Origin: Salipiger bermudensis
GTDB lineage: Bacteria > Pseudomonadota > Alphaproteobacteria > Rhodobacterales > Rhodobacteraceae
Assembly: GCF_020171625.1 (NCBI RefSeq)
Contig: NZ_JAIUZY010000003.1
Coordinates: 434,001 to 498,000, forward strand
Length of the DNA: 64,000 bases
Direction: 5' to 3'
Shown: positions 1 through 64,000 of the stretch, one piece after another
Position numbering within the stretch: position 1 is the stretch's first letter
How the letters are laid out: every line of letters starts with the position of its first letter
Notes under the pieces: generated by a model
The model's database searches: none
What the model was told of the DNA's origin: nothing
The model's input: the letters and a program-made list of their open reading frames with translations, nothing else
Translations under genes and position numbers: made by a program

Positions 1-1218
1 GCCGCCAAAGCCACCACGGCCCCGGCCGCCGCCGCCGTTACCACCGCCACCACCGCGACGACGGCGCGGGCCGCCCTCGGTGAGCTCGGTCGGTGCCTCG
101 CCGGAGGCCACGGGGATGTCGATCTTCATCAGCTTCTGGATCTGACGCAGCAGGTCCGCCTCATCCGGTGCGCAGAAGGCGATGGCCTCGCCCTCGCGGC
201 CCGCCCGCGCGGTCCGGCCGATGCGGTGCACGTAGTTGTCGGGCACCTCGGGCAGATCGTAGTTGACCACATAGGCGACACCCGGGATGTCGATGCCGCG
301 GGCCGCCACGTCGGTGGCGACGAGCACGTTGATGTCGCCGTCACGGAACGCCTTGATGGCGCGGTCGCGCTGGCCCTGGCTCTTGTTGCCGTGGATCGAG
401 GCGGCGTTGTAGCCATCGGCCACAAGCCCCTTCATCAGCCGCTCGGCGCCGTGCTTGGTGCGGGCGAAGACCAGCGTCAGCGACTCGTCATCGCGCCCCA
501 GCACCTCGCGCAGCTTGGACGGCTTGCCGGCCTTGTCGACGAAATGCACCGACTGGGTGATCTTGTCGGCGGCCTTGCCCGGGGGCGAGACCTGCACCCG
601 GCGCGGGTTGGTCAGGTAGGCCGAGGAGAGCTCCTCCATCTGCTTCGGCATGGTGGCCGAGAACAGCATGGTCTGGCGCGGCGTGCCGAGCTGCGGCGCG
701 ATGCGGCGCAGGGCGTGGATGAAGCCCATGTCGAGCATCTGGTCGGCCTCGTCGAGCACCAGCTGGCGCACGGTCGACAGGTCCACCGCCTTGCGGTCCA
801 TCAGGTCGATGAGACGGCCCGGCGTGGCGACGAGAATGTCGGTGCCGCGGCTGAGGAAGTTGATCTGGCGGTTGATCGACTGGCCGCCGACCACGGTGCC
901 GACGCGCAGCTTGGTGCCGTCGGTGAGCTGACGCAGGCTGTCGGCGATCTGGTTGACCAGCTCGCGGGTCGGCGCCAGCACCAGCGCCTTGACGGTCTTG
1001 GGCGCCGGCTTGGCGGGCTGCGCCAGCAGGCCGTCAATCAGCGGCAGGCCGAAGGCCAGCGTCTTGCCGGTGCCGGTCTGGGCGAGGCCGAGCACGTCGT
1101 GCCCCTCGAGCGCCAGCGGGATGGCCTGATTCTGGATCGGGGTCGGCTCGGAAAAGCCGTTGCGCTTCAGGGCTTCGGAAAGGGTCGGCGCAAGGCCGAG
1201 CATGTCGAAATCGAACAA
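1..1218 (-). CDS. DEAD-box ATP-dependent RNA helicase, RhlE-like (3' end beyond the window)
   Basis: Unwinds RNA duplexes with ATP, in ribosome assembly or RNA turnover. Visible in order: a Q motif (GFSEPTPIQ, about residues 21-29), Walker A AQTGTGKT (46-53), the DEAD box (156-159), an SAT motif near 187, and motif VI HRIGRTARAGR near 330. The visible part ends in a glycine/arginine-rich RGG-type tail at the window edge, so the stop codon is not seen. I chose a TTG start at 1218 because AAAGGA lies six bases upstream; the first ATG, five codons later, has no comparable site. The domain set is certain; the RhlE subfamily is inferred from the short core plus Gly/Arg tail. Confidence 0.93.
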   Translation of the reverse strand, partial: MFDFDMLGLAPTLSEALKRNGFSEPTPIQNQAIPLALEGHDVLGLAQTGTGKTLAFGLPLIDGLLAQPAKPAPKTVKALVLAPTRELVNQIADSLRQLTDGTKLRVGTVVGGQSINRQINFLSRGTDILVATPGRLIDLMDRKAVDLSTVRQLVLDEADQMLDMGFIHALRRIAPQLGTPRQTMLFSATMPKQMEELSSAYLTNPRRVQVSPPGKAADKITQSVHFVDKAGKPSKLREVLGRDDESLTLVFARTKHGAERLMKGLVADGYNAASIHGNKSQGQRDRAIKAFRDGDINVLVATDVAARGIDIPGVAYVVNYDLPEVPDNYVHRIGRTARAGREGEAIAFCAPDEADLLRQIQKLMKIDIPVASGEAPTELTEGGPRRRRGGGGGNGGGGRGRGGFGG

Positions 1219-1519
1219 GAGATATCCTTTGTCGGGCCGCGCCGCCCATCCTCGGGCGCTACGCGGCGTACGAACCTGCCGCCCGGAGGGGCGACACGGT
1301 CAGGGTGCGGCGCGGCCTCGGGACAGACGGGCGTATCCCGTGCCATCCGGCCGTCGCATCGAGAACCCTGCGTGATGGGGAAATCGGTATTGGCAACGCT
1401 GATGCGCCCGACAGGGAGGGATCCTCCCGCCCAATGGCGCGGCTAGCTCACGCGGCAGCGCAGCGTTACCGTCCCAAATGGGGCTTTGCGCCCCATCTGT
1501 CAAGCTCTGTCCGGATCTG
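1219..1519. other. Intergenic region between amidase end and helicase start
   Basis: About 300 bases without a convincing gene. It must hold the helicase promoter and leader, with the AAAGGA site at its left end, and it contains one hairpin near the amidase stop. No open frame here has a ribosome binding site or recognisable protein content. Confidence 0.6.
1478..1496 (-). terminator. Possible terminator of the amidase/ABC operon
   Basis: A perfect 7-bp stem (ATGGGGC / GCCCCAT) with a 5-base loop lies 24 bases after the amidase stop. On the minus strand only a short TTTG follows, so it is a weak or partly Rho-dependent terminator at best. Confidence 0.45.
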
Positions 1520-2914
1520 TCAGGACACGAGGCCGGGAAAGCCGAACCCGCGTTCGAGCACTTCGCCCGCGTCGCAGAGCACGTCCTCGCGCCACGGCGC
1601 GCCGATCAGCTGCACGCCCGAGGGCACGGCATCGACCACGCCCGAGGCCACCGCGATGCCCGGCAGACCCAGCGCCGGGAAGGCGATCTGGGGCAGCTGC
1701 GCCTCCCAGAGCCGCGCCACCGCGTCCCCGCCCTCGAGGTCGGCATCCTGCTTGAACGGCAGGTCCGCCGAGACCGGCATCAGCACCGCCGGGTAATCCT
1801 GCAGGAAGGCGCGCCACTGGCGGGTCAGCGCGGCGCGGCGCTGGAACACCTCGCCGAAGCGCTTGGCGTCGATGGCCTCGGCGCGGTCGGCGTAGTGTTC
1901 AAGCAGCGCGATGGCACCGGGATCGCCCTCCTCATGCGCCATGCGCAGTTTGGTGGCATGGTCGTCCGAGAGCCACAGGTCGATCTGCAGCTCCACCGCC
2001 TCGCGGATCTCGGGCACCTCGCCGGGCTCTTCGACCTGCCAGCCAGCGGCGCGGAAGATCGCCGCGGCGCGGTCGAGGTCCTCGAGGATGCGCGGGTCGG
2101 TGTCGATGCCGCCCGGGCGCTTCACCAGCGCCACGCGGCGACGATAGGCCGGGCCATGCAGCGGCACCGGCGCGCTCCAAATGTCCTCGGGGGCGTAGCC
2201 CGCCATGCCCTCGAGCCCCAGCCGCAGGTCATCGACCCGGCGCGCCAGCGGACCCGAGACCGCCATCAGCTGCGGCCCAATGCCCCGATCGCCGGAGGAG
2301 GGGTTGAACATCGGCACCCGGCCCAGCGACGGGCGCAGCCCCTGCACGCCGCAGGCATAGGCCGGGTAGCGGATCGAGCCCGCGATGTCGGTGCCGTGGC
2401 CGATATGGCCCATGCCGGTCGCCACCGCCGCCCCTGCCCCGCCGGACGAGCCGCCGGCGGTCAGCGTGTCATTGTGCGGGTTCCGGGTGTCGCCGTAGAA
2501 ACCGTTCGTGGTGAACCAGCGATAGGAGAATGCCGGCGTGTTGGTCCGCCCGATCACGATGGCCCCCCGCTCGCGCAGGTGGCGCAGGAATGGGGCGTCC
2601 TCGGTCGCCATCACGTCCTTGAAGATGCGGCAGCTGTTGGTCGAGGCATAGCCCGCCTGATCCGCCAGCACCTTGATGGTCACCGGTACGCCCGCCAGCG
2701 GCCCCACCGTCTCGCCCCTGGCGATGCGTGCATCCAGCGCCTCGGCCTCGGCCATGGCGTCGGCGCCGCAGTCCTGGATGATCGCGTTCACCCGGTTGTT
2801 CACCTTGGCCACGCGGTCGAGCGTGTCGCGGATCACGGAACTGGCAGAGAGCGCGCCGGAGCGGACGCGGGCCGCGAGTTCGCGGGCGGAGAGGTCATTG
2901 GGATCGGTGGTCAT
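1520..2914 (-). CDS. Amidase (amidase-signature family)
   Basis: Hydrolyses a C-N amide bond; the substrate cannot be read from sequence. The protein is 464 aa, normal for the family. The Ser-cisSer-Lys triad is present: Lys81 in VTIK, the serine-rich GGSSGG at 154-159 with cis-Ser156, and nucleophile Ser180 in GTDIAGSIR. The 24-residue spacing between the two serines matches the family. It is the last gene of a minus-strand run that starts with an aldolase and an ABC importer. AGGA precedes the ATG at 2914. It could be mistaken for GatA, but there is no gatB or gatC next to it, so a catabolic amidase is more likely. Confidence 0.9.
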   Translation of the reverse strand: MTTDPNDLSARELAARVRSGALSASSVIRDTLDRVAKVNNRVNAIIQDCGADAMAEAEALDARIARGETVGPLAGVPVTIKVLADQAGYASTNSCRIFKDVMATEDAPFLRHLRERGAIVIGRTNTPAFSYRWFTTNGFYGDTRNPHNDTLTAGGSSGGAGAAVATGMGHIGHGTDIAGSIRYPAYACGVQGLRPSLGRVPMFNPSSGDRGIGPQLMAVSGPLARRVDDLRLGLEGMAGYAPEDIWSAPVPLHGPAYRRRVALVKRPGGIDTDPRILEDLDRAAAIFRAAGWQVEEPGEVPEIREAVELQIDLWLSDDHATKLRMAHEEGDPGAIALLEHYADRAEAIDAKRFGEVFQRRAALTRQWRAFLQDYPAVLMPVSADLPFKQDADLEGGDAVARLWEAQLPQIAFPALGLPGIAVASGVVDAVPSGVQLIGAPWREDVLCDAGEVLERGFGFPGLVS

Positions 2915-2941
2915 GGCGTCCTGCGGCAGAAAAGGAGAGGA

Positions 2942-3841
2942 TCAGGCGGGAACGAGCGCGCGCAACCGGTCGCGGATGCCGCGCACGAGGAGGGTGGCCT
3001 CGGGGATCGAGGCCACATGCGGGGTGACAAGCACCTTGGGATGGGCCCAGAGCGGGCTCTCGGCGGGCAGCGGCTCGGTGTCGAACACATCCATCGACGC
3101 CCCGCAGAGATGGCCCGCATCGAGCACCTCGAGCAGCTGCGCCTCGTCGACCTGCCCGCCGCGCCCCATGTGGATCAGCGCCGCGCCCTCGGGCAGCTTG
3201 CGCAGGAAGGCGGCGTCGATCAGGCCCTTGGTCTGCTCGGTCAGCGGCAGCACGTTCACCAGCATGTCGGTCTCGGCGAGGAAGGCGTCGAGCTGCCCGT
3301 CGGTGAAATGGCGCACCCCCGGCTCGGGCGGCTTGGGCTGCGAGCGCGAATAGCCCGACACCGGATAGCCGAGCGCCATGAGCCCGCGGGCAATCGCCCG
3401 GCCCATGTGGCCGAAGCCCAGCACGCCCACCCGCTTGTGGCTCGGCGACAGGCCGGTGAGCACGCGCTCCCACACGGCGGCGCGCTGCTGGGCGACGTAT
3501 TGCGCCATGTGGCGGTGATGCCAGTGCACGTGAAAGGCGGCGAACCCCGCCATCTGCAACGCCTGATCGGCATCCTCGACCCGGTAGACCGGCACGCCCT
3601 CGGGCAGCGACGGACAGGCGTCGATGGCGTCTGTCCCGGCGCCTGCGGAGAACACCGCGCGCAGGTTGGGATAGGGCGCGAAGGCATCGTCGGCGGGGCG
3701 GAAGGTAAAGACGAAACTCACCTCCTCGGGCCGGGTCACGTCCTCCGGGCGCAGGACGGTGAGCTCCGGCGCCTCGGCGGCGAAATACGGGCTGAAGCGG
3801 TCGAACATCTCGAACGCGGTATTGGTGATGACACCGATCAT
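2942..3841 (-). CDS. D-2-hydroxyacid dehydrogenase (GhrA-like glyoxylate/hydroxypyruvate reductase)
   Basis: NAD(P)-dependent interconversion of a 2-oxoacid and a D-2-hydroxyacid. The protein is 299 aa. A Rossmann motif (VLGFGHMGRAIARG) lies near the middle, followed by the family's HMGRGGQVDE segment and a C-terminal PHVAS motif carrying the catalytic histidine. The short N-terminal half resembles GhrA rather than the longer SerA or GhrB types. It lies two bases from the ABC ATPase gene and 27 from the amidase gene, so it is cotranscribed with the transporter. In this cluster it probably reduces or oxidises an oxo- or hydroxyacid formed by the aldolase or aminotransferase step; that role is inferred. 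Confidence 0.88.
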   Translation of the reverse strand: MIGVITNTAFEMFDRFSPYFAAEAPELTVLRPEDVTRPEEVSFVFTFRPADDAFAPYPNLRAVFSAGAGTDAIDACPSLPEGVPVYRVEDADQALQMAGFAAFHVHWHHRHMAQYVAQQRAAVWERVLTGLSPSHKRVGVLGFGHMGRAIARGLMALGYPVSGYSRSQPKPPEPGVRHFTDGQLDAFLAETDMLVNVLPLTEQTKGLIDAAFLRKLPEGAALIHMGRGGQVDEAQLLEVLDAGHLCGASMDVFDTEPLPAESPLWAHPKVLVTPHVASIPEATLLVRGIRDRLRALVPA

Positions 3842-3843
3842 GC

Positions 3844-5457
3844 TCAGGCGGCTCCCTGCTGATCCCAGTCGGCGCCGGGCACGGCGGCGAGCAGCTTGCG
3901 GGTGTAGTCCTGCTGCGGGTTCAGGAAGATGTCGTGCACCGTGCCGATCTCGACCAGCTTGCCCTTCTGCATCACCGCGATGCGGTCGCAGAGCTGCGCG
4001 GCGACCCGCAGGTCGTGGGTGATGAACAGGATCGACAGCTCGAGCTTCTCGCGCAGCTCGCGCAGCAGGTCGAGCACCTGCGCCTGGATCGACACGTCAA
4101 GCGCCGAGACCGCCTCGTCGGCGATGATCAGCTCCGGGTCCATGGCGAGCGCGCGGGCGATGCCGATGCGCTGGCGCTGGCCGCCGGAGAACTCGTGCGG
4201 GAAGCGGCTGGCGGCATCCGCCCCCAGCCCCACGATCTCGAGCAGCTCGCGGGCGCGGGCCTCGGCCTCCTTCCGGGGAATGCCGCGGGTGATCGGGCCG
4301 TCGGTGATCGCCCCCATGATGCGCTGGCGCGGATTGAGCGAGGCATAGGGATCCTGAAACACCATCTGCACCTTGTGGCGCTGCTTGCGCAGCTCCTCGT
4401 CGGACAGGGCTGCAAGATCGGTGCCGCCGACCATCACCTGCCCGCCATCGGGGGTGACGAGCCGCACCGCGGTGCGCCCGAGCGTCGACTTTCCCGAGCC
4501 GCTTTCGCCCACGAGCCCGAGCACCTCGCCGCGCGCCACGGTGAGCGAGACGTTGTCGACCGCGCGCACCTCGCGGACCGGTTTGAACAGGCCGCCACCG
4601 GTGCGGTAGATCTTGCGCAGCCCCTTGATCTCGAGCGCCGGCGTCTCCGAAAGCTGCCGTGCCGCCGGCAGCTTGCCGGTCGGGATCGCCTCGAGCAGGC
4701 GCTTGGTATAGTCGTGCTGGGGGTTCTCCAGCACCTCTGCGGCCGAGCCGCGCTCGACCACCTTGCCCATGCGCATGACGATCACCTGATCGGCGATCTC
4801 GGCCACCACGCCGAAATCGTGGGTGATGAACATCACCGCCATGCCGCGCTTTTCGCGCAGATCGAGGATCAGCTTGAGGATCTGCGCCTGCGTCGTCACG
4901 TCGAGCGCAGTTGTCGGCTCGTCGGCGACCAGCAGCTTCGGCTCGAGCGCCAGCGCCATCGCGATCATCGCCCGCTGCCGCTGCCCGCCCGAGAGCTGGA
5001 ACGGATAGGCGCGGATGATCTTCTCGGGATCGGGAAGCTGCACCTCGCGGATCAGCGCCAGCGCCTTCTCGCGGCGCTCGGACTGGGTGTAGCGGTCATG
5101 TGCGGCAAACACCTCGACGATCTGGTCACCGATGCGCATCAGCGGGTTCAGCGCCGTCATCGGTTCCTGGAAGATCATCGCGATGCTGGCGCCGCGCAGC
5201 GCCTGCTTCTCGCTCTCGGGCAGGCGCAGCACGTCGCGCGCCTCGAACATGGCGCGGCCCGCCTTCACGGTCACGCCCGGCGGCAGCAGCCCCATCAGCG
5301 CGTTGGCGGTCATCGACTTGCCGGAGCCGGATTCCCCGACCACGCAGAGGATCTCGCCCTTCTCGATGGCCATGCTCACATCCTCGACCGCGAAGGGGCG
5401 GTCGGCGCCCTCCGGCAGGCCGATGGTGAGGTGTTCGATGGACAGTGTGTTGCTCAT
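3844..5457 (-). CDS. ABC transporter ATPase with two nucleotide-binding domains (DppD-DppF fusion type)
   Basis: Powers import through the two permeases encoded just upstream. The 537-aa protein contains two complete ABC modules. Module 1 has Walker A GESGSGKS at 41-48, an LSGGQRQR signature and Walker B LLVADEP. Module 2 has Walker A near 316-323, an FSGGQRQR signature and LIIADEA. Oligopeptide and dipeptide systems usually carry these as two proteins; the fused form is common in this transporter family in alphaproteobacteria. The start at 5457 (MSNTLSIEH) overlaps the permease stop as ATGA. A longer open frame reaches 5850, but its extra N-terminus is a shadow of the permease gene. Confidence 0.95.
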   Translation of the reverse strand: MSNTLSIEHLTIGLPEGADRPFAVEDVSMAIEKGEILCVVGESGSGKSMTANALMGLLPPGVTVKAGRAMFEARDVLRLPESEKQALRGASIAMIFQEPMTALNPLMRIGDQIVEVFAAHDRYTQSERREKALALIREVQLPDPEKIIRAYPFQLSGGQRQRAMIAMALALEPKLLVADEPTTALDVTTQAQILKLILDLREKRGMAVMFITHDFGVVAEIADQVIVMRMGKVVERGSAAEVLENPQHDYTKRLLEAIPTGKLPAARQLSETPALEIKGLRKIYRTGGGLFKPVREVRAVDNVSLTVARGEVLGLVGESGSGKSTLGRTAVRLVTPDGGQVMVGGTDLAALSDEELRKQRHKVQMVFQDPYASLNPRQRIMGAITDGPITRGIPRKEAEARARELLEIVGLGADAASRFPHEFSGGQRQRIGIARALAMDPELIIADEAVSALDVSIQAQVLDLLRELREKLELSILFITHDLRVAAQLCDRIAVMQKGKLVEIGTVHDIFLNPQQDYTRKLLAAVPGADWDQQGAA

Positions 5458-6287
5458 GCCTTGCCCTTCCGGGAGAGGTGCGGGTTCAGCGCGTCGTTGA
5501 GACCTTCGCCGATGAGGTTCAGCGCCAGCACCGTGATGACGATGGCGATGCCGGGGAAGAAGCTCAGCCACCAGGCCGAGCGGATCACCGTGCGCGCGGC
5601 GCCGATCATGTAGCCCCAGCTCATGGCGTTGGGATCGCCGAGACCGAGAAAGGAGAGCGAGCTCTCCAGCAGGATCGCGGTGGCGACCATCAGCGAGGCC
5701 ATGACGATGATCGGCGAGACCGTGTTGGGCAGCACCTGCCGCACGAGGATGCGTGGCTTCGACAGGCCCGCCAGCGTCGCGGCATCGACGAACTCGCGCT
5801 TGCGCACCGACATCACCTCGGCCCGCACGAGGCGCGCCACCGGCGGCCACGAGACGATGGCGATGGCCAGCGTGATCGAGGCCAGCGTCGGCTCGAAGAT
5901 CGCCACCAGCACGATGGCCAGCGCGAAGTTGGGGATGGTCTGGAAGAACTCGGTGAAGCGCATGGCGCCTTCATCGACATACCCGCCATAGAACCCCGCG
6001 AGCGCGCCCAGAGGTACCCCGATGAGCAGCGCCACCAGCGTCGAGACCAGCCCGACCAGCAGCGAAACCCGCGCGCCGTAAGCCAGCTGCGCGGCCACGT
6101 CGCGGCCCAGCGTGTCGGTGCCGAGCGGCAGGCTCTCCATGGCAAAGGGCGCAAGGAATGGGCGCTGTACCATCTGCCAGGGCGTGTTGGCAAAGATCAG
6201 CGGCGCGAAGATGGCGATGAGGATGACGGCGATCAGCAGGACGACCCCGACCATGGCACCGATATTGGTTCTGAAACGTTTCCACAT
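5454..6287 (-). CDS. ABC transporter permease (DppC-type)
   Basis: Inner-membrane half of the importer channel. The 277-aa protein has an N-terminal transmembrane helix, a periplasmic loop and then the five-helix binding-protein-dependent permease domain. The conserved cytoplasmic EAA-type loop lies around the ASLMVA-LESSLSFLGLG region near the C-terminus. The LGTDTLGRD segment in the periplasmic loop is characteristic of DppC/OppC proteins. It starts three bases after the DppB-type gene stop and overlaps the ATPase start by four bases, so the three genes are translationally coupled. Confidence 0.94.
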   Translation of the reverse strand: MWKRFRTNIGAMVGVVLLIAVILIAIFAPLIFANTPWQMVQRPFLAPFAMESLPLGTDTLGRDVAAQLAYGARVSLLVGLVSTLVALLIGVPLGALAGFYGGYVDEGAMRFTEFFQTIPNFALAIVLVAIFEPTLASITLAIAIVSWPPVARLVRAEVMSVRKREFVDAATLAGLSKPRILVRQVLPNTVSPIIVMASLMVATAILLESSLSFLGLGDPNAMSWGYMIGAARTVIRSAWWLSFFPGIAIVITVLALNLIGEGLNDALNPHLSRKGKA

Positions 6288-6290
6288 GGC

Positions 6291-7268
6291 TCAGGCCCTC
6301 GCTCCGATCCGGGGATCGACGATCCGGTAGACGATGTCGGTCACGATGTTGAACAGGATGACCATGGCGGCGGACACGAGGAACACGCCGAGGATGGTGT
6401 TGTAGTCGCGCGCGGCGAGGCTCTCGAACATCAGCCGACCGATGCCGGGCCATGCGAAGACGGTCTCGGTCAGCACCGCGCCCCCGACGAGCTGCCCCGC
6501 CTGCAGGCCGGCCAGCGTGACCACCGGCAGGATCGCGTTGCGCAGGATGTGGCGGCGGCGGATCACCGGGCCCGACAGGCCCTTGGCCTTGGCGGTCTTG
6601 ACGAAATCCGCGGTCGAGACCTCGAGCATCGAGGCCCGCGTCATGCGCATGTAGACCGCCATGAAGAACAGCCCCAGCGTCAGCGCCGGCAGGATCAGGT
6701 GCTTGAGGATGTCGAGCGCGCGGGCAAGGCCCGAGAAGTCGGAGCCCACGGTCTCGTAGCCGAAGCCGGGCAGCCAGCCGAGCCAGACCGAGAACACCAG
6801 CACCGCCATCAGCGCCAGCCAGTAGAGCGGGGTGGCGTAGAACAGCAGCGCCAGCGTGGTCAGGAGCGAATCCGACACCTTGCCGACGCGGGCGGCGGCG
6901 GCGACGCCCAGAGCGATGCCGCAGGTCAGCGAGATCACGAAGGCGGTCAGGGTCAGCAACAGCGTCGCCGGCAGCCGCTCGGCGATCAGGTCGATCACCG
7001 GGGCGCTCTGGCGGAAGGAATAGCCAAGATCCAGCTGCACGATGCCGGCGATGTACTTGCCGAGCTGCACGTAGAGCGGCTGGTCAAGGCCGAAGCGTTC
7101 GCGCAGCTGCGCGATCATCTGCTCGTCGGCCGCGCCCGCCTCGCCTGCCAGCACCACCGCCGGGTCACCCGGCGCCGCGTGCAGCAGACAGAAGTTCAGG
7201 ACAGCGATGGCGAGCAGGGTCAGTGCCGCCTTCGCGAGCCGCGAGAGGATTGCGATGAGAATGGTCAT
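6291..7268 (-). CDS. ABC transporter permease (DppB-type)
   Basis: Second membrane subunit of the same importer. The 325-aa protein starts with a hydrophobic helix, then a periplasmic loop carrying LRERFGLDQPL, a DppB/OppB family hallmark. Further helices follow, and the EAA loop is near residues 220-245 (TAKAKGLSGPVIRRRHILRNA). It follows the binding-protein gene after a 103-base gap with a strong hairpin, a usual arrangement where the binding protein is made in excess over the membrane subunits. Confidence 0.94.
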   Translation of the reverse strand: MTILIAILSRLAKAALTLLAIAVLNFCLLHAAPGDPAVVLAGEAGAADEQMIAQLRERFGLDQPLYVQLGKYIAGIVQLDLGYSFRQSAPVIDLIAERLPATLLLTLTAFVISLTCGIALGVAAAARVGKVSDSLLTTLALLFYATPLYWLALMAVLVFSVWLGWLPGFGYETVGSDFSGLARALDILKHLILPALTLGLFFMAVYMRMTRASMLEVSTADFVKTAKAKGLSGPVIRRRHILRNAILPVVTLAGLQAGQLVGGAVLTETVFAWPGIGRLMFESLAARDYNTILGVFLVSAAMVILFNIVTDIVYRIVDPRIGARA

Positions 7269-7334
7269 GCGTCCTCGGAGGGGAATCTGTTTCCCGAGGC
7301 GCCGCCCACGGGGAGCGGCAGCGCCTCGGGGTCA

Positions 7335-7358
7335 GGCCGGACAAGGGACAGTCCGGCC
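7335..7358 (-). promoter_or_regulatory. Intercistronic hairpin between binding-protein and permease genes
   Basis: A perfect 8-bp inverted repeat (GGCCGGAC / GTCCGGCC, 8-base loop) lies just after the binding-protein stop. No T-tract follows, so it more likely protects the upstream mRNA from 3' decay than terminates transcription. Confidence 0.5.
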
Positions 7359-7371
7359 CGAACCGGTTGGG

Positions 7372-8919
7372 TTACTGCTCGATCCAGGCGTTGCGCGGAC
7401 CATCGTTGACACCGATGCCGGTGGTCACGAGGTCCTTGATGTCGCAACGGTAGATGGTCGGGAACTCGAGCTCGAGAAGCCATGCCACGGGCACGTCGTC
7501 GACGATCTCCTTCTGGATCTCGTCATAGGCGGCCTGACGTTCCTCCGGCGAGATCATGGTCGCGGCGTCGAACCACTTCTCGTCCAGCTCGGGGTTGTCG
7601 TAGCCCTCGACGTTGTTCCACGGGCTGCCCTTCTGGATGCGGTCGGCGGTGTAGTTGCGCGACACGCCCAGCGCCGGGTCGCCGTACTGGTAGAGATAGG
7701 TGAAGGCCATGTCATAGTCCCACTGGGACGTCTTCTCGTTCCAGCCCGCGACGTCGGTGCTGTCGATCGACACGTTGATGCCCACCTCGCTCAGGTTCTG
7801 GCGGATGGCTTCGGCCCAGCGCTGCCAGGTCTCGCCATAGGGCAACGGCAGCAGGCGGATCTCTTCGCCGTCATAGCCCATCTCGGCCAGCAGCTCCTCG
7901 GCCTTTTCGGGGTTGTGATCGTAGATGGTCACGTCGTCCGAATAGAAGTTGGTCTTCGAAGAGACCGGGCCGGTGGCGACGTTGCCGAAGCCGTTCCACA
8001 CCACGTCGCGCTGGAACTCACGGTCCATCGCATACATCACCGCCTGACGGAAGCGCACGTCGCTGGTCGGACCTTCGCGGTTGTTGAGCCACATCCACGC
8101 GTGCGGCGCGAAGAATTCCCAGCCCGAGCCGGTGGAGCAGACATTGTCCATCTCGGTCAGGCGCGGCACGTCCCAGTTCTCGACCGAGCCACCCGGCAGA
8201 ACGTCCACTTCGCCGGTCTCGAAGGCCACGGCGCGGGCGGCGGCATCCGGGATCACGCGGTAATAGACCTCGTCGAGATAGGGCAGACCGTCGACATAGT
8301 AGTCCTCGTTCTTCACGAGGTGGATGTAGCTGCCCTTCTCCCACGCCTCGAACTTGAACGGGCCGGTGCCGATCGGCGTGGCGTTCATCTCGTTGTTGGC
8401 GAAATCGGTGCCTTCATAGATGTGCTTTGGCACGATCGGCATCGTGCCGGTCTCGAAGACGCTGATGAACGGGCCGAAGGGCTCCTTCAGCTGGAACACC
8501 ACGGTGGTGTCGTCCGGCGCGGTGATGCTCTCCACGTATTCCAGCGAGGCGCGCAGACGGGCATGGGTCTCGCGCAGGAAGACATCGGCAGAGAACACCA
8601 CGTCCTCGGCGGTGAAATCCTCGCCGTCGTGCCACTTCACACCTTCGTTGAGCTTGAAGGTGTAGGTCAGGCCGTCCTCCGAGATCTCCCAGCTTTTCGC
8701 CAGAAGCGGCTGCGGCTTCAGGTCGGTGCCGTAGCGCAGTAGGCCCTCGTAGATGTCGCCCGCGACAAGCTGCGTCGGGCCGTTCTGCACAAGGCCCAGC
8801 ATCAGCGAGGGCGGTTCGGGCTGCACCACGATGTCGAGCCGGCCACCGGCCTCCTGCGCGGCGAGCGGCGCCGCGAGCGCGGCGGCGATCAGGAAGGTCG
8901 TCGCTTTGAGATGTTTCAT
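7372..8919 (-). CDS. Periplasmic substrate-binding protein (ABC family 5, peptide/amine type)
   Basis: Captures the transported solute in the periplasm. The 515-aa protein has a clear Sec signal peptide (MKHLKATTFLIAAALAAPLAAQ, cleavage near residue 21). It then has the family 5 fold, shown by the LAKSWEISEDGLTYTFKLNE and DVVFSADV segments near the N-terminus. The family binds oligopeptides, but members also bind opines, nickel, polyols and amines, so the ligand is open. It follows the class II aldolase gene after 79 bases containing a GC hairpin, and precedes the permeases after a second hairpin. Confidence 0.94.
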   Translation of the reverse strand: MKHLKATTFLIAAALAAPLAAQEAGGRLDIVVQPEPPSLMLGLVQNGPTQLVAGDIYEGLLRYGTDLKPQPLLAKSWEISEDGLTYTFKLNEGVKWHDGEDFTAEDVVFSADVFLRETHARLRASLEYVESITAPDDTTVVFQLKEPFGPFISVFETGTMPIVPKHIYEGTDFANNEMNATPIGTGPFKFEAWEKGSYIHLVKNEDYYVDGLPYLDEVYYRVIPDAAARAVAFETGEVDVLPGGSVENWDVPRLTEMDNVCSTGSGWEFFAPHAWMWLNNREGPTSDVRFRQAVMYAMDREFQRDVVWNGFGNVATGPVSSKTNFYSDDVTIYDHNPEKAEELLAEMGYDGEEIRLLPLPYGETWQRWAEAIRQNLSEVGINVSIDSTDVAGWNEKTSQWDYDMAFTYLYQYGDPALGVSRNYTADRIQKGSPWNNVEGYDNPELDEKWFDAATMISPEERQAAYDEIQKEIVDDVPVAWLLELEFPTIYRCDIKDLVTTGIGVNDGPRNAWIEQ

Positions 8920-8951
8920 GTTTTCCCTGTCAGGTTCTGGTTTCGGGGGTG

Positions 8952-8972
8952 GGCCCGGTTCTGTGCCGGGCC
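8952..8972 (-). promoter_or_regulatory. Hairpin between aldolase and binding-protein genes
   Basis: A 7-bp inverted repeat (GGCCCGG / CCGGGCC, 7-base loop) in the 79-base gap. No T-tract is present. It may be an mRNA-stability or processing element that sets aldolase and binding-protein levels separately. Confidence 0.4.
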
Positions 8973-8998
8973 GCCTTGGTTATCTCTCGGGCCGCCGC

Positions 8999-9787
8999 TC
9001 AGCCCTTGTAGCCGGGAGCGGCGGTTTCCAGCATCCGCAGGAAGGCCTCCCATTCGGGATCCCTGCCACCGGCGCCTTCCATCTTGTCATACATTTTCTG
9101 GTATTGGCTCGCCGTGTGCTCGGCGACATCGTCGGGCAGCACGATCGGCGTCAGGCCCATGCCCAGAGCCGCGATCTGCGCCTTGCACGACCGCTCGAGG
9201 TTCAGCGCCAGCTTGACCGCCTCGGCGACCGAGCGGCCCAGCAGCAGCGTGCCGTGATTGCGCAGCAGCATGACCTGCTTCTCGCCAAGATCGGCCACGA
9301 TGCGCTCGCGCTCCTCGAGGTTCAGCGCGATGCCCTCGTAATCGTGGAAGGCGATGCGGTTGAAGAACTGCGCCGACCACTGGTTCAGCGGCAGCACCCC
9401 CTCCTTGATCGACGAAACCGCCACACCGGCGACGGTGTGGGTGTGCAGCACGCACACGGCGTCGTGCCGCGCCATGTGCACGGCGGAGTGGATGGTGAAG
9501 CCCGCCGCGTTGACCCCCGCGCCGTAGGGATCGTCGATCACGGCCCCCGTCTCGTCCACGGTGACGAGATTGGCCGCCGTCACCTCGTCGAAGCGCAGGC
9601 CAAAGGGGTTCAGCAGAAAGCGCTTATCGCCGCCCGGCCCGTCCGGCAGGCGCGCGGAGATGTGGGTGTAGATGCCGTCATCCATGCCGAAATGCGCAAT
9701 CAGCCGGTAGGCGGCAGCCAGATCGCGGCGCAGCTGGGTGACGGGGTCGGCGGTAGCTCCATCGGGCATCAAAGTCGTCCTTTTCAT
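8999..9787 (-). CDS. Class II aldolase/adducin family protein
   Basis: Zinc-dependent retro-aldol cleavage, epimerisation or decarboxylation of small hydroxy-compounds; the family also includes non-enzymatic members. The 262-aa protein shows the family's zinc-ligand pattern: YTHISARLP early, then a histidine-rich stretch HSAVHMARHD followed by LHTHTVAG, and a later RNHGTLLLG. It is the first gene of the minus-strand catabolic run and faces the GntR regulator gene across 89 bases holding a palindromic operator. I kept the ATG at 9787; the methionine six codons later is an alternative start. The reaction is not determined by sequence. Confidence 0.88.
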   Translation of the reverse strand: MKRTTLMPDGATADPVTQLRRDLAAAYRLIAHFGMDDGIYTHISARLPDGPGGDKRFLLNPFGLRFDEVTAANLVTVDETGAVIDDPYGAGVNAAGFTIHSAVHMARHDAVCVLHTHTVAGVAVSSIKEGVLPLNQWSAQFFNRIAFHDYEGIALNLEERERIVADLGEKQVMLLRNHGTLLLGRSVAEAVKLALNLERSCKAQIAALGMGLTPIVLPDDVAEHTASQYQKMYDKMEGAGGRDPEWEAFLRMLETAAPGYKG

Positions 9788-9832
9788 CGCTTATCGTAAA
9801 CAGACGCCGAGAAAGCATGTTTGGTCAAGGAA

Positions 9833-9844
9833 ATTGTCGACAAT
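9833..9844. promoter_or_regulatory. Putative GntR operator in the divergent promoter region
   Basis: The sequence ATTGTCGACAAT is a perfect 12-bp palindrome centred between the aldolase start and the regulator start. It matches the general TTGTnnACAA shape bound by FCD-type GntR regulators. Its position suits control of both arms of the cluster by the adjacent GntR protein, including autoregulation. Confidence 0.65.
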
Positions 9845-9876
9845 CGCCAAACCTACAATTAGCGTGATCGCAACTT

Positions 9877-10596
9877 GTGCATTCCGGTGTCGACTTCATG
9901 GACCCAAAACAGGACAGTGACGGCTTTCAGCCCCTCGACCGCGAGGGGCTCGTCCAGCGTGTCGCGCGCCTGCTCAGCAAGGCGATCGTGACGGGCCAGC
10001 TCTCGCAGGGCGAACGACTCTCCGAATCGGTGGTGGCCCGCCAGCTCGGCGTGAGCCGCGCCCCCGTGCGCGAGGCGGCGCGCCTGCTCGAGAACTCGGG
10101 GCTGGTGACCTACCTGCCCAATCGCGGCTTCTTCGTTCGCTCGATCAGCTCCCGCGAACTGGCCGATCTCTACGAGTTCCGGCTAGTGATCGAGACCGCG
10201 GCGGTGCGCCGCCTGATCCGCGACGGGCTGGGGGAGAGCGAGACCCGCCTCGTTCAGCAGATCGAAGAGATGCGCCGCGTCGCCGGCCCCGGCTTCGACA
10301 TGCTGACACAGGTCGAGGCCGACATGGAGTTCCACCGGCTGATCTGCGCCGGCTCGGGCAATCCGAAATACCTCGCCACCTTCGACCAGATCGCGATGGC
10401 GTCGGAGCTGACGATCATGATGATCGGCCGGCTCTACGACGACGCACAGAGGCTGGCCGAGACCCACCAACCCATCCTCGACGCGCTGCTGCGCCACGAT
10501 GAGCCAGAGGCCGTCGAAGCCCTGCGCTATCATATCGAGGTCGCCCGCGACCTCGTGGTCGAGCAGTTCCGCAACATGGAAGAGAAGCCAGACTGA
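9877..10596 (+). CDS. GntR family transcriptional regulator, FCD subfamily
   Basis: Local ligand-responsive regulator, 239 aa. An N-terminal winged helix-turn-helix (LSESVVARQLGVSRAPVREA near residues 48-68) is followed by an all-helical FCD domain. The FCD domain carries the typical metal-binding histidines (EFHRLI, HQPIL and a late YHIEVARD). Family members usually repress until an organic acid ligand binds. The start is uncertain: GTG at 9877 gives 239 aa and ATG at 9898 gives MDPKQDSDGF; neither has a good ribosome binding site. Its stop overlaps the next start by one base (TGATG), so it heads the plus-strand operon. Confidence 0.93.
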   Translation: MHSGVDFMDPKQDSDGFQPLDREGLVQRVARLLSKAIVTGQLSQGERLSESVVARQLGVSRAPVREAARLLENSGLVTYLPNRGFFVRSISSRELADLYEFRLVIETAAVRRLIRDGLGESETRLVQQIEEMRRVAGPGFDMLTQVEADMEFHRLICAGSGNPKYLATFDQIAMASELTIMMIGRLYDDAQRLAETHQPILDALLRHDEPEAVEALRYHIEVARDLVVEQFRNMEEKPD

Positions 10597-11624
10597 TGAA
10601 GTGTTTCTATGCCCCCGAGACCGACCTCCACGATCCGGTGTTTCGCCTGACGCATGGCAAGATCCTGCGCAACGCCGAGCAGGCCGAGCGCGCCAAGCTG
10701 CTGAAAGCGGGGCTCGATCAGCTTGGCCTCGACACCATCGAACCGGCACAGGCCTCGCGCGATGCGCTCGCGGCGGTGCACACGGAGGATTTCCTCACCT
10801 TCCTCGAGACCGCATGGCAGGAGTGGCAGGCGCTGCCCAACGCCGGCCCCGAGGTGGTGCCGAATGTATTTCCGCAGCGCAGCTTCGCCACCTATCCCGC
10901 CAGCATCGTCGGCCGCGCCGGCTGGCACATGGGCGACACCTCGGCGCCGATCGGTGAGCACACCTGGACCGCCTCGCGCCGCGCCGCCGACTGCGCCGTG
11001 GCCGCCGCCGACGCGGTGCTTGCTGGAGATCGCGCCGCCTATGCGCTGTGCCGTCCCGCCGGGCACCACAGCTCGGCCGACATGGCCGCCGGGCATTGCA
11101 TGATGAACAACTCCGCCGTCGCTGCCGCGCGGCTTCGCAGTAAATACGACAAGGTCGCGACGCTGGATATCGACGTGCATCACGGCAACGGCACGCAGGC
11201 GATCTTCTACGAGCGCGACGACGTGATGACGATCTCGATCCACGCCGACCCCGAGACCTACTACCCGTTCTTCGTCGGCTATGCCCACGAGACCGGCACC
11301 GGCGCGGGCGAAGGCTTCAACACCAATTACCCCCTGCCCCGCAGCACCACCAACGAGGTCTGGCTCAAGACCATCGCCGAGGCACTGGAGAGGATCGCCG
11401 CCTACCAGCCGGGCGCCCTGATGCTGAGCCTCGGGCTCGACGCGCACGAGAATGACCCGCTGCTCGGCATGCAGATCAGCTGGGACGGCTTCCGCCGCGC
11501 CGGCGAGATGATCGCCGCCGCCGGCTATCCCACGGTGATCGTGCAGGAAGGCGGCTACCTCTCCGACGACCTCACCACCTCGCTGGTGTCGTTCATGCAA
11601 GGCTTCACAGGAGACGCCAAATGA
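10596..11624 (+). CDS. Histone-deacetylase-fold amidohydrolase, acetylpolyamine amidohydrolase-like
   Basis: Zinc-dependent removal of an acetyl group from an acetylated amine, most likely an acetylpolyamine. The protein is 342 aa. Family motifs are clear: RPAGHHSS (catalytic His pair 157-158) and DIDVHHGNG (zinc ligands Asp193 and His195), with a further Asp in SLGLDAHENDP. The loop FFVGYAHETGTGAGEGF is typical of bacterial acetylpolyamine amidohydrolases rather than eukaryotic-type deacetylases. It overlaps the regulator stop by one base and the M20 gene start by four (ATGA). Deacetylase chemistry is well supported; the exact amine is inferred. Confidence 0.9.
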   Translation: MKCFYAPETDLHDPVFRLTHGKILRNAEQAERAKLLKAGLDQLGLDTIEPAQASRDALAAVHTEDFLTFLETAWQEWQALPNAGPEVVPNVFPQRSFATYPASIVGRAGWHMGDTSAPIGEHTWTASRRAADCAVAAADAVLAGDRAAYALCRPAGHHSSADMAAGHCMMNNSAVAAARLRSKYDKVATLDIDVHHGNGTQAIFYERDDVMTISIHADPETYYPFFVGYAHETGTGAGEGFNTNYPLPRSTTNEVWLKTIAEALERIAAYQPGALMLSLGLDAHENDPLLGMQISWDGFRRAGEMIAAAGYPTVIVQEGGYLSDDLTTSLVSFMQGFTGDAK

Positions 11625-12904
11625 CCCTCTCTGCCGAACTGACCGAACAGATCCTCGCCGCCGTCGAAGAGGGGTTCGAGGACCAGATCGCCTTCACCGA
11701 AGCGCTTGGCCGGTTCCCGTCCCTGCGGGGACAGGAGGCGACCGCGCAGGATTTCCTGCATGACGCGCTGAAGGAGCGCGGCTACGCGATGGACCGCTGG
11801 ACCATCGAAGTTGACGACATCAAGCACCACCCCGGTTTCTCACCGGTCGAGGTCGATTATTCCAACGCCATCAACGTGGTGGGCACGCTGCGCCCGCGCG
11901 AGGAGACCGGGAAGTCGCTGGTCCTGAACGGCCATGTCGACGTTGTCCCCGCGGGGCCGCTCGACATGTGGAGCCACCCGCCCTTCGAGCCGAAGCGCGA
12001 CGGCGACTGGCTCTATGGCCGCGGCATCGCCGACATGAAGGCCGGGATCGCCGCCAACATCTTTGCCGTCGACGCGCTCAAGCGGCTGGGCTACCGCCCC
12101 GCCGCCACGCTCTACCAGCAATCGGTGGTCGAGGAGGAATGCACCGGCAACGGCGCGCTCGCGGCGCTGCTGCGCGGCTACAACGCCGATGCCGCGATCA
12201 TTCCCGAACCCGAGGACGACATGCTGGTGCGGGCCAATGTCGGCGTGCTGTGGTTCCGCGTCCGGGTGCAGGGCGCCCCGGTGCATGTACGCGAGGCCGG
12301 CTCGGGCGCCAACGCCATCGAAGCGGCCTACGACCTGATCAAGGGTCTGCGCGAACTGGAAGAGGCATGGAACGCCCGGAAGGGCGAGCATCGCTATTTC
12401 GAGGAGCTCGAGCACCCGATCAACTTCAACGTCGGCAAGATCTCCGGCGGCGACTGGGCGTCGACCGTGGCGGCCTGGTGCGAGTTCGACTGCCGCATCG
12501 CGCTCTACCCCGGCATCAAGGCCGCAGACGCCGCGCGCGAGATCGAGGACCACCTGCGCCGGGTCTCCGAGGGCATCCCGTTCCTCGCCAACAACCCGCC
12601 CGAGGTGATCTTCAACGGCTTCTTCGCGGAGGGCTACGTGCTCGAGGAAGGCACAGAGGCCGAGGACACGCTCGCCCGCGCCCACATGTCGAGCTACACC
12701 AAGCCGCTCGAGAGCTTCGTGACGCCGGGCTACCTTGATGGGCGGGTCTTCGTGATCTACGGCGAGACCCCCTGCCTCGTCTACGGCCCCTATTCCGAAG
12801 CCATTCACGGCTTTGACGAGCGGGTCAAACTGTCTTCGGTAAAGCGCGTGACCGGCACGATCGCGCTGTTCATCGCGGACTGGTGCGGGCTGGAAAAGAT
12901 TTGA
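11621..12904 (+). CDS. M20 family metallo-deacylase (ArgE/DapE type)
   Basis: Hydrolyses an N-acyl or N-acetyl amide using a two-metal centre. The 427-aa protein has the M20 metal-ligand series: NGHVDVV, then RGIADMKAG, then VVEEECTGN with the catalytic Glu next to a ligand Glu. A central dimerisation domain follows. AAGGEG-like context is absent, but the ATG at 11621 overlaps the upstream stop, which indicates translational coupling. It is the second C-N hydrolase of the plus-strand operon and the third in the cluster, suggesting stepwise removal of acyl groups from the imported compound. ArgE, DapE and N-carbamoyl-hydrolase roles cannot be separated here. Confidence 0.9.
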   Translation: MTLSAELTEQILAAVEEGFEDQIAFTEALGRFPSLRGQEATAQDFLHDALKERGYAMDRWTIEVDDIKHHPGFSPVEVDYSNAINVVGTLRPREETGKSLVLNGHVDVVPAGPLDMWSHPPFEPKRDGDWLYGRGIADMKAGIAANIFAVDALKRLGYRPAATLYQQSVVEEECTGNGALAALLRGYNADAAIIPEPEDDMLVRANVGVLWFRVRVQGAPVHVREAGSGANAIEAAYDLIKGLRELEEAWNARKGEHRYFEELEHPINFNVGKISGGDWASTVAAWCEFDCRIALYPGIKAADAAREIEDHLRRVSEGIPFLANNPPEVIFNGFFAEGYVLEEGTEAEDTLARAHMSSYTKPLESFVTPGYLDGRVFVIYGETPCLVYGPYSEAIHGFDERVKLSSVKRVTGTIALFIADWCGLEKI

Positions 12905-12910
12905 TCAAAT
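12899..12910. promoter_or_regulatory. Perfect palindrome upstream of the aminotransferase gene
   Basis: ATTTGATCAAAT is a perfect 12-bp inverted repeat that spans the M20 stop codon and lies about 130 bases upstream of the aminotransferase start. It differs from the ATTGTCGACAAT operator, so a different regulator may control the aminotransferase. No binding protein is known from the sequence. Confidence 0.4.
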
Positions 12911-13001
12911 TCTCCCCGTGACCTTTGACCCAAAGTCATCTTAACTGAGCGCCGACGGGGACCTGAGTCTCCCGCGGCCTTCTCCCCCAACCGAACCCTC
13001 A

Positions 13002-13016
13002 GGCCCCGCGGGGGCC
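13002..13016 (+). promoter_or_regulatory. Leader hairpin before the aminotransferase gene
   Basis: GGCCCC-GCG-GGGGCC forms a 6-bp stem about 20 bases upstream of the start codon and just before the GGAG ribosome binding site. No T-tract follows, so it is a leader structure rather than a terminator. Confidence 0.35.
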
Positions 13017-13037
13017 ACTGCCAACACGGAGATCGAC

Positions 13038-14420
13038 ATGAACCAGCGCCCGAACTCGCTTCACGCCGCCGACATCGCTTACACGATGCACCCCTACACC
13101 AACATGCGCCTGCACGAGGAAAAGGGACCGATGATCATGAGCCATGGCGACGGCGCCAAGGTCTATGACACCGAGGGCAAGGAATATTACGAGGCGCTGG
13201 CGGGCCTCTGGTCGGTCGCCGTGGGCTTCTCCGAGACCCGCCTGGCCGACGTGGCCTACGAGCAGCTCAAGAAGCTGCCCTACTACCACACCTTCGCGCA
13301 CAAGTCGCACGAGCCGTCGATCCGCCTCGCCGAGAAGCTCGTCGAGATGACCCCGGAAGGGCTCAACAAGGTGTTCTTCACCAACTCCGGCTCGGAAGCC
13401 AACGACACCGTCGTCAAGATGGTCTGGTTCCTCAACAACGGCCTCGGGCGCCCGGAGAAGAAGAAGTTCCTGTCGCGCAACAAGGCCTATCACGGCATCA
13501 CCATCGCGTCGGGCTCGCTCACCGGGCTGCCGGCGAACCAGAAGGATTTCGACCTTCCGGCGATCCCGGTCACCCACCTGACCACGCCGCATTACTGGAA
13601 ATTCGCCGAAGAGGGCGAAACCGAAGAGCAGTTCACCGCCCGCCTGCTGAAAGAGCTCGAGGACACGATCATTGCCGAGGGCCCCGAGACCATCGGCGCC
13701 TTCATCGGCGAGCCGGTGATGGGCGCCGGCGGCGTCATGGTGCCGCCCGAGGGCTACTGGCCGGGCGTTGCCGAGATCTGCGCCAAGTACGACATCCTGC
13801 TGGTGGCCGACGAGGTCATCAACGGCTTCGGCCGCACCGGCAAGCCCTTCGGCTGCGAGCGCTTCGGCTTCACCCCCGATATCCTCGTGACCTCGAAGCA
13901 GCTGACCTCGTCCTATATGCCGCTCGCCGCCATCGTGGTGAACGACAAGGTCTATGACGCCATCGCCGACAACACCGCGAAGCTCGGCACGTTCGGCCAC
14001 GGCTTCACCGGCTCTGGCCACCCGGTCGCCTGCGCGGTGGGCCTCGAGAACCTGAAGATCATCGAAGAGAAGGATCTGATGGGCAATGCCGAGCGCCTCG
14101 AGCCGATGTTCCAAGAGGGTCTGCGCAAGTTCGCCGATCACCCGCTGGTCGGCGAAGTGCGCGGCGTGGGCCTGATCGCGGGCGTCGAGCTGGCCAAGAA
14201 CCGCGACACCCGCGAGGCCTTCGAACCTGCGGGCTCGATGGCGGCCAAGGTCGTGGCGCTCTGCGCCGAGGAAGGCCTGATCGTGCGCAATGTCTATGAG
14301 ACCGTGGCGTTCTGCCCGCCGCTGATCGTCACCGAGGCCGACCTGACCGAGATCCTCGCCCGCTTCGGCCGGGCGCTCGACCGGGCGCTCGAGTGGGCGA
14401 AATCCGAAGGGATGGTCTGA
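13038..14420 (+). CDS. Class III pyridoxal-phosphate aminotransferase (omega-transaminase type)
   Basis: Moves an amino group, usually a terminal one, from an amine or omega-amino acid to pyruvate or another oxoacid. The protein is 460 aa. The PLP lysine is Lys287 in TSKQLTSSYMPL; VADEVINGFGRTG carries the PLP-ring Asp, and GSEAND lies in the phosphate-binding region. Overall it resembles amine:pyruvate and putrescine-type enzymes more than ornithine or acetylornithine aminotransferases. GGAG precedes the ATG. It follows the M20 gene after 133 bases, so it may have its own promoter. With the deacetylases upstream, oxidation of a freed terminal amine is a reasonable inferred role. Confidence 0.92.
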   Translation: MNQRPNSLHAADIAYTMHPYTNMRLHEEKGPMIMSHGDGAKVYDTEGKEYYEALAGLWSVAVGFSETRLADVAYEQLKKLPYYHTFAHKSHEPSIRLAEKLVEMTPEGLNKVFFTNSGSEANDTVVKMVWFLNNGLGRPEKKKFLSRNKAYHGITIASGSLTGLPANQKDFDLPAIPVTHLTTPHYWKFAEEGETEEQFTARLLKELEDTIIAEGPETIGAFIGEPVMGAGGVMVPPEGYWPGVAEICAKYDILLVADEVINGFGRTGKPFGCERFGFTPDILVTSKQLTSSYMPLAAIVVNDKVYDAIADNTAKLGTFGHGFTGSGHPVACAVGLENLKIIEEKDLMGNAERLEPMFQEGLRKFADHPLVGEVRGVGLIAGVELAKNRDTREAFEPAGSMAAKVVALCAEEGLIVRNVYETVAFCPPLIVTEADLTEILARFGRALDRALEWAKSEGMV

Positions 14421-14455
14421 GCCCCCGGGCGCGGCTCGGGCTTGAGAGCGCAGGA

Positions 14456-14503
14456 CCGGGGGCGCTGCCCCCGGACCCCCGGGATATTTCCGGCCAGAAG
14501 AAG
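14456..14503 (+). repeat. Intergenic terminator-like repeat, copy 1
   Basis: A GC hairpin (CCGGGGGC-GCT-GCCCCCGG) followed by a GATATTT segment and ending in AGAAGAAG, just after the aminotransferase gene. The same GTATTT...GAAGAAG core occurs again at 41149 and twice near 45458-45553, each time next to a gene end. Confidence 0.6.
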
Positions 14504-14559
14504 ACAGGGGCGTTGAGCGCACGGGGCGCTCGGCGCCCTTGTTGCATGGGGCGGTGTCG

Positions 14560-15693
14560 TCAGAGGGTGGCGATGAGGGCGAGGCCCCCGTCGCCTTGGC
14601 GGAAGCGGATGGCGTGGGCCGGGGCGCCGGTGGCGAGGCTGCCCACGCCCTGCCCCAGTTTCGCGAGGCGCGCCGGGATCGACGTCGCCATGGCGAGGGC
14701 GCGCTCGAGCGGCAGGCCAAGCTCTGAGACCAGCAGGTTGATGGCGCGGGTGAGGTCGAGATCGGCCCCGGCCAGCGTGCCGTCCGGCAGCACCAACCGC
14801 CCCTCCGCGCGGGTGATCTCGCGCCCGTTGAGGCGGAAGCTGCGGGCCTCGGTCCCGGCCACGGCCATCGCATCGGTGACGAGGAAGAGCCCCTCCGGTC
14901 TGGCCGCGAGGGCGATGCGCATGGCGGCCGGGTGCACGTGCACGCCATCGGCGATCAGCCCGGCGGACAGCCCCTCGCAGGCCAGCGCCGCGCCCACCAC
15001 GCCCGGTTCGCGCTTGTCGAGACCGCGCATGGCGTTGAACAGATGGGTGACGCAGCGGGCCCCGGCGCGGGCATAGGCAAGGCAGGTGTCGTAATCCGCA
15101 TCGGTATGGCCGAGGGAGACCAGCGCGCCGGCGCCGGCCAGTGTCGCTACCTGCTCGGGTGTGGTGTTTTCCGGCGCGATGGTGACCTTGAGCACCGGCA
15201 GGCGGCGCGCCGCGTCGCAAAGCATCGTCAGGTCGGCGTCGCTCATCGGGCGGATCAGCGCGCCGTCATGGGCGCCCTTGCGGGAGAGCGCCAGATGCGG
15301 CCCCTCGAGATGCAGCCCGCCAATGCCCGCCACGCCTTCGGCGATGGCCTGCGTCACTGCCTCGATGGCCGCGCGGCTGCGCGCGGGCGTGTCGGTGATC
15401 AGGGTGGGCAGGATCGTGGTGCTGCCGAGCCGGCGGTGCGCCTGCGCCACGGTCGCCAGATCCGCCGGCGTGGGGCCGTCATTGACCATCACCCCGCCAC
15501 CGCCGTTGACCTGCAGATCGACATAGCCCGGCGCGAGCAGATCGCCGTCGAGATCGATGACCTCGCCTGATGCGGCAACCGCCGCCTCGGGGGCGAGCAC
15601 GGTCACGCGACCGGCTTTGATGCAAAGCGCGTGGCCGTGCAGCAGGCGCTGCCCGTCGAAGATCGGGCCGCCGCGATAGGTGGTCTCTGTCAT
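14560..15693 (-). CDS. nagA: N-acetylglucosamine-6-phosphate deacetylase
   Basis: Deacetylates GlcNAc-6-phosphate to glucosamine-6-phosphate in amino sugar use and cell-wall recycling. The 377-aa amidohydrolase-fold protein shows LDGDLLAPGYVDLQVNGGGG near the N-terminus, the metal-binding Glu in HLEGPHL, the histidines in SLGHTDADYD and THLFNAM, and the catalytic Asp in VTDAMAVAG. I chose the ATG at 15693 (MTETTYRGG) because AAGG lies nine bases upstream; ATG 15699 is too close to it, and a GTG at 15711 is further out. No nagB, nagK or sugar transporter lies next to it, so it stands alone. It is convergent with the aminotransferase gene. Confidence 0.93.
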   Translation of the reverse strand: MTETTYRGGPIFDGQRLLHGHALCIKAGRVTVLAPEAAVAASGEVIDLDGDLLAPGYVDLQVNGGGGVMVNDGPTPADLATVAQAHRRLGSTTILPTLITDTPARSRAAIEAVTQAIAEGVAGIGGLHLEGPHLALSRKGAHDGALIRPMSDADLTMLCDAARRLPVLKVTIAPENTTPEQVATLAGAGALVSLGHTDADYDTCLAYARAGARCVTHLFNAMRGLDKREPGVVGAALACEGLSAGLIADGVHVHPAAMRIALAARPEGLFLVTDAMAVAGTEARSFRLNGREITRAEGRLVLPDGTLAGADLDLTRAINLLVSELGLPLERALAMATSIPARLAKLGQGVGSLATGAPAHAIRFRQGDGGLALIATL

Positions 15694-16010
15694 GCGCATC
15701 CGCCTTGGCACAGGGTTGGCGCGACCCTAGGAAACCCGCGCGGCGGCTGCAATGGGGCAAGGACAGGCACCAGGCCCGGCGGTGGGCGCAGGCTGGGCGA
15801 TCTGCCGCGCGATGTGTGCCCGGGCGTTGGCAGCGCGTCCTGACCCGCTCCGGCAGGCCCGTCCGGGGTGGGGCCGATTTCGGGGCCCAATGGTGGGCCT
15901 CTTCGCCGCGTCATTCGCGCTTCTGGGCGAGACGGAGGGGTCCTCGCGGGCGGCGCGCCTGCCAGTCGCATCCGCCCGCCGAGGACAGCCTCGGATCGGG
16001 CCTGCCCGCC
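15694..16010. other. Intergenic region upstream of nagA
   Basis: About 320 bases with no convincing gene. It holds the nagA promoter region and, at 15979-15994, a 6-bp hairpin (CCGAGG / CCTCGG) downstream of the membrane-protein gene at 16011 that could help end that transcript. Open frames here are Arg/Pro-rich shadows. Confidence 0.55.
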
Positions 16011-16472
16011 CTACCGGGTCGGCGGCGCGGGTTCGGGATCACGCCCCACCGCGTCGAGCAGGGTCGCCGCGAACGTGGTGCCGAATGTGCCGAAGGCGGT
16101 GCCCGCCGCCTGCTCGATGGCCGGATAGAGTTCGCCCTCGAAGCCCTGCAGCGTTTCGGTCAGCTCGGCAACCCGGGCCTCGGCGCGGGCCAGCTGCGCC
16201 TCAAGCGCCGAGCAGACCTGCAGGTCCGCACCGCCAGCGCGCAGGGCCGCGAGGGTGCTGCGGGTCTCGCCGATCTGGCCGGTCAGATCGCGGATCTCGG
16301 TACTCAGAGGGCGGACAGAGCCGGTGATCTCGGCCACGTCCCCGGTGACCTGCGCAACGCTGGAGAACAGGGCCCAGCCCAGCCACAGGCACAGCGCCAG
16401 CAGGATCAGTGTGGCGTTCAGAAGCGCGAGCGCAAGGGTCCAGAGGGTCCGCCCGAGACTGCGCTCCGCCAA
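16011..16472 (-). CDS. Uncharacterised membrane-anchored coiled-coil protein
   Basis: I do not recognise a named family. The 153-aa protein has one strong N-terminal transmembrane segment (about residues 8-32). It continues with a heptad-rich helical stretch (about 35-115) that looks like a coiled coil, and ends in a Pro-rich tail. The start appears to be TTG at 16472, with GGGAG eight bases upstream; there is no ATG in the frame. It lies 28 bases after the holin-like gene and is probably cotranscribed with it. A structural or envelope role is possible; nothing catalytic is seen. Confidence 0.65.
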   Translation of the reverse strand: MAERSLGRTLWTLALALLNATLILLALCLWLGWALFSSVAQVTGDVAEITGSVRPLSTEIRDLTGQIGETRSTLAALRAGGADLQVCSALEAQLARAEARVAELTETLQGFEGELYPAIEQAAGTAFGTFGTTFAATLLDAVGRDPEPAPPTR

Positions 16473-16500
16473 GGCTCTCGCTCCCGTGCCAGACCTTGTC

Positions 16501-16899
16501 TCAGGCGGTCTTCTTGCGGTTGGAGTCGTCGGCCAGCTGCTTGAACACGTAAACCGGGATCAGCAGGGTAGCGATCAGACTGCCGAGCCAGACCAGCAGC
16601 GTCGCCGCCAGCCAGTTCGCCACGCCACCGATCGACATGCCGGCCAGCAGCAGGTCGGTGATCAGCAGCCCGATGGAGACCGTCACGAGCGCCACGCCCC
16701 CCATCAGCTGCGGCAGCCGCTTGAGCGAGATCTTGGTGATCATCGGCCCGAGCACCGCCTGAATGACCGAGAAGGCCACCACGACGATGATGAACGAAAG
16801 CGGATCGATCTGAAACCCGGCGAGCAGTGCGGCGGCGAGCAGCAGCCCGACGGCATTGGCGATCAGATAGGCGGCGGCGGATAGGGCGAGTTTGACCAA
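16501..16899 (-). CDS. Phage-holin-family-like four-helix membrane protein
   Basis: A 132-aa protein that is almost entirely four hydrophobic helices separated by short loops, with a positively charged C-terminus (SNRKKTA). This matches the small membrane proteins annotated as phage holin family in many bacteria, most of which are not in prophages and have no proven lytic role. No lysis or phage gene is nearby, so the phage label describes the family only. The start is TTG at 16899, with GGGAG nine bases upstream. It is the first gene of a two-gene minus-strand unit. Confidence 0.72.
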   Translation of the reverse strand: MVKLALSAAAYLIANAVGLLLAAALLAGFQIDPLSFIIVVVAFSVIQAVLGPMITKISLKRLPQLMGGVALVTVSIGLLITDLLLAGMSIGGVANWLAATLLVWLGSLIATLLIPVYVFKQLADDSNRKKTA

Positions 16900-17631
16900 G
16901 ACGAAAATCTCCCGATGCGACCGGTGCCGAGGTCGGATGCGCCATTTGGCCTACCGGACTGAAACAATTTCAGGTTGATCATTCCGCCGCGACATAGCTT
17001 TCGTCAAGAGTTATCCGGCCTCTCCACCCGGATCTTCGACCCCACAGGCTTTCTGGTCTGCAGGAGGGCGTGACCGAGCAGCGCTGCCCCCGGGCGCCCC
17101 GGCTCTGCCGCCCCTGTTGCCGGCTGGCCGGGACCGGGCCGCGCCGAAACGGATGTCGCTGTCAGCGGGCTATTCCTCGCTCGCAGGAGCCGGCCAGAAG
17201 GTCCGCCGCCGGGCAGCGCAGGTCGCAGGTGGCAAGTTTTGGACCAGCAATAAGCGCAGGCGCTGGTAGATGATGGATCCTTCGTATTGCCAGTCTCCGC
17301 CGGACCTGGTGGCGGCGCGGCGAACCTCCGGCAGCGCCTGTTGCCTTTAGCCCAATTTCATGGCCGCGAGGGAGCCGCTACACTCGTACGTGCGCGGGTC
17401 GGGCTCACGGTGGCTGATAGCGCCCCGAGAACTCAGTGGACAGGTGCACGGTCCGAGGATACCGTTTTACGGGAGCGTGACGCCATAGACTCACCCTAGA
17501 TGTCAAAGTCTCGCGACCGGAAGGTCGCGCCGAAAGACGACCGCATCACGCAAGGTCATGGGTCTGCGCCCGGCGACACCGGAAACGCGCATCCCCATCT
17601 CGACACTGTCCGGAAGAGAGGGAGACTGAAG
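16900..17631. other. Long non-coding stretch before the META-domain gene
   Basis: About 730 bases without a supported gene. Open frames on the plus strand (for example 17070-17273) are Arg/Pro/Cys-rich and lack convincing starts. A small hairpin (CGCGACC-GGAA-GGTCGCG) lies at 17512-17529 in the leader of the META gene. Composition shows no obvious insertion-sequence remnant. It may contain an unrecognised small RNA or a degraded gene. Confidence 0.5.
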
Positions 17632-18399
17632 ATGCCACCAATCCAGACCCTGCGCCGCGCCCTTGCGGCCACCGTCCTCGCAGCCTGCGCCGCCGCGCCG
17701 GCCCTTGCCGAGCCGGCCGAGCTCGGCGTCGTGGTAAGGCTCGCCGACGATGCGCGCCTGCCGCCTGCCGCGATGATGCAGGTCGAGCTGCTCGACGTCT
17801 CGCGCGCCGATGCCGCGGCGACCACGCTGTCTGCGCGCAGCTACCGGATCGACAGTCTGCCGGTCGAGATCCGCCTGCCCTACGACACCGACGATGTGGA
17901 CGCGCGCATGAGCTACGCGGTCGCGGCCAGCGTCGCGATGGACGGCAAGACGGTGCTGCGCACCACCACCGCCTTCCCGGCGCTGACCCGCAACGCGCCC
18001 GAGCGCCCCGAGATCGTTCTGGAGCAGATCGCACCCGTCGCGATGGAGGGGGACATGCCAAGCATCGCAGGCATCCCGTGGCAGGTCTCCGAGATCGGTG
18101 GCCGGCTTCTCGTGGTCGAGGACGCGCCGACGCTTGCCTTCGACGCGGACGGCAGCTTTGCCATGTACGGCGGCTGCAATCGCTTCACCGGCTCCGCCGA
18201 GATCGGCGCCGGCACGATCTCCTTCCCGGAGGCGTTCGCCGGCACCCGCATGATGTGCCCCGAGCCGCGCATGGCGCTTGAGCAGTCGATGATCGACGCG
18301 GTGGGGGCCGCCACGGGCTACGTGCGCAACGGCAGCCTGCTGAGCCTGACCAACGCGGCCGGTGTGACGGTGCTGCGGCTGAACGAACGGCCCGAGTGA
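17632..18399 (+). CDS. Secreted YbaY-like plus META domain protein
   Basis: A 255-aa exported protein. A signal peptide covers about residues 1-24 (ending ALAEP). Next is a YbaY/YscW-like beta domain (about 25-130, starting with LGVVVRLADDARLPPAAMM). A META domain occupies the C-terminal part, recognisable by FAMYGGCNRFTG and FAGTRMMCPEP. Two cysteines in the META part could form a disulfide. The domains are linked to outer-membrane and stress functions, but no enzymatic activity is known. The ATG at 17632 is preceded by GAGAGGGAGA; upstream open frame to 17500 is unlikely to be coding. Confidence 0.82.
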   Translation: MPPIQTLRRALAATVLAACAAAPALAEPAELGVVVRLADDARLPPAAMMQVELLDVSRADAAATTLSARSYRIDSLPVEIRLPYDTDDVDARMSYAVAASVAMDGKTVLRTTTAFPALTRNAPERPEIVLEQIAPVAMEGDMPSIAGIPWQVSEIGGRLLVVEDAPTLAFDADGSFAMYGGCNRFTGSAEIGAGTISFPEAFAGTRMMCPEPRMALEQSMIDAVGAATGYVRNGSLLSLTNAAGVTVLRLNERPE

Positions 18400-18407
18400 T
18401 CGCCCCC

Positions 18408-18437
18408 GGCGCGGCGGGCGAGCGTGCCCGCCGCGCC
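18408..18437. terminator. Bidirectional GC hairpin between META and HdeA-like genes
   Basis: A perfect 12-bp stem (GGCGCGGCGGGC / GCCCGCCGCGCC, 6-base loop) fills the 43-base gap between two convergent genes. It lacks a T-tract on either side, but its position and strength fit a shared transcript end. Confidence 0.6.
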
Positions 18438-18442
18438 GCGCC

Positions 18443-18760
18443 CTAGCGCTCGGTGAGCCAGAAGCTGTCGGGGTTGGCCTGACAGAAGGCGCCGAACTCC
18501 GCGAGCACCGTGCCGTAGCTCATGCCCTTGGCCGCCGCATAGCCGTGCAGGTAAACGAAGATGAACTGCATCGCGATGACGTCATCTTCCGGCATGTCGG
18601 CGGCCTCGACCGGATCGACCGTAAACAGCCCACGCGCCTCGGCGCAGGTCGCCTTCGTCAAAACCCAGTCTTCGGCCCGATTGACCGCCTGCAGGGTTTC
18701 GCCCCCCGCACTGGCAAGGGTGGGTCCTGCCAGCAGCACGGCTAGCAACATTCTCTTCAC
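18443..18760 (-). CDS. Small secreted HdeA/HdeB-like protein
   Basis: A 105-aa protein with a signal peptide (MKRMLLAVLLAGPTLASAGG). The mature part is mostly helical and has two cysteines about 55 residues apart (ATCAEARGLF and FGAFCQANPDSF), as in HdeA/HdeB periplasmic acid-stress chaperones. The VYLHGYAAAKG segment between them also fits that family. The neighbouring HdeD-family gene supports this reading. Similarity is moderate by eye, so a related Rap1a- or DUF-type helical exported protein remains possible. Confidence 0.6.
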   Translation of the reverse strand: MKRMLLAVLLAGPTLASAGGETLQAVNRAEDWVLTKATCAEARGLFTVDPVEAADMPEDDVIAMQFIFVYLHGYAAAKGMSYGTVLAEFGAFCQANPDSFWLTER

Positions 18761-18877
18761 TGGCTCCGCCCTCCTCTTGAGCCTATCGGGACGCCCTGCC
18801 CGAGCGTATGCGGGAAGCCGCCCGCCCGGAAAGCGCGAAGGCGCGCCGCAGCCTATGCGGAGCGCCCGCTGGCCGGG

Positions 18878-19408
18878 TCAGGCCAACTCGGCCTCGGGGT
18901 GTTTGCGGATGTAGAACCCGTAGGACAGCATGGTCATGCCGCTCGAGATCAGTTCGACGGCCAGCAGGATGCCCAGAAGCGAGACCGAGGCGGCGAGGAA
19001 GTTGCCGAACACCATCACCGCCAGCACCACCGAGATCACGCCCGACAGCAGCGACAGCCAGAAAAAGCCCGAGCCGCGCAGGCTGAAGGCGAAGACAATC
19101 TTCAGCACGCCGTTCACGAGGAACATGATCGCCGCCATCACGGTCAGCGTGACGATGCCCGCGAGCGGGTGGAACAGCAGGCCGAGGCCCAGCACGATAT
19201 AGGCGACCCCAAGCAACAGCCCGAAGAGGCGCGCGCCCCAGCCGCCGGACCTGATCGCGGCAAAGACCTGCAAAACCCCGGCAATGAGGAAGATCCAGGC
19301 CGCCATCTGCTCGGCGGCGACGGTGGCCACGAACGGGTTCATAAGCGCGAGAAAGCCGCCGATGATAAGCAATACGCCAAAGATGATCCAAAGAACCGAA
19401 TTCTTCAT
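18878..19408 (-). CDS. HdeD family membrane protein (DUF308)
   Basis: A 176-aa inner-membrane protein with six predicted helices in three hairpin pairs. Glycine-rich helix starts (GVLLIIGGFLALMNP, LLGVAYIVLGLGLLFHP) and a repeated ALMNP/LLFHP turn are the HdeD/DUF308 signature. In Escherichia coli HdeD contributes to acid resistance at high density; function elsewhere is unclear. AGGAGG precedes the ATG. It lies 117 bases upstream of the HdeA-like gene on the same strand, so the two may be co-regulated. Confidence 0.88.
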   Translation of the reverse strand: MKNSVLWIIFGVLLIIGGFLALMNPFVATVAAEQMAAWIFLIAGVLQVFAAIRSGGWGARLFGLLLGVAYIVLGLGLLFHPLAGIVTLTVMAAIMFLVNGVLKIVFAFSLRGSGFFWLSLLSGVISVVLAVMVFGNFLAASVSLLGILLAVELISSGMTMLSYGFYIRKHPEAELA

Positions 19409-19802
19409 CTGAGTTCCTCCTGAATGGGGCGCGGTTCAGTCTTCAATGCCCTGAGTGTTGAATGAAAGGCGTTCGGTTCCTATCGAAATTTCACCCTTCG
19501 GTTGAATAGTTCCCGCGTGGCGCACCAACGTCACAGTGCCCGTCCGCGCGCATCCACGCTCTTTCTCGCGGGTGATTACGACGCGCGGCACGACGAGCCC
19601 ACCGCAACCGGGCGAATGCGGCAGCCCAATGCGATAGGCCCGCACCGCGAATTGCGCCCTGAAAGACAGGATCGCCGGAACGCAGCGGCGGCAGCGCGCA
19701 GTTTCAACGAGATACGCAGCCGAGCCGACAAACGCGAAAGCGTTGACCGCCTGCTGCCCCGGTTCTAGCGTCTCGGGAAAAGCTCAATTGCCGGGGTGCA
19801 TC
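19409..19802. other. Divergent intergenic region between hdeD-like and phospholipase D-like genes
   Basis: About 390 bases with no supported gene. It must carry both divergent promoters. A 5-bp GNRA-type hairpin (AACGC-GAAA-GCGTT) is at 19731-19744. A GGAAC element at 19677 is followed 18 bases later by AGTT, a weak resemblance to general-stress (EcfG-type) promoters that I do not rely on. Confidence 0.45.
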
Positions 19803-21347
19803 ATGCGTTTCCTGAGGTTCCTTCTTGCCCTCGTGATCCTCCTCGCGATCGCGATCGGCGTGCTTCGACTGCTCAACCCGTTGCCGGATCTCGAAGGCCG
19901 CAGCAACAGCACCCATCTGCCCGCCTCCGCGCAGACCGCGCTTGGCAGCGCGCTGCTGACCGCCACCGACGCGCATCCCGGCAAAAGCGGCATCTGGCCG
20001 CTGGCGGACGGGCGCGAGGCCTATGCCGCGCGCATCCTGCTGGCCCGCAACGCTGAGCAGAGCATCGATATGCAGTATTACATCTGGCAGACCGACACGA
20101 CGGGATGGATCCTGCTCGACGAGATGCGCAAGGCGGCGGAGCGCGGCGTCCGGGTGCGGCTGCTGCTCGACGACAACGGGATCCCGGGACTCGATGCCGA
20201 ACTCGCCGCGCTCAACGCGATGCCGAATGTCGAGGTGCGTCTGTTCAACCCGTTCACCCTGCGCGACCCGAAACTGCTGTCCTACTTGTTCGACTTCCCG
20301 CGCCTGAACCGGCGGATGCACAACAAGGCGATGATCGTCGACGGCGCCGCCACGGTGCTCGGGGGCCGCAATATCGGCGACATCTATTTCGACTACGGCA
20401 CCGGCGTGCACTACTTCGACGCCGACGTGCTGGCGGCCGGGCCGGTGGTCGGCGAGGTTTCGGAGAATTTCGATGCCTACTGGGCCAGCCGGTCGGCCTA
20501 CCCTGCCGAGCTGATCCTGCCCGAGGCGCCCGCGGGGCTCGACAGCCTGATGGCCCATGCCGAAACCGCCAGAACCAGCGCCGAGGCCGCGCAATACGAC
20601 AGCGCCATCGCCGCCACGCCGCTGGTGCAGAAGGTCAAGGACGGCACGCTCGAACTGCACTGGGGCGAGGTCGACTTCTTCAGCGACGACCCGGCAAAGG
20701 GTCTGGGCGAGGCAAGCGAGGACCAGCTTCTGCTGACGCGCATCCTCGAGATCGCCGACCCGCAACGCGCGTTCGATCTCGTCTCGGCCTATTTCATCCC
20801 CGGCGATACCGGCACCGAGCTGCTCACCGGCTTTGCCGAGGCCGGGGTCGAAACCCGGGTGCTGACCAATGCGCTGGCCGCCACCGACGTGGCCCCTGTG
20901 CACAGCGCCTACATGACCTATCGCGAGGCGCTGATCGATGGCGGCGTCACGATGCTCGAACTGCGCCCCTCGGCCGAGCGTCCGAAAGAGACTCCGCTGT
21001 CGGAGATGATCGTCGGATCGGCCTCGAGCCTGCACGCGAAAACCTTCACCGTCGACGGCGAGCGGATCTTCGTGGGCTCGTTCAACTTCGATCCGCGCTC
21101 GGCCCGGCTCAACACCGAGATGGGCCTGCTCATCCCGAGCCCCGAGATGGCCGCTGGTCTGGCCGCGACCCTCGACGACCCGGCACGGTATTATCAGGTG
21201 GAGCGCGATGAGAGCGGCGATCTGGTCTGGATCGAGACCGCCGAGGATGGGGACCGCAGGGTGCTGACCGAGGAGCCGGAAACCGGGTGGGTCAAAATGA
21301 TGCTCGTGCGGGTCATCAGCTGGCTGCCGGTGGAGTGGATGCTCTGA
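19803..21347 (+). CDS. Phospholipase D / cardiolipin synthase-like protein
   Basis: Phosphatidyl-transfer or phosphodiesterase enzyme at the membrane. The 514-aa protein has an N-terminal membrane anchor or uncleaved signal (about residues 2-22). It then has two HKD motifs, HNKAMIVD with His173 and HAKTFTVD with His411, each followed by a G-N or G-S motif (LGGRNIGD, VGSFNFDPRS). Length and the second motif context match the cardiolipin synthase C-type subgroup. The open frame extends upstream to 19743, but the ATG at 19803 gives a clean membrane N-terminus. No partner gene is adjacent. Substrate is unproven. Confidence 0.87.
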   Translation: MRFLRFLLALVILLAIAIGVLRLLNPLPDLEGRSNSTHLPASAQTALGSALLTATDAHPGKSGIWPLADGREAYAARILLARNAEQSIDMQYYIWQTDTTGWILLDEMRKAAERGVRVRLLLDDNGIPGLDAELAALNAMPNVEVRLFNPFTLRDPKLLSYLFDFPRLNRRMHNKAMIVDGAATVLGGRNIGDIYFDYGTGVHYFDADVLAAGPVVGEVSENFDAYWASRSAYPAELILPEAPAGLDSLMAHAETARTSAEAAQYDSAIAATPLVQKVKDGTLELHWGEVDFFSDDPAKGLGEASEDQLLLTRILEIADPQRAFDLVSAYFIPGDTGTELLTGFAEAGVETRVLTNALAATDVAPVHSAYMTYREALIDGGVTMLELRPSAERPKETPLSEMIVGSASSLHAKTFTVDGERIFVGSFNFDPRSARLNTEMGLLIPSPEMAAGLAATLDDPARYYQVERDESGDLVWIETAEDGDRRVLTEEPETGWVKMMLVRVISWLPVEWML

Positions 21348-21679
21348 GCGGAACAATCGCGGCAAGCGGCGCGGCTGCTGGGACGCAGCGCGCCGCCGCC
21401 CCTCGCCGCACCTGCGTGCCCGAGATCGGTGACCCTCTCTTACCGCCCTTTTCACGCCCCCGGCCTGTCCCTTCAACGAAGCTCTCGCGCCCCGGCGCCC
21501 GGCATGGCCCGATGGCGAAAAGCCCCGGCGCATACGCTTTGCACCCGACACGCCGGCGCGCTCGCGCGGAGAGTGCGGCTGCGACCGAATAATCGCCTCG
21601 ATGTCGCAAAGCTTGTGGCCTTACGGGAGGTTCGGTGTAGCATCGGCCTCCGGAATGTCTTCATCAGCCGGATGCAACC
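21348..21679. other. Intergenic region downstream of the phospholipase D-like gene
   Basis: About 330 bases. I see no supported gene, no clear terminator and no repeat. The right end carries the leader of the DUF4239-like gene, with no strong ribosome binding site before its ATG. Confidence 0.45.
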
Positions 21680-22528
21680 ATGGACGCCACCACCGCCGCG
21701 TCGCTCTATACGCAGTTGGAATTGCCCGCGCTGTCGCTCACCGCGATCGCCCTCATCCTGCTGATCTGTCTGCCCGCGATGGCCGTGCTCGGCTACTGGG
21801 GCGGGCGGACGCGCCGCAGGATGTTACTTCGCGCCGGGGAGGAGATCGACCACGTGGTCGGCGAGACGACCCTTGCCGCCATCCTCGCCCTGCTCGGCCT
21901 GCTGCTGGCGTTCAGCTTTGGCGATGCCCTGAGCCTCGCGCAGGCGCGCAAGGCGGCCACGGTGAAGGAGGCGGCAGCGCTCGGCACCGCTTTCCTGCGC
22001 GCCGACTACCTGCCCGAGGCCGGACGCCTGCCGCTGCAACAGGCCCTGCTCGACTATACCGAGACCCGGCTTCTGCCCGGCAACGGCGCGCTGGACTCGC
22101 AGGAGGCGGCGCAGGCCTTCCTCGAACGCTCGCTCGCCGCGCAGGCCCGGCTCTGGCCGCTGACCCTCGAGGCGACCACAGACCCGGAGGTGGCGCCCCC
22201 GATACAGGCCTTCGTCGCCGGTGCCGTGAACGAGGCCATCGACGCGCATCTCTTCCGGCTACAGATGGCCACCAGCCCGATGTCCGAGGTCACTCACATC
22301 GTTCTGCTGGCCTCGGGGATGATGGGGCTGTTCCTGCTTGGCAACCGCGCCGGCTTGCTGGGACGCCGGCTGACATGGCGGATCTTCGTGTTCTCGGGCT
22401 TCCTGTTCGTCGTGATGTTCACCATCGTCGACACGCAACGTGCGAAGGAGGGGCTGGTGCGCGCCGATGAGATGCCGCTGCGTGCCACCCTCTTCGACAT
22501 GCGCGCGGCGCTCGCGGCGGGAGGCTAG
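21680..22528 (+). CDS. DUF4239-like (bestrophin-like) membrane protein
   Basis: A 282-aa integral membrane protein. Two N-terminal hydrophobic segments (about 20-40 and 66-85) flank a charged cytoplasmic loop. A soluble helical region of about 120 residues follows, then two more segments near 213-230 and 238-255. The GETTLAAILALLGLLLAFSF segment and the topology match proteins annotated as DUF4239 or bestrophin-like. No biochemical role is established for these bacterial members. It stands alone, with non-coding sequence on both sides. Confidence 0.62.
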   Translation: MDATTAASLYTQLELPALSLTAIALILLICLPAMAVLGYWGGRTRRRMLLRAGEEIDHVVGETTLAAILALLGLLLAFSFGDALSLAQARKAATVKEAAALGTAFLRADYLPEAGRLPLQQALLDYTETRLLPGNGALDSQEAAQAFLERSLAAQARLWPLTLEATTDPEVAPPIQAFVAGAVNEAIDAHLFRLQMATSPMSEVTHIVLLASGMMGLFLLGNRAGLLGRRLTWRIFVFSGFLFVVMFTIVDTQRAKEGLVRADEMPLRATLFDMRAALAAGG

Positions 22529-22715
22529 CCGCCGCTGTCGGATCGGCCGCCGCCGCTGGCACAAGGCCGGGTAGGCCCCGGTCGCGTCAGGCTCGCCGGC
22601 GCGATTGGCGAGGGCGCGTGAGTGACCGCCGCCCGACCGCCTCACGCCTCTGCCTGCCTCCGGGGGGCATGACCGCTTCGCGCGACAGCTCCCTCGCCCA
22701 CCACGCCCCCTGCGC

Positions 22716-23348
22716 TCACTCCAGCGCGGAGGCCCAGCGCGCGATGGCAGCGGCGGTGCTGGAGAGGTGATCGTCGAGCGTCAGCCCGGTCTGGCGCTTG
22801 CGCGGCTTGAGGTCGTGATCGCCGTCGTCCAGCCAGTGCAGGGCGATGGCCTGCGACAGCGCGTAGCCAACCACCTCGCCCCGCGTTCCGAACGGGTCGC
22901 GCATGCCCTGAAAGATCAGGGTCGGCGTGCGCAGCGTGGCAAGATGCTCGGTCCGCAGCGTCTCGGGCTTGCCGGTCGGATGAAACGGGTAGCCAAGGCA
23001 GAGCAGCCCCGCGAGGCGCTGCTGCGCGTGCAGGTCGTCGGCAATCAGGCTGGCGACCCGTCCACCCATGCTCTTGCCGCCGATGATCAGCCGGCCATTG
23101 ACAGGCAACGCCGCAATCGCCGCGCGGTACTCCTCGGCCAGCAGCGCCACCTTGGGCGGCGGGCGCTTCGCCCCGCCACTGCGGCGCCCGGCCATGTAGG
23201 CGAACTCGAACCTTGCCACCCGAAGACCCCGCGCGGCGAGCTTGTCCGCCACGGTGGACATCCACGGCGTGTCCATCGCCGCCCCGGCGCCATGCGCCAG
23301 AAGCAGCGTCGTCGGCGCGGCCGGATCGCCGTCGAAAAGAAATTCCAT
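22716..23348 (-). CDS. Alpha/beta hydrolase (KANL3/Tex30-type)
   Basis: A 210-aa serine hydrolase fold of unknown substrate. It has an oxyanion-region HGAGAAMDTPWM motif near residue 19, the nucleophile elbow GGKSMGGR, a GMRDPFG segment holding the acid residue, and a late DGDHDLKPRKR carrying the catalytic His. The GKSMGG elbow and DHDL motif are typical of the KANL3/Tex30-like hydrolase group. The ATG at 23348 has GGAGG upstream; the open frame extends to 23459 but that extension is Pro/Arg-rich and unlikely to be translated. Confidence 0.85.
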   Translation of the reverse strand: MEFLFDGDPAAPTTLLLAHGAGAAMDTPWMSTVADKLAARGLRVARFEFAYMAGRRSGGAKRPPPKVALLAEEYRAAIAALPVNGRLIIGGKSMGGRVASLIADDLHAQQRLAGLLCLGYPFHPTGKPETLRTEHLATLRTPTLIFQGMRDPFGTRGEVVGYALSQAIALHWLDDGDHDLKPRKRQTGLTLDDHLSSTAAAIARWASALE

Positions 23349-23871
23349 GCCCCCTCCAGGTGATGAAAGCGACGCCCGATGGCGAGCCAGTGTGTGCCGG
23401 GGCAATGCCCTGACCGGGGGTGCCCCACCCCCTCTAGATCCGGACAAGGTCCGGGCCAAGTCGGAGGATTTCGATGCCGTGCCAGACTCCTGAACCTGAC
23501 AGCCAGAAGGTCAAGGGCGCAAGATGCGACCGGATCGACCGCAAGACCCGAGGACTCCCTAAGCGGGCTGTCTCCCTCGGTGCGAAGGGTTGTTCGATAC
23601 GTGTGAGCTCGTCTCGCGGCGTCGTATCGGTGAACACGACGGGTGGCACCCTCTCGCTGCCGCATCGCCCGAGGCGCCCGCAGCCCCCCAAGACCCGCGC
23701 CTCGGGATGCGCCACCGGAGGGGCGCTGCGTACGGCGTGGCCTGTAACATGATGGATATGAAGACAAACCCTGGCAAATTTTTTAGGCGAAACGCTGCTT
23801 GGAGGGCAAAACACGGGTGGCCGCTCTGGCTGTTCTGCGCTAGGCGGCGCGGGATAGAATAGGAGATTGCG
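23349..23871. other. Divergent intergenic region before the ybjN-like gene
   Basis: About 520 bases without a supported gene. The right third is noticeably A/T-richer (around 23750-23790, with a run of six T), which fits a promoter for the YbjN-like gene. Plus-strand frames here contain short Arg-rich peptides with no good start. Confidence 0.5.
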
Positions 23872-24369
23872 ATGATGTCTTTGCGCCCGATGACCCGCTG
23901 GTCGATCAAGGCCGGTGCTGCCCTTGCCGTGGTGGCGACCTGTGCCTTTGCGGCCCCCTCTTCCGCGGCGACGCTGAACGCGTCGGACCCGGAAAGCATC
24001 GCAGAGCGTATGCGCGAGCTGGGCTATCGGGCGGAATTGACCACCGACAGCTATGGCGATCCGATGATCAAGTCGGGCGCGGCGGGCGTCAGCTTCTCGA
24101 TCAATTTCTACGGCTGCCGCGACAATACCAACTGTCAGGATCTGCAGTTCAGCGCAGGATTCAATACCCCGGAGTTCGTTACCCCGGCCGAGATGAACAG
24201 CTGGAACCACGACAGGGTGATCGGCAAGGCCCACATGGACAGCGAAGGCGACCCGTTCCTCGAACACCCCGTGCTGGGCGTGATCGACATGGGCGAGCCG
24301 GCATTCGACCGTACGGTGGAACGCTGGGTGTCGAACCTGCAGGACTTCCTCGATTATATCGACTGGTAA
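23872..24369 (+). CDS. Exported YbjN-domain protein
   Basis: A 165-aa protein with a signal peptide (about residues 1-32, ending SSAAT) and a single YbjN domain. The domain is recognisable by the start IAERMRELGYRAELTTDSYGDPMIKS, FYGCRDNTNCQDLQFSAGF in the middle and the DFLDYIDW ending. YbjN proteins resemble type III chaperones and affect stress tolerance and motility in enterobacteria; secreted forms are common in alphaproteobacteria and have no known activity. AGGAGA precedes the ATG pair at 23872. A good terminator follows. Confidence 0.85.
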   Translation: MMSLRPMTRWSIKAGAALAVVATCAFAAPSSAATLNASDPESIAERMRELGYRAELTTDSYGDPMIKSGAAGVSFSINFYGCRDNTNCQDLQFSAGFNTPEFVTPAEMNSWNHDRVIGKAHMDSEGDPFLEHPVLGVIDMGEPAFDRTVERWVSNLQDFLDYIDW

Positions 24370-24517
24370 GGTCCGGCGCGGTCCGGGGGTGTCCGATCGG
24401 TGATCCGAGAGACACCCCTGATCAAAAGCCCCGGCCCTGTCTTCGTCAGGCGATATTCCAGAAGCGCGCCATCCGATCCGACAGGATCGTAAGCGCGTCT
24501 TGATTCAACCCATCCCC

Positions 24518-24547
24518 AAGGCGCGGCATCTTCCGGTGCCGCGCCTT
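24518..24547. terminator. Terminator between ybjN-like and NDUFS4-like genes
   Basis: AAGGCGCGGCA and TGCCGCGCCTT form a perfect 11-bp stem with an 8-base loop, followed by TTCTC on the plus strand. It lies between two convergent genes and probably ends the plus-strand ybjN-like transcript, and may serve both. Confidence 0.72.
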
Positions 24548-24583
24548 TCTCATTCCCGAGCCGCCGACGCGACCGGGATAGCC

Positions 24584-24895
24584 TCAGTGCGTCCAGGCGC
24601 CCCGGCGATCGACTGCGAAGTTCTCGGCATAGCCACGGGCGCGCACGTTGGGCTTGCGCTTGTTCGGCTCCACGACGGTGGCCTCGATGCCGTGTTCCTT
24701 GGCATAGTCGAGCGCAGCCTCTTTGCTGTCGAAGCGCAGCCGCACCTGGCTTTGGGTGTCGGAGGACGAGGTCCAGCCCATCAGCGGATCGACCTCGCGC
24801 GGCGCGCTGGCGGCGAATTCGAGCACCCAGTGTTTCGTCTTGCCCTGCCCCGACGACATCGCGGTCCGGGACGGCTGGTAGATCCGTGCACGCAT
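24584..24895 (-). CDS. ETC complex I subunit (NDUFS4 / 18-kDa subunit homologue)
   Basis: Accessory subunit of NADH:ubiquinone oxidoreductase, found in mitochondria and alphaproteobacteria. The 103-aa protein shows the family pattern: [20 protein letters not shown] near the start, [15 protein letters not shown] in the middle and the closing [15 protein letters not shown]. It is encoded outside the main nuo operon, which is usual for this subunit in alphaproteobacteria. No partner genes are adjacent. Confidence in the family is high. Confidence 0.93.
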
Positions 24896-25308
24896 GGAAT
24901 CCCTCCTGAAGATCTCCCGCGTTATCCGGAATTTGGCCGCTCAGAGCAAGGGATCAGCGCGCCTTGTCCTCAAATCATCGGCAGACGCAACGTCTCCGGC
25001 GCAAACAGGAGCGCGCTGCGACCACGGAAGGTCCGTAGTGGGACCTTCGGGCGCGACGGCCCAGCTACACACTCGACAGGCAGGATAAGAAACGCGGGGC
25101 TCTTCGAGAAGAACAAGCCTCGCAACGAGCGCAAGCCCGCGCCGAGTCCGCGCCGCCCGCACCCAGCCTCTCGATCCATCGCCCAGCTTTCACACCAGTC
25201 ATTCGCCCCCAACGCACCGTCCGTTTTGGCGACACGGCCCCCTGCCCCCTTGAATCTCTGCCCCGCGGCATCAATTCTCTTCTCCGTCCGCCCGAGGAGC
25301 CGTGCCCG
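24896..25308. other. Divergent intergenic region before uvrB
   Basis: About 410 bases without a supported gene. I looked for an alphaproteobacterial LexA box (GTTC-N7-GTTC) ahead of uvrB. Only GAAC-N7-GCAA at about 25111 was found, which is not a match. No repeat or strong hairpin was seen. Confidence 0.5.
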
Positions 25309-27503
<2,195 letters not shown>

Positions 27504-27507
<4 letters not shown>

Positions 27508-27659
27508 GACGCGCCCCACCTCTCGATGACGTCGAAGTCATCCGCAGCGCTGTCGTCGGTGCCGCGGTCGCCCGCAAGGGCGACCACCCGCAGTGCTTGC
27601 GACGTGCTCACGGACCAGAAGCGCGCATCTTCAAGGATCTCGGGCGGCAGTCTTTCCAT
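27504..27659 (-). CDS. Possible small protein convergent with uvrB; start codon unclear
   Basis: A 51-aa frame ([20 protein letters not shown]...) ends in TAG that overlaps the uvrB stop tail to tail. The peptide has normal, non-shadow composition. In the same frame, AGGAGG at 27695-27700 sits five bases before a GTC codon at 27689, where a start codon would be expected; GTC is not a normal start. The ATG at 27659 is ten codons downstream and lacks its own site. It may be a real small gene with an unusual start, or one whose start has been lost. I do not recognise a family. Confidence 0.4.
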
Positions 27660-27981
27660 CTGAAACGTCCGACGCCGCTTGGCTGTGACCTTCGCCTCCT
27701 AGGCGTTGCTGCGCCGCGGTGCGCCGCGTTCAAGTAGCTGATGGCGCAACGCGCCGGCCCGCGATGCCCTCTTCGATATGTCGGGGCGCAGGTGGTGTCG
27801 CTCGTCAACCGGGCGCATCGTTTTGGCCTCCTGTCCGCAGGATCGCTCAGGACTGGTAAACGGACCTTTAGGCCAAGTTCCACGCCTAGGGCAGCGTCCA
27901 CGCCGCGCCGGACAGCAAAAGGCCCCCTGCGCCGGTGGGCGAAGGGGGCCTCGGTGTGCCTTACATCCGTGGGATGCGGGA
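27660..27981. other. Intergenic region between uvrB and the small acidic membrane protein gene
   Basis: About 320 bases. It includes the AGGAGG site described for the small frame at 27504 and a strong terminator hairpin at 27920-27951. The remainder shows no supported gene. Confidence 0.5.
27920..27951 (-). terminator. Terminator of the small acidic membrane protein gene
   Basis: AGGCCCCC and GGGGGCCT form a perfect 8-bp stem with a 16-base loop. On the minus strand it is followed directly by TTTTG, and it lies 30 bases after the stop at 27982, so it fits an intrinsic terminator for that gene. Confidence 0.7.
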
Positions 27982-28263
27982 TCAGTCGTTGTCCGACGGC
28001 GGGTTCACTTCAACAGTCGGCAACTCGATCTGCTTTTCCTCGGTGTCGACATCAACGTCCACATCCGGGACTTCCACGGTCTCGGTGGTGGTGCCGGTCT
28101 CGATCGTGCCGACCTCGGCATCAACCTCGGGCAGCTCGCCGCCCTCGACCGACACTTCCGGCATCGAGCCCTCGTCGGTGACGTCGAAATCGATCATGTA
28201 TGCGCCGATTGCGATAACGGCGACGGCAACGGCGGCAATGGCGATAACGGGTCCGGTCTTCAT
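27982..28263 (-). CDS. Small membrane-anchored acidic protein, unrecognised
   Basis: A 93-aa protein with one N-terminal hydrophobic segment (about residues 4-24) and a long, very acidic tail rich in Glu, Asp, Val, Thr and Pro with loosely repeating EVPDVDVDVD-like blocks. No cysteine and no catalytic motif are present. The N-in, tail-out topology suggests a periplasmic acidic stalk, possibly cation-binding or a spacer. It is not a shadow: it ends before a clean terminator and has its own 150-base upstream gap. Function unknown. Confidence 0.65.
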   Translation of the reverse strand: MKTGPVIAIAAVAVAVIAIGAYMIDFDVTDEGSMPEVSVEGGELPEVDAEVGTIETGTTTETVEVPDVDVDVDTEEKQIELPTVEVNPPSDND

Positions 28264-28416
28264 CTCGGATATCCTTCACTTTGGTCTTTGGTTCCGCGGG
28301 GCGCTCACGGCCCCGTTATTGACCAGACAACCCTCCATGACAGCGTTTGGTTCCGCCGCCCCTAGCCGGAATCGAGCGAATTTTCATCCGCCCCAATCCA
28401 CCGCCTAAGAGGCCGC

Positions 28417-28689
28417 TCAGCCGCAGTAAAGCCGCAGGATGATGCCGTCCTCGTCGGTCTCGATGTTGAGGCGTTGCTCGAGATAATCCATCGTCGCGGG
28501 CTGGCCTTCCTCGAGCACCCGGATCGTCTTGTCCGCGGGCAGGCTCACGGCGGCGATGTTGCTGCCGACGAGGCTGCTGTAGCCCGTCCTGCCGCATGTG
28601 TCCGTGGGATCGGCTGCACCCGGCGTTTCGTCTGCGATGCAGGCCGAAAGCGGCAGCGCGGCAAGCGCCATGAGGGCGAAGTACTTCAT
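28417..28689 (-). CDS. Peptidase inhibitor I78 family lipoprotein
   Basis: A 90-aa lipoprotein. The signal ends in a lipobox (LSAC, Cys17). The mature part matches the I78 family of small serine-protease inhibitors: CGRTGYSSLVGSNIAAV, then LPADKTIRVLEEG, then the closing NIETDEDGIILRLYCG with a terminal cysteine. It would sit on a membrane facing the periplasm and could protect envelope proteins from proteases. ATG at 28689. It is convergent with nothing and appears monocistronic. Confidence 0.85.
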   Translation of the reverse strand: MKYFALMALAALPLSACIADETPGAADPTDTCGRTGYSSLVGSNIAAVSLPADKTIRVLEEGQPATMDYLEQRLNIETDEDGIILRLYCG

Positions 28690-29048
28690 CGTCTTTCTCC
28701 TTGTGCGAGGGGCCTGCCCTCGGTGACACGCGCGGCGTGGCCGGGCCGCAGGGACCGCCGCCCGGCGCGGCGGTTCTTGGGTGATCGGGGGCCGGCCTGA
28801 GTGCTCCGGCAGAGGATCGGTCCGGCCCTCGTCTCATTGCTATCCCGCCGCGCCCGGTTCCGTCGAGGATGAAACGCAGGCAGCCGGCGCCTCCGTCGCG
28901 GTGCCGCCGACTTGCGCGCAACTTCGCCGACCGCGGGGGCTGCGGACGGCTTCGGATACCCGCTGTCCCGGTCGGGTGCGCGGATCAAAATCGCCGCCTT
29001 GTGTTCTTTGACAATCGACGCCCTCGCCTTCCGGTATATGGTGACGGC
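28690..29048. other. Divergent intergenic region between two lipoprotein genes
   Basis: About 360 bases separating the I78 gene (minus) and the lipoprotein gene at 29049 (plus). No supported gene or clear motif. An in-frame extension of the plus-strand gene exists back to 28869 but is Arg/Pro-rich and would hide the lipoprotein signal. Confidence 0.5.
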
Positions 29049-29456
29049 ATGAGACTCACTTCCCCCATCCGCTTGATCGGACCCTTGATCGGGCTGCTTG
29101 CCCTCTCCGCCTGCGCCACCCCGCGCGAGGCCTGCATTCGCGATGCCGCCGGGCCGTGGCGCTCTGCCGTGGCCGAGCGCAAGAGGATCGCCCAGGACCT
29201 TGCCCGGGGCTACACCTTCAAGACCGAGTTCCGGCGGTTCGAGCGTCAGCGCTGGTGCCGCAGCGGCAACGGGATCTACCCCTGCTGGACCACCGACACC
29301 CAGCCGGTGACCCGGCGCATTCCGGTCAACGCGGAGGCGCTGCAGACGCGCGAGGCCCAGCTGGCCCGGGCCATACCCTCGCTGCGCAAATCCGCCGAAG
29401 CGGATGTGGCGCAATGCCAGGCCACCTATCCCGAAGAGGCCGCCCTGCCGGGCTGA
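29049..29456 (+). CDS. Putative lipoprotein of unknown function
   Basis: A 135-aa protein starting MRLTSPIRLIGPLIG with a lipobox LSAC (Cys21), so it is probably lipid-anchored. The mature part is mainly helical and has four further cysteines (EACIRD, RWCRSG, YPCWTT and VAQCQATYP), which suggests two disulfides. I do not recognise a family. The start was chosen because it alone gives a lipoprotein signal; the frame is open further upstream. Confidence 0.7.
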   Translation: MRLTSPIRLIGPLIGLLALSACATPREACIRDAAGPWRSAVAERKRIAQDLARGYTFKTEFRRFERQRWCRSGNGIYPCWTTDTQPVTRRIPVNAEALQTREAQLARAIPSLRKSAEADVAQCQATYPEEAALPG

Positions 29457-29740
29457 GGCCGCGGCCACAGCCCGTCGCGCCGCGAAAAGCGCGTGGCCTA
29501 GCACTGATCCGGCGCCAATGCGCGTTTGCACGTCCGGCAGGGTCGGCGGACGAGACGCCCCGATGGCCCCGCCCTTCCAAGCCGCTGCGTTGGCGCAACG
29601 GAGGTCCGGCACAGCGGCCGCCTGCGGGGCCGTCGCGCGCGCTTCTTCAAGGGGGACGAACGCCGGACTTGGCGGGCGGCGTTCCATGCACTATCGGTTG
29701 TGCCAAGACAACTTATGCGGCAACGCGCCGGAGCCCGAGC

Positions 29741-30796
29741 ATGACTTCACTGACAAGATTGGCTGCCTGCGCCGCGATGGTTTTCATCGCGTCAAAAGGC
29801 CAGATCCACGCGGCCAGCGACGTCTCCGGCGTCGAACGTCTTACGGCCCGGTCGGAGGAACGCGAGGCCGCTCTGGATCTGGCGGTCTGGTATCCTGCCA
29901 CGACCGGCGGCGAGTCCGTATCCCTCGGCCAAAACATTTTCTTCGAAGGCAGCCCTGCGCAACAAGGCGCACCGATCCGTGACGGCACATTCCCCGTCGT
30001 CCTGCTGTCCCATGGCGCAGGCTTGGCGGGACGGGCCGAGGCGATGAGCTGGATCGCGGCACCGCTGGCACAGGACGGCTTCATCGTCGTCGCCCCGACG
30101 CATCCCGGCAACACCGGCCCGGATCGCTCGGCGGAGCAGACCATGAAGCTCTGGCTGCGGCCCTCGGACCTGTCAGCGGCGCTCGACGCGATCGAGGCCG
30201 ATCCGACCTTCCAGCCGCATATCGCGCAGGATCGGGTCGGCGTTCTGGGGCTGTCGATGGGCGGCAACAGCGCGCTCTCCTTGATCGGAGCGCGGCTCGA
30301 TCCAGAGCTGTTTGCCAGCTACTGCGACACCGGCGCGCGCAATGTCTCGCTTTGCAGCTGGGTCAGCCAGAGCGGGGTCGATCTTCACGCGATGGACAAA
30401 ACGCTCGCCGGGCGTGACAACCGCGATCCGCGGGTGACGTTCGCCATGGCCATCGATCCGGCCCCGGCCGATATCTTCGACATGGCGTCGCTGGCCGAGA
30501 TCACCGTACCGGTGTCGATCGTGAATCTCGGCGCCCCCTCCGAAATCCCCGAGACCGTCCGCGCCTCAGGGATCGCTCGGGCGATGCCTCGGGCGGAGTA
30601 CGATGTCATCGAAGCGGCCAGCCACGCCTCGATGTTCCCCGAGTGCAAACCGAACGCCGCCGAGATTGCGCTTGAGGAGGGCATCGAGGATCCGATCTGC
30701 ACGGATGGCAAGGGCGGCTCCCGGGCGGCGATCCACAAACAGCTGATCGAGATGACCATTGCGGCGTTCCGCAAGGCATTGCGCGGCGAGGGCTGA
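29741..30796 (+). CDS. Secreted alpha/beta hydrolase (dienelactone hydrolase/PAF-acetylhydrolase-like)
   Basis: A 351-aa exported serine hydrolase of unknown substrate. A signal peptide covers about residues 1-24. Then follow ALDLAVWYPATTGG, typical of predicted secreted dienelactone hydrolases; the oxyanion HGAGLAGRAEAMS; and the nucleophile elbow GLSMGGNS. A late EAASHASMFPEC carries the catalytic His. Several cysteines (YCDTG, SLCSW, PECK, PICT) suggest disulfides. GGAG lies seven bases before the ATG at 29741; the open frame runs far upstream to 29156 through sequence that overlaps the lipoprotein gene and is not coding. Confidence 0.85.
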   Translation: MTSLTRLAACAAMVFIASKGQIHAASDVSGVERLTARSEEREAALDLAVWYPATTGGESVSLGQNIFFEGSPAQQGAPIRDGTFPVVLLSHGAGLAGRAEAMSWIAAPLAQDGFIVVAPTHPGNTGPDRSAEQTMKLWLRPSDLSAALDAIEADPTFQPHIAQDRVGVLGLSMGGNSALSLIGARLDPELFASYCDTGARNVSLCSWVSQSGVDLHAMDKTLAGRDNRDPRVTFAMAIDPAPADIFDMASLAEITVPVSIVNLGAPSEIPETVRASGIARAMPRAEYDVIEAASHASMFPECKPNAAEIALEEGIEDPICTDGKGGSRAAIHKQLIEMTIAAFRKALRGEG

Positions 30797-31190
30797 GCTG
30801 CGCCGAAGCGTGGGCCGACCGGTCCGCACCACGCCGGTGCACCGGGTCGCCCGGCGAGCCGGGTCTCTCCAACAGGGCCACAAGCGTCACAGGGGCGCGG
30901 TTCGCCGCGACCCGCCCTGCTTCTCGCACGCTAGGCGGCACGGGTCCTGACTGGCGAGGCCCGAGCGCCTCGCCCAAGCGCACACCTCACCTTAAATCGC
31001 AGGCGACCTCTGCTGCGCCCCCACCACCACCGGCATCTGCCTGTCATATGAGCTTTACGTAAACAGGGTAGCCAAGAGCCCGACACTGCATATTGCGAGG
31101 CTTGCCAGTGGCCGAACGCGAGATATAGTGGTTTAAGACTGGGGCGGGCTGTCCCGCTCTGGTGCTTCGAACGGGCAGTCAGGGCAGGGA
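30797..31190. other. Intergenic region before the HNH endonuclease gene
   Basis: About 390 bases without a supported gene. The right half is A/T-richer than its surroundings and holds a perfect 10-bp palindrome, TTTACGTAAA, at 31054-31063, about 130 bases before the HNH start. It may be an operator or part of the promoter. Confidence 0.5.
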
Positions 31191-31787
31191 ATGAGTCACT
31201 CCATGGACGGCAACTTCAGAACGCACTTCGTCAGGGAACCATCGGCGCTGAAACAGCATCCGGCGCTGGTGCTCAACGCGGATTACAGGCCCCTCTCCTA
31301 TTATCCGTTATCGCTCTGGCCGTGGCAGGAAGCGGTCAAGGCGGCCTTCCTCGACAGGGTGGACATCATCGCCGAGTACGACGAGGAGGTCCGAAGCCCC
31401 TCGATGACGCTCAGGATCCCGAGCGTCGTGGTGCTGAAAGATTACGTAAAACCCAGAAAGCGCGTGGCCTTCACGCGCTTTAATCTTTTTCTGAGGGACG
31501 AATTCTGCTGCCAATATTGCGGCTCGAAGGGCGAGTTGACCTTCGACCACGTGGTGCCGCGCGCCGCCGGCGGCGTCACCAGCTGGGAGAACGTCGTCGC
31601 TGCCTGCGCGCCCTGCAACCTCCGCAAAGGCTCGAAATCGCTGCGCAAGGCGAACATGTCGCTGCGCAAGATCCCGCGCCAGCCCGGTGCCTCAGAGCTG
31701 ATGAATGTCGGGCGTAAGTTCCCGCCCAACCACCTGCATGACAGCTGGATCGACTTTCTCTACTGGGACGCCGAGCTCGAGGCCTGA
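31191..31787 (+). CDS. HNH endonuclease family protein
   Basis: A 198-aa protein with a C-terminal HNH domain: a zinc-binding CQYCG, then FDHVVPRAAGG with the catalytic His, and CAPCN as the second cysteine pair. The N-terminal half (LNADYRPLSYYPLSLWPWQEAVKA) is the conserved partner region of the widespread free-standing bacterial HNH proteins, whose role is unknown. Start could be ATG 31191 or ATG 31203 (MDGNFRTHF); neither has a well-spaced ribosome binding site. It is not beside a restriction or phage system here. Confidence 0.9.
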   Translation: MSHSMDGNFRTHFVREPSALKQHPALVLNADYRPLSYYPLSLWPWQEAVKAAFLDRVDIIAEYDEEVRSPSMTLRIPSVVVLKDYVKPRKRVAFTRFNLFLRDEFCCQYCGSKGELTFDHVVPRAAGGVTSWENVVAACAPCNLRKGSKSLRKANMSLRKIPRQPGASELMNVGRKFPPNHLHDSWIDFLYWDAELEA

Positions 31788-31875
31788 GCGCCGGCGAACG
31801 CCTCAGCCGCTTGCCTCGCGGCGCCGCCCGTCCTAAGCCCCGCGCGGGCGTCGCCGGGCGCCGGAAAGGGGTGCC

Positions 31876-33087
31876 ATGCTGCTCTATCGCCTGATCGTCT
31901 CGATCTTTGCCACGCTCGTGCTGGCGCGCCTCGCGCTGCGGCGCAACTGGCCTGCGCTGCGCCAGCGGCTTGCGCGCAGCCCCGCCCGGCCCGGACCGCA
32001 TCTCTGGCTGCACGCCGCCTCGAATGGCGAGCTGGCCTCTGCCAAGCCGCTGATCGTCGCGCTTGAAGCGGCCCGGCCCGACCTGCCGCTGCTGGTGACC
32101 TGCAACTCCGAGGGCGGCGTGGCGCTGGCCGAAAGCTGGGGCCTGCCCGCGCGGCTGGCGCCGCTCGATCTCGCGCCGGTGGCCCGCTGGATGCACCGCG
32201 ACTGGGACGTGCGCGCGCATGTCACGCTGGAATCCGAGCTCTGGCCCAACCGCGTCCGGACCTGCCCCGGCCCGGTCTTCGTGATCGGCGGGCGGCTGAG
32301 CGAGGGAACCGCGAAGGGCTGGCGCCTGTTCGGCGGGCTGCTGCCGGGCGTGCTGCGCCGGCTGAGCTATGTCTCGGCGCAGGATGCCGGCTCGCTCGAG
32401 CGCTACCTCGCCGCCGGGCTGCCGCGCGCCGCCGCCGGGCCGGTGCTGAACCTCAAGGAGTTCTACGCCCCCGATCCGCGCCGCGACGCCACGCTGAGCG
32501 CCGGGTTCGACCGGGCACACACTTGGCTCGCCGCCTCGACCCACGAGGGCGAGGAAGAGATCGTGCTGGCGGCGCATGGACTGGCGCGCGAGCGTGAGCC
32601 CGCGCTGCGGCTGATCCTCGCGCCGCGCCACCCGCGGCGTGGCGATGCGGTCGAGCGGCTGGTTCTCGAGGCCGGGCTGAGCTGCGCGCGCCGCAGCAGG
32701 GGCGAGGCGCCCGAGGCGGCGGAGGTCTACCTTGCCGACACGCTGGGAGAGATGGGGCTGCTTTACCCGCTGGCGGGGCGGTTGTTCATCGGGGGCACGC
32801 TGACCGATCGCGGCGGCCACACGCCCTTCGAGCCCGCCGCCTATGCCGCGGCCCTGCTGCACGGGCCCGACGTGGCCAACCACGCAGCCCCCTTCGCCCG
32901 GCTCGAAGCCGCCGGCGCCGCAGTCGAGGTGCGCGACGCGGCAACGCTGGCCGACGCGCTGACCCGGCTCGCCGCCCGCGAGCAGCACGAGGCGTTCGGG
33001 CGGGCTGCACAGGAAACGCTCCGCCCCGAAACCGACATGGCCCAACTGGTCGCGGCGATCACGCAACGGCTGGACCCGCCCGAGTAG
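31876..33087 (+). CDS. waaA: 3-deoxy-D-manno-octulosonic acid (Kdo) transferase
   Basis: Transfers Kdo from CMP-Kdo to lipid A precursor at the inner membrane; required for lipopolysaccharide assembly. The 403-aa GT-B protein has an N-terminal membrane anchor. The catalytic-region motif HAASNGELASAKPL corresponds to the HxASxGE of the family. Further family blocks are LESELWPN, FIGGTLTDRGGHTPFEPA and an adjacent AALLHGP near the nucleotide site. It is a normal length for WaaA. Other lipid A genes are not adjacent. It is followed by a Nudix gene after 38 bases. Confidence 0.93.
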   Translation: MLLYRLIVSIFATLVLARLALRRNWPALRQRLARSPARPGPHLWLHAASNGELASAKPLIVALEAARPDLPLLVTCNSEGGVALAESWGLPARLAPLDLAPVARWMHRDWDVRAHVTLESELWPNRVRTCPGPVFVIGGRLSEGTAKGWRLFGGLLPGVLRRLSYVSAQDAGSLERYLAAGLPRAAAGPVLNLKEFYAPDPRRDATLSAGFDRAHTWLAASTHEGEEEIVLAAHGLAREREPALRLILAPRHPRRGDAVERLVLEAGLSCARRSRGEAPEAAEVYLADTLGEMGLLYPLAGRLFIGGTLTDRGGHTPFEPAAYAAALLHGPDVANHAAPFARLEAAGAAVEVRDAATLADALTRLAAREQHEAFGRAAQETLRPETDMAQLVAAITQRLDPPE

Positions 33088-33125
33088 CGGATGCATGGTC
33101 GCTTTGACTCGAGAAAAGCGACACC

Positions 33126-33587
33126 ATGCCCAACGCCTCCGTCCGCAAGGTCCTGAAGACCCCCCGCATCAAGAAGATCCGCCGCCTGCAATACGCGGCC
33201 CTGTGCTACCGGCTCAACGGCGGCAAGGTCGAGATCCTGATGATCACCAGCCATAGCGGGCACCGCTGGACGATCCCCAAGGGTTGGCCGATGAGCGGGC
33301 GCAAGCCGGAAGAGACCGCCGCCCGCGAGGCGTGGGAAGAGGCCGGCGTGAAGGGCAAGGCCACCGACAATTGCATCGGCGGCTTCGCCTATCGCAAGCG
33401 CGCCAACCCGCAGCCGCATTTCGCGCTGGTCTTTCCGGTGAAGGTGCGCAAGCTCGAGAAGCGCTTTCCCGAGCGCGGGGAGCGCAAGCGGCGCTGGGTG
33501 AGCCGGAGCAAAGCCGCCTCGATGGTCAAGGAAAAGGAGCTCGCAAAGCTTCTGGAGCGCTTCGACCCCGCCGCGCTCGGCCGTTAG
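33126..33587 (+). CDS. Nudix hydrolase
   Basis: Hydrolyses a nucleoside diphosphate linked to another group; the substrate is not predictable. The 153-aa protein carries a Nudix box with the pattern G-x5-E-x7-REAWEEAGV (around residues 56-78), preceded by WTIPKGWPM. A diadenosine-polyphosphate or inositol-phosphate type substrate is suggested by the PKGWP context. It is 38 bases after waaA and may be cotranscribed with it. Confidence 0.9.
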   Translation: MPNASVRKVLKTPRIKKIRRLQYAALCYRLNGGKVEILMITSHSGHRWTIPKGWPMSGRKPEETAAREAWEEAGVKGKATDNCIGGFAYRKRANPQPHFALVFPVKVRKLEKRFPERGERKRRWVSRSKAASMVKEKELAKLLERFDPAALGR

Positions 33588-33647
33588 TGCGGCTTGATTT
33601 TCCAGCCCGAACGACTAGGTATTTCACGGTAATCCCGGAATAATCGA

Positions 33648-34082
33648 ATGATCCAGTACTCCCTCAGATGCGCGCAGGACCATCGCTTCGACAGCTGGTT
33701 CCAGTCCGCGAGCGCCTTCGACAAGTTGCACGCCGCCAATATGGTGACCTGTGCCGTCTGCGGCTCGACCGAGGTCGAGAAGGAGCTCATGGCGCCGCGC
33801 GTCAATAGCGGCGGCGAGAAGCCCAAGGCCGCGCCCGACACGCCGCTCTCGGCCCCGGCCAGCCCGGCCGAGCAGGCTCTGAAAGAGCTTCGCAAGAAGA
33901 TCGAGGCAACCTCGGATTACGTCGGTCGCGATTTCGCCCGCGAGGCCCGCGCCATGCATTCCGGCGAGGCCCCGGCGCGCTCTATCTGGGGCGAGACCCG
34001 CGGCGACGAGGCGAAGAAGCTGATCGAAGAGGGCGTCCCCGTCGCCCCCCTGCCCTTCCTGCCGACACGGAAATCGAACTGA
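33648..34082 (+). CDS. DUF1178 family protein
   Basis: A 144-aa protein with an N-terminal zinc-ribbon-like segment: a CAQDHRFDSWFQSASAFDKL start, then CAVCGSTEVEKELMAPRV. The C-terminal half (DYVGRDFAREARAMH, RSIWGETR) completes the DUF1178 pattern, which is common and uncharacterised in alphaproteobacteria. The stop overlaps the SDR start by one base (TGATG), so the two are translationally coupled. Confidence 0.92.
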   Translation: MIQYSLRCAQDHRFDSWFQSASAFDKLHAANMVTCAVCGSTEVEKELMAPRVNSGGEKPKAAPDTPLSAPASPAEQALKELRKKIEATSDYVGRDFAREARAMHSGEAPARSIWGETRGDEAKKLIEEGVPVAPLPFLPTRKSN

Positions 34083-34726
34083 TGCGCACCCTGATCACCG
34101 GCGCCAACCGCGGCATCGGCGCGGCGCTCGCCTCCGAACTCACCGCGCGCGGGGGCGAGGTCATCGGCACCGCCCGCAACAGCGAGGGGTTCGAGCGCCT
34201 CGACGTGACCGATCCGGCCTCGGTCGACGCGCTGGCGAGACGTCTCGACGAGACCGCGCTCGGCGCGCTGGTCTGCAATGCGGGGGTCTATCTCGACAAG
34301 GGCCAGCCGCTCGAGGGCGGCTATCCCGCCGCGATGTGGGCCGAGAGTTTCGCCGCCAACGTCACCGGCGTGTTCCTGACCGTGCAGGCGCTGCTGCCGC
34401 ATCTGCGCCGGAGCGCCACGCCGCGCATCATGATCATCTCGTCGCAGATGGCTTCGCACACCCGTGCGCCGGGCGGCAGCTACATCTACCGCGCCTCGAA
34501 GGCCGCGGCGCTGAACCTCGGGCGCAACCTTGCCGCCGACCTAAAGCCCGAAGGCATCGCCGTCGGCATTTACCATCCGGGCTGGGTGCAGATCGACATG
34601 GGCGGCACCACGGCCGATCTCACTCCCGGGGACGCGGCCAGCGGCCTGGCCGACCGCCTCGAGGCGCTGAGCCTCTACACCACCGGCTGCTTCGAGACCT
34701 GGGATGGCCGCGCCCATCCCTACTGA
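34082..34726 (+). CDS. Short-chain dehydrogenase/reductase (SDR)
   Basis: A 214-aa NAD(P)-dependent oxidoreductase of unknown substrate. The coenzyme motif ITGANRGIGAAL is at the N-terminus, followed by LVCNAGVY and the active-site pair in YRASKAAA (Tyr-x3-Lys), with Ser in the preceding IISSQMAS. The dinucleotide loop (GTARNSEGFERLDVTD) is shorter than usual. It overlaps the gene before by one base and the SnoaL-like gene after by 23 bases. Confidence 0.92.
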   Translation: MRTLITGANRGIGAALASELTARGGEVIGTARNSEGFERLDVTDPASVDALARRLDETALGALVCNAGVYLDKGQPLEGGYPAAMWAESFAANVTGVFLTVQALLPHLRRSATPRIMIISSQMASHTRAPGGSYIYRASKAAALNLGRNLAADLKPEGIAVGIYHPGWVQIDMGGTTADLTPGDAASGLADRLEALSLYTTGCFETWDGRAHPY

Positions 34727-35162
34727 GCCGGAGGGCTTTCCCGCCGCCTTCGCCCGCGCCTGGGCCAGTCGCGAAGGCGCGCAGATTGCGGCGCTGTTCA
34801 CCGAGGATGCCGATTTCGTCAACGTCACCGGCCTGTGGTGGACTGGGCGCGACGCCATCGCCAAGCCCCACGACTACGCGCTCAAGAGCTTCTTCGCCGA
34901 CACCGAGCTGCGCCCCGGTCGCACCGAGACGCGTCTGCTCGGCCCCGACCACGCGGTGGTGCGCTGTCGCTTCACCCTGAGCGGGCAACGCAAGCCGGAT
35001 GGCGGCACCGCCGGAGCGCGCCAGACCATCCTCGTCTTCGTGCTGCAACGCGGGCCCGAGGGCTGGCGCGCGGTGACGGCGCAGAACACCGACGTGGTGC
35101 CGGGCAAGGAAACCCACGTCAACGACGGCGGGCTGCGCGCGGTGGACTATCGCGCGCCATGA
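34704..35162 (+). CDS. SgcJ/EcaC-like (SnoaL-like, DUF4440) protein
   Basis: A 152-aa small alpha/beta barrel protein of the NTF2-like type. The features WASREGAQIAALFTEDADFVNV near the N-terminus and the closing VTAQNTDVVPG match the SgcJ/EcaC group. Members act as small hydrolases, isomerases or ligand-binding proteins; the role here is unknown. It overlaps the SDR gene by 23 bases, which suggests linked expression and perhaps a shared pathway. Confidence 0.85.
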   Translation: MAAPIPTEPEGFPAAFARAWASREGAQIAALFTEDADFVNVTGLWWTGRDAIAKPHDYALKSFFADTELRPGRTETRLLGPDHAVVRCRFTLSGQRKPDGGTAGARQTILVFVLQRGPEGWRAVTAQNTDVVPGKETHVNDGGLRAVDYRAP

Positions 35163-35272
35163 GCGACGGGCGCGGTGCCCGGGCACCCCAACGCCAAGCG
35201 CTTGAGCCTCTTGCGCGACACGCTGCTCCCGCGTAAACCGCGCCTGATTCAAGGCCATCCGGGGAAACTCCC

Positions 35273-36511
35273 ATGCCCGTTCTCGTGATGAAATTCGGCG
35301 GCACGTCCGTGGCAACGCTCGATCGGATCCGGCGCGCTGCCAAACGCGTCGGCGTCGAGGTGGCCAAGGGATACGACGTGATCGTGATCGTCTCGGCCAT
35401 GTCCGGCGAGACCAACAAGCTCGTGGGCTATGTCGAGGAAACCTCGCCGCTGTTCGACGCGCGCGAATACGACGCCGTGGTCAGCTCCGGCGAGAACGTC
35501 ACCGCCGGCCTGATGGCCCTGACCCTGCAGGAGATGGACGTGCCGGCGCGCAGCTGGCAGGGCTGGCAGGTGCCGCTGATGACGACCAGCGCCCACAGCG
35601 CCGCGCGCATCGTCGACATCCCCACCGACAACATCACCCGCAAGTTCGGCGAGGGCATGAGGGTGGCCGTCGTGGCGGGCTTCCAGGGCATCTCGCCCGA
35701 GGGCCGCATCACCACGCTAGGACGCGGCGGCTCGGACACCACCGCCGTTGCCTTTGCCGCCGCCTTCGAGGCCGAGCGCTGCGACATCTACACCGATGTC
35801 GACGGGGTCTACACCACCGACCCGCGGATCTGCGACAAGGCCCGCAAGCTCGACCGCATCGCCTTCGAGGAGATGCTCGAACTGGCCTCGCTCGGCGCCA
35901 AGGTCCTGCAGACCCGCTCGGTCGAGCTGGCGATGCGCTACAAAGTGAAGCTGCGGGTGCTCTCGAGCTTCGAGGAACAATCGGACGAGGCCGGCACGCT
36001 GGTCTGCGACGAGGAGGAAATCATGGAACTGAACGTTGTCTCCGGGGTCGCCCATTCCCGCGACGAAGCCAAGATGACCCTGATCTCGGTCGCCGACCGT
36101 CCGGGCATCGCCGCCGCAATCTTCACCCCGCTCTCCGAGGCGGGCGTGAACGTCGACATGATCGTGCAGAACATCTCGGAAGATGGCCGCACCGACATGA
36201 CCTTCTCCTGCCCCACCAACCAGGTGGCGCGCGCGGAAGAGGCGCTGAAGAAGTCGCAGGAGGCCGGCGACATCAATTTCCACCACCTCGTGGCCGATAC
36301 CGACGTCTGCAAGATCTCGGTCGTGGGCATCGGAATGCGCTCGCACACCGGCGTGGCGGCGAAGATGTTCAAGGTGCTCTCTGATGAGGGCATCAACATT
36401 CGCGTCATTACAACTTCCGAGATCAAGATTTCTGTCCTAATCGACCGGAAATACATGGAACTCGCGGTTCAGGCACTGCATGATGCCTTCGAACTCGAGA
36501 AGGCGGCCTGA
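35273..36511 (+). CDS. lysC: Aspartate kinase
   Basis: Phosphorylates aspartate, the first step toward lysine, threonine, methionine and diaminopimelate. The 412-aa protein has the kinase N-terminal motif VMKFGGTSVATLDRIRR, a GRGGSDTTAVAFAA segment and the YTDVDGVYTTDPRI region. Two ACT domains follow from about residue 265 for feedback control by end-product amino acids. No aspartate semialdehyde dehydrogenase or other pathway gene is adjacent; instead ptsP follows after 49 bases, a pairing that is conserved in alphaproteobacteria. Confidence 0.96.
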   Translation: MPVLVMKFGGTSVATLDRIRRAAKRVGVEVAKGYDVIVIVSAMSGETNKLVGYVEETSPLFDAREYDAVVSSGENVTAGLMALTLQEMDVPARSWQGWQVPLMTTSAHSAARIVDIPTDNITRKFGEGMRVAVVAGFQGISPEGRITTLGRGGSDTTAVAFAAAFEAERCDIYTDVDGVYTTDPRICDKARKLDRIAFEEMLELASLGAKVLQTRSVELAMRYKVKLRVLSSFEEQSDEAGTLVCDEEEIMELNVVSGVAHSRDEAKMTLISVADRPGIAAAIFTPLSEAGVNVDMIVQNISEDGRTDMTFSCPTNQVARAEEALKKSQEAGDINFHHLVADTDVCKISVVGIGMRSHTGVAAKMFKVLSDEGINIRVITTSEIKISVLIDRKYMELAVQALHDAFELEKAA

Positions 36512-36560
36512 GGATATCCCGGGTCGCCCTGGAATTGCGACGGGGACAGGTCTGATCACC

Positions 36561-38795
36561 ATGCCGGATGGCACGGAAAGCGAAAGCCGCAAGCTGCTTG
36601 GCCGGCTCCGCGACACCATGGCCGAAGAAGCGGCCGGGCAGGAGCGGCTGGACAAGATCACGCATCTGACGGCGGATTCGATGGGCACCGAAGTGTGCTC
36701 CATCTACCTGTTCCGTGATGAGCAGACGCTCGAGCTTTGTGCCACCGAGGGCCTGAAGCAGGAAGCGGTGCACCACACCCGGATGAAGCTGGGCGAGGGC
36801 CTTGTCGGCCGCGTCGCGCGCACTGGTCAGATGGTCAACACCGCCGACGCCCCCTCCGAGCGCGGCTTCCGCTACATGCCCGAGACCGGCGAAGAGATCT
36901 ATTCGAGCTTCCTCGGCCTGCCGATCCAGCGCCTCGGGGAAAAGCTCGGCGTGCTGGTGGTGCAGACCAAGGACAAGCGCGAGTTCACCTCGGACGAGAT
37001 CTACGCGCTGGAAGTGGTGGCGATGGTGCTGGCCGAGATGGCCGAGCTTGGCGCCTTCATCGGCGAGGGCGCGGCGCTCAAGGCGCGCCATACCCAGCCG
37101 GCGATGATCCGCGGCGTCACCGGGCAGGAAGGCACAGCCGAGGGCCATGTCTGGCTGCACGAACCGCGCGTCGTGGTGACCAACCTCGTCACCGACGATC
37201 CCCAGCGCGAGCGCGACCGGCTGGAGGTGGCGATCGAGGAGCTGCGCGTCAGCGTCGACGAGATGCTCGAGGGCGCCAGCGGCGAGCAGCTCGAGGTTCT
37301 CGAGGCCTACCGCATGTTCGCCAACTCCAAGGGCTGGCGCACCCGCATGGCCGAGGACATCGACCGCGGCCTCTCTGCCGAGGCGGCGGTCGAGAAAGAG
37401 CAATCGGTTGCCCGCGCCCGCATGAGCCAGGTCGCCGATCCTTACCTGCGCGAGCGGCTGCACGATCTCGACGACCTGTCGAACCGGCTGCTGCGCATCC
37501 TCACCGGTCAGGGCCGCGAGACCGGCGCCGAGATGCCCGCCGATCCGATTCTCGTGGCGCGCAACATCGGCCCCGGCGAGCTGCTGGATTACGGACGCCG
37601 CCTGAAGGGCCTCGTGCTCGAGGAGGGCTCGGTCGGCAGCCACGCGGCGATCGTCGCGCGGGCGCTGGCGATCCCGCTGGTCATCCATGCCAGCCGTGTC
37701 ACCAACGAGGCGCTGAACGGCGATCACATCATGGTCGATGGCGATCAGGGGCTGGTGCACCTGCGTCCCGACGACAGCATCGTCACCGCGTTCCGCGACA
37801 AGATCGCCATGCAGGCGCAGGCGCAGGAACGCTACGCCTCGATCCGCCAGAAGCCCGCGACCTCGCTCTGCGGCAGGCGCGTGCACCTGCTGATGAATGC
37901 CGGCCTGCTGGCCGACCTGCCCTCGCTGCCATCCTCTGGCGCCGAAGGCGTGGGGCTGTTCCGCACCGAGCTGCAATTCCTGATCCGCAACAAGATGCCG
38001 CGCCGCACCGAGCTGGTCGAGGTCTACAAGAGGGTGATGGACTCCGCCGGTGACAAGCCGGTGGTGTTCCGCACGCTCGACATCGGTTCGGACAAGGTGC
38101 TGCCCTACATGAAGCCCACCGACGAGCCCAACCCGGCGCTTGGCTGGCGGGCGATCCGCGTCGGCCTCGACAAGCCGGGCGTGATGCGGATGCAGATCCA
38201 GGCCCTGCTGCGCGCCTCCGGGGGGCGGCCGCTGTCGGTGATGTTCCCCTTCGTCGCGCAATACGAGGAGTTCCGCGCCGCGCGCGCCGAGGTCAATAAG
38301 GCTCTCGGCATCGAGCGCAAGCTCGGCCACGCGGTGCCCGAGAAGATCACCATCGGCACCATGCTCGAGACCCCGAGCCTCGCCTACGCATCGAAGAAGT
38401 TCTTCGAGGATGTCGAGTTCATCTCAATCGGCGGCAACGATCTGAAGCAGTTCTTCTTCGCCGCCGACCGCGAGAACGAGCGGGTCCGGCGGCGCTATGA
38501 CACGCTCAACGTCAGCTTCCTGACCTTCCTCGAGCAGATCGTTCAGCGCTGCTCCGAGACCGGCACGCCGCTGAGCTTCTGCGGCGAGGATGCGGGACGG
38601 CCGATCGAGGCGGTCTGCCTCGCCGCCATCGGACTGCACCGCCTGTCGATGCGCCCGGCCTCCATCGGGCCGGTGAAGAGCCTGATCATGCGCACCGATC
38701 TCGACGCGCTCTACGATGTGATCTGCGATGCCCGCGACCGCGGCGAGCAGTCGGTGCGCGACTCAGTGCTCGAGTACCTGCGCTGGAACGGCTGA
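36561..38795 (+). CDS. ptsP: Phosphoenolpyruvate-protein phosphotransferase of the nitrogen PTS (EI-Ntr)
   Basis: Starts the nitrogen phosphotransferase cascade by taking phosphate from PEP and passing it to NPr (PtsO) and EIIA-Ntr. The 744-aa protein has an N-terminal GAF domain (about 15-165) for nitrogen-state sensing. The phospho-acceptor is His361 in SVGSHAAIVAR, and the PEP-binding barrel has the catalytic-loop Cys674 in FCGEDAGRP. The ATG at 36561 was chosen because it gives the usual ESESRKLLGRLRD start; the frame extends to 36480, overlapping lysC. Other PTS-Ntr genes are not in the window. Confidence 0.95.
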   Translation: MPDGTESESRKLLGRLRDTMAEEAAGQERLDKITHLTADSMGTEVCSIYLFRDEQTLELCATEGLKQEAVHHTRMKLGEGLVGRVARTGQMVNTADAPSERGFRYMPETGEEIYSSFLGLPIQRLGEKLGVLVVQTKDKREFTSDEIYALEVVAMVLAEMAELGAFIGEGAALKARHTQPAMIRGVTGQEGTAEGHVWLHEPRVVVTNLVTDDPQRERDRLEVAIEELRVSVDEMLEGASGEQLEVLEAYRMFANSKGWRTRMAEDIDRGLSAEAAVEKEQSVARARMSQVADPYLRERLHDLDDLSNRLLRILTGQGRETGAEMPADPILVARNIGPGELLDYGRRLKGLVLEEGSVGSHAAIVARALAIPLVIHASRVTNEALNGDHIMVDGDQGLVHLRPDDSIVTAFRDKIAMQAQAQERYASIRQKPATSLCGRRVHLLMNAGLLADLPSLPSSGAEGVGLFRTELQFLIRNKMPRRTELVEVYKRVMDSAGDKPVVFRTLDIGSDKVLPYMKPTDEPNPALGWRAIRVGLDKPGVMRMQIQALLRASGGRPLSVMFPFVAQYEEFRAARAEVNKALGIERKLGHAVPEKITIGTMLETPSLAYASKKFFEDVEFISIGGNDLKQFFFAADRENERVRRRYDTLNVSFLTFLEQIVQRCSETGTPLSFCGEDAGRPIEAVCLAAIGLHRLSMRPASIGPVKSLIMRTDLDALYDVICDARDRGEQSVRDSVLEYLRWNG

Positions 38796-39136
38796 GCCGG
38801 ACGATCACTGCCGGCTGGCCCATCGGCGCGCCCGTTCGAACCAGCCGCGCCTGAAGCGGCCCGCCCGCGTCGTCCGCACCGCAAGTGAGCTTTGAAAAGC
38901 GCCCAACCAGATGATCGCTCTGGTCGGACGCCCCCTCGATCATGCACGCGTCGTGCGCCGTTCTGGCCACGGACACTCCCGCGCCTTTCGCGCGGGAGCG
39001 GCTTTGAAGCGAACAGGGTCGACAAGACCGCCGGCGCCGGCTGAACATCCCGCAGCCCGCACCTTCGCCCAGGCACCGCACGGGCCGGCTTTGCCGCCCC
39101 GCAGGTCCTGACTAGCGCCGAAACCCGAAAAAGTGG
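38796..39136. other. Convergent intergenic region after ptsP
   Basis: About 340 bases between two convergent genes. No supported gene or clear intrinsic terminator. A GTTCGAACC sequence near 38834 superficially resembles a tRNA T-arm, but no D-arm or acceptor fold can be drawn around it. Confidence 0.5.
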
Positions 39137-39886
39137 TTAACCCCGGATCATCTCGGCGCGCAGCGCCTCGACCAGAGCAGTACGCTCCTGCCCGCTGTCG
39201 CGCGCCAGCCTGAGCAGCCCGAAATGCACGAACGCCATCTGCTGGTAATAGCTGGTGTAGGCGTAATTCGTCGCCGCCCCCGCCGCCGCGCCAAGCACGG
39301 GAACGGTCTGCGCCGCGAGCTTCTGCCCCATCACCGTCGCCAGCTTCGGCGAGATGCTGCGGATCAGCCCGTGCACGGTGGTGCCGGTCAGCGTGACCCG
39401 GGCCGACAGGAACCCCATATCGGCGCCGTCGTCGTGCTCGAGCGGCCCCGCCGCGCCGAACACCGCAAGGCACTCGCGCCGGATCTCGGGGTCGTTCGGA
39501 TCGAAGCCGTGCTCGGCGGCGATGCCCTGAATGGCGCGCAGCAGCACCGTCGTGGTCACCGGCAGCTCGGCCAGCGCCGTCGGCAGCCCCCCGGCCCCGC
39601 CGGCGGCCCCCATGGCGGTGGTCAGCGCGGTGTTGAGCCAGCTTTTCTGGTCCGGCACCACCCCGCGCGAGCCGGCGGCGGCGCGCATCGCGGTCTCCAG
39701 CGCCCGTTCGGTGGCACTCTCGAGCCGGTCCTTGACCTTGTCCGGCAACCGCTCGAGCAGGTTTTCGGCCTGCCCTCCGATGATGTTGAGGACCTGCAGC
39801 CCCACGCCCCCCGCCGAGCGGTAGCGGCGCGCGAGCGCGGCGATCTCCTTGCTGGTGTCCACGGCGACAAGCTCCGTTCCGGTCAT
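39137..39886 (-). CDS. EcsC family protein
   Basis: A 249-aa protein of the EcsC family. Family markers are the hydrophobic GAAGGAGGLPTALAELPVTTT segment, the regular RAIQGIAAEHGFDPNDPEIRRE stretch and the glycine-rich PVLGAAAGAATNYAYTSYY segment near the C-terminus. In Bacillus EcsC accompanies the Ecs ABC transporter, but alphaproteobacterial members stand alone and are uncharacterised. The ATG at 39886 has AAGGAAGG upstream; the frame is open further, to 40117, through sequence that overlaps the acetyltransferase gene. Confidence 0.88.
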   Translation of the reverse strand: MTGTELVAVDTSKEIAALARRYRSAGGVGLQVLNIIGGQAENLLERLPDKVKDRLESATERALETAMRAAAGSRGVVPDQKSWLNTALTTAMGAAGGAGGLPTALAELPVTTTVLLRAIQGIAAEHGFDPNDPEIRRECLAVFGAAGPLEHDDGADMGFLSARVTLTGTTVHGLIRSISPKLATVMGQKLAAQTVPVLGAAAGAATNYAYTSYYQQMAFVHFGLLRLARDSGQERTALVEALRAEMIRG

Positions 39887-39935
39887 GGCGGCCTTCCTTC
39901 TTCTCAATAAGAAGATCGGTCCCCGTCGCCGGAAT

Positions 39936-40451
39936 TCAAGCGTAGCGTGTGACCTCGCCGGCCACGCCCTGCCACGCGCCGGGCACCAGCTCGAGCCCGA
40001 GGATGCGCTCGGGATTGGTCGGGGGCGGCATCTCGACGCCCGAAAGGTGCCGGAAGCCGAAGCGCTTGTAGTAGGGCTCGTCGCCCACCAGCAGCACCCG
40101 CGACCATTCCAGCGCACGGGCGCGTTCGACGGTGTCGCGGATCAGCGCCGCGCCCAGGCCCTCGCCCTGCGCCGTGGGATGCACCGCCACCGGCCCCAGG
40201 AGCAGCGCGTGCCACGGCCCGATGCGCACCGGCCAGTAGCGGATGGCGCCGCCGAGGATGCCGCTTTCGTCGCGGGCCACCCGGCACAGCTCGGCCACCG
40301 GCGGCACCTCGCCGCGCAGGCGATAGGACGAAAGCAGCGTCCGCCCGGGGGCAAAACTCAGGTCGTAGAGCGCTTCGACCTCCCACCAGTCGGCCGGCTT
40401 TTCCTGTGACAGCGTGAACAGCGCCGCTTCTCCCGTGCATTCATCCGTCAT
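39936..40451 (-). CDS. GNAT family N-acetyltransferase
   Basis: A 171-aa acetyl-CoA-dependent acyltransferase of unknown acceptor. The acetyl-CoA loop is AVHPTAQGEGLGAALIR (Q/R-x2-G-x-G/A) near residues 98-114, preceded by LLLGPVAV. The closing region has GDEPYYKRFGFRHL, as in YhbS-type predicted acetyltransferases. The ATG at 40451 (MTDECTG) is preceded by AGG; a GTG start at 40472 would add seven residues. It diverges from the flavin reductase gene, sharing a 49-base promoter region. Confidence 0.9.
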   Translation of the reverse strand: MTDECTGEAALFTLSQEKPADWWEVEALYDLSFAPGRTLLSSYRLRGEVPPVAELCRVARDESGILGGAIRYWPVRIGPWHALLLGPVAVHPTAQGEGLGAALIRDTVERARALEWSRVLLVGDEPYYKRFGFRHLSGVEMPPPTNPERILGLELVPGAWQGVAGEVTRYA

Positions 40452-40500
40452 TCGGCCTATCTGTTTCGGCACAAAGCTGCAAACAGTTGAGAGGACAGCA

Positions 40501-41103
40501 ATGTTCTACCGTCCCGAGGATGGCCACGGCCTGCCCCACAACCCGTTCAACGCCATCGTCAGCCCGCGCCCGATCGGCTGGATTTCGACCCGCGGCGCCA
40601 TGGGCGACAATCTGGCGCCCTACAGCTTCTTCAATGCCGTGGCCTACGTGCCGCCGCAGGTGATGTTCTCGTCGACCTCCCAGAAGGACGACCGCGGCGA
40701 CACCAAGGACAGCGTCGCCCAGCTGCGCGAGACCGGCATGTTCTGCGTCAACATCGTCGAGTTCGCCATGCGCGACGCGATGAACCTGACCTCCGGCCCA
40801 TGGGAGGCCGGCAAGGACGAGTTCGCGCTGGCCGGGCTCGAGAAGGCCGAGTGCGAGACCATCGACTGCCCGCGCGTAGCCGCGGCGCCGGCGGCGCTGG
40901 AATGCCGGGTGGTGGAGATCGTCAAGCTGCCGGGCGCGGCCAATTTCGCCACCTTCGGCGAGGTCACCGGCGTGCATATCCGCGATGATTGCCTCGTCGA
41001 CGGACGCTTCGACATCACCACCTTCCAGCCCCTGACGCGCCTCGGCTACCGCGACTACTCGGTGATCCGCGACGTCTTCGAACTCAAGCGCCCCGGCGAA
41101 TGA
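40501..41103 (+). CDS. Flavin reductase family protein (FMN-binding, DIM6/NTAB type)
   Basis: A 200-aa flavin-binding protein; family members reduce FMN or bind it as a partner for monooxygenases. Characteristic segments are NPFNAIVSPRPIGWIS near the start, LAPYSFFNAVAYVPPQVMFS, and the late LTRLGYRDYSVI. The ATG at 40501 follows GAGG at a good distance. No monooxygenase gene is adjacent, so its partner is unknown. A longer frame from 40414 overlaps the divergent acetyltransferase gene and is rejected. Confidence 0.88.
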   Translation: MFYRPEDGHGLPHNPFNAIVSPRPIGWISTRGAMGDNLAPYSFFNAVAYVPPQVMFSSTSQKDDRGDTKDSVAQLRETGMFCVNIVEFAMRDAMNLTSGPWEAGKDEFALAGLEKAECETIDCPRVAAAPAALECRVVEIVKLPGAANFATFGEVTGVHIRDDCLVDGRFDITTFQPLTRLGYRDYSVIRDVFELKRPGE

Positions 41104-41148
41104 CCCCCTCCGCCTGAGGGCGCCCGCGCCCACCACAGGCCAGCCCCC

Positions 41149-41214
41149 CTTCTCTACGCCGGCAAATACTCCGGGGGAGTCCGCGCGCCTCGCGCGGACG
41201 GGGGCAGCGCCCCC
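41149..41214 (-). repeat. Intergenic terminator-like repeat, copy 2
   Basis: In minus-strand sense it holds two GC hairpins (GGGGGC-GCT-GCCCCC and GTCCGCGCG / CGCGCGGAC) followed by GAGTATTTGCCGGCGTAGAGAAG. It lies between two convergent genes. Its core matches copy 1 at 14456 and the copies near 45458-45553. Confidence 0.6.
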
Positions 41215-41350
41215 GAAACGGACCCTGCCACAAGCCCCAACCGTCGGCAGACCGGAATACCCAACCAAACGGGGCGCGCACCGCAAGGTGCGCGCCCCCT
41301 GGCGACGCGGGCGAAGCCCGCGGCGCAATCCCTCCTGACACATCCGGCGA

Positions 41351-42979
41351 TCAGTGCCCGCCGAGGATCCCCGTGCGCACGTGGTAATCCACCGCCAGCG
41401 CGTAATCGGGGTCGTCGTCGCTGTCGACCATCAGGTGCCCGGCCTTGCTCAGCAGCCGGTGACAGTCCCGCGACAGGTGGCGCAGCTGCAGCCGCTTGCC
41501 GGCGGCCTCGTATTTCGCCGCCATCGCCTCGATCGCCTGCAGCGCCGACTGGTCGACCACCCGGCTGTCGGCGAAGTCGACGATCACCGTCTGCGGGTCC
41601 TCGGCCACGTTGAAGATCTCGGCAAAGCCCTCGGCCGATCCGAAGAACAGCGGCCCCTGCACCTGGTAGACCTTGGCGCCCTCGGGCGTGGTGTAGCTGC
41701 GCGCGTGGATGCGGCGGGCATTGTTCCAGGCGTAGGCCAGCGCCGAGACGATCACCCCCACGACCACCGCGACAGCGAGGTCTTCGTAGACCGTCACCAC
41801 GGTCACCAGCACGATGACGAAGGCGTCCGTGAGCGGCACGCGGAACAGGATCCGCAGCGAGTTCCACGCGAAGGTGCCGATCACCACCATGAACATCACG
41901 CCCACCAGCGCCGCCAGCGGGATCAGCTCGATCAGCGGCGAAGCGAAGAGGATGAAGCTCAGCAGGAACAGCGCCGCCGCGATGCCGGCGATGCGGGTGC
42001 GGCCGCCGGAATTCACGTTGATCATCGACTGGCCGATCATCGCGCAACCGCCCATGCCGCCGAAGAAGCCAGTGACGGTGTTGGCCGCCCCCTGCGCGAT
42101 GCACTCCTGGCTGGCGCCGCCGCGCTGGCCGGTCATCTCGCCCACGAGGTTGAGCGTCAGCAGGCTTTCGATCAGGCCGATCGCGGCGAGGATCACAGCG
42201 TAGGGCAGGATGATCTCCAGCGTCTCCCAGTTCAGCGGCACCGCCGGGATGTGGAAGGCCGGCAGACCGCCTTGGATCGAGGCCAGATCGCCGACCCGCG
42301 GCGTGTCGAGCCCGAGCGCGATCACCAGAACGGCTGTGACGGCGATGCCCGCGAGCGGGGCGGGGATGATCTTGGTCAGCTTCGGCAGCAGCCAGATCAC
42401 CGCCATGGTCAGCGCCACCAGCCCCAGCATCAGGTAAAGCGGCATCCCGCTGAGCCATTCGCCGCCCGACGTGCCATGCCCCGAGACCTCGGCGCTGCCC
42501 GGCACCTTGAACTGGGTGAGCTGCGCCATGAAGATCACGATGGCAAGCCCGTTGACGAAGCCCAGCATCACCGGGTGCGGCACCAGCCGAATGAACTTGC
42601 CCCAGTGCATGACCCCGGCAAAGATCTGCAGGATGCCCATCAGCACGACGGTGGCGAAGAGGTATTCCACCCCGTGATCGGCCACCAGCGCCACCATGAC
42701 CACCGCCAGCGCGCCCGTGGCGCCCGAGATCATCCCCGGCCGGCCGCCGATCACTGCGGTGATCAACCCGACCATGAAGGCGGCGTAGAGCCCCACCAGC
42801 GGGTGCACGCCGGCGACGAAGGCGAAGGCCACCGCCTCGGGCACGAGAGCGAGAGCCACGGTCAGGCCCGACAGCAGGTCGGTCTTGATCTGGCCCGGCG
42901 TCAGCCGGGTGGTGGGCGCGATGCTGAGATCGGGCATCGAAATGCGTCTGGCGTATCGTGCCAGGAGGGCCTTTGCCAT
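41351..42979 (-). CDS. SulP family anion transporter with C-terminal STAS domain
   Basis: A 542-aa membrane transporter for sulfate, bicarbonate or another anion. The N-terminal part starts DLLSGLTVALALVPEAVAFA, the SulP signature, and holds about 11-14 membrane segments, with GFFGGMGGCAMIGQSMINV as another family mark. The cytoplasmic STAS domain lies at about residues 425-530, with the motif VDFADSRVVDQSALQAIEAM. It stands alone and upstream of no carbonic anhydrase gene, so the anion is uncertain. ATG at 42979. Confidence 0.93.
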   Translation of the reverse strand: MAKALLARYARRISMPDLSIAPTTRLTPGQIKTDLLSGLTVALALVPEAVAFAFVAGVHPLVGLYAAFMVGLITAVIGGRPGMISGATGALAVVMVALVADHGVEYLFATVVLMGILQIFAGVMHWGKFIRLVPHPVMLGFVNGLAIVIFMAQLTQFKVPGSAEVSGHGTSGGEWLSGMPLYLMLGLVALTMAVIWLLPKLTKIIPAPLAGIAVTAVLVIALGLDTPRVGDLASIQGGLPAFHIPAVPLNWETLEIILPYAVILAAIGLIESLLTLNLVGEMTGQRGGASQECIAQGAANTVTGFFGGMGGCAMIGQSMINVNSGGRTRIAGIAAALFLLSFILFASPLIELIPLAALVGVMFMVVIGTFAWNSLRILFRVPLTDAFVIVLVTVVTVYEDLAVAVVVGVIVSALAYAWNNARRIHARSYTTPEGAKVYQVQGPLFFGSAEGFAEIFNVAEDPQTVIVDFADSRVVDQSALQAIEAMAAKYEAAGKRLQLRHLSRDCHRLLSKAGHLMVDSDDDPDYALAVDYHVRTGILGGH

Positions 42980-43223
42980 GAGTCTGTCCTGTTGCTTTGC
43001 TGCTGCGCGCCTGCGCGGATACTGCAGCGCGGCAAAAATTGCCAGCGTTTCGACCCGCGACGCCGCGCCTGCAACGGTCCAAGGCCGTTTCTAAAGCCGC
43101 CCAACCGATCGCGCGGGCGCCCGGGGGCTGTCCGCGAGCCTCCAGCCCTGTTTCTCGGCCTTTTCATCCGCGCCCGCCGCGGGCACTCTGGCCCCCGAGA
43201 CACGGCAGCGGCACGGAGGCCCC

Positions 43224-44099
<876 letters not shown>

Positions 44100-44249
44100 G
44101 CGGCCCGTTCCATCTCAGCGCAGTGCGATCGCGCATGACAGATCCCGGCCCGCAGTGAGGCCTCCGCGGGACAGTCTCCGACGACATCCCGCAACCCTGT
44201 TGCCAGTCAACGCGCAAAGCGACACTCTGCGCGCAAACAAGGAGTTGTG

Positions 44250-44873
44250 ATGCCCCTCGACCTCTGGCTTACCTTCGTCGCCGCCTCGACCGCGCTGTTG
44301 CTGATCCCCGGACCGACGGTCCTGCTGGTGCTGTCCTACGCGCTGTCCAAGGGCCGCTCGGTCGCCGTGGCCTCCGCCGCGGGCGTGGCGCTCGGCGACC
44401 TCACCGCCATGACGCTGTCGCTCGCCGGGCTCGGCACGCTGGTGATGGCCTCCGCGACGCTGTTCACCGCGCTGAAATGGGCCGGCGCCGTCTATCTCGT
44501 CTGGCTCGGCGTCAAGCTGCTGCGCTCCGCCCCGACGAGCGGCCTTGCCCTGCCCGCCACCGAGGTCACCGCGACGGGCGTCTTCGTCCATGCCGCCGCG
44601 GTCACCGCGCTCAACCCCAAGAGCATCGCCTTCTTCATCGCCTTCGTGCCGCAGTTCCTGACGCCCTCCGCGCCGCTGCTGCCGCAATTCGCGATCCTCG
44701 TGACCACCTTCGTCACCCTCGCCGTGCTCAACGCGCTGGCCTACGCGCTTGCCGCCGACCGGCTGCGCAGCGCCATCGCCCGCCCCTCCGTCATCGCCTG
44801 GCTGACCCGCGCCGGCGGCGCCGCGCTGATCGGCATGGGGCTTCTGACCGCCACCCTTCGCCGCAGCGCCTGA
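44250..44873 (+). CDS. LysE family amino acid exporter/translocator
   Basis: A 207-aa membrane protein with six predicted helices. The LysE-type N-terminus is [20 protein letters not shown], followed by a [18 protein letters not shown] segment typical of RhtB-type exporters. Substrates are usually basic or neutral amino acids or related metabolites; the substrate is not given by sequence. The ATG at 44250 is right after a GTG; AAGGAG is spaced five bases from the ATG. It sits between mtnP and apt, eight bases before apt. Confidence 0.92.
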
Positions 44874-44880
44874 GAGAGAC

Positions 44881-45420
44881 ATGATCCAGCAAAAACAGGT
44901 CCAAGACTACATCCGCTCCATCGTCGACTTCCCGCATGAGGGCATCATCTTCCGGGACGTGACCACGCTCTTCGCCGACCCGCGCGGCTTTCGCATCGCG
45001 GTCGACCAGCTGCTGCACCCCTATGCCGGCCTGCGATTCGACAAGGTGGTCGGGCTCGAGGCCCGCGGCTTCATCCTCGGCGGCGCGGTGGCGCACCAGC
45101 TCTCCGCCGGCTTCGTGCCGATCCGCAAGAAGGGCAAGCTGCCCGGCGCGGTGATCTCCGAAAGCTACACGCTGGAATACGGCGAGGCGGTGGTGGAGAT
45201 CCACGACGACGCCATCCGCCCCGGCGAACGCATCCTGCTTGTCGACGACCTGCTCGCCACCGGCGGCACCGCCGAGGCGGGCATCAAGCTGGTCGAGCGG
45301 CTGGGCGGCGAGATCATCGGCTGCGCCTTCATCATCGACCTGCCCGATCTCGGCGGCCGTACCCGGCTCGAGGCCATGGGCATGGACGTGCACGCGCTCT
45401 GTGCCTTCGAGGGGCACTGA
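44881..45420 (+). CDS. apt: Adenine phosphoribosyltransferase
   Basis: Converts adenine and PRPP to AMP. The 179-aa protein has the family start [36 protein letters not shown], the flexible loop RKKGKLPG, and the PRPP-binding motif [15 protein letters not shown]. It is seven bases after the LysE gene, in the same direction as mtnP. It would recover the adenine released by MtnP, so the three-gene run forms a methylthioadenosine salvage unit with an exporter in between. Confidence 0.97.
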
Positions 45421-45457
45421 CCCCGCCGCGCCCGGGGCCTTGGCCAAGGCCGCACCA

Positions 45458-45483
45458 TTTTGAGTATTTGGAACGTGAAGAAG
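45458..45483 (+). repeat. Intergenic terminator-like repeat, copy 3a
   Basis: TTTGAGTATTTGGAACGTGAAGAAG downstream of apt matches the GTATTT...GAAGAAG core of the repeats at 14456 and 41149, without a preceding hairpin of its own. Confidence 0.5.
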
Positions 45484-45503
45484 ATTAGGCGCGGCGCCCT
45501 GCC

Positions 45504-45553
45504 CTTCTCTTCGTCGAAAATACTCCGGGGAGCGTGAGGGGCTGGCCCCTCAC
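45504..45553 (-). repeat. Intergenic terminator-like repeat, copy 3b, opposing 3a
   Basis: In minus-strand sense, a GTGAGGGGC/GCCCCTCAC hairpin is followed by CCCCGGAGTATTTTCGACGAAGAGAAG. It faces copy 3a across about 20 bases, so the apt-phaZ gap contains two copies pointing toward each other, one for each convergent gene. Confidence 0.55.
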
Positions 45554-45671
45554 CGGCCTGCCCTCTCCACAAGCCACGACCAGCGGCAAGCGCGTCACGC
45601 CGCCAGAGACGCCGAGGCCCCCGCCGGGGCGGGGGCCGAGACAGACTGTGCGCCGCAGGCGCGCCGTCAGG

Positions 45672-46931
45672 TCAGGCCGCGTTGGCGGCGCTGCGAGGTT
45701 TGCCGGCGTTGGCGTCGATGAACTCGAGCACCAGCGGACGGATGTTGTTGCGCCAGCTCTTGCCGGCGAAGATGCCGTAATGGCCGGCGCCCGGCTCCAG
45801 GTGCGACGCCTTCTTCGCATCCGAGAGCCCGGTGCAGAGATCCAGCGCCGCGACGCATTGGCCGGGGGCCGAGATGTCGTCGTTGGCGCCCTCGACGGTC
45901 TTTACCGCCACGTCGGTGATCTTGCCGATATCGACCTGCTTGCCGTCAACCATGAAGCGGTTCTCGGCGATCTCGCCGTTCTTGAAGATCCGCTCCACCG
46001 TCGAGAGATAGAATTCCGCCGGCATGTCCATCACCGCGAGATACTCGTCGTAGAAGCGGTTGTGGGCATCGTGATCCGAGGCCTCGCCGCGGGTCACCCG
46101 CAGGATCTGGTCGTTGAACGCCTTGGCGTGCCGCTCGGCGTTCATCGCGATGAACGAGGTCAGCTGCAGCAGGCCGGGATAGACCAGACGGCCCACGCCC
46201 TTGTACTTGAAGCCCACGCGCTGGATCATCGATTCCTCGAGCTGGCCCATGGTCACGCGGTGGCCGAAATCGGTTACCTCGGTGGGCGTCGCGTTGGGAT
46301 CGATCGGGCCGCCGATCAGGGTCAGCGTGCGGGGCTGCGCCTTGGGGTCGAGCTCGGCCAGGTAGGCGGTCGCCGCCAGCGTCAGCGGCGCCGGCTGGCA
46401 CACCGCGATGACGTTGGTCTCGGGGCCCATGTGGCGCATGAACTCCATCAGGTAGAGCGTGTAATCCTCGATATCGAACTTGCCGCAGCTCACCGGGATG
46501 TCGCGGGCGTTCTTCCAGTCGGTGACGTAGACCTCGGCATCGGGGATCAGCGAGATTACCGTGGAGCGCAGCAGCGTCGCGTAGTGGCCCGACATCGGGG
46601 CGACCAGCAAGATCTTGCGTGCCTTCTCCTCGCGGCCCGTCACGTTGAAGTGGATGAGGTTGCCGAAGGGTTTCTCGAGCACCGTCTCCTTCTGCACGAG
46701 GTGGTCCTTGCCGTCGTTGCAGGTGATGGTGCGGATGCCCCAGCTCGGCTTGACCACCATGCGCTCGTAGCTGCGCTCGGCCACCTCGCCCCAAGCCGCC
46801 ATCCAGGTCAGCGCCGGGTTCGGCATCGCCGCGAAGGCCGGGTAGGAGGCCATCGCCTTGGCGGTGGCGCCGAGCCATTGATTGGTGTTGCGAAGGGATT
46901 CCATCAGGTCGTAGGTCGCCATGAATCGCAT
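45672..46931 (-). CDS. phaZ: Intracellular poly(3-hydroxybutyrate) depolymerase
   Basis: Mobilises stored polyhydroxyalkanoate inside the cell. The 419-aa protein matches the intracellular PhaZ family, in which the nucleophile is a cysteine rather than a serine: here VCQPAPLTLA with Cys178. Family segments include LLVAPMSGHYATLLRSTV and VTDWKNARDIPVSCGKFDIEDY, and the HLEPGAGHYGIFAGKSWR region carries the catalytic His. There is no signal peptide, which fits intracellular polymer. AGGAGA precedes the ATG at 46931. It diverges from phaC across 162 bases. Confidence 0.95.
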   Translation of the reverse strand: MRFMATYDLMESLRNTNQWLGATAKAMASYPAFAAMPNPALTWMAAWGEVAERSYERMVVKPSWGIRTITCNDGKDHLVQKETVLEKPFGNLIHFNVTGREEKARKILLVAPMSGHYATLLRSTVISLIPDAEVYVTDWKNARDIPVSCGKFDIEDYTLYLMEFMRHMGPETNVIAVCQPAPLTLAATAYLAELDPKAQPRTLTLIGGPIDPNATPTEVTDFGHRVTMGQLEESMIQRVGFKYKGVGRLVYPGLLQLTSFIAMNAERHAKAFNDQILRVTRGEASDHDAHNRFYDEYLAVMDMPAEFYLSTVERIFKNGEIAENRFMVDGKQVDIGKITDVAVKTVEGANDDISAPGQCVAALDLCTGLSDAKKASHLEPGAGHYGIFAGKSWRNNIRPLVLEFIDANAGKPRSAANAA

Positions 46932-47093
46932 GAGCGAAGTCTCCTGTCTCGTGACACGCCCAAGCGTTCAGAGCCCTGGCCGCCCCCTCCTTTGCAGCCC
47001 GGACCGCTTCGACGTCAAATGGATTCGCCGCTTTGCCATCGGCTGCAGCGCCGTTATCGTTCTTGATAAGGAAGATAGGGGGGATTCGAGCGC

Positions 47094-48887
47094 ATGACAA
47101 CAAAAGCCACCGCGATCGGCCCTGAACGCGAGAAACTCGACGCCAATCTCGCGAAGATCGAGGAATTGTCGCAGCGTTTGATCGAAGCGCTGGCCCATCG
47201 CAAGCCGATCAACGCGGCCCTGAACGGCCCCGAGCCGCTGCTCTACGCGCAGGCGATGCAGGCCTACTGGCAGGAGTCGATCACCAACCCCGCCAAGGTC
47301 TTCGAACAGCAGGTCGGCTACTGGGGCAAATCGCTGAGCCACTTCCTCGAGGCCCAGAAGGCGCTGAGCGAGGGCCGCCTCGCCCCGCCCGACGACCCCG
47401 GCCCCACCGACAAGCGCTTCAAGAACCCGCTCTGGGACAGCCACCCCTATTTCAACTTCATCAAGCAGCAGTACCTGATCAACGCCGAGGCGATCCGCAA
47501 CGCGGTCGACGAGATCGAGGAGATGGATCCGCAGGAGAAGCGCCGCCTGCGCTACTTCGCCCGGCAGATCACCGACATGATGGCGCCCACGAACTTCTTC
47601 GCCACCAACCCCGACGCGCTGCAAAGGGCGGTGGAGACCGAGGGCGACAGCCTCGTGAAGGGGCTCGAGAACCTCGTCGCGGATCTCGAGGCCAATAACG
47701 GCGAACTGGTGGTGCGGCTGGTCGACGAGGAGGCCTTCGAGGTCGGCGGAAACATCGCCACCGCCGAGGGCAAGGTGGTCTGGCGCAACCGGATGATGGA
47801 GCTGATCCAGTATTCGCCCACCACCGATCAGGTGCGCGAGACGCCGCTGGTGATCTTCCCGCCCTGGATCAACAAGTTCTACATTCTCGACCTCAAGCCG
47901 CAGAACAGCCTGATCCGCTACATCGTCGATCAGGGCTACACGCTGTTCGTGGTGAGCTGGGTCAATGCCGACGAAAGCTACCGCGATGTCGGGCTCGAGG
48001 ATTACATCGAGGACGGCTACCTCACCGCGATGCGGGTGGTGCGCGAGATCTGCGGCGTCGACCGGCTCAACGTGGTGGGCTACTGCATCGCCGGCACCAC
48101 GCTGGCGCTCACGCTGTCGCTGCTGAAAAAGCGCGGCGACAAGCAGATCAAGTCTGCCACCTTCTTCACCGCCCTCACCGATTTCAGCGATCAGGGCGAG
48201 TTCGTGCCGTTCCTGCAGAACGATTTCGTCGATGGCATCGAGAAGGAGATCGAGGCCAGCGGCATCCTCAAGAGCTTCATCATGTCGCGCACCTTCTCGT
48301 TCCTGCGCTCGACCGACCTGATCTACACCCCCGCGATCCGCTCCTACATGATGGGCGAGACGCCGCCGGCCTTCGACCTGCTGTACTGGAACGGCGACGG
48401 CGCGAACCTTCCGGGGCGGATGACGATGCAGTACCTGCGCGGCCTGTGCCAGCGCAACGAGTTCGCCGAGGGCCGGTTCGAGCTCATGGGAGAGACCCTC
48501 GACGTGCGCGATGTCGACGTGCCGCTGATGTCGGTCACCGCCGAGACCGACCATATCGCCGCGTGGAAGGACTGCTATCGGGGCGTGCAGAAGATGGGCT
48601 CGCGCTCGAAGACCTTCGTGCTGTCGGAGTCGGGACATATCGCCGGAATCGTGAACCCGCCCAGCAAGAAGAAATACGGCCACTACCTGAACCCCGACCT
48701 GAGCCTCCCGGCCCCCGAATGGCAGCAGAGCGCGGAGTATCACGCGGGAAGCTGGTGGCCGGTCTGGGAGGCGTGGCTGCGCAAGCGCTCGGGCAAGATG
48801 GTCACGGCGCGCGAGGCCGGCGATTCGGAGCATCCGCCGCTCTGCGACGCGCCCGGGACGTATGTGCGGGTCAAAGCCAACCAGTAA
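47094..48887 (+). CDS. phaC: Class I polyhydroxyalkanoate synthase
   Basis: Polymerises 3-hydroxyacyl-CoA into storage polymer at granules. The 597-aa protein has the lipase-like box GYCIAGTT with catalytic Cys331; the catalytic Asp is in ETDHIAAW and the His in SESGHIAG. PPWINKFYILDL and SWVNADESYRD are further class I markers. Its size fits class I, which acts as a single-subunit type and prefers short-chain substrates. It is divergent from phaZ and followed by two phasin genes. No phaA or phaB is in the window. Confidence 0.97.
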   Translation: MTTKATAIGPEREKLDANLAKIEELSQRLIEALAHRKPINAALNGPEPLLYAQAMQAYWQESITNPAKVFEQQVGYWGKSLSHFLEAQKALSEGRLAPPDDPGPTDKRFKNPLWDSHPYFNFIKQQYLINAEAIRNAVDEIEEMDPQEKRRLRYFARQITDMMAPTNFFATNPDALQRAVETEGDSLVKGLENLVADLEANNGELVVRLVDEEAFEVGGNIATAEGKVVWRNRMMELIQYSPTTDQVRETPLVIFPPWINKFYILDLKPQNSLIRYIVDQGYTLFVVSWVNADESYRDVGLEDYIEDGYLTAMRVVREICGVDRLNVVGYCIAGTTLALTLSLLKKRGDKQIKSATFFTALTDFSDQGEFVPFLQNDFVDGIEKEIEASGILKSFIMSRTFSFLRSTDLIYTPAIRSYMMGETPPAFDLLYWNGDGANLPGRMTMQYLRGLCQRNEFAEGRFELMGETLDVRDVDVPLMSVTAETDHIAAWKDCYRGVQKMGSRSKTFVLSESGHIAGIVNPPSKKKYGHYLNPDLSLPAPEWQQSAEYHAGSWWPVWEAWLRKRSGKMVTAREAGDSEHPPLCDAPGTYVRVKANQ

Positions 48888-48935
48888 GTGTGCTCAACTA
48901 CTGGTTTATGCCGCGATGCAGAAATTCCCCTTGAA

Positions 48936-48952
48936 ATGCTGCACTGCAGCAT
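48936..48952 (+). promoter_or_regulatory. PhaR-type operator upstream of the first phasin gene
   Basis: ATGCTGC-ACT-GCAGCAT is a perfect 7-bp inverted repeat with a three-base spacer. It contains CTGC-N3-GCAG, the pattern bound by the polymer-sensing repressor PhaR in Paracoccus-type bacteria. It lies about 70 bases before the phasin start, where a repressor would block the promoter. Confidence 0.8.
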
Positions 48953-49019
48953 TCATATTGTTGTCAGCCGACGAATACGGGGGGTGGGCCCCCGAGGCAG
49001 ACAGACAGGAATTTTTGAA

Positions 49020-49466
49020 ATGGCCGCCAAGACGCAAGACTACACCGCCATGATGAAAGACATGATGGGCGCCTTCCCCGTGGACACCAAAGCCATGGAC
49101 GAAGCGTTCAAGACCACCGCAACGCTGAACGAAAAGCTCTCGGCCGTGGCTCTGGAAGCCGCCGAGAAGTCGACCGAGATCTCCGCCAAGTGGACCAAGG
49201 ACACGCTGACCAAGCTGGCCGACATGTCCAAGGTGAAGCAAGAGCCGGCCGACTACGCCAAGGCAATGACCGATTTCGCCTCCGCTCAGGCCGAGGTTGC
49301 CGCCGAGAACATGGCCGCCTACGCCGAGATCGCGAAGAAGGTCCAGATGGACACCGTGGAGCTGATGATGGCCGCTGGCAAGGACTTCTCCGAAGACGCC
49401 ACCGCCGCCATGAAGAAGGCCACCGACGAGATGACCACCGCGGCCAAGAAAGCCAGCGTGAAGTGA
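49020..49466 (+). CDS. phaP: Phasin (granule surface protein)
   Basis: A 148-aa amphipathic, mostly helical protein that coats polyhydroxyalkanoate granules. It has no signal peptide and no cysteine, and is rich in Ala, Lys, Glu and Met. The start MAAKTQDYTAMMKDMMGAFP and the YAKAMTDFASAQAEVAAENM stretch are typical of alphaproteobacterial phasins. AGGA lies nine bases upstream of the ATG at 49020. A PhaR-type operator precedes it and an intrinsic terminator follows. The second phasin shares its first block almost word for word. Confidence 0.93.
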   Translation: MAAKTQDYTAMMKDMMGAFPVDTKAMDEAFKTTATLNEKLSAVALEAAEKSTEISAKWTKDTLTKLADMSKVKQEPADYAKAMTDFASAQAEVAAENMAAYAEIAKKVQMDTVELMMAAGKDFSEDATAAMKKATDEMTTAAKKASVK

Positions 49467-49538
49467 TCGATCTTCCGGCCCCCGCGGGGGCCGGACCGGA
49501 ATTGCGCCCCTCTCCTCCCAAACCGGCGCAATGACGTG

Positions 49539-49569
49539 GGGCGGGTTCCTTCCGGAACCCGCCCTTTTT
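49539..49569 (+). terminator. Intrinsic terminator after the first phasin gene
   Basis: GGGCGGGTTCC and GGAACCCGCCC form a perfect 11-bp stem with a TTCC loop, followed directly by TTTTTA. It separates the two phasin genes into independent transcripts. Confidence 0.88.
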
Positions 49570-49664
49570 ATCTCGTTTCTTCAAGAAATTGGCCGAACTC
49601 ACCTTGGCAACAACGCGCGCATGGCGTGTATTTTTCCCTCTAAAACGCGTCAGAACCCTTGCAA

Positions 49665-49679
49665 TGCTGCAGCGCAGCA
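49665..49679 (+). promoter_or_regulatory. PhaR-type operator upstream of the second phasin gene
   Basis: TGCTGC-AGC-GCAGCA is a perfect 6-bp inverted repeat with a three-base spacer, the same CTGC-N3-GCAG layout as the site before the first phasin. It lies about 70 bases upstream of the second phasin start, as the first site does. Confidence 0.8.
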
Positions 49680-49748
49680 ACGATGTTGTCTAAGCGTAAG
49701 CCAAGGCGGATTCTCCGCCAGATCACCCTGCCAAGGAGGAGAGACACG

Positions 49749-50426
49749 ATGGCCTCGACGCAAGATTTCACCGCCGCGATGAAAGACATGATGGGCGCTT
49801 TCCCGATGGATATGTCCGCCTTCGAAGACGCTTGGAAGACCTCTGCCGGCATCCGCGAGAAGGCTTCGGCGATCGCGCTCGACGCCGCCGGCAAGACCAC
49901 CGACATCTCCGTCGGCTGGACGATGGAGACCCTCACCCGCATGGTCGATCTCGCCAAGGCGCGGCCGGCTCCGTCGGACTACGCCCAGGCGATGTCCGAT
50001 TTCGCGTCGGCCCAGATGCAGAGCCTCAACGCGCACATGACCGCCTATGGCGATGTCGCCAAGTCGGCTCAGAGCGACGCGCTGGCGCTGATGATGTCGG
50101 TGGGCAAGGACGCGGCAAACGACGCGACCGCCACCGCGGCAACCACCGCCAAGGCAACCGAGAAGGCCGCGACGCAGACCGCGTCCGCCGCCACGGCCAC
50201 CGCGAAGCGCAGCACCAGTGCCGCCAAGCGCGCCACGACGGCAGCCAAGAAGACGGCCACCACCGCCGCGAAAGCCGCGCCCAAGGCCGCCGCCCCGGCG
50301 CCAGCGCCGGTGAAGAAGGCCGCCGAGGAGAGCCCGGCCGCCGCACCCGCCGCCGCCTCCGGGGCGCCCAAGGCGTCCTCCGAGGCTCCCAAGGCGTCGC
50401 CGAGCAAGGACCAGACCAAGAGCTGA
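49749..50426 (+). CDS. Second phasin with a lysine/alanine/proline-rich histone-like tail
   Basis: A 225-aa protein. Residues 1 to about 120 are a phasin domain paralogous to the upstream gene: both share the TxDxTAxMKDMMGAFPxD opening and a DYAxAMxDFASAQ block. From about 120 the chain becomes a low-complexity tail of Ala, Lys, Thr and Pro (AAKRATTAAKKTATTAAKAA and similar), then Ser/Pro/Glu-rich to the end. PhaF of pseudomonads has a comparable histone H1-like tail that binds DNA and helps share granules between daughter cells; that role here is inferred. AGGAGG precedes the ATG at 49749. Confidence 0.87.
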   Translation: MASTQDFTAAMKDMMGAFPMDMSAFEDAWKTSAGIREKASAIALDAAGKTTDISVGWTMETLTRMVDLAKARPAPSDYAQAMSDFASAQMQSLNAHMTAYGDVAKSAQSDALALMMSVGKDAANDATATAATTAKATEKAATQTASAATATAKRSTSAAKRATTAAKKTATTAAKAAPKAAAPAPAPVKKAAEESPAAAPAAASGAPKASSEAPKASPSKDQTKS

Positions 50427-50453
50427 TCCGGCCTCACGGTACCGACACGGAAA

Positions 50454-50480
50454 ACGCGACCCTCGGGTCGCGTTTTTTTT
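50454..50480 (+). terminator. Intrinsic terminator after the second phasin gene
   Basis: ACGCGACC-CTCG-GGTCGCGT forms a GC stem followed by an unbroken run of eight T. It ends the second phasin transcript before the convergent scoB gene. Confidence 0.9.
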
Positions 50481-50559
50481 GCCCTGCCCTACCACACCCG
50501 CCAAACGAAAAGCGCGGCCCCGAGGGGCCGCGCCGATCTGCTCAAACGTGAAGAGGCGC

Positions 50560-51186
50560 TCAGTTGACGATGGTCGCCTCGGTGGCGGCGCGCAGCTCGT
50601 CCTCGGTCACGCCATCGGCCAGTTCGACGATCTTGAGACCGCCCTCGACCACGTCGAGCACGCCGAAATTGGTGATGATGCGGTCGACCACGCCGGTGCC
50701 GGTCAGCGGCAGGGTGCATTCCTTCAGCACCTTGCTGTCGCCGTGCTTGTTGGTGTGGTCCATCACCACGATGACCCGGCCGACACCGGCCACGAGGTCC
50801 ATCGCGCCGCCCATGCCCTTGACCAGCTTGCCCGGGATCATCCAGTTCGCCAGATCGCCGTTCTCGGCCACTTCCATGGCGCCGAGGATCGCCGCGGCGA
50901 TCTTGCCGCCGCGGATCATGCCAAAGCTCATGGCGCTGTCGAAATAGGCGGTCTTGGGCAGCTCGGTGATGGTCTGCTTGCCGGCATTGATCAGGTCGGG
51001 GTCTTCCTCGCCCTCATAGGGGAAGGGCCCCATGCCCAGCATACCGTTCTCGGACTGCAGGGTGATGTCCTTGTCGCCCACGTAGTTCGCCACGAGCGTC
51101 GGGATCCCGATGCCGAGGTTTACATACATGCCGTCTTCGAGTTCCTCTGCCGCGCGTGCGGCCATCTGATTACGATCCCAGGGCAT
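50560..51186 (-). CDS. scoB: 3-oxoacid CoA-transferase subunit B
   Basis: With subunit A, moves CoA from succinyl-CoA to acetoacetate, feeding acetoacetyl-CoA to central metabolism or polymer turnover. The 208-aa protein carries the subunit B catalytic Glu46 in the SENG motif and the NLGIGIPTLVANY region. ATG at 51186 overlaps the scoA stop (TAATG). A longer frame to 51420 is a shadow of scoA. It is convergent with the second phasin gene, and its place next to pha genes suggests use of polymer breakdown products. Confidence 0.95.
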   Translation of the reverse strand: MPWDRNQMAARAAEELEDGMYVNLGIGIPTLVANYVGDKDITLQSENGMLGMGPFPYEGEEDPDLINAGKQTITELPKTAYFDSAMSFGMIRGGKIAAAILGAMEVAENGDLANWMIPGKLVKGMGGAMDLVAGVGRVIVVMDHTNKHGDSKVLKECTLPLTGTGVVDRIITNFGVLDVVEGGLKIVELADGVTEDELRAATEATIVN

Positions 51187-51890
51187 TATGCGTCCTCCCG
51201 GCTGCGCGTGGTGACTTTCTCGATGCGCTTCTCGTGCTCGCCCTTGACGATGCGGTGCACGAAGATGCCCGGAAGGTGGATGTGATCCGGGTCGAGCTCG
51301 CCCGGCTCGACGATCTCCTCGACTTCCATCACGCAGACCTTGCCGCACATCGCCGCCGGCGGGTTGAAGTTGCGCGCCGTCTTGCGGAACACGCAGTTGC
51401 CGGTGGTGTCGGCCTTCCACGCCTTGACGATCGAGACGTCGGCAAAGATGCCTTCCTCGAGGATGTAATCCTCGCCGCCGAACTGTTTCACTTCCTTGCC
51501 CTCGGCGATCTGGGTGCCGACGCCGGTTTTGGTGTAGAAGCCCGGGATGCCGCAGCCGCCGGCGCGCATACGCTCGGCAAGAGTGCCCTGAGGATTGAAT
51601 TCAAGCTCGAGCTCACCGGACAGGTACTGGCGCATGAACTCGGCGTTCTCGCCCACGTAGGACGACATCATCTTCTTGATTTGCTTGGTATCGAGCAGTT
51701 TGCCGAGGCCGAACCCGTCAACGCCGCAGTTGTTCGAGGCGATGGTCAGATCCTTGACGCCGCTCTCGACGATGGCGTCGATCAGAAGCTCGGGAATACC
51801 GCAGAGACCGAAGCCCCCGGCCGCGATCAGCATGTCGTCTCGCAGCAGGCCGTCGAGGGCCTCCGCTGCGGAGCCATAGACTTTGTTCAT
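51186..51890 (-). CDS. scoA: 3-oxoacid CoA-transferase subunit A
   Basis: Partner of ScoB. The 234-aa protein has the CoA-binding [13 protein letters not shown] motif near residue 25, [14 protein letters not shown] and the closing [14 protein letters not shown]-like segment ([13 protein letters not shown]) of the family. The ATG at 51890 (MNKVYGS) follows AGGAGGGG. ScoB starts within its stop codon, so the two subunits are translationally coupled. Confidence 0.95.
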
Positions 51891-52005
51891 GGATTTCTCC
51901 CCTCCTGAAGCTGGTCGCACCGGTTTTGCCGCGCTGCAGAGGAAGTGTCAACGAAGGCAGCCCCGGCCGGTGCCGCCTTCAGCGCTAACACCGGAAAAGC
52001 CCGGT

Positions 52006-52566
52006 TCAGATCACCCGCACCTGGGTTCCGATCGGACAAAGCTCGAACAGCTCGGCGATCTTTTCGTTGTAAAGCCCGATGCAGCCATCCGAGGAGCGCC
52101 GGCCGATCTTGCGGGTATCGTGGGTGCCGTGGATGATATAGGCCGGCCAGCCCAGGTACATCGCGTGCGTTCCAAGGGGGTTGTCCGGCCCCGGCGGGAT
52201 CGGCTCCCAATCGGGGTAGCGCTCGAGCTGCGAGGCGGTCGGGGTCCAGCTCGGCCCCACCTTCTTGCGCACGATCTCGGTATAGCCGCGCTTGGTCAGC
52301 TCGTCGGTCTTGGGCACCGAGGTCGGATAGACGCGATAATCGCTGCCGTCCGAGTTCCAGAAGTGCAGCGCGCGCGACGACGTGTCGGCCACGATGCTCG
52401 CGAGGCCCAGCGTCTCGAAATGATCACGCCAGTCCTGCATGACGAAGCTGGAAATGTTGTTGCGCAGGATCCCCTGCGCGCGGGCCTGCGCCGGCACCAG
52501 CGGCAGCACCACTGCCGCACCGGCGGCGCCGAGCAGCGCACGGCGGGTGAGGGTCGTATCGGTCAT
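52006..52566 (-). CDS. L,D-transpeptidase (YkuD/ErfK family), Tat-type signal
   Basis: Forms L,D cross-links in peptidoglycan or attaches proteins to it, in the periplasm. The 186-aa protein starts MTDTTLTRRALLGAAGAAVV, a twin-arginine-like signal. The YkuD motif is present: IHGTHDTRK with the conserved His, and SSDGCIGLYNEKI with the catalytic Cys. The usual Arg after Cys-Ile is Gly here, a variant seen in alphaproteobacterial members. No strong ribosome binding site precedes ATG 52566; the frame is open to 52632, which would bury the signal sequence. Confidence 0.88.
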   Translation of the reverse strand: MTDTTLTRRALLGAAGAAVVLPLVPAQARAQGILRNNISSFVMQDWRDHFETLGLASIVADTSSRALHFWNSDGSDYRVYPTSVPKTDELTKRGYTEIVRKKVGPSWTPTASQLERYPDWEPIPPGPDNPLGTHAMYLGWPAYIIHGTHDTRKIGRRSSDGCIGLYNEKIAELFELCPIGTQVRVI

Positions 52567-52718
52567 GAGATGGCTTTCGCTAAATGCGTCGGAACGGCCC
52601 AGACTCTGGATCAGGGGCCGGGACATTTCCAATCACATATACTTGCAGACCCGGCATGGAACCGGCCTGCGGCGCAGGACAGGCTGCTTTCCGCCCATCC
52701 TGCGCCTAGTCTTGACGA

Positions 52719-55439
52719 TCAGTCCTCGGCCTTTTTGGCCGCGGGCTTCTTCGCAGGGGTCTTCTTGGCCGCCGGTTTCTTCGCGGGCGCCTTTTTGGCG
52801 GTAGTCTTCTTCGCCGCGGCCTTCTTCGGCGCCGCCTTCTTCTTGCCGCCCTTCTTGGCCGCCTTCTCGGCGATCAGCTCGAGCGCCTGCTCGAGTGTCG
52901 CATCGCCCGGCTCGGTCTCTTTCGGCAGGGTGGCGTTGATCTTTTCCCATTTCACGTAGGGGCCATACCGCCCCTCGTAGACCGCGATCTTGCCCCCGTC
53001 GGGATGCTCGCCCAGCTCCTTGAGGACCTTGGCAGCGCCGCCCCGGCCACGGCCCGGATTGGCCCGTTTCTCGGCCAGAAGCTCCACCGCGTGGTTCATG
53101 CCGATCTCGAAAACCTCCTGGAATTCCTTGAGGTTGACATAGACCGGCTTCTCCTCGTCGGGGGCCTGGTGCATGATGTAGGGGCCAAAGCGCCCGAGGT
53201 TCGACTTGATCACCCCGCCATCGGGATGCATCCCGATCTCGCGCGGCAGCGTGAGCAGCGTCAGCGCCTTTTCGAGCGTCATGTCATCGGGCGCCCAGCC
53301 GGGCAGGAAATTGCCGCGCGCCTTGGGCAGCGAGGCCCGCGGCGGCTTCTTGTTCTCCGGCGTCGGTTCTCCGCGCTGAACATAGGGCCCGAAGCGGCCG
53401 GCCTTGAGCCAGATCTCGTCCTCGCCGTCGAGGCCCAGCATCTTCTCCTCGCCCTCGGCCCCCTCGCCCGCGATCGGGCGGGTGTAGGTGCATTCGGGGT
53501 AATTGCCGCAGCCGACGAAGCCGCCGGTGCGCGAGGTCTTGAGATGCAGCCGCCCCTGCCCGCATTTCGGGCAGATGCGCGGGTCGGTGCCGTCCTCGCG
53601 CGGGGGATAGAGCTGCGGTGCCAGCGCCTCGTCGAGCACGTCGAGCACCTCGGAGATGCGCAGCTCGGAGGTTTCCGAGATCGCGGCCGAAAAATCGCGC
53701 CAGAACTTGCCCAGCAGCGCCTTGTAATCCATCTCGCCCGCCGAGACCTCGTCGAGCTCGTTCTCGAGCTCGGCGGTGAACTCGTAGCCGACATAGGTGC
53801 GGAAGAAGTTCAGCAGGAAGATGGTGACGATGCGGCCCTTGTCCTCGGGGATCAGGCGGTTCTGCTCCTTGCGGACATACTCGCGGTCCTGGATCGTGCC
53901 GATGACGCTGGCATAGGTCGAGGGCCGGCCGATGCCGAGCTCTTCCATCTTCTTGACCAGCGTCGCCTCGGTGTAGCGCGGCGGCGGCTGGGTGAAGCTC
54001 TGGGTGCCGAGCACCGCCTCGTTGCCCGAGATCATCGCGGCGGGGCCGGTGGCGCCATCGGCCTTCTCGGAGGCTTTGGCGAACTGGTCGCGCAGGCCAG
54101 CCTTGGCAAAGTTCGCGGCTTCGCCCTGCATGATCTGCGGCAGGCGCTTGTCGTCATCGTCGGCGACGTCGTCGCGGCCCTCTTCGTAGACACGCAGGAA
54201 GCCGTCGAACAGCACCACCTGCCCGGTGGCGCGCAGGCCGATCTGCCCGTCGGGGCTGGCGATCTCGACGGTGGTGCGCTCGAGCCGGGCGGCCTCCATC
54301 TGGCAGGCCAGCGTGCGCTTCCAGATCAGGTCGTAGAGCTTGCGCTGGTCGTCTTCGCGCAACTTCAGGCTGGCGGCATCCTTGGTCATGTCGGTGGGGC
54401 GGATGCACTCGTGCGCTTCCTGCGCGTTCTTCGCCTTGTTCTTGTAGATCCGCGGGCTCGCGGGCACGTAATCCTTGCCGAAGCGGTCGGCGATGGCATC
54501 ACGGCAGGCCGCCGTCGCCTCGGGCGCCATGTCGATGCCGTCGGTCCGCATATAGGTGATGTGGCCGGCCTCGTAGAGGCGCTGCGCCGCGCTCATACAG
54601 GCCCGCGCGCCCATGCCGAACTTGCGGCTGGCTTCCTGCTGCAGCGTCGAGGTCATGAAAGGCGCCGAGGGGTTGCGCGAGCTGGGCTTGGCCTCGACGC
54701 TGGCGATCTCGAGCTTGCGCGCGGCCACCGCCCCCACCGCCATCTCGGCCTGGGTGGCATTCTCGATGTCGAACCGGTCGAGCTTCTTGCCCGCCAGCAT
54801 GGTCAGGCGCGCCTCGTAGTCCTGGCCGCGCGGGGTGCTGAGCAGCGCCTTGACCTGCCAGTATTCGCGCGGCTTGAACGCCTCGATCTCCATCTCGCGC
54901 TCGACGATGAGGCGCAGGCAGACAGATTGCACCCGGCCCGCCGAGCGCGCGCCGGGCAGCTTGCGCCAGAGCACCGGCGAGAGGTTGAAGCCGACGAGGT
55001 AGTCGAGCGCGCGGCGGGCGAGGTAGGCCTCGACCAGCGGCGCGTCGATCTCGCGCGGATTCTTCATCGCCTCGGTAACGGCGGCCTTGGTGATGGCGTT
55101 GAAGGTCACCCGGCTGACATCGGTGTCCTTCTTGATCGAGCGACGCTTGGTCAGCGCCTCCTTCAGGTGCCAAGAGATCGCCTCGCCCTCGCGATCGGGG
55201 TCAGTTGCGAGGATCAGGGCGTTGTCGGATTTCAACGCCTCGGCGATGGCGGCGACATGTTTGCGGGAGTCGTTTCCGATCTCCCACGTCATCGAGAAGT
55301 CTTCCTCGGGGTCGACCGATCCGTCCTTCGCAGGCAGGTCGCGCACGTGGCCATAGGAGGCGAGAACGGTGTAGTCGGACCCCAGATACTTGTTGATTGT
55401 CTTGGCCTTGGCCGGGGATTCTACGACGACAACGGGCAT
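52719..55439 (-). CDS. topA: DNA topoisomerase I
   Basis: Relaxes negative supercoils by single-strand passage. The 906-aa protein begins MPVVVVESPAKAKTINKYLG, the Toprim start with Glu7, and has the DPDREGEAI acidic motif. The catalytic Tyr296 is in ITYMRTDGID. A C-terminal zinc-ribbon region includes CPKCGQGRL and GCGNYPEC, followed by several TopA-C repeats (GRFGPYI, GRYGPYV). The end is a Lys/Ala/Pro-rich tail that likely aids DNA binding. AAGGTGG precedes the ATG at 55439; the frame extends to 55574 without a good start. Confidence 0.97.
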   Translation of the reverse strand: MPVVVVESPAKAKTINKYLGSDYTVLASYGHVRDLPAKDGSVDPEEDFSMTWEIGNDSRKHVAAIAEALKSDNALILATDPDREGEAISWHLKEALTKRRSIKKDTDVSRVTFNAITKAAVTEAMKNPREIDAPLVEAYLARRALDYLVGFNLSPVLWRKLPGARSAGRVQSVCLRLIVEREMEIEAFKPREYWQVKALLSTPRGQDYEARLTMLAGKKLDRFDIENATQAEMAVGAVAARKLEIASVEAKPSSRNPSAPFMTSTLQQEASRKFGMGARACMSAAQRLYEAGHITYMRTDGIDMAPEATAACRDAIADRFGKDYVPASPRIYKNKAKNAQEAHECIRPTDMTKDAASLKLREDDQRKLYDLIWKRTLACQMEAARLERTTVEIASPDGQIGLRATGQVVLFDGFLRVYEEGRDDVADDDDKRLPQIMQGEAANFAKAGLRDQFAKASEKADGATGPAAMISGNEAVLGTQSFTQPPPRYTEATLVKKMEELGIGRPSTYASVIGTIQDREYVRKEQNRLIPEDKGRIVTIFLLNFFRTYVGYEFTAELENELDEVSAGEMDYKALLGKFWRDFSAAISETSELRISEVLDVLDEALAPQLYPPREDGTDPRICPKCGQGRLHLKTSRTGGFVGCGNYPECTYTRPIAGEGAEGEEKMLGLDGEDEIWLKAGRFGPYVQRGEPTPENKKPPRASLPKARGNFLPGWAPDDMTLEKALTLLTLPREIGMHPDGGVIKSNLGRFGPYIMHQAPDEEKPVYVNLKEFQEVFEIGMNHAVELLAEKRANPGRGRGGAAKVLKELGEHPDGGKIAVYEGRYGPYVKWEKINATLPKETEPGDATLEQALELIAEKAAKKGGKKKAAPKKAAAKKTTAKKAPAKKPAAKKTPAKKPAAKKAED

Positions 55440-55586
55440 GAAATGACCACCTTTCCTGGAAATACGTCCACAGGCTGAGCGCGGAGGGCGTATGGCGGCG
55501 GAAGATGTGGGGTGCAAGGGGGAAATGTCAATGCGGCGCCCGAGGCGGCGAGGCGACGCCGCTCGCCCGGCCACCCCGTGTGCCTC

Positions 55587-56789
55587 TCAAGAGAGCGAGA
55601 GCAACCCGCCCGGCTGTCGCCGGATTCGGCCGTCGATCTCGAGATCGGTGAGCGCCGGTGCGACCGCATCGGACGGCGCGGCCAGATCGCGGATCAGCTG
55701 ATCCTCGGCCAGCGGCGCCGGGCCCAGCCGGTCGAGGATCAGTCGGTGAAGCTGCGCGGTCTCCTGAAGGGTGCGGGTCTCGGGCGGGGGCGCGGGGATC
55801 GTGGGCGCATGATCAGCCCCGGGCTGCGCGTCTTGGGCAACCGGCGGCTCGAGCGGCAGGCTCTGCTGGCGCGTCTCGGGCTGGGGTAGCGGCCCGAGAA
55901 CCTCGGCCACATCCTCGGCATTGCGGATCAGCCGCGCGCCGTCGCGGATCAGCATGTTGCAGCCGGCGGCGCGCGCGTCGAGCGGATGGCCGGGCACCGC
56001 CAGCACCTCGCGCCCCTGATCGAGGGCGCAACGCGCGGTGATCAGCGAGCCGGACTTGGCCGCCGCCTCGACCACGACGATGGCCGCCGAGATGCCCGAG
56101 ACGATGCGGTTGCGGGCCGGGAAGTGCCGCGCCTGCGGCTGAAGGCCCATCGCATGTTCAGAGACCAGCGCCCCGCCGCGGGCGCGGATCTCTTCGCCGA
56201 GGCGGGTGTTTTCCGACGGGTAGAGGATATCGACCCCGCCCGCCATCACCGCCACGGTGCCGGTGTCGAGGGCGGCCTGATGCGCGGCGGCATCGACGCC
56301 GCGGGCCAGCCCCGAGACCACGACACGCCCCTCGGCCCCCAGCCCCTGCGCCAGGGCCCGGGCCATGCGGGTGCCCAGAGATGAGGCGTTGCGCGCGCCC
56401 ACCAGCGCCACCGCCGGGCGCATCAGCGGCGCCGTATCGCCAGCAACCCAGAGAAACGGCGGCGGATCATCGATCTCTGCAAGGAGCGGCGGGTAGCCCG
56501 CCTCGCCCAGACAGACGAGCCGCGCGCCATGCCGGCGCGCCGCCGCGATCTCGGCCTGCACCACGCCCTCGGGGCAGATGCTGTAATTTTCCACCCCCGC
56601 GGCGGCCGCGACCCCGGGCAGAGCCTCGAGCGCCGCAGAGGCCGAGCCGTGTTCCGCCAGAAGGCGCCAGTAGGTCGCGACGCCGACGCGGCGGGAACGC
56701 AAGAGACGGAGCCGGTCGAACCGATCCTCTTCCGTGGTGGGTGGGAGTGGGGGGTGAGTGGAAGATGAGCTTTTGCTGTTCTCGGTCAT
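55587..56789 (-). CDS. dprA: DNA-processing protein DprA
   Basis: Binds incoming single-stranded DNA and loads RecA during transformation. The 400-aa protein has an N-terminal helical region. The extended Rossmann domain shows VALVGARNASSLGTRMARAL, VSGLARGVDAAAHQAAL and PSENTRL, then AVPGHPLDARAAGCNMLI. A C-terminal winged-helix domain closes the protein (DRLGPAPLAEDQLIRDLAA). ATG 56789 (MTENSKS) fits better than the 56927 extension, which is Arg-rich. It lies 147 bases upstream of topA on the same strand, as in many Rhodobacteraceae. Confidence 0.95.
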   Translation of the reverse strand: MTENSKSSSSTHPPLPPTTEEDRFDRLRLLRSRRVGVATYWRLLAEHGSASAALEALPGVAAAAGVENYSICPEGVVQAEIAAARRHGARLVCLGEAGYPPLLAEIDDPPPFLWVAGDTAPLMRPAVALVGARNASSLGTRMARALAQGLGAEGRVVVSGLARGVDAAAHQAALDTGTVAVMAGGVDILYPSENTRLGEEIRARGGALVSEHAMGLQPQARHFPARNRIVSGISAAIVVVEAAAKSGSLITARCALDQGREVLAVPGHPLDARAAGCNMLIRDGARLIRNAEDVAEVLGPLPQPETRQQSLPLEPPVAQDAQPGADHAPTIPAPPPETRTLQETAQLHRLILDRLGPAPLAEDQLIRDLAAPSDAVAPALTDLEIDGRIRRQPGGLLSLS

Positions 56790-56892
56790 CCCGTGCCCCG
56801 TCTGCTTGCTGAAGACGGGTGTAGCGCACTCATCCTTAATCACCGGTAAACCGAAAACCGATTTTCCCCTCTCGCGGGTGGGGGCGCTCCGC

Positions 56893-58314
56893 TCAGTTGC
56901 CCGAGCCGCCCACGGTAAGCCCGCCAATCATCACCGTGGGCTGACCCACCCCGACCGGCACCCACTGGCCCTGCTTGCCGCAATTGCCCATGCCGGGATC
57001 GAGCGCCATGTCGTTGCCGAGCGCCCGGATCTGCTGCAGCGCGGTGGCGCCATCGCCGATCAGCGTGGCGCCTTTCACCGGCGCGCCAACCTTGCCGTTC
57101 TTCACGCGGTAGGCCTCGGTGCAGGAGAACACGAACTTGCCGTTGGTGATGTCGACCTGGCCACCGCCGAAGCCCACTGCCCAGATGCCGTCCTTCAGAT
57201 CGCCGACGATATCGGCCGGATCGGTCTCTCCGCCCAGCATGTAGGTGTTGGTCATGCGCGGCATCGGCGCGTGGGCATAGCTCTCGCGGCGGCCGTTGCC
57301 GGTGGGCGCCACGCCCATGAGGCGCGCGTTCTGCCGGTCCTGCATGTAGCCCACCAGCACGCCGTCCTCGATCAGCACGTTCTTCGCGCCCGGCGTGCCC
57401 TCGTCATCCACGGTGATCGAGCCGCGCCGGTCGGGAATGGTGCCATCATCCAGCACCGTGACGCCGGGCGCCGCGACGCGCTGGCCCATCAGCCCCGCGA
57501 AGGCTGACGATCCCTTGCGGTTGAAATCGCCCTCGAGCCCGTGGCCCACCGCCTCGTGCAGCAGGATGCCCGGCCAGCCCGGCCCGAGCACGATGTCCAT
57601 GACGCCGGCGGGCGCCGCCTCGGCCTCGAGATTGACCAGGGCGATGCGCAGCGCCTCGCGCGCCTTGCCCTGCCACGAGTCCGGCGTCATCAGCCCGTCG
57701 AGCAGGAAGCGGCCGCCGCCCGAGGCGCTGCCCTGCTCGCGTCGGCCATTCTCCTCGACGATGACACTGACGGTGACGCGGGTCATCGGGCGGGTGTCGG
57801 TCACGAGGCTCCCGTCGGGGCGCAGGATCGCGACCTCCTGACAGCTTGCGGCGATGGTGGCGGTGACCTGCACCACGCGGGCATCGAGGCCGCGGGCATA
57901 GGCGTCGATCTCGCGCAGCGTGTCGACCTTGACCGGGAAGGACTGGCCGGCGATCGGATCGGCATCGGTATAGAGCGTGCGGTTGGTGCCCTGGGGCGCC
58001 GGGGCGAGAACCCCGCCGCCATCGCCCACCGCCAGCCGGGCGGTCTCGGCGGCGCGCTTTATCGCCGCTTCGGACAGCTCGGTGGAATGGGCGTATCCGG
58101 TGACCTCGCCGTTCACGGCACGCAGGCCGAATCCTTCCGATGCATCGTAGCTCGCGGTCTTGATTCGTCCGTCATCCAGCACCAGCGCCTCGGCGCGGCG
58201 ACGCTCGAGAAACAGCTCTCCGTCCTCGGCCCCCTCCAGCGCGGCGCGCAGTTGCACCAGGGACCGATCGAGGTCAAGCGCTGTTTCAAAGGGGCGGAAG
58301 GGCAGTTCGGTCAT
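56893..58314 (-). CDS. tldD: Metalloprotease TldD
   Basis: Works with PmbA/TldE as a zinc protease that matures modified peptides and degrades unfolded ones. The 473-aa protein has the metal-binding HEAVGH (His253, Glu254, His258) followed by GLEGD, and later GGGQVDITNGKFVFSCTEAY, both TldD hallmarks. pmbA is not in the window. The ATG at 58314 follows GAGG; a perfect FNR-type box lies 17 bases upstream of it. It diverges from the cytochrome oxidase genes. Confidence 0.96.
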   Translation of the reverse strand: MTELPFRPFETALDLDRSLVQLRAALEGAEDGELFLERRRAEALVLDDGRIKTASYDASEGFGLRAVNGEVTGYAHSTELSEAAIKRAAETARLAVGDGGGVLAPAPQGTNRTLYTDADPIAGQSFPVKVDTLREIDAYARGLDARVVQVTATIAASCQEVAILRPDGSLVTDTRPMTRVTVSVIVEENGRREQGSASGGGRFLLDGLMTPDSWQGKAREALRIALVNLEAEAAPAGVMDIVLGPGWPGILLHEAVGHGLEGDFNRKGSSAFAGLMGQRVAAPGVTVLDDGTIPDRRGSITVDDEGTPGAKNVLIEDGVLVGYMQDRQNARLMGVAPTGNGRRESYAHAPMPRMTNTYMLGGETDPADIVGDLKDGIWAVGFGGGQVDITNGKFVFSCTEAYRVKNGKVGAPVKGATLIGDGATALQQIRALGNDMALDPGMGNCGKQGQWVPVGVGQPTVMIGGLTVGGSGN

Positions 58315-58330
58315 GTTTTCCTCGTATTAT

Positions 58331-58344
58331 TTGATCCAGATCAA
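58331..58344. promoter_or_regulatory. FNR-type box between tldD and ctaC
   Basis: TTGAT-CCAG-ATCAA is an exact match to the FNR/FnrL consensus TTGAT-N4-ATCAA. It lies 17 bases upstream of the tldD start and 158 upstream of ctaC. In relatives of this group FnrL controls many respiratory genes in response to oxygen, so control of the aa3 oxidase, tldD, or both is likely. Confidence 0.75.
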
Positions 58345-58501
58345 AAAAGCGCCTTTTTGCCGCAAGCGACCTGGTTTATTTGATGCACGATCTGTGCTTT
58401 TTAAAGAGCGGAACAAGAGGGAGGAGGACTGTTCCAGGGCGCGACGCCCGGATTGCATCCTCCTGCGAACGAACAAGAACGACAACCGGATCAGGTGACA
58501 C

Positions 58502-59380
58502 ATGCGTAAGATTTCGATGCTGACGGGACTCACGTCCAGCCTTCTGGCCGCGCCCGCCATCGCCCAGGACCTGGAAGTGGTCGGCCGTCCCCAGCAGGGG
58601 GGGATCGGCTTTCAGCCGGCCGCCACCGAGCTGGCGCGCGATCTGCATTGGCTCGACGGGATGCTTCTCGTCATCATCACGGCGATCTGTCTTTTCGTCG
58701 TGGGCCTTCTGATCTTTGCCTTCATCCGCTTCAACCGCCGTGCCAACCCGACCCCGGCAAGCTTCACCCACCACACCCCGATCGAGGTGGCGTGGACGAT
58801 CGGCCCGATCCTGATCCTCGTGGTCATCGGTGCGTTCTCGCTGCCGGTACTGTTCAAGCAGCAGGAGATCCCCGAGGGCGACGTGGTCATCAAGGTGACC
58901 GGCTACCAGTGGTACTGGGGCTATGAATATGTCGGCACCGATCTGGCCTATGACGGCTACCTGATCGGCTCGCCCGCCACCGGCGGCGACAACCGCCTGA
59001 CCGACGAGGTCGAGGCGCAGCTGGTCGAGGCCGGCTACAGCCGCGAGGACTGGCTGCTGGCCACCGACACCTCAGTGGTCGTGCCCGTGGGCGCCACCGT
59101 GGTGATGCAGGTGACCGGCGCCGACGTGATCCACTCCTGGACCATTCCCGCCTTCGGCGTGAAGCAGGACGCCGTGCCGGGCCGCATCGCCGAGCTGTGG
59201 TTCAACGCCGAGCGCGAAGGCGTGTATTTCGGTCAGTGCTCCGAGCTCTGCGGCATCAGCCACGCCTACATGCCGATCACCGTGAAGGTGGTCAGCCAGG
59301 AAGCCTATGACGCCTGGCTCGCGGCGTCGCAGGAAGACGGCGGCTATGTCGACGTGCGCCAGTTCCTGGCCAACTCCTGA
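58502..59380 (+). CDS. ctaC: Cytochrome c oxidase subunit II
   Basis: Accepts electrons from cytochrome c through its binuclear CuA centre and passes them to subunit I. The 292-aa protein has a signal peptide (about 1-21), two transmembrane helices (about 55-80 and 98-118) and a periplasmic cupredoxin domain. CuA ligands are visible: His211 in DVIHSW, then Cys246, Glu248, Cys250 and His254 in [15 protein letters not shown] 58502 is the first good start. It heads a cluster with the haem and copper assembly genes and subunit III; subunit I (ctaD) is elsewhere, as is usual in this group. Confidence 0.97.
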
Positions 59381-59447
59381 TCCCATTGACCGGCGCCCCG
59401 GAGGCGGGGCGCCGGTATTCTGACTGTCTGACCCAGCAAAGACCCCG

Positions 59448-60398
59448 ATGACCGATCTCAGCACCAACAGCACCCTCGAGACCACGCAGCCCGGCGAGGC
59501 GCAGTTCGGCGATTATTTCGCCCTGCTGAAGCCCCGGGTGATGACGCTTGTCGTCTTTACCGCGCTGGTCGGTCTGCTGGCAGCGCCGGTGCCGGTGCAT
59601 CCGTTCATCGGCTTCTGCGCCGTTCTGTTCATCGCCGTGGGCGGCGGTGCCTCGGGCGCGCTGAACATGTGGTGGGACGCCGATATCGATCAGGTCATGA
59701 AGCGCACCGCCAAGCGTCCGATCCCCGCCGGTCGCGTCGAGCCGGGCGAGGCGCTGGGTCTGGGCCTCGCGCTGTCGGCGTTTTCCTGCGTCTTCCTCGG
59801 GCTTGCGACCAACTGGCTCGCCGGTGCCCTGCTGGCCTTCACGATCTTCTTCTACGCGGTGGTCTACACCATGTGGCTGAAGCGCTCGACGCCGCAGAAC
59901 ATCGTGATCGGTGGCGCCGCCGGGGCCTTCCCCCCGATGATCGGCTGGGCCGCCGCGACCGGATCGGTCGGCATCGAGGCGGTGCTGATGTTCTGCCTGA
60001 CCTTCATGTGGACCCCGCCGCACTTCTGGGCGCTGGCACTGTTCATGCGCTCGGATTACGACGATGCCGGTGTGCCGATGCTGACCGTGACCCACGGTCG
60101 CCGCGCCACCCGCGTGCACATCCTCGTCTATACCGTGCTGCTCGCCGCGCTGGCCATCGGCACCGGCTTCACCTCGATCGGCGGGCCGGTCTACCTCGCC
60201 GTGGCGGTGGTGCTGAACGGGCTGTTCCTCAAGGGCGCGTGGGACATCTTCCGCCGCGACGAGGACGCCTCCGAGGCGGACAACTTCAAGACCGAGAAAG
60301 CCTTCTTCAAGCTTTCCCTGCTCTATCTCTTCGCACATTTCGGTGCCATCCTGCTCGAGGCCGGCCTTGCGCGGTTCGGCCTGGGAGGTTGGGCATGA
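59448..60398 (+). CDS. ctaB: Protohaem IX farnesyltransferase (haem O synthase)
   Basis: Adds a farnesyl group to protohaem to make haem O, the precursor of haem A for the oxidase. The 316-aa protein has about eight or nine transmembrane helices. The prenyltransferase acidic motif is [19 protein letters not shown] (N-x2-x-D-x3-D), with a second polar stretch at [15 protein letters not shown]. It lies 67 bases after ctaC and overlaps the coxF start by four bases (ATGA). Confidence 0.96.
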
Positions 60399-60571
60399 GC
60401 ATTTCCAAGCAACACGACCTGCACAAGCGCCGCTTTGGCCGCAATGTCGGCGTCGGCCTGCTGCTGGTGGCGTTCATCGTGATCGTCTTCGGCATGACCA
60501 TGGTCAAGGTCACGGGCGGCGACATCTCCGGCGCGCTACACGGCGACAGGGAGGTGCAGGATGGCGGCTGA
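60395..60571 (+). CDS. CoxF-like small membrane protein of the oxidase operon
   Basis: A 58-aa protein (start [17 protein letters not shown]) with one transmembrane helix (about residues 20-40) and short charged ends. Small frames in this exact place, between ctaB and ctaG, are annotated CoxF in Rhodobacteraceae; their function is unproven and they may assist assembly. Its ATG overlaps the ctaB stop by four bases and its stop overlaps the ctaG start by 11 bases, which shows tight coupling. Confidence 0.85.
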
Positions 60572-61145
60572 CAACAGGAACAAGACCCTGCTGCAGCTCG
60601 TCGGCGTGGTCGTCTTCATGGGCGCCATGGCCTGGGCCGCGGTGCCGTTCTACAACTGGTTCTGCCGGGTCACCGGCTTTGGCGGCACGACCAACGTGGC
60701 CTCGGCCACGACCGGCACCGTGCTCGACCGCGAGATCAAGATCCGCTTCGACGGCTCCAAGGCGCGTGACTTCCCTTGGGAATTCAAGCCGTCGCAAACC
60801 GAGATGACGATGAAGATCGGTGAGGACGGGCTGGCCTTCTACGAGGCCTACAATCCCACCGACAGGCCGATCGCCGGTCAGGCGAGCTACAACGTCTACC
60901 CCTACGAAGCGGGCGGATATTTCAACAAGATCGAGTGCTTCTGCTTCACCGAGCAGGTGCTGATGCCCGGCGAGCGGGTGCAGATGCCGGTGAACTTCTT
61001 CGTCGACCCCGAGATCGTCGACGACCCGGACGCGAAGCACATCAATCACATCACGCTCAGCTACACTTTCTACGAGATCGACCTGCCCGAAGGCGTGCAG
61101 GCCGCGCTTGATACCAACAACGCGGACGAAAAGTCCGTGAACTGA
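60561..61145 (+). CDS. ctaG: Cytochrome c oxidase assembly protein CtaG (Cox11 type)
   Basis: Delivers copper to the CuB site of subunit I. The 194-aa protein has one N-terminal transmembrane helix (about 9-28) followed by a periplasmic immunoglobulin-like domain. The copper-binding pair is in ECFCFTEQ, and a further Cys lies in the [12 protein letters not shown] region near the membrane. GGGAGG precedes the ATG. It overlaps coxF by 11 bases and is 25 bases before ctaE. Confidence 0.95.
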
Positions 61146-61170
61146 ACGCCGATCCAACGAGGGAAACGAG

Positions 61171-61971
61171 ATGGCGCACGCTAAGAACCACGACTACCAC
61201 ATTCTGAACCCCTCCGTCTGGCCCTTCGTGGCCTCCGTGGCGGCCTTCGTCATGCTGTTCGGAGCGGTGCTCTGGATGCACGGCAGCGGCCCCTGGATCT
61301 TCCTCGCAGGCTTTGTCGGTGTGCTCTACGTCATGTTCGGCTGGTGGTCCGACGTGATCGCGGAAAGCCGCGTGGGCGACCACACGCCGGTGGTGCAGAT
61401 CGGCCTGAAATACGGCTTCATCCTGTTCATCATGTCCGAGGTGATGTTCTTCTTCGCCTGGTTCTGGTCGTTCTTCAAACACGCCATGTACCCGATGGGC
61501 CCCGACTCGCCCGCGGTCGACGGCGTCTGGCCGCCGGCCGGGATCGAGACCTTCGACCCGTGGCACCTGCCCCTGATCAACACCATGATCCTGCTCTGCT
61601 CGGGCTGCGCCGCGACCTGGGCGCACCACGCCCTCGTGCACGAGAACAACCGCCAGGACATGAAGTGGGGCCTGATCATCGCCATCGTTCTCGGCGTGGT
61701 CTTCTCGGTCTTCCAGGCCTACGAATACAGCCACGCCGCCTTCGGCTTCTCGGGCAACATCTACGGCGCCAACTTCTTCATGGCGACCGGCTTCCACGGC
61801 GCGCACGTGATCATCGGCACGATCTTCCTGTTCGTTTGCCTGCTGCGCCTGATGAAGGGCGATTTCACCCCGACCAAGCACATCGGCTTCGAGGCCGCTG
61901 CCTGGTACTGGCACTTCGTCGACGTGGTCTGGCTGTTCCTCTTCGCCGCCATCTATGTCTGGGGCGGCTGA
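61171..61971 (+). CDS. ctaE: Cytochrome c oxidase subunit III
   Basis: Structural subunit of the aa3-type oxidase that binds lipids and stabilises subunit I. The 266-aa protein has seven predicted transmembrane helices. Family marks are [15 protein letters not shown] near the start, [18 protein letters not shown], the [14 protein letters not shown] helix, and the closing [24 protein letters not shown] precedes the ATG at 61171. It is the last gene of the cluster; a terminator follows, where many relatives have further assembly genes. Confidence 0.97.
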
Positions 61972-62001
61972 GCCTCGGCTCACCAGCGACACGCTTTCAC
62001 A

Positions 62002-62023
62002 AAGCGGGCCTTCGGGCCCGCTT
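62002..62023 (+). terminator. Intrinsic terminator of the cytochrome oxidase operon
   Basis: AAGCGGGCC-TTCG-GGCCCGCTT forms a 9-bp stem with a TTCG tetraloop, followed by TTCTTTT. It lies 30 bases after the ctaE stop and is convergent with the next gene. Confidence 0.9.
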
Positions 62024-62120
62024 TTCTTTTGCGCCGCCGGCACCGCCCTGCCCCCGGGACACGAAAAAGGCCGGAGCGCCTTTCAGCGCCCCGGCCCCTG
62101 TCGCCTCACATGTCAGCCGA

Positions 62121-63251
62121 TCAGACCAGATCGACCCGCATCAGCCGCTGCGCCAGCCCCTGCACCTCGTCCAGCCAGCGACCCACCAGCTTGGGGTCGG
62201 ACGGCGCCGCCGAAACACCCGGCGCGATCTCGCGGTTCAGCACCGCCTCGATGGCCAGCGACACCGGCACCGAGACCAGACGGCCCATGGCCAGCCCGCG
62301 CTCGTCGCCCCAGGCGTCCATCACCCACGTCTTGTGCCAGACCGCCTCGCCATCCTTCTCGGCCTTCAGCGAGACGCAAAGCACCACCCGGTCGGGCTCG
62401 CCTTCGTCATAGGCATTCTCGGCCAGCAGCTCGTCGGCCAGCTTCGACAGCGCCGCATCGTCCGCTGTCTCGACCGTGGCGAAGATCTCCTTCCACGCCT
62501 CGGCCCAGCCCTCCAGACGCAGCGTGCCGCGCACGAAGTCCTTCACCTGCCAGCCGTCCTCGAAGCCGTACTCCTGCATGAAGGGCAGCGAGTCGCGATT
62601 GGGATAGACCTCGAAGGTCTCGGGCGGATCGAGCGGCGCATCGTAGCGTCCGAGCGCATCCCACGGGCGCGACACGTTCAGCTCCGAGAAGTCCCGGATC
62701 GAACGCGACGGCGAGCGCAGCGCCTTCAGCACCCCCACCGGCGCCCAGGAGAACTTGTAGCGGAAATCGTTGGCCTGTTTCGGCACGCCGCCGCAATAGC
62801 TCAGGAAGCTCAGCGCGTTCTCGGGATCGAAGGCATCGGACTCGCGATAGGCGCGCACGAGGTCATGCGCCATCAGGTGGTCGATCCCCGGATCGAGCCC
62901 GACCTCGTTGACCAGCGCCACCCCGGCGGCCTTGGCCTCGTCCTCGAGCGCTCGCATCTCGGGCGAGATATAGCTCGACGAGACGAAATGCGCACCCTTG
63001 GCGATGGCGATCCTGGCCAGCGGCACGTGCCAGTCCGCGGGCAGCATGGAGACCACCACGTCGCCCGGCTGCACCGCCGATTCCACCGCCTCGGGGGCGA
63101 AGGCGAGGATGCGGTTGGTCAGGTCGCCCACCGCCTCGCGCGCCTTGGTCTCGGTGCGGTTCCACACCATGACATCGTGGCCGTTCTCGATCAGGCGCCG
63201 TAGCCCAGGCACCGCCGAGAGCCCCGTTCCACACCAGTGAATCATGCTCAT
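62121..63251 (-). CDS. Saccharopine dehydrogenase (glutamate-forming, LYS9-like)
   Basis: Interconverts saccharopine with glutamate and aminoadipate semialdehyde. The 376-aa protein has a Rossmann N-terminus (MIHWCGTGLSAVPGLRRLIE; the usual GxGxxG is GTGLSAV), VVSMLPADWHVPLARIAIAKG, and a substrate segment LVNEVGLDPGIDHLMA, which is the LYS9 signature. Its start ATG overlaps the upstream stop by four bases, so it is coupled to the lysine-forming partner. The pair fits lysine breakdown through saccharopine; lysine synthesis in this group uses diaminopimelate. Confidence 0.92.
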   Translation of the reverse strand: MSMIHWCGTGLSAVPGLRRLIENGHDVMVWNRTETKAREAVGDLTNRILAFAPEAVESAVQPGDVVVSMLPADWHVPLARIAIAKGAHFVSSSYISPEMRALEDEAKAAGVALVNEVGLDPGIDHLMAHDLVRAYRESDAFDPENALSFLSYCGGVPKQANDFRYKFSWAPVGVLKALRSPSRSIRDFSELNVSRPWDALGRYDAPLDPPETFEVYPNRDSLPFMQEYGFEDGWQVKDFVRGTLRLEGWAEAWKEIFATVETADDAALSKLADELLAENAYDEGEPDRVVLCVSLKAEKDGEAVWHKTWVMDAWGDERGLAMGRLVSVPVSLAIEAVLNREIAPGVSAAPSDPKLVGRWLDEVQGLAQRLMRVDLV

Positions 63252-64000
63252 GCCTCCGGTTTGTAAGTGTTGAAAGAGTCTCCCGCACGGCCCCAGACGC
63301 CCGCGTCGAGGGCATCGAGCTGCTTCAGCCAGGGCAGGAGTTGCCCGGCGAAGTCGTGGCTGCTTTCGAGCGGCAGCAGCGAGGGAAGGTTGTCGATCGC
63401 CATGACGTCGAGCACCGGCGTGTCGTGCACGCGCAGCACCGGCGCCTCCCAGCTCGTCGCCCGGTCATAGACCTTCACGGGCGAGAAGTCGCTGTCGGGA
63501 TCGCAGGCGATGTCCCCGATCACCGCGAGGGTGCGGGGATCGGTGGGCGCCGAGGCCGGCACGAAGACCGGCGTCCCCGGACGCGCAAGGATGCAGTTGA
63601 GGAACAGCCCGTGGTCGAGCACCTCCGGGAACGGCCCGCCGCTGGCGGTCTCGGCCATGTCCCAGCGGGTGACGGCGACGCCCATCTTTTCGCACAGATC
63701 GCTCGCCCCGGTGCCGACCCGCCCCAGGGCGCCGATGACAATGGCGCGTGGCAGTTCAGCCCCCGTCGCGGCGAGGGCCGCGGCAAGCTCGGCCTCCATC
63801 GCCGCGGCGTCGCCCCAGGTCGAGACCGGGGCACAGACCTCCCCGTTCTGCTGCGCCGTCCACGCAAAGAGCGAGACTGCGGCACCGGCATAGCCGGCCC
63901 AGTAGCCGAAGGCCGCCACGCGGCGCCCCTCGGAATCGACCAGGTATTCGAGATCGTAGAGCGTGCCGCCGCCCGCCGCGAAGCGCTGCAGCAGCACCTG
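63248..64000 (-). CDS. Saccharopine dehydrogenase (lysine-forming, LYS1-like), 5' part beyond window
   Basis: Interconverts lysine plus 2-oxoglutarate with saccharopine. About 250 C-terminal residues are visible; the N-terminus lies past 64000. The segment RRVAAFGYWAGYAGAAV and the nucleotide-binding IVIGALGRVGTGASDLCEKM match the fungal LYS1-type enzyme, and the late FLNCILARPGTPVFV lies in the substrate region. The frame is open through the window edge, so the methionine-like codon at 63997 is internal. It is directly coupled to the glutamate-forming gene. Confidence 0.88.
   Translation of the reverse strand, partial: QVLLQRFAAGGGTLYDLEYLVDSEGRRVAAFGYWAGYAGAAVSLFAWTAQQNGEVCAPVSTWGDAAAMEAELAAALAATGAELPRAIVIGALGRVGTGASDLCEKMGVAVTRWDMAETASGGPFPEVLDHGLFLNCILARPGTPVFVPASAPTDPRTLAVIGDIACDPDSDFSPVKVYDRATSWEAPVLRVHDTPVLDVMAIDNLPSLLPLESSHDFAGQLLPWLKQLDALDAGVWGRAGDSFNTYKPEA

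Follow-up and report, generated by a model that had tools for sequence, protein, structure and literature searches.

Eleven genes of Salipiger bermudensis, arranged in two divergent arms at positions 1520-14420 of the window (the whole 64,000-nucleotide stretch of DNA analysed), are on sequence grounds one conserved and jointly regulated unit. With modest confidence, we read it as a GntR regulon that would use an N-acylated small molecule as a carbon/nitrogen source through import, deacylation and oxidation of a D-2-hydroxy acid. The enzyme families of the block are ordinary. The comparisons support the unit itself, its conserved palindrome, a recurrently filled D-2-hydroxyacid slot, and a deacylase and binding protein that look unlike the reference polyamine and dipeptide types.

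At the gene level, each protein strongly matched its own family (Pfam; NCBIfam for the aminotransferase), and every gene named by the first-pass annotation was found on the strand it had implied. The minus-strand arm starts with a 262-aa class II aldolase/adducin-fold metal enzyme of the PRK07044 type (ALD, 8999-9787; Aldolase_II, E-value 2.7e-47) and the 515-aa family 5 periplasmic binding protein (SBP, 7372-8919; SBP_bac_5, 2.2e-93). These are followed by the inner membrane permeases of DppB type (PerB, 6291-7268; Pfam, 5.1e-42) and OppC type (PerC, 5454-6287; Pfam, 6.6e-31), and a fused DppD/DppF-type ATPase of 537 aa (3844-5457; ABC_tran in two stretches, 3.3e-61), whose start we corrected to the ATG at 5457. 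The arm ends with a GhrA-like NAD(P)-dependent D-2-hydroxyacid dehydrogenase (DHA, 299 aa, 2942-3841; 2-Hacid_dh_C, 4.9e-48) and an amidase-signature hydrolase of the PRK07487 subfamily (AMD, 464 aa, 1520-2914; Pfam amidase, 1.3e-77). On the plus strand lie a GntR/FCD regulator with a GTG start (239 aa, 9877-10596; Pfam GntR and FCD), an acetylpolyamine-amidohydrolase-like zinc deacylase (HDAC, 342 aa, 10596-11624; Hist_deacetyl, 2.7e-73), an ArgE/DapE-family deacylase of the PRK06837 type (M20, 427 aa, 11621-12904; Peptidase_M20, 1.6e-23) and a class III omega-aminotransferase (AT, PRK06105, 460 aa, 13038-14420). AMD, ALD, M20 and AT passed the curated NCBIfam cut-offs of these subfamilies. 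DHA stayed below the cut-off of its best model, the GhrA equivalog PRK15469 (177 vs. 403 bits), and the NCBIfam scan gave no match for HDAC.

The catalytic motifs of the window proteins are intact. AMD has the GGSSGG and Lys motifs, as do all 19 relatives tested. The metal motif of ALD consists of HTH at 115 and NHG at 177, with NHG in 60/60 relatives and [HS]TH in 53/60. DHA contains the NAD-binding motif GFGHMG, DTEPLP with its Glu and TPHVA with the catalytic His, and the corresponding patterns occur in 41, 43 and 44 of 45 relatives.

Overlapping stops and starts had been proposed to tie both arms together. Overlaps do exist at three junctions: the GntR stop and the HDAC start have one base in common (TGATG), and HDAC/M20 and permease/ATPase overlap by ATGA. 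The ATPase and dehydrogenase genes are 2 bases apart. However, four junctions are gapped (79 bp from aldolase to SBP, 103 bp from SBP to permease, 27 bp between dehydrogenase and amidase, 133 bp between M20 and aminotransferase) and the arms diverge. What joins them is a common 89-bp promoter region (9788-9876) with a conserved palindrome, ATTGTCGACAAT (9833-9844), a probable GntR operator. The palindrome core was present in 44/44 distinct promoters, counting those where ALD and GntR diverge within 900 bp and not the loci of Skermanella, Azospirillum and a few others, where a LysR gene takes the GntR position. The genome has the exact 12-mer in a single place, at this cluster, and five further sites have one mismatch. 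A wider regulon was rejected, a second exact site being absent from the genome.

Across genomes, the cluster is repeated with every gene in Salipiger, and variants of it occur in Thalassospira, other Rhodobacterales, Azospirillaceae, Nitratireductor, Comamonadaceae and Salinicola. Among 58 loci picked by HDAC alone, SBP was also present at 27; the full gene set was found at 6 and all but M20 at 10 more. In the reverse search, loci with an SBP at least 59% identical to that of the window had HDAC nearby in 25 of 34 fetched cases and a 2-hydroxyacid dehydrogenase in 21. At more distant SBP loci these were found in 8 and 5 of 33, and the PanE-type modules L110 and L113 account for two of them. 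The nine importer loci where HDAC was not within reach were L108 and L150-L153 (near relatives with a bare importer), L106 (on a 4.9-kb contig), L144, L146 and L156. Conversely, L105/L057, L166/L098 and L168 combine importer and HDAC without aldolase or dehydrogenase. A close ALD occurs in 7 other genomes of 289, and in six of these seven, three of which belong to one genus, it adjoins SBP. The 67 SBP loci (34 and 33) are the stretches fetched rather than every match: 32 of 46 listed matches (leaving out our own, six of G407 and G309, G347, G450, G304:C159, G528, G235, G360 and G183) and 35 from further searches (leaving out our own, G088, G052, G955 and two places on G092:C28). Genes were labelled by tblastn for counting, because the custom ORF script misses low-GC genes (e.g. 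L098/L166).

The most constant part is importer plus deacetylase, whereas amidase, M20, aminotransferase and aldolase vary from lineage to lineage. Co-conservation and the common promoter back the single uptake, deacylation and degradation unit of the first-pass annotation. As to its suggested check on the co-occurrence of all eight genes, the unit recurs in Rhodobacterales and beyond, but amidase, M20 and aminotransferase are variable and the genes are not equally core. It knew of no standard pathway with this exact set, and our literature search found no description of the set in open-licence PMC papers either.

The clearest clue to the chemistry is the slot after the importer ATPase, which is filled by one of three families: 2-Hacid_dh, PanE/ApbA or FAD-linked GlcD type. 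At the 34 loci with an SBP at least 59% identical, it held DHA in 15, a GlcD-type protein in 5, M20 in 4, HDAC in 2 and nothing labelled in 7; in one the ATPase was not on the contig. PanE-family proteins occupy it in Skermanella, two Azospirillum and two further loci close to these. The three kinds of slot protein have different Pfam domains and no mutual BLAST similarity. In an SBP tree (built from 52 of the 67 loci together with the window and ten loci that are named or on plasmids), the GlcD label required two changes, inside the half dominated by DHA, and the five slot-PanE rows formed one clade in the other half. These mutually dissimilar families have been recruited to the slot repeatedly. 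All three families are known for D-2-hydroxy acids; therefore the pathway probably oxidises one, which supports the earlier guess that an acylated amine is linked to a hydroxyacid. We infer the oxidation direction because the FAD-type replacement oxidises in its known members. The GlcD-type slot proteins score 248-271 bits, well under the GlcD equivalog cut-off of 567.9, and their Pfam domains also cover enzymes for other substrates.

Dipeptide uptake of the DppA type was rejected for the importer. In DppA, Asp408 and Arg355 anchor the peptide termini; the window SBP has Gln and Leu instead. Module SBPs (51, at least 58% identical and with HDAC nearby; some genomes counted twice) have Gln in 51/51 and Leu in 50/51 at these positions, and 23 relatives without HDAC (36-56% identical) have them in 18/23 and 12/23. 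Since many SBPs of the wider family also miss the anchors, their loss is not special to this module.

In the proposed pathway, the family 5 ABC importer would take up an N-acylated compound, and HDAC together with M20 and/or the amidase would strip acyl groups from amines; in other lineages the helper would be another HDAC or an M20 enzyme resembling carbamoylases. This would release an amine and a D-2-hydroxy acid, which may belong to a single molecule, namely an omega-amino-D-2-hydroxy acid. From the D-2-hydroxy acid the dehydrogenase would make a 2-oxo acid, which the aldolase-fold enzyme would cleave or decarboxylate, and the class III aminotransferase would turn the amine into an aldehyde. 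GntR would bind the palindrome and repress both arms until released by a pathway metabolite. We infer the step order, the aldolase reaction and the substrate class; our best guess for the substrate is an N-acylated omega-amino-D-2-hydroxy acid or an amide conjugate thereof. It is possible, and we suggest it only tentatively, that this is a widespread undescribed proteobacterial pathway for such compounds, a class of natural products not recognised so far, with HDAC-fold catabolic deacylases and a D-2-hydroxyacid oxidation filled independently by three unrelated families.

Other lineages carry further candidate genes. A pyrroline/piperideine-2-carboxylate reductase (L145; 368 bits vs. a cut-off of 322), a TPP enzyme in L169 and a HisC-like aminotransferase (L146, L148, L149) could be 2-oxo acid users. 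Kinase and class III PLP pairs, which match PRK06148 half by half and are of the hydroxylysine/ethanolamine phospho-lyase type, occur at module loci of Salinicola (L060, L061, L071) and Comamonadaceae (L100), and at L147 and L169; the window block has no such pair but an omega-aminotransferase. Around more distant class II aldolases lay carnitine genes, amidohydrolases, a TauD-like enzyme and other genes, none of which pointed to a substrate.

Acetylpolyamine catabolism was the earlier guess: the importer would take up acetylated di-/polyamines, HDAC would deacetylate and the aminotransferase oxidise them, the other genes being accessory. The closest PDB relatives of HDAC are indeed named acetylpolyamine amidohydrolases, and a polyamine:pyruvate transaminase is among the PDB relatives of the omega-type AT. 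The window HDAC keeps the HH, D/H, D and Y catalytic residues (Mr positions 158, 159, 195, 197, 284, 323), but at the reference marks it has His168, PLL at 290-292 and Val106, and its importer is of family 5 and not PotD type. Among 75 importer-linked HDACs (including that of the window; some genomes counted twice, e.g. L039/L160, L044/L163, L088/L102), Tyr168 occurs in none and Ile at the PIS motif in two, against both in 4/4 references. Position 106 is acidic in 2/75, but also in just two of the four references (Glu, Asp, His, Met). Glu106 is linked to the polyamine selectivity of M. ramosa ApaH (PMC11532494), but enzymes without it are active (PMC11532494, PMC4784309). The top PDB match, 3men, named acetylpolyamine aminohydrolase and outside the four references, has Phe168 and PQS, so the Tyr168/PIS mark is not proven to define these enzymes. 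As for paralogues in the same genome, L001 has Phe at 168 and PLA, and L003 shares 29% identity with the window HDAC. In a FastTree tree the importer-linked HDACs were not one clade (13 changes; long-branch warning, one row omitted), so the case rests on residue patterns, not monophyly. This reading also leaves the recurrent dehydrogenase slot, the aldolase and M20 unaccounted for, and a plain acetylpolyamine substrate seems unlikely.

We find it improbable, too, that there is no single pathway and that the importer serves several independent hydrolases and salvage enzymes that act on a peptide or amide mixture under one regulator. In its favour, besides the variable genes, HDAC and AT occur without the remaining genes in L050, L051, L053 and L091 (Alloyangia, Salipiger mangrovisoli), and L097 has ALD and a GhrA-like dehydrogenase beside a different hydrolase and transporter, which makes the unit modular. 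However, a single palindrome that is conserved, a gene order kept across alpha-, beta- and gammaproteobacteria, and analogues replacing the same step all point to one route, and SBP lacks the peptide anchors. Catabolism of pantoyl amides (pantothenate, pantetheine and relatives) is quite doubtful: amide hydrolases would release D-pantoate and beta-alanine, DHA/PanE would yield ketopantoate, the aldolase 2-oxoisovalerate and formaldehyde, and the aminotransferase would use beta-alanine. Pantoate belongs to the D-2-hydroxy acids, genes for carbamoylase-like enzymes and omega-aminotransferases would fit beta-alanine, and the Skermanella PanE-like protein that replaces DHA passes NCBIfam subfamily cut-offs named 2-dehydropantoate 2-reductase. 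Yet the PanE-like protein matches 3ghy best in the PDB, at 233 bits and with the next match far behind; this suggests a group of paralogues, and the protein looks like a paralogue of unassigned role. Because other lineages carry genes outside this scheme (the pyrroline/piperideine-2-carboxylate reductase, the HisC-like aminotransferase and the kinase/PLP pairs), we keep it as a rival to the N-acyl hydroxyacid regulon, not as the main reading.

That regulon would tie HDAC-like bacterial deacylases, easily filed as acetylpolyamine amidohydrolases, to a dedicated catabolic context with a different likely substrate, a warning against homology-based polyamine annotation. Unrelated enzymes replacing one step are in themselves a clue to pathway chemistry, and compound discovery could start from SBP, from the operator or from any of the three interchangeable dehydrogenases.

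Compared with known systems, the importer shares its architecture and fused ATPase type with Dpp/Opp/Nik family 5 importers. The regulator is of the same family as PrpR (PA0797), the GntR-FCD repressor of the 2-methylcitrate cycle, whose motif as given in PMC9765439, ATTGTCGACAAT, is identical to the cluster palindrome; PrpR has other target genes, and here the exact site is restricted to this cluster. HDAC shares fold, catalytic residues and approximate length with the acetylpolyamine amidohydrolases M. ramosa ApaH, Pseudomonas sp. ApaH and P. aeruginosa AphA (cluster 4 in PMC11532494), and is 38-39% identical to the M. ramosa and P. aeruginosa enzymes. Unlike them, it has His for Tyr168, PLL for PIS and Val106, and it lies beside a family 5 importer, a 2-hydroxyacid dehydrogenase and an aldolase.

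The eleven genes of the divergent cluster at 1520-14420 were identified by profile searches, and their catalytic motifs are intact. In transcription order from the centre, the minus arm holds a class II aldolase (ALD), a family 5 binding protein (SBP), two permeases, a fused ATPase (ABC), a 2-hydroxyacid dehydrogenase (DHA) and an amidase (AMD); the plus arm holds a GntR regulator, an HDAC-family deacylase, an M20 deacylase and a class III aminotransferase (AT). The flanks are a frame resembling a DEAD-box helicase (1-1218, minus strand), an assignment made from its own sequence, and a nagA-like gene (14560-15711, minus strand). Most likely, the block is a GntR-controlled regulon that imports, deacylates and oxidises an N-acylated compound yielding a D-2-hydroxy acid.

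Judged by sequence comparison, the eleven-gene block is one co-conserved unit. In Salipiger bermudensis HTCC2601, the block and its nagA flank show 86-99% protein identity to the window. With only the HDAC protein as query, 58 loci were found in the named genomes. The same binding protein was present in 27 of them, across several lineages, which bears out the first-pass annotation in treating these genes as belonging together. Six of the 58 loci carried all eleven genes, and ten more carried everything except M20. Among the named genomes, the module was found in Salipiger, Actibacterium, Rhodalgimonas, Thalassospira (Rhodospirillales) and Salinicola (Gammaproteobacteria), and plasmid records added Pseudosulfitobacter, Nitratireductor, Paracoccus, Skermanella, Azospirillum and a Comamonadaceae bacterium.

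The reverse searches started from the binding protein and include its own genome in every count. They matched 33 of 385 genomes in the class (E 1e-100) and, at E 1e-150, 22 of 398 in the phylum and 20 of 394 in the family. We split the 67 retrieved neighbourhoods into 34 with at least 59% identity to the window SBP and 33 more distant. The near set contained HDAC in 25 loci, a 2-hydroxyacid dehydrogenase of any kind in 21, ALD in 18, M20-like proteins in 13, AT in 13 and AMD in 4; for the distant set, the numbers were 8, 5, 2, 5, 3 and 7, respectively. When starting from ALD, a close copy was found in 7 other genomes of 289 and adjoined a binding-protein match in six of these seven (three of the six being one genus); the genomes behind the ALD, SBP and HDAC counts are related to one another, and the counts are not independent events.

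Five related genomes (L108, L150-L153) carry the importer without any labelled catabolic gene nearby, and L143 and L147, from the same genus, have a larger share of the module. At L158 (G789:C2:1-19900, about 8550-11714), the binding protein is present in two or three tandem copies adjoining a gene of the DHA type and a TPP-enzyme relative, and the same genome holds a fuller module at another place (L154).

The position directly after the ATPase was filled in different ways. Among the 34 near loci, it held a window-type DHA in 15, a GlcD-type FAD-linked dehydrogenase in five (L144, L145, L146, L148, and L149), M20 in four and HDAC in two; seven had nothing covered by labels, and in one the contig ends before the ATPase. 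A PanE/ApbA-family protein takes this slot in Skermanella, two Azospirillum and two further loci very close to them. The DHA, PanE/ApbA and GlcD-type slot families have different Pfam domains, and BLAST detected no similarity between them. A tree of the 63 binding proteins compared, built by a quick method and with 15 of 60 branches open, requires two changes of the GlcD label: Salinicola with DHA is sister to four of the GlcD rows, and L145 is separate. In the other half of the tree, the five PanE rows make up a single clade. Known members of all three families use D-2-hydroxy acids, or the 2-oxo acids that correspond to them, as substrates. The GlcD-type slot proteins score under the GlcD equivalog cut-off, and therefore the family name does not settle their substrate. 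A single reaction that the pathway needs best explains why different families fill this slot again and again. Its direction is suggested by the GlcD type, an oxidising enzyme: the slot reaction would run as an oxidation.

Neighbouring enzymes in other lineages could use a 2-oxo acid, and none of them proves it. The L145 operon continues with an HDAC, a carbamoylase-like M20 and a match to bifunctional pyrroline/piperideine-2-carboxylate reductase over the curated cut-off (368 vs. 322 bits). A 2-oxo acid with a free omega-amine would give a cyclic imine, the substrate type of that reductase. The best family match of the L169 TPP enzyme is the acetolactate synthase large subunit, at 680 bits against a cut-off of 363, and its benzoylformate decarboxylase match is much weaker. 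A HisC-like aminotransferase is present in L146, L148 and L149; the two that were scanned, from L146 and L149, score under the family cut-offs.

A kinase of the APH type, paired with a class III PLP protein so that the two match the two halves of PRK06148, is found in Salinicola (L060, L061, L071), Comamonadaceae L100, L147 and L169, as well as in Salinicola L063, where the second gene is cut at the contig end. This assignment comes from profile scans of the L100 pair and the L071 and L147 kinases, and from similarity for the remaining loci. Relatives of this pair act on amino alcohols.

The acyl-removing sets differ as well: the HDAC can stand alone, come with M20, a carbamoylase-like M20 or an amidase, or be joined by a second HDAC. 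In L103, an MlrC/M81-family metallopeptidase gene (15511-16986) lies directly 3' of M20 and is transcribed the same way. Plasmids of Palleronia and Alloyangia (L134:9013-9747 and L135:8983-9717) carry class II aldolase paralogues, at about 50% identity to ALD, immediately 3' of carnitine 3-dehydrogenase. In a Phyllobacterium zundukense plasmid (L101:5192-9026), an HDAC relative stands beside a class III aminotransferase, a 3-keto-5-aminohexanoate cleavage protein and a GNAT acetyltransferase, a further deacylase context.

The window HDAC retains the metal site and shares 38-39% identity with the acetylpolyamine amidohydrolases of M. ramosa and P. aeruginosa, but its pocket differs from M. ramosa ApaH: Glu106 is Val, Glu117 is Ser, Tyr168 is His, and PIS is PLL. 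The four reference enzymes all have Tyr168 and PIS, whereas Tyr168 is absent from all 75 importer-linked HDACs and Ile at 291 is present in only two. These residues lower the likelihood of acetylpolyamine as the substrate of the module deacylase. Polyamine selectivity is tied to Glu106 and the PIS/PEG position in PMC11532494, where PsApaH with His106 is noted as having broader activity. Position 106, acidic in 2 of the 75 and also in only two of the four references, is a poorer guide. PDB entry 3men bears the acetylpolyamine name although it has Phe168 and PQS, nearer to the module enzymes; thus, the residues make the polyamine reading less likely rather than decide against it.

The first-pass annotation had guessed an acetylated polyamine or another acylated amine joined to a hydroxyacid. 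The hydroxyacid part gained from the recurrently filled D-2-hydroxy-acid-type slot, and the plain polyamine lost ground. Our working guess is an N-acylated omega-amino-D-2-hydroxy acid or its conjugate. The enzymes are all of known kinds; as far as our searches show, the assembled pathway has no description in the literature searched.

At the positions aligned with the Asp and Arg anchors of DppA, the module binding proteins have Gln in 51 of 51 and Leu in 50 of 51, respectively. Non-module relatives have Gln in 18 of 23 and Leu in 12 of 23.

The divergent promoter spans 89 bp and contains the palindrome ATTGTCGACAAT (9833-9844). Its core TGTCGACA was present in all 51 divergent ALD/GntR promoters, window included, and in 44 of 44 once identical ones were removed; the next commonest 8-mers, overlapping the core, reached 27 of 44. 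The full 12-mer has a single exact match in the 4.74 Mb genome, plus five sites that differ from it by one mismatch. No GntR was labelled at the Skermanella and Azospirillum relatives, Paracoccus L096, L145, L167 and L168, and in most of these a LysR gene lies nearby instead. On a Paracoccaceae strain La 6 plasmid (L097), ALD and a GhrA-like dehydrogenase recur with a related GntR, and the palindrome is there too, altered by one mismatch. This sister system (8227-18379) has another hydrolase and another family 5 transporter, and the annotations of its proteins include N-substituted formamide deformylase and 8-oxoguanine deaminase.

From promoter conservation, genomic uniqueness and identity to the PrpR motif, it is very probable that the local GntR uses the palindrome as its operator. 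Its match to the PrpR motif carries no information about propionate. The P. aeruginosa repressor PrpR and the local regulator are both GntR-FCD proteins, and the PrpR binding motif, which has gel-shift support (PMC9765439), is the same 12-mer as the window palindrome.
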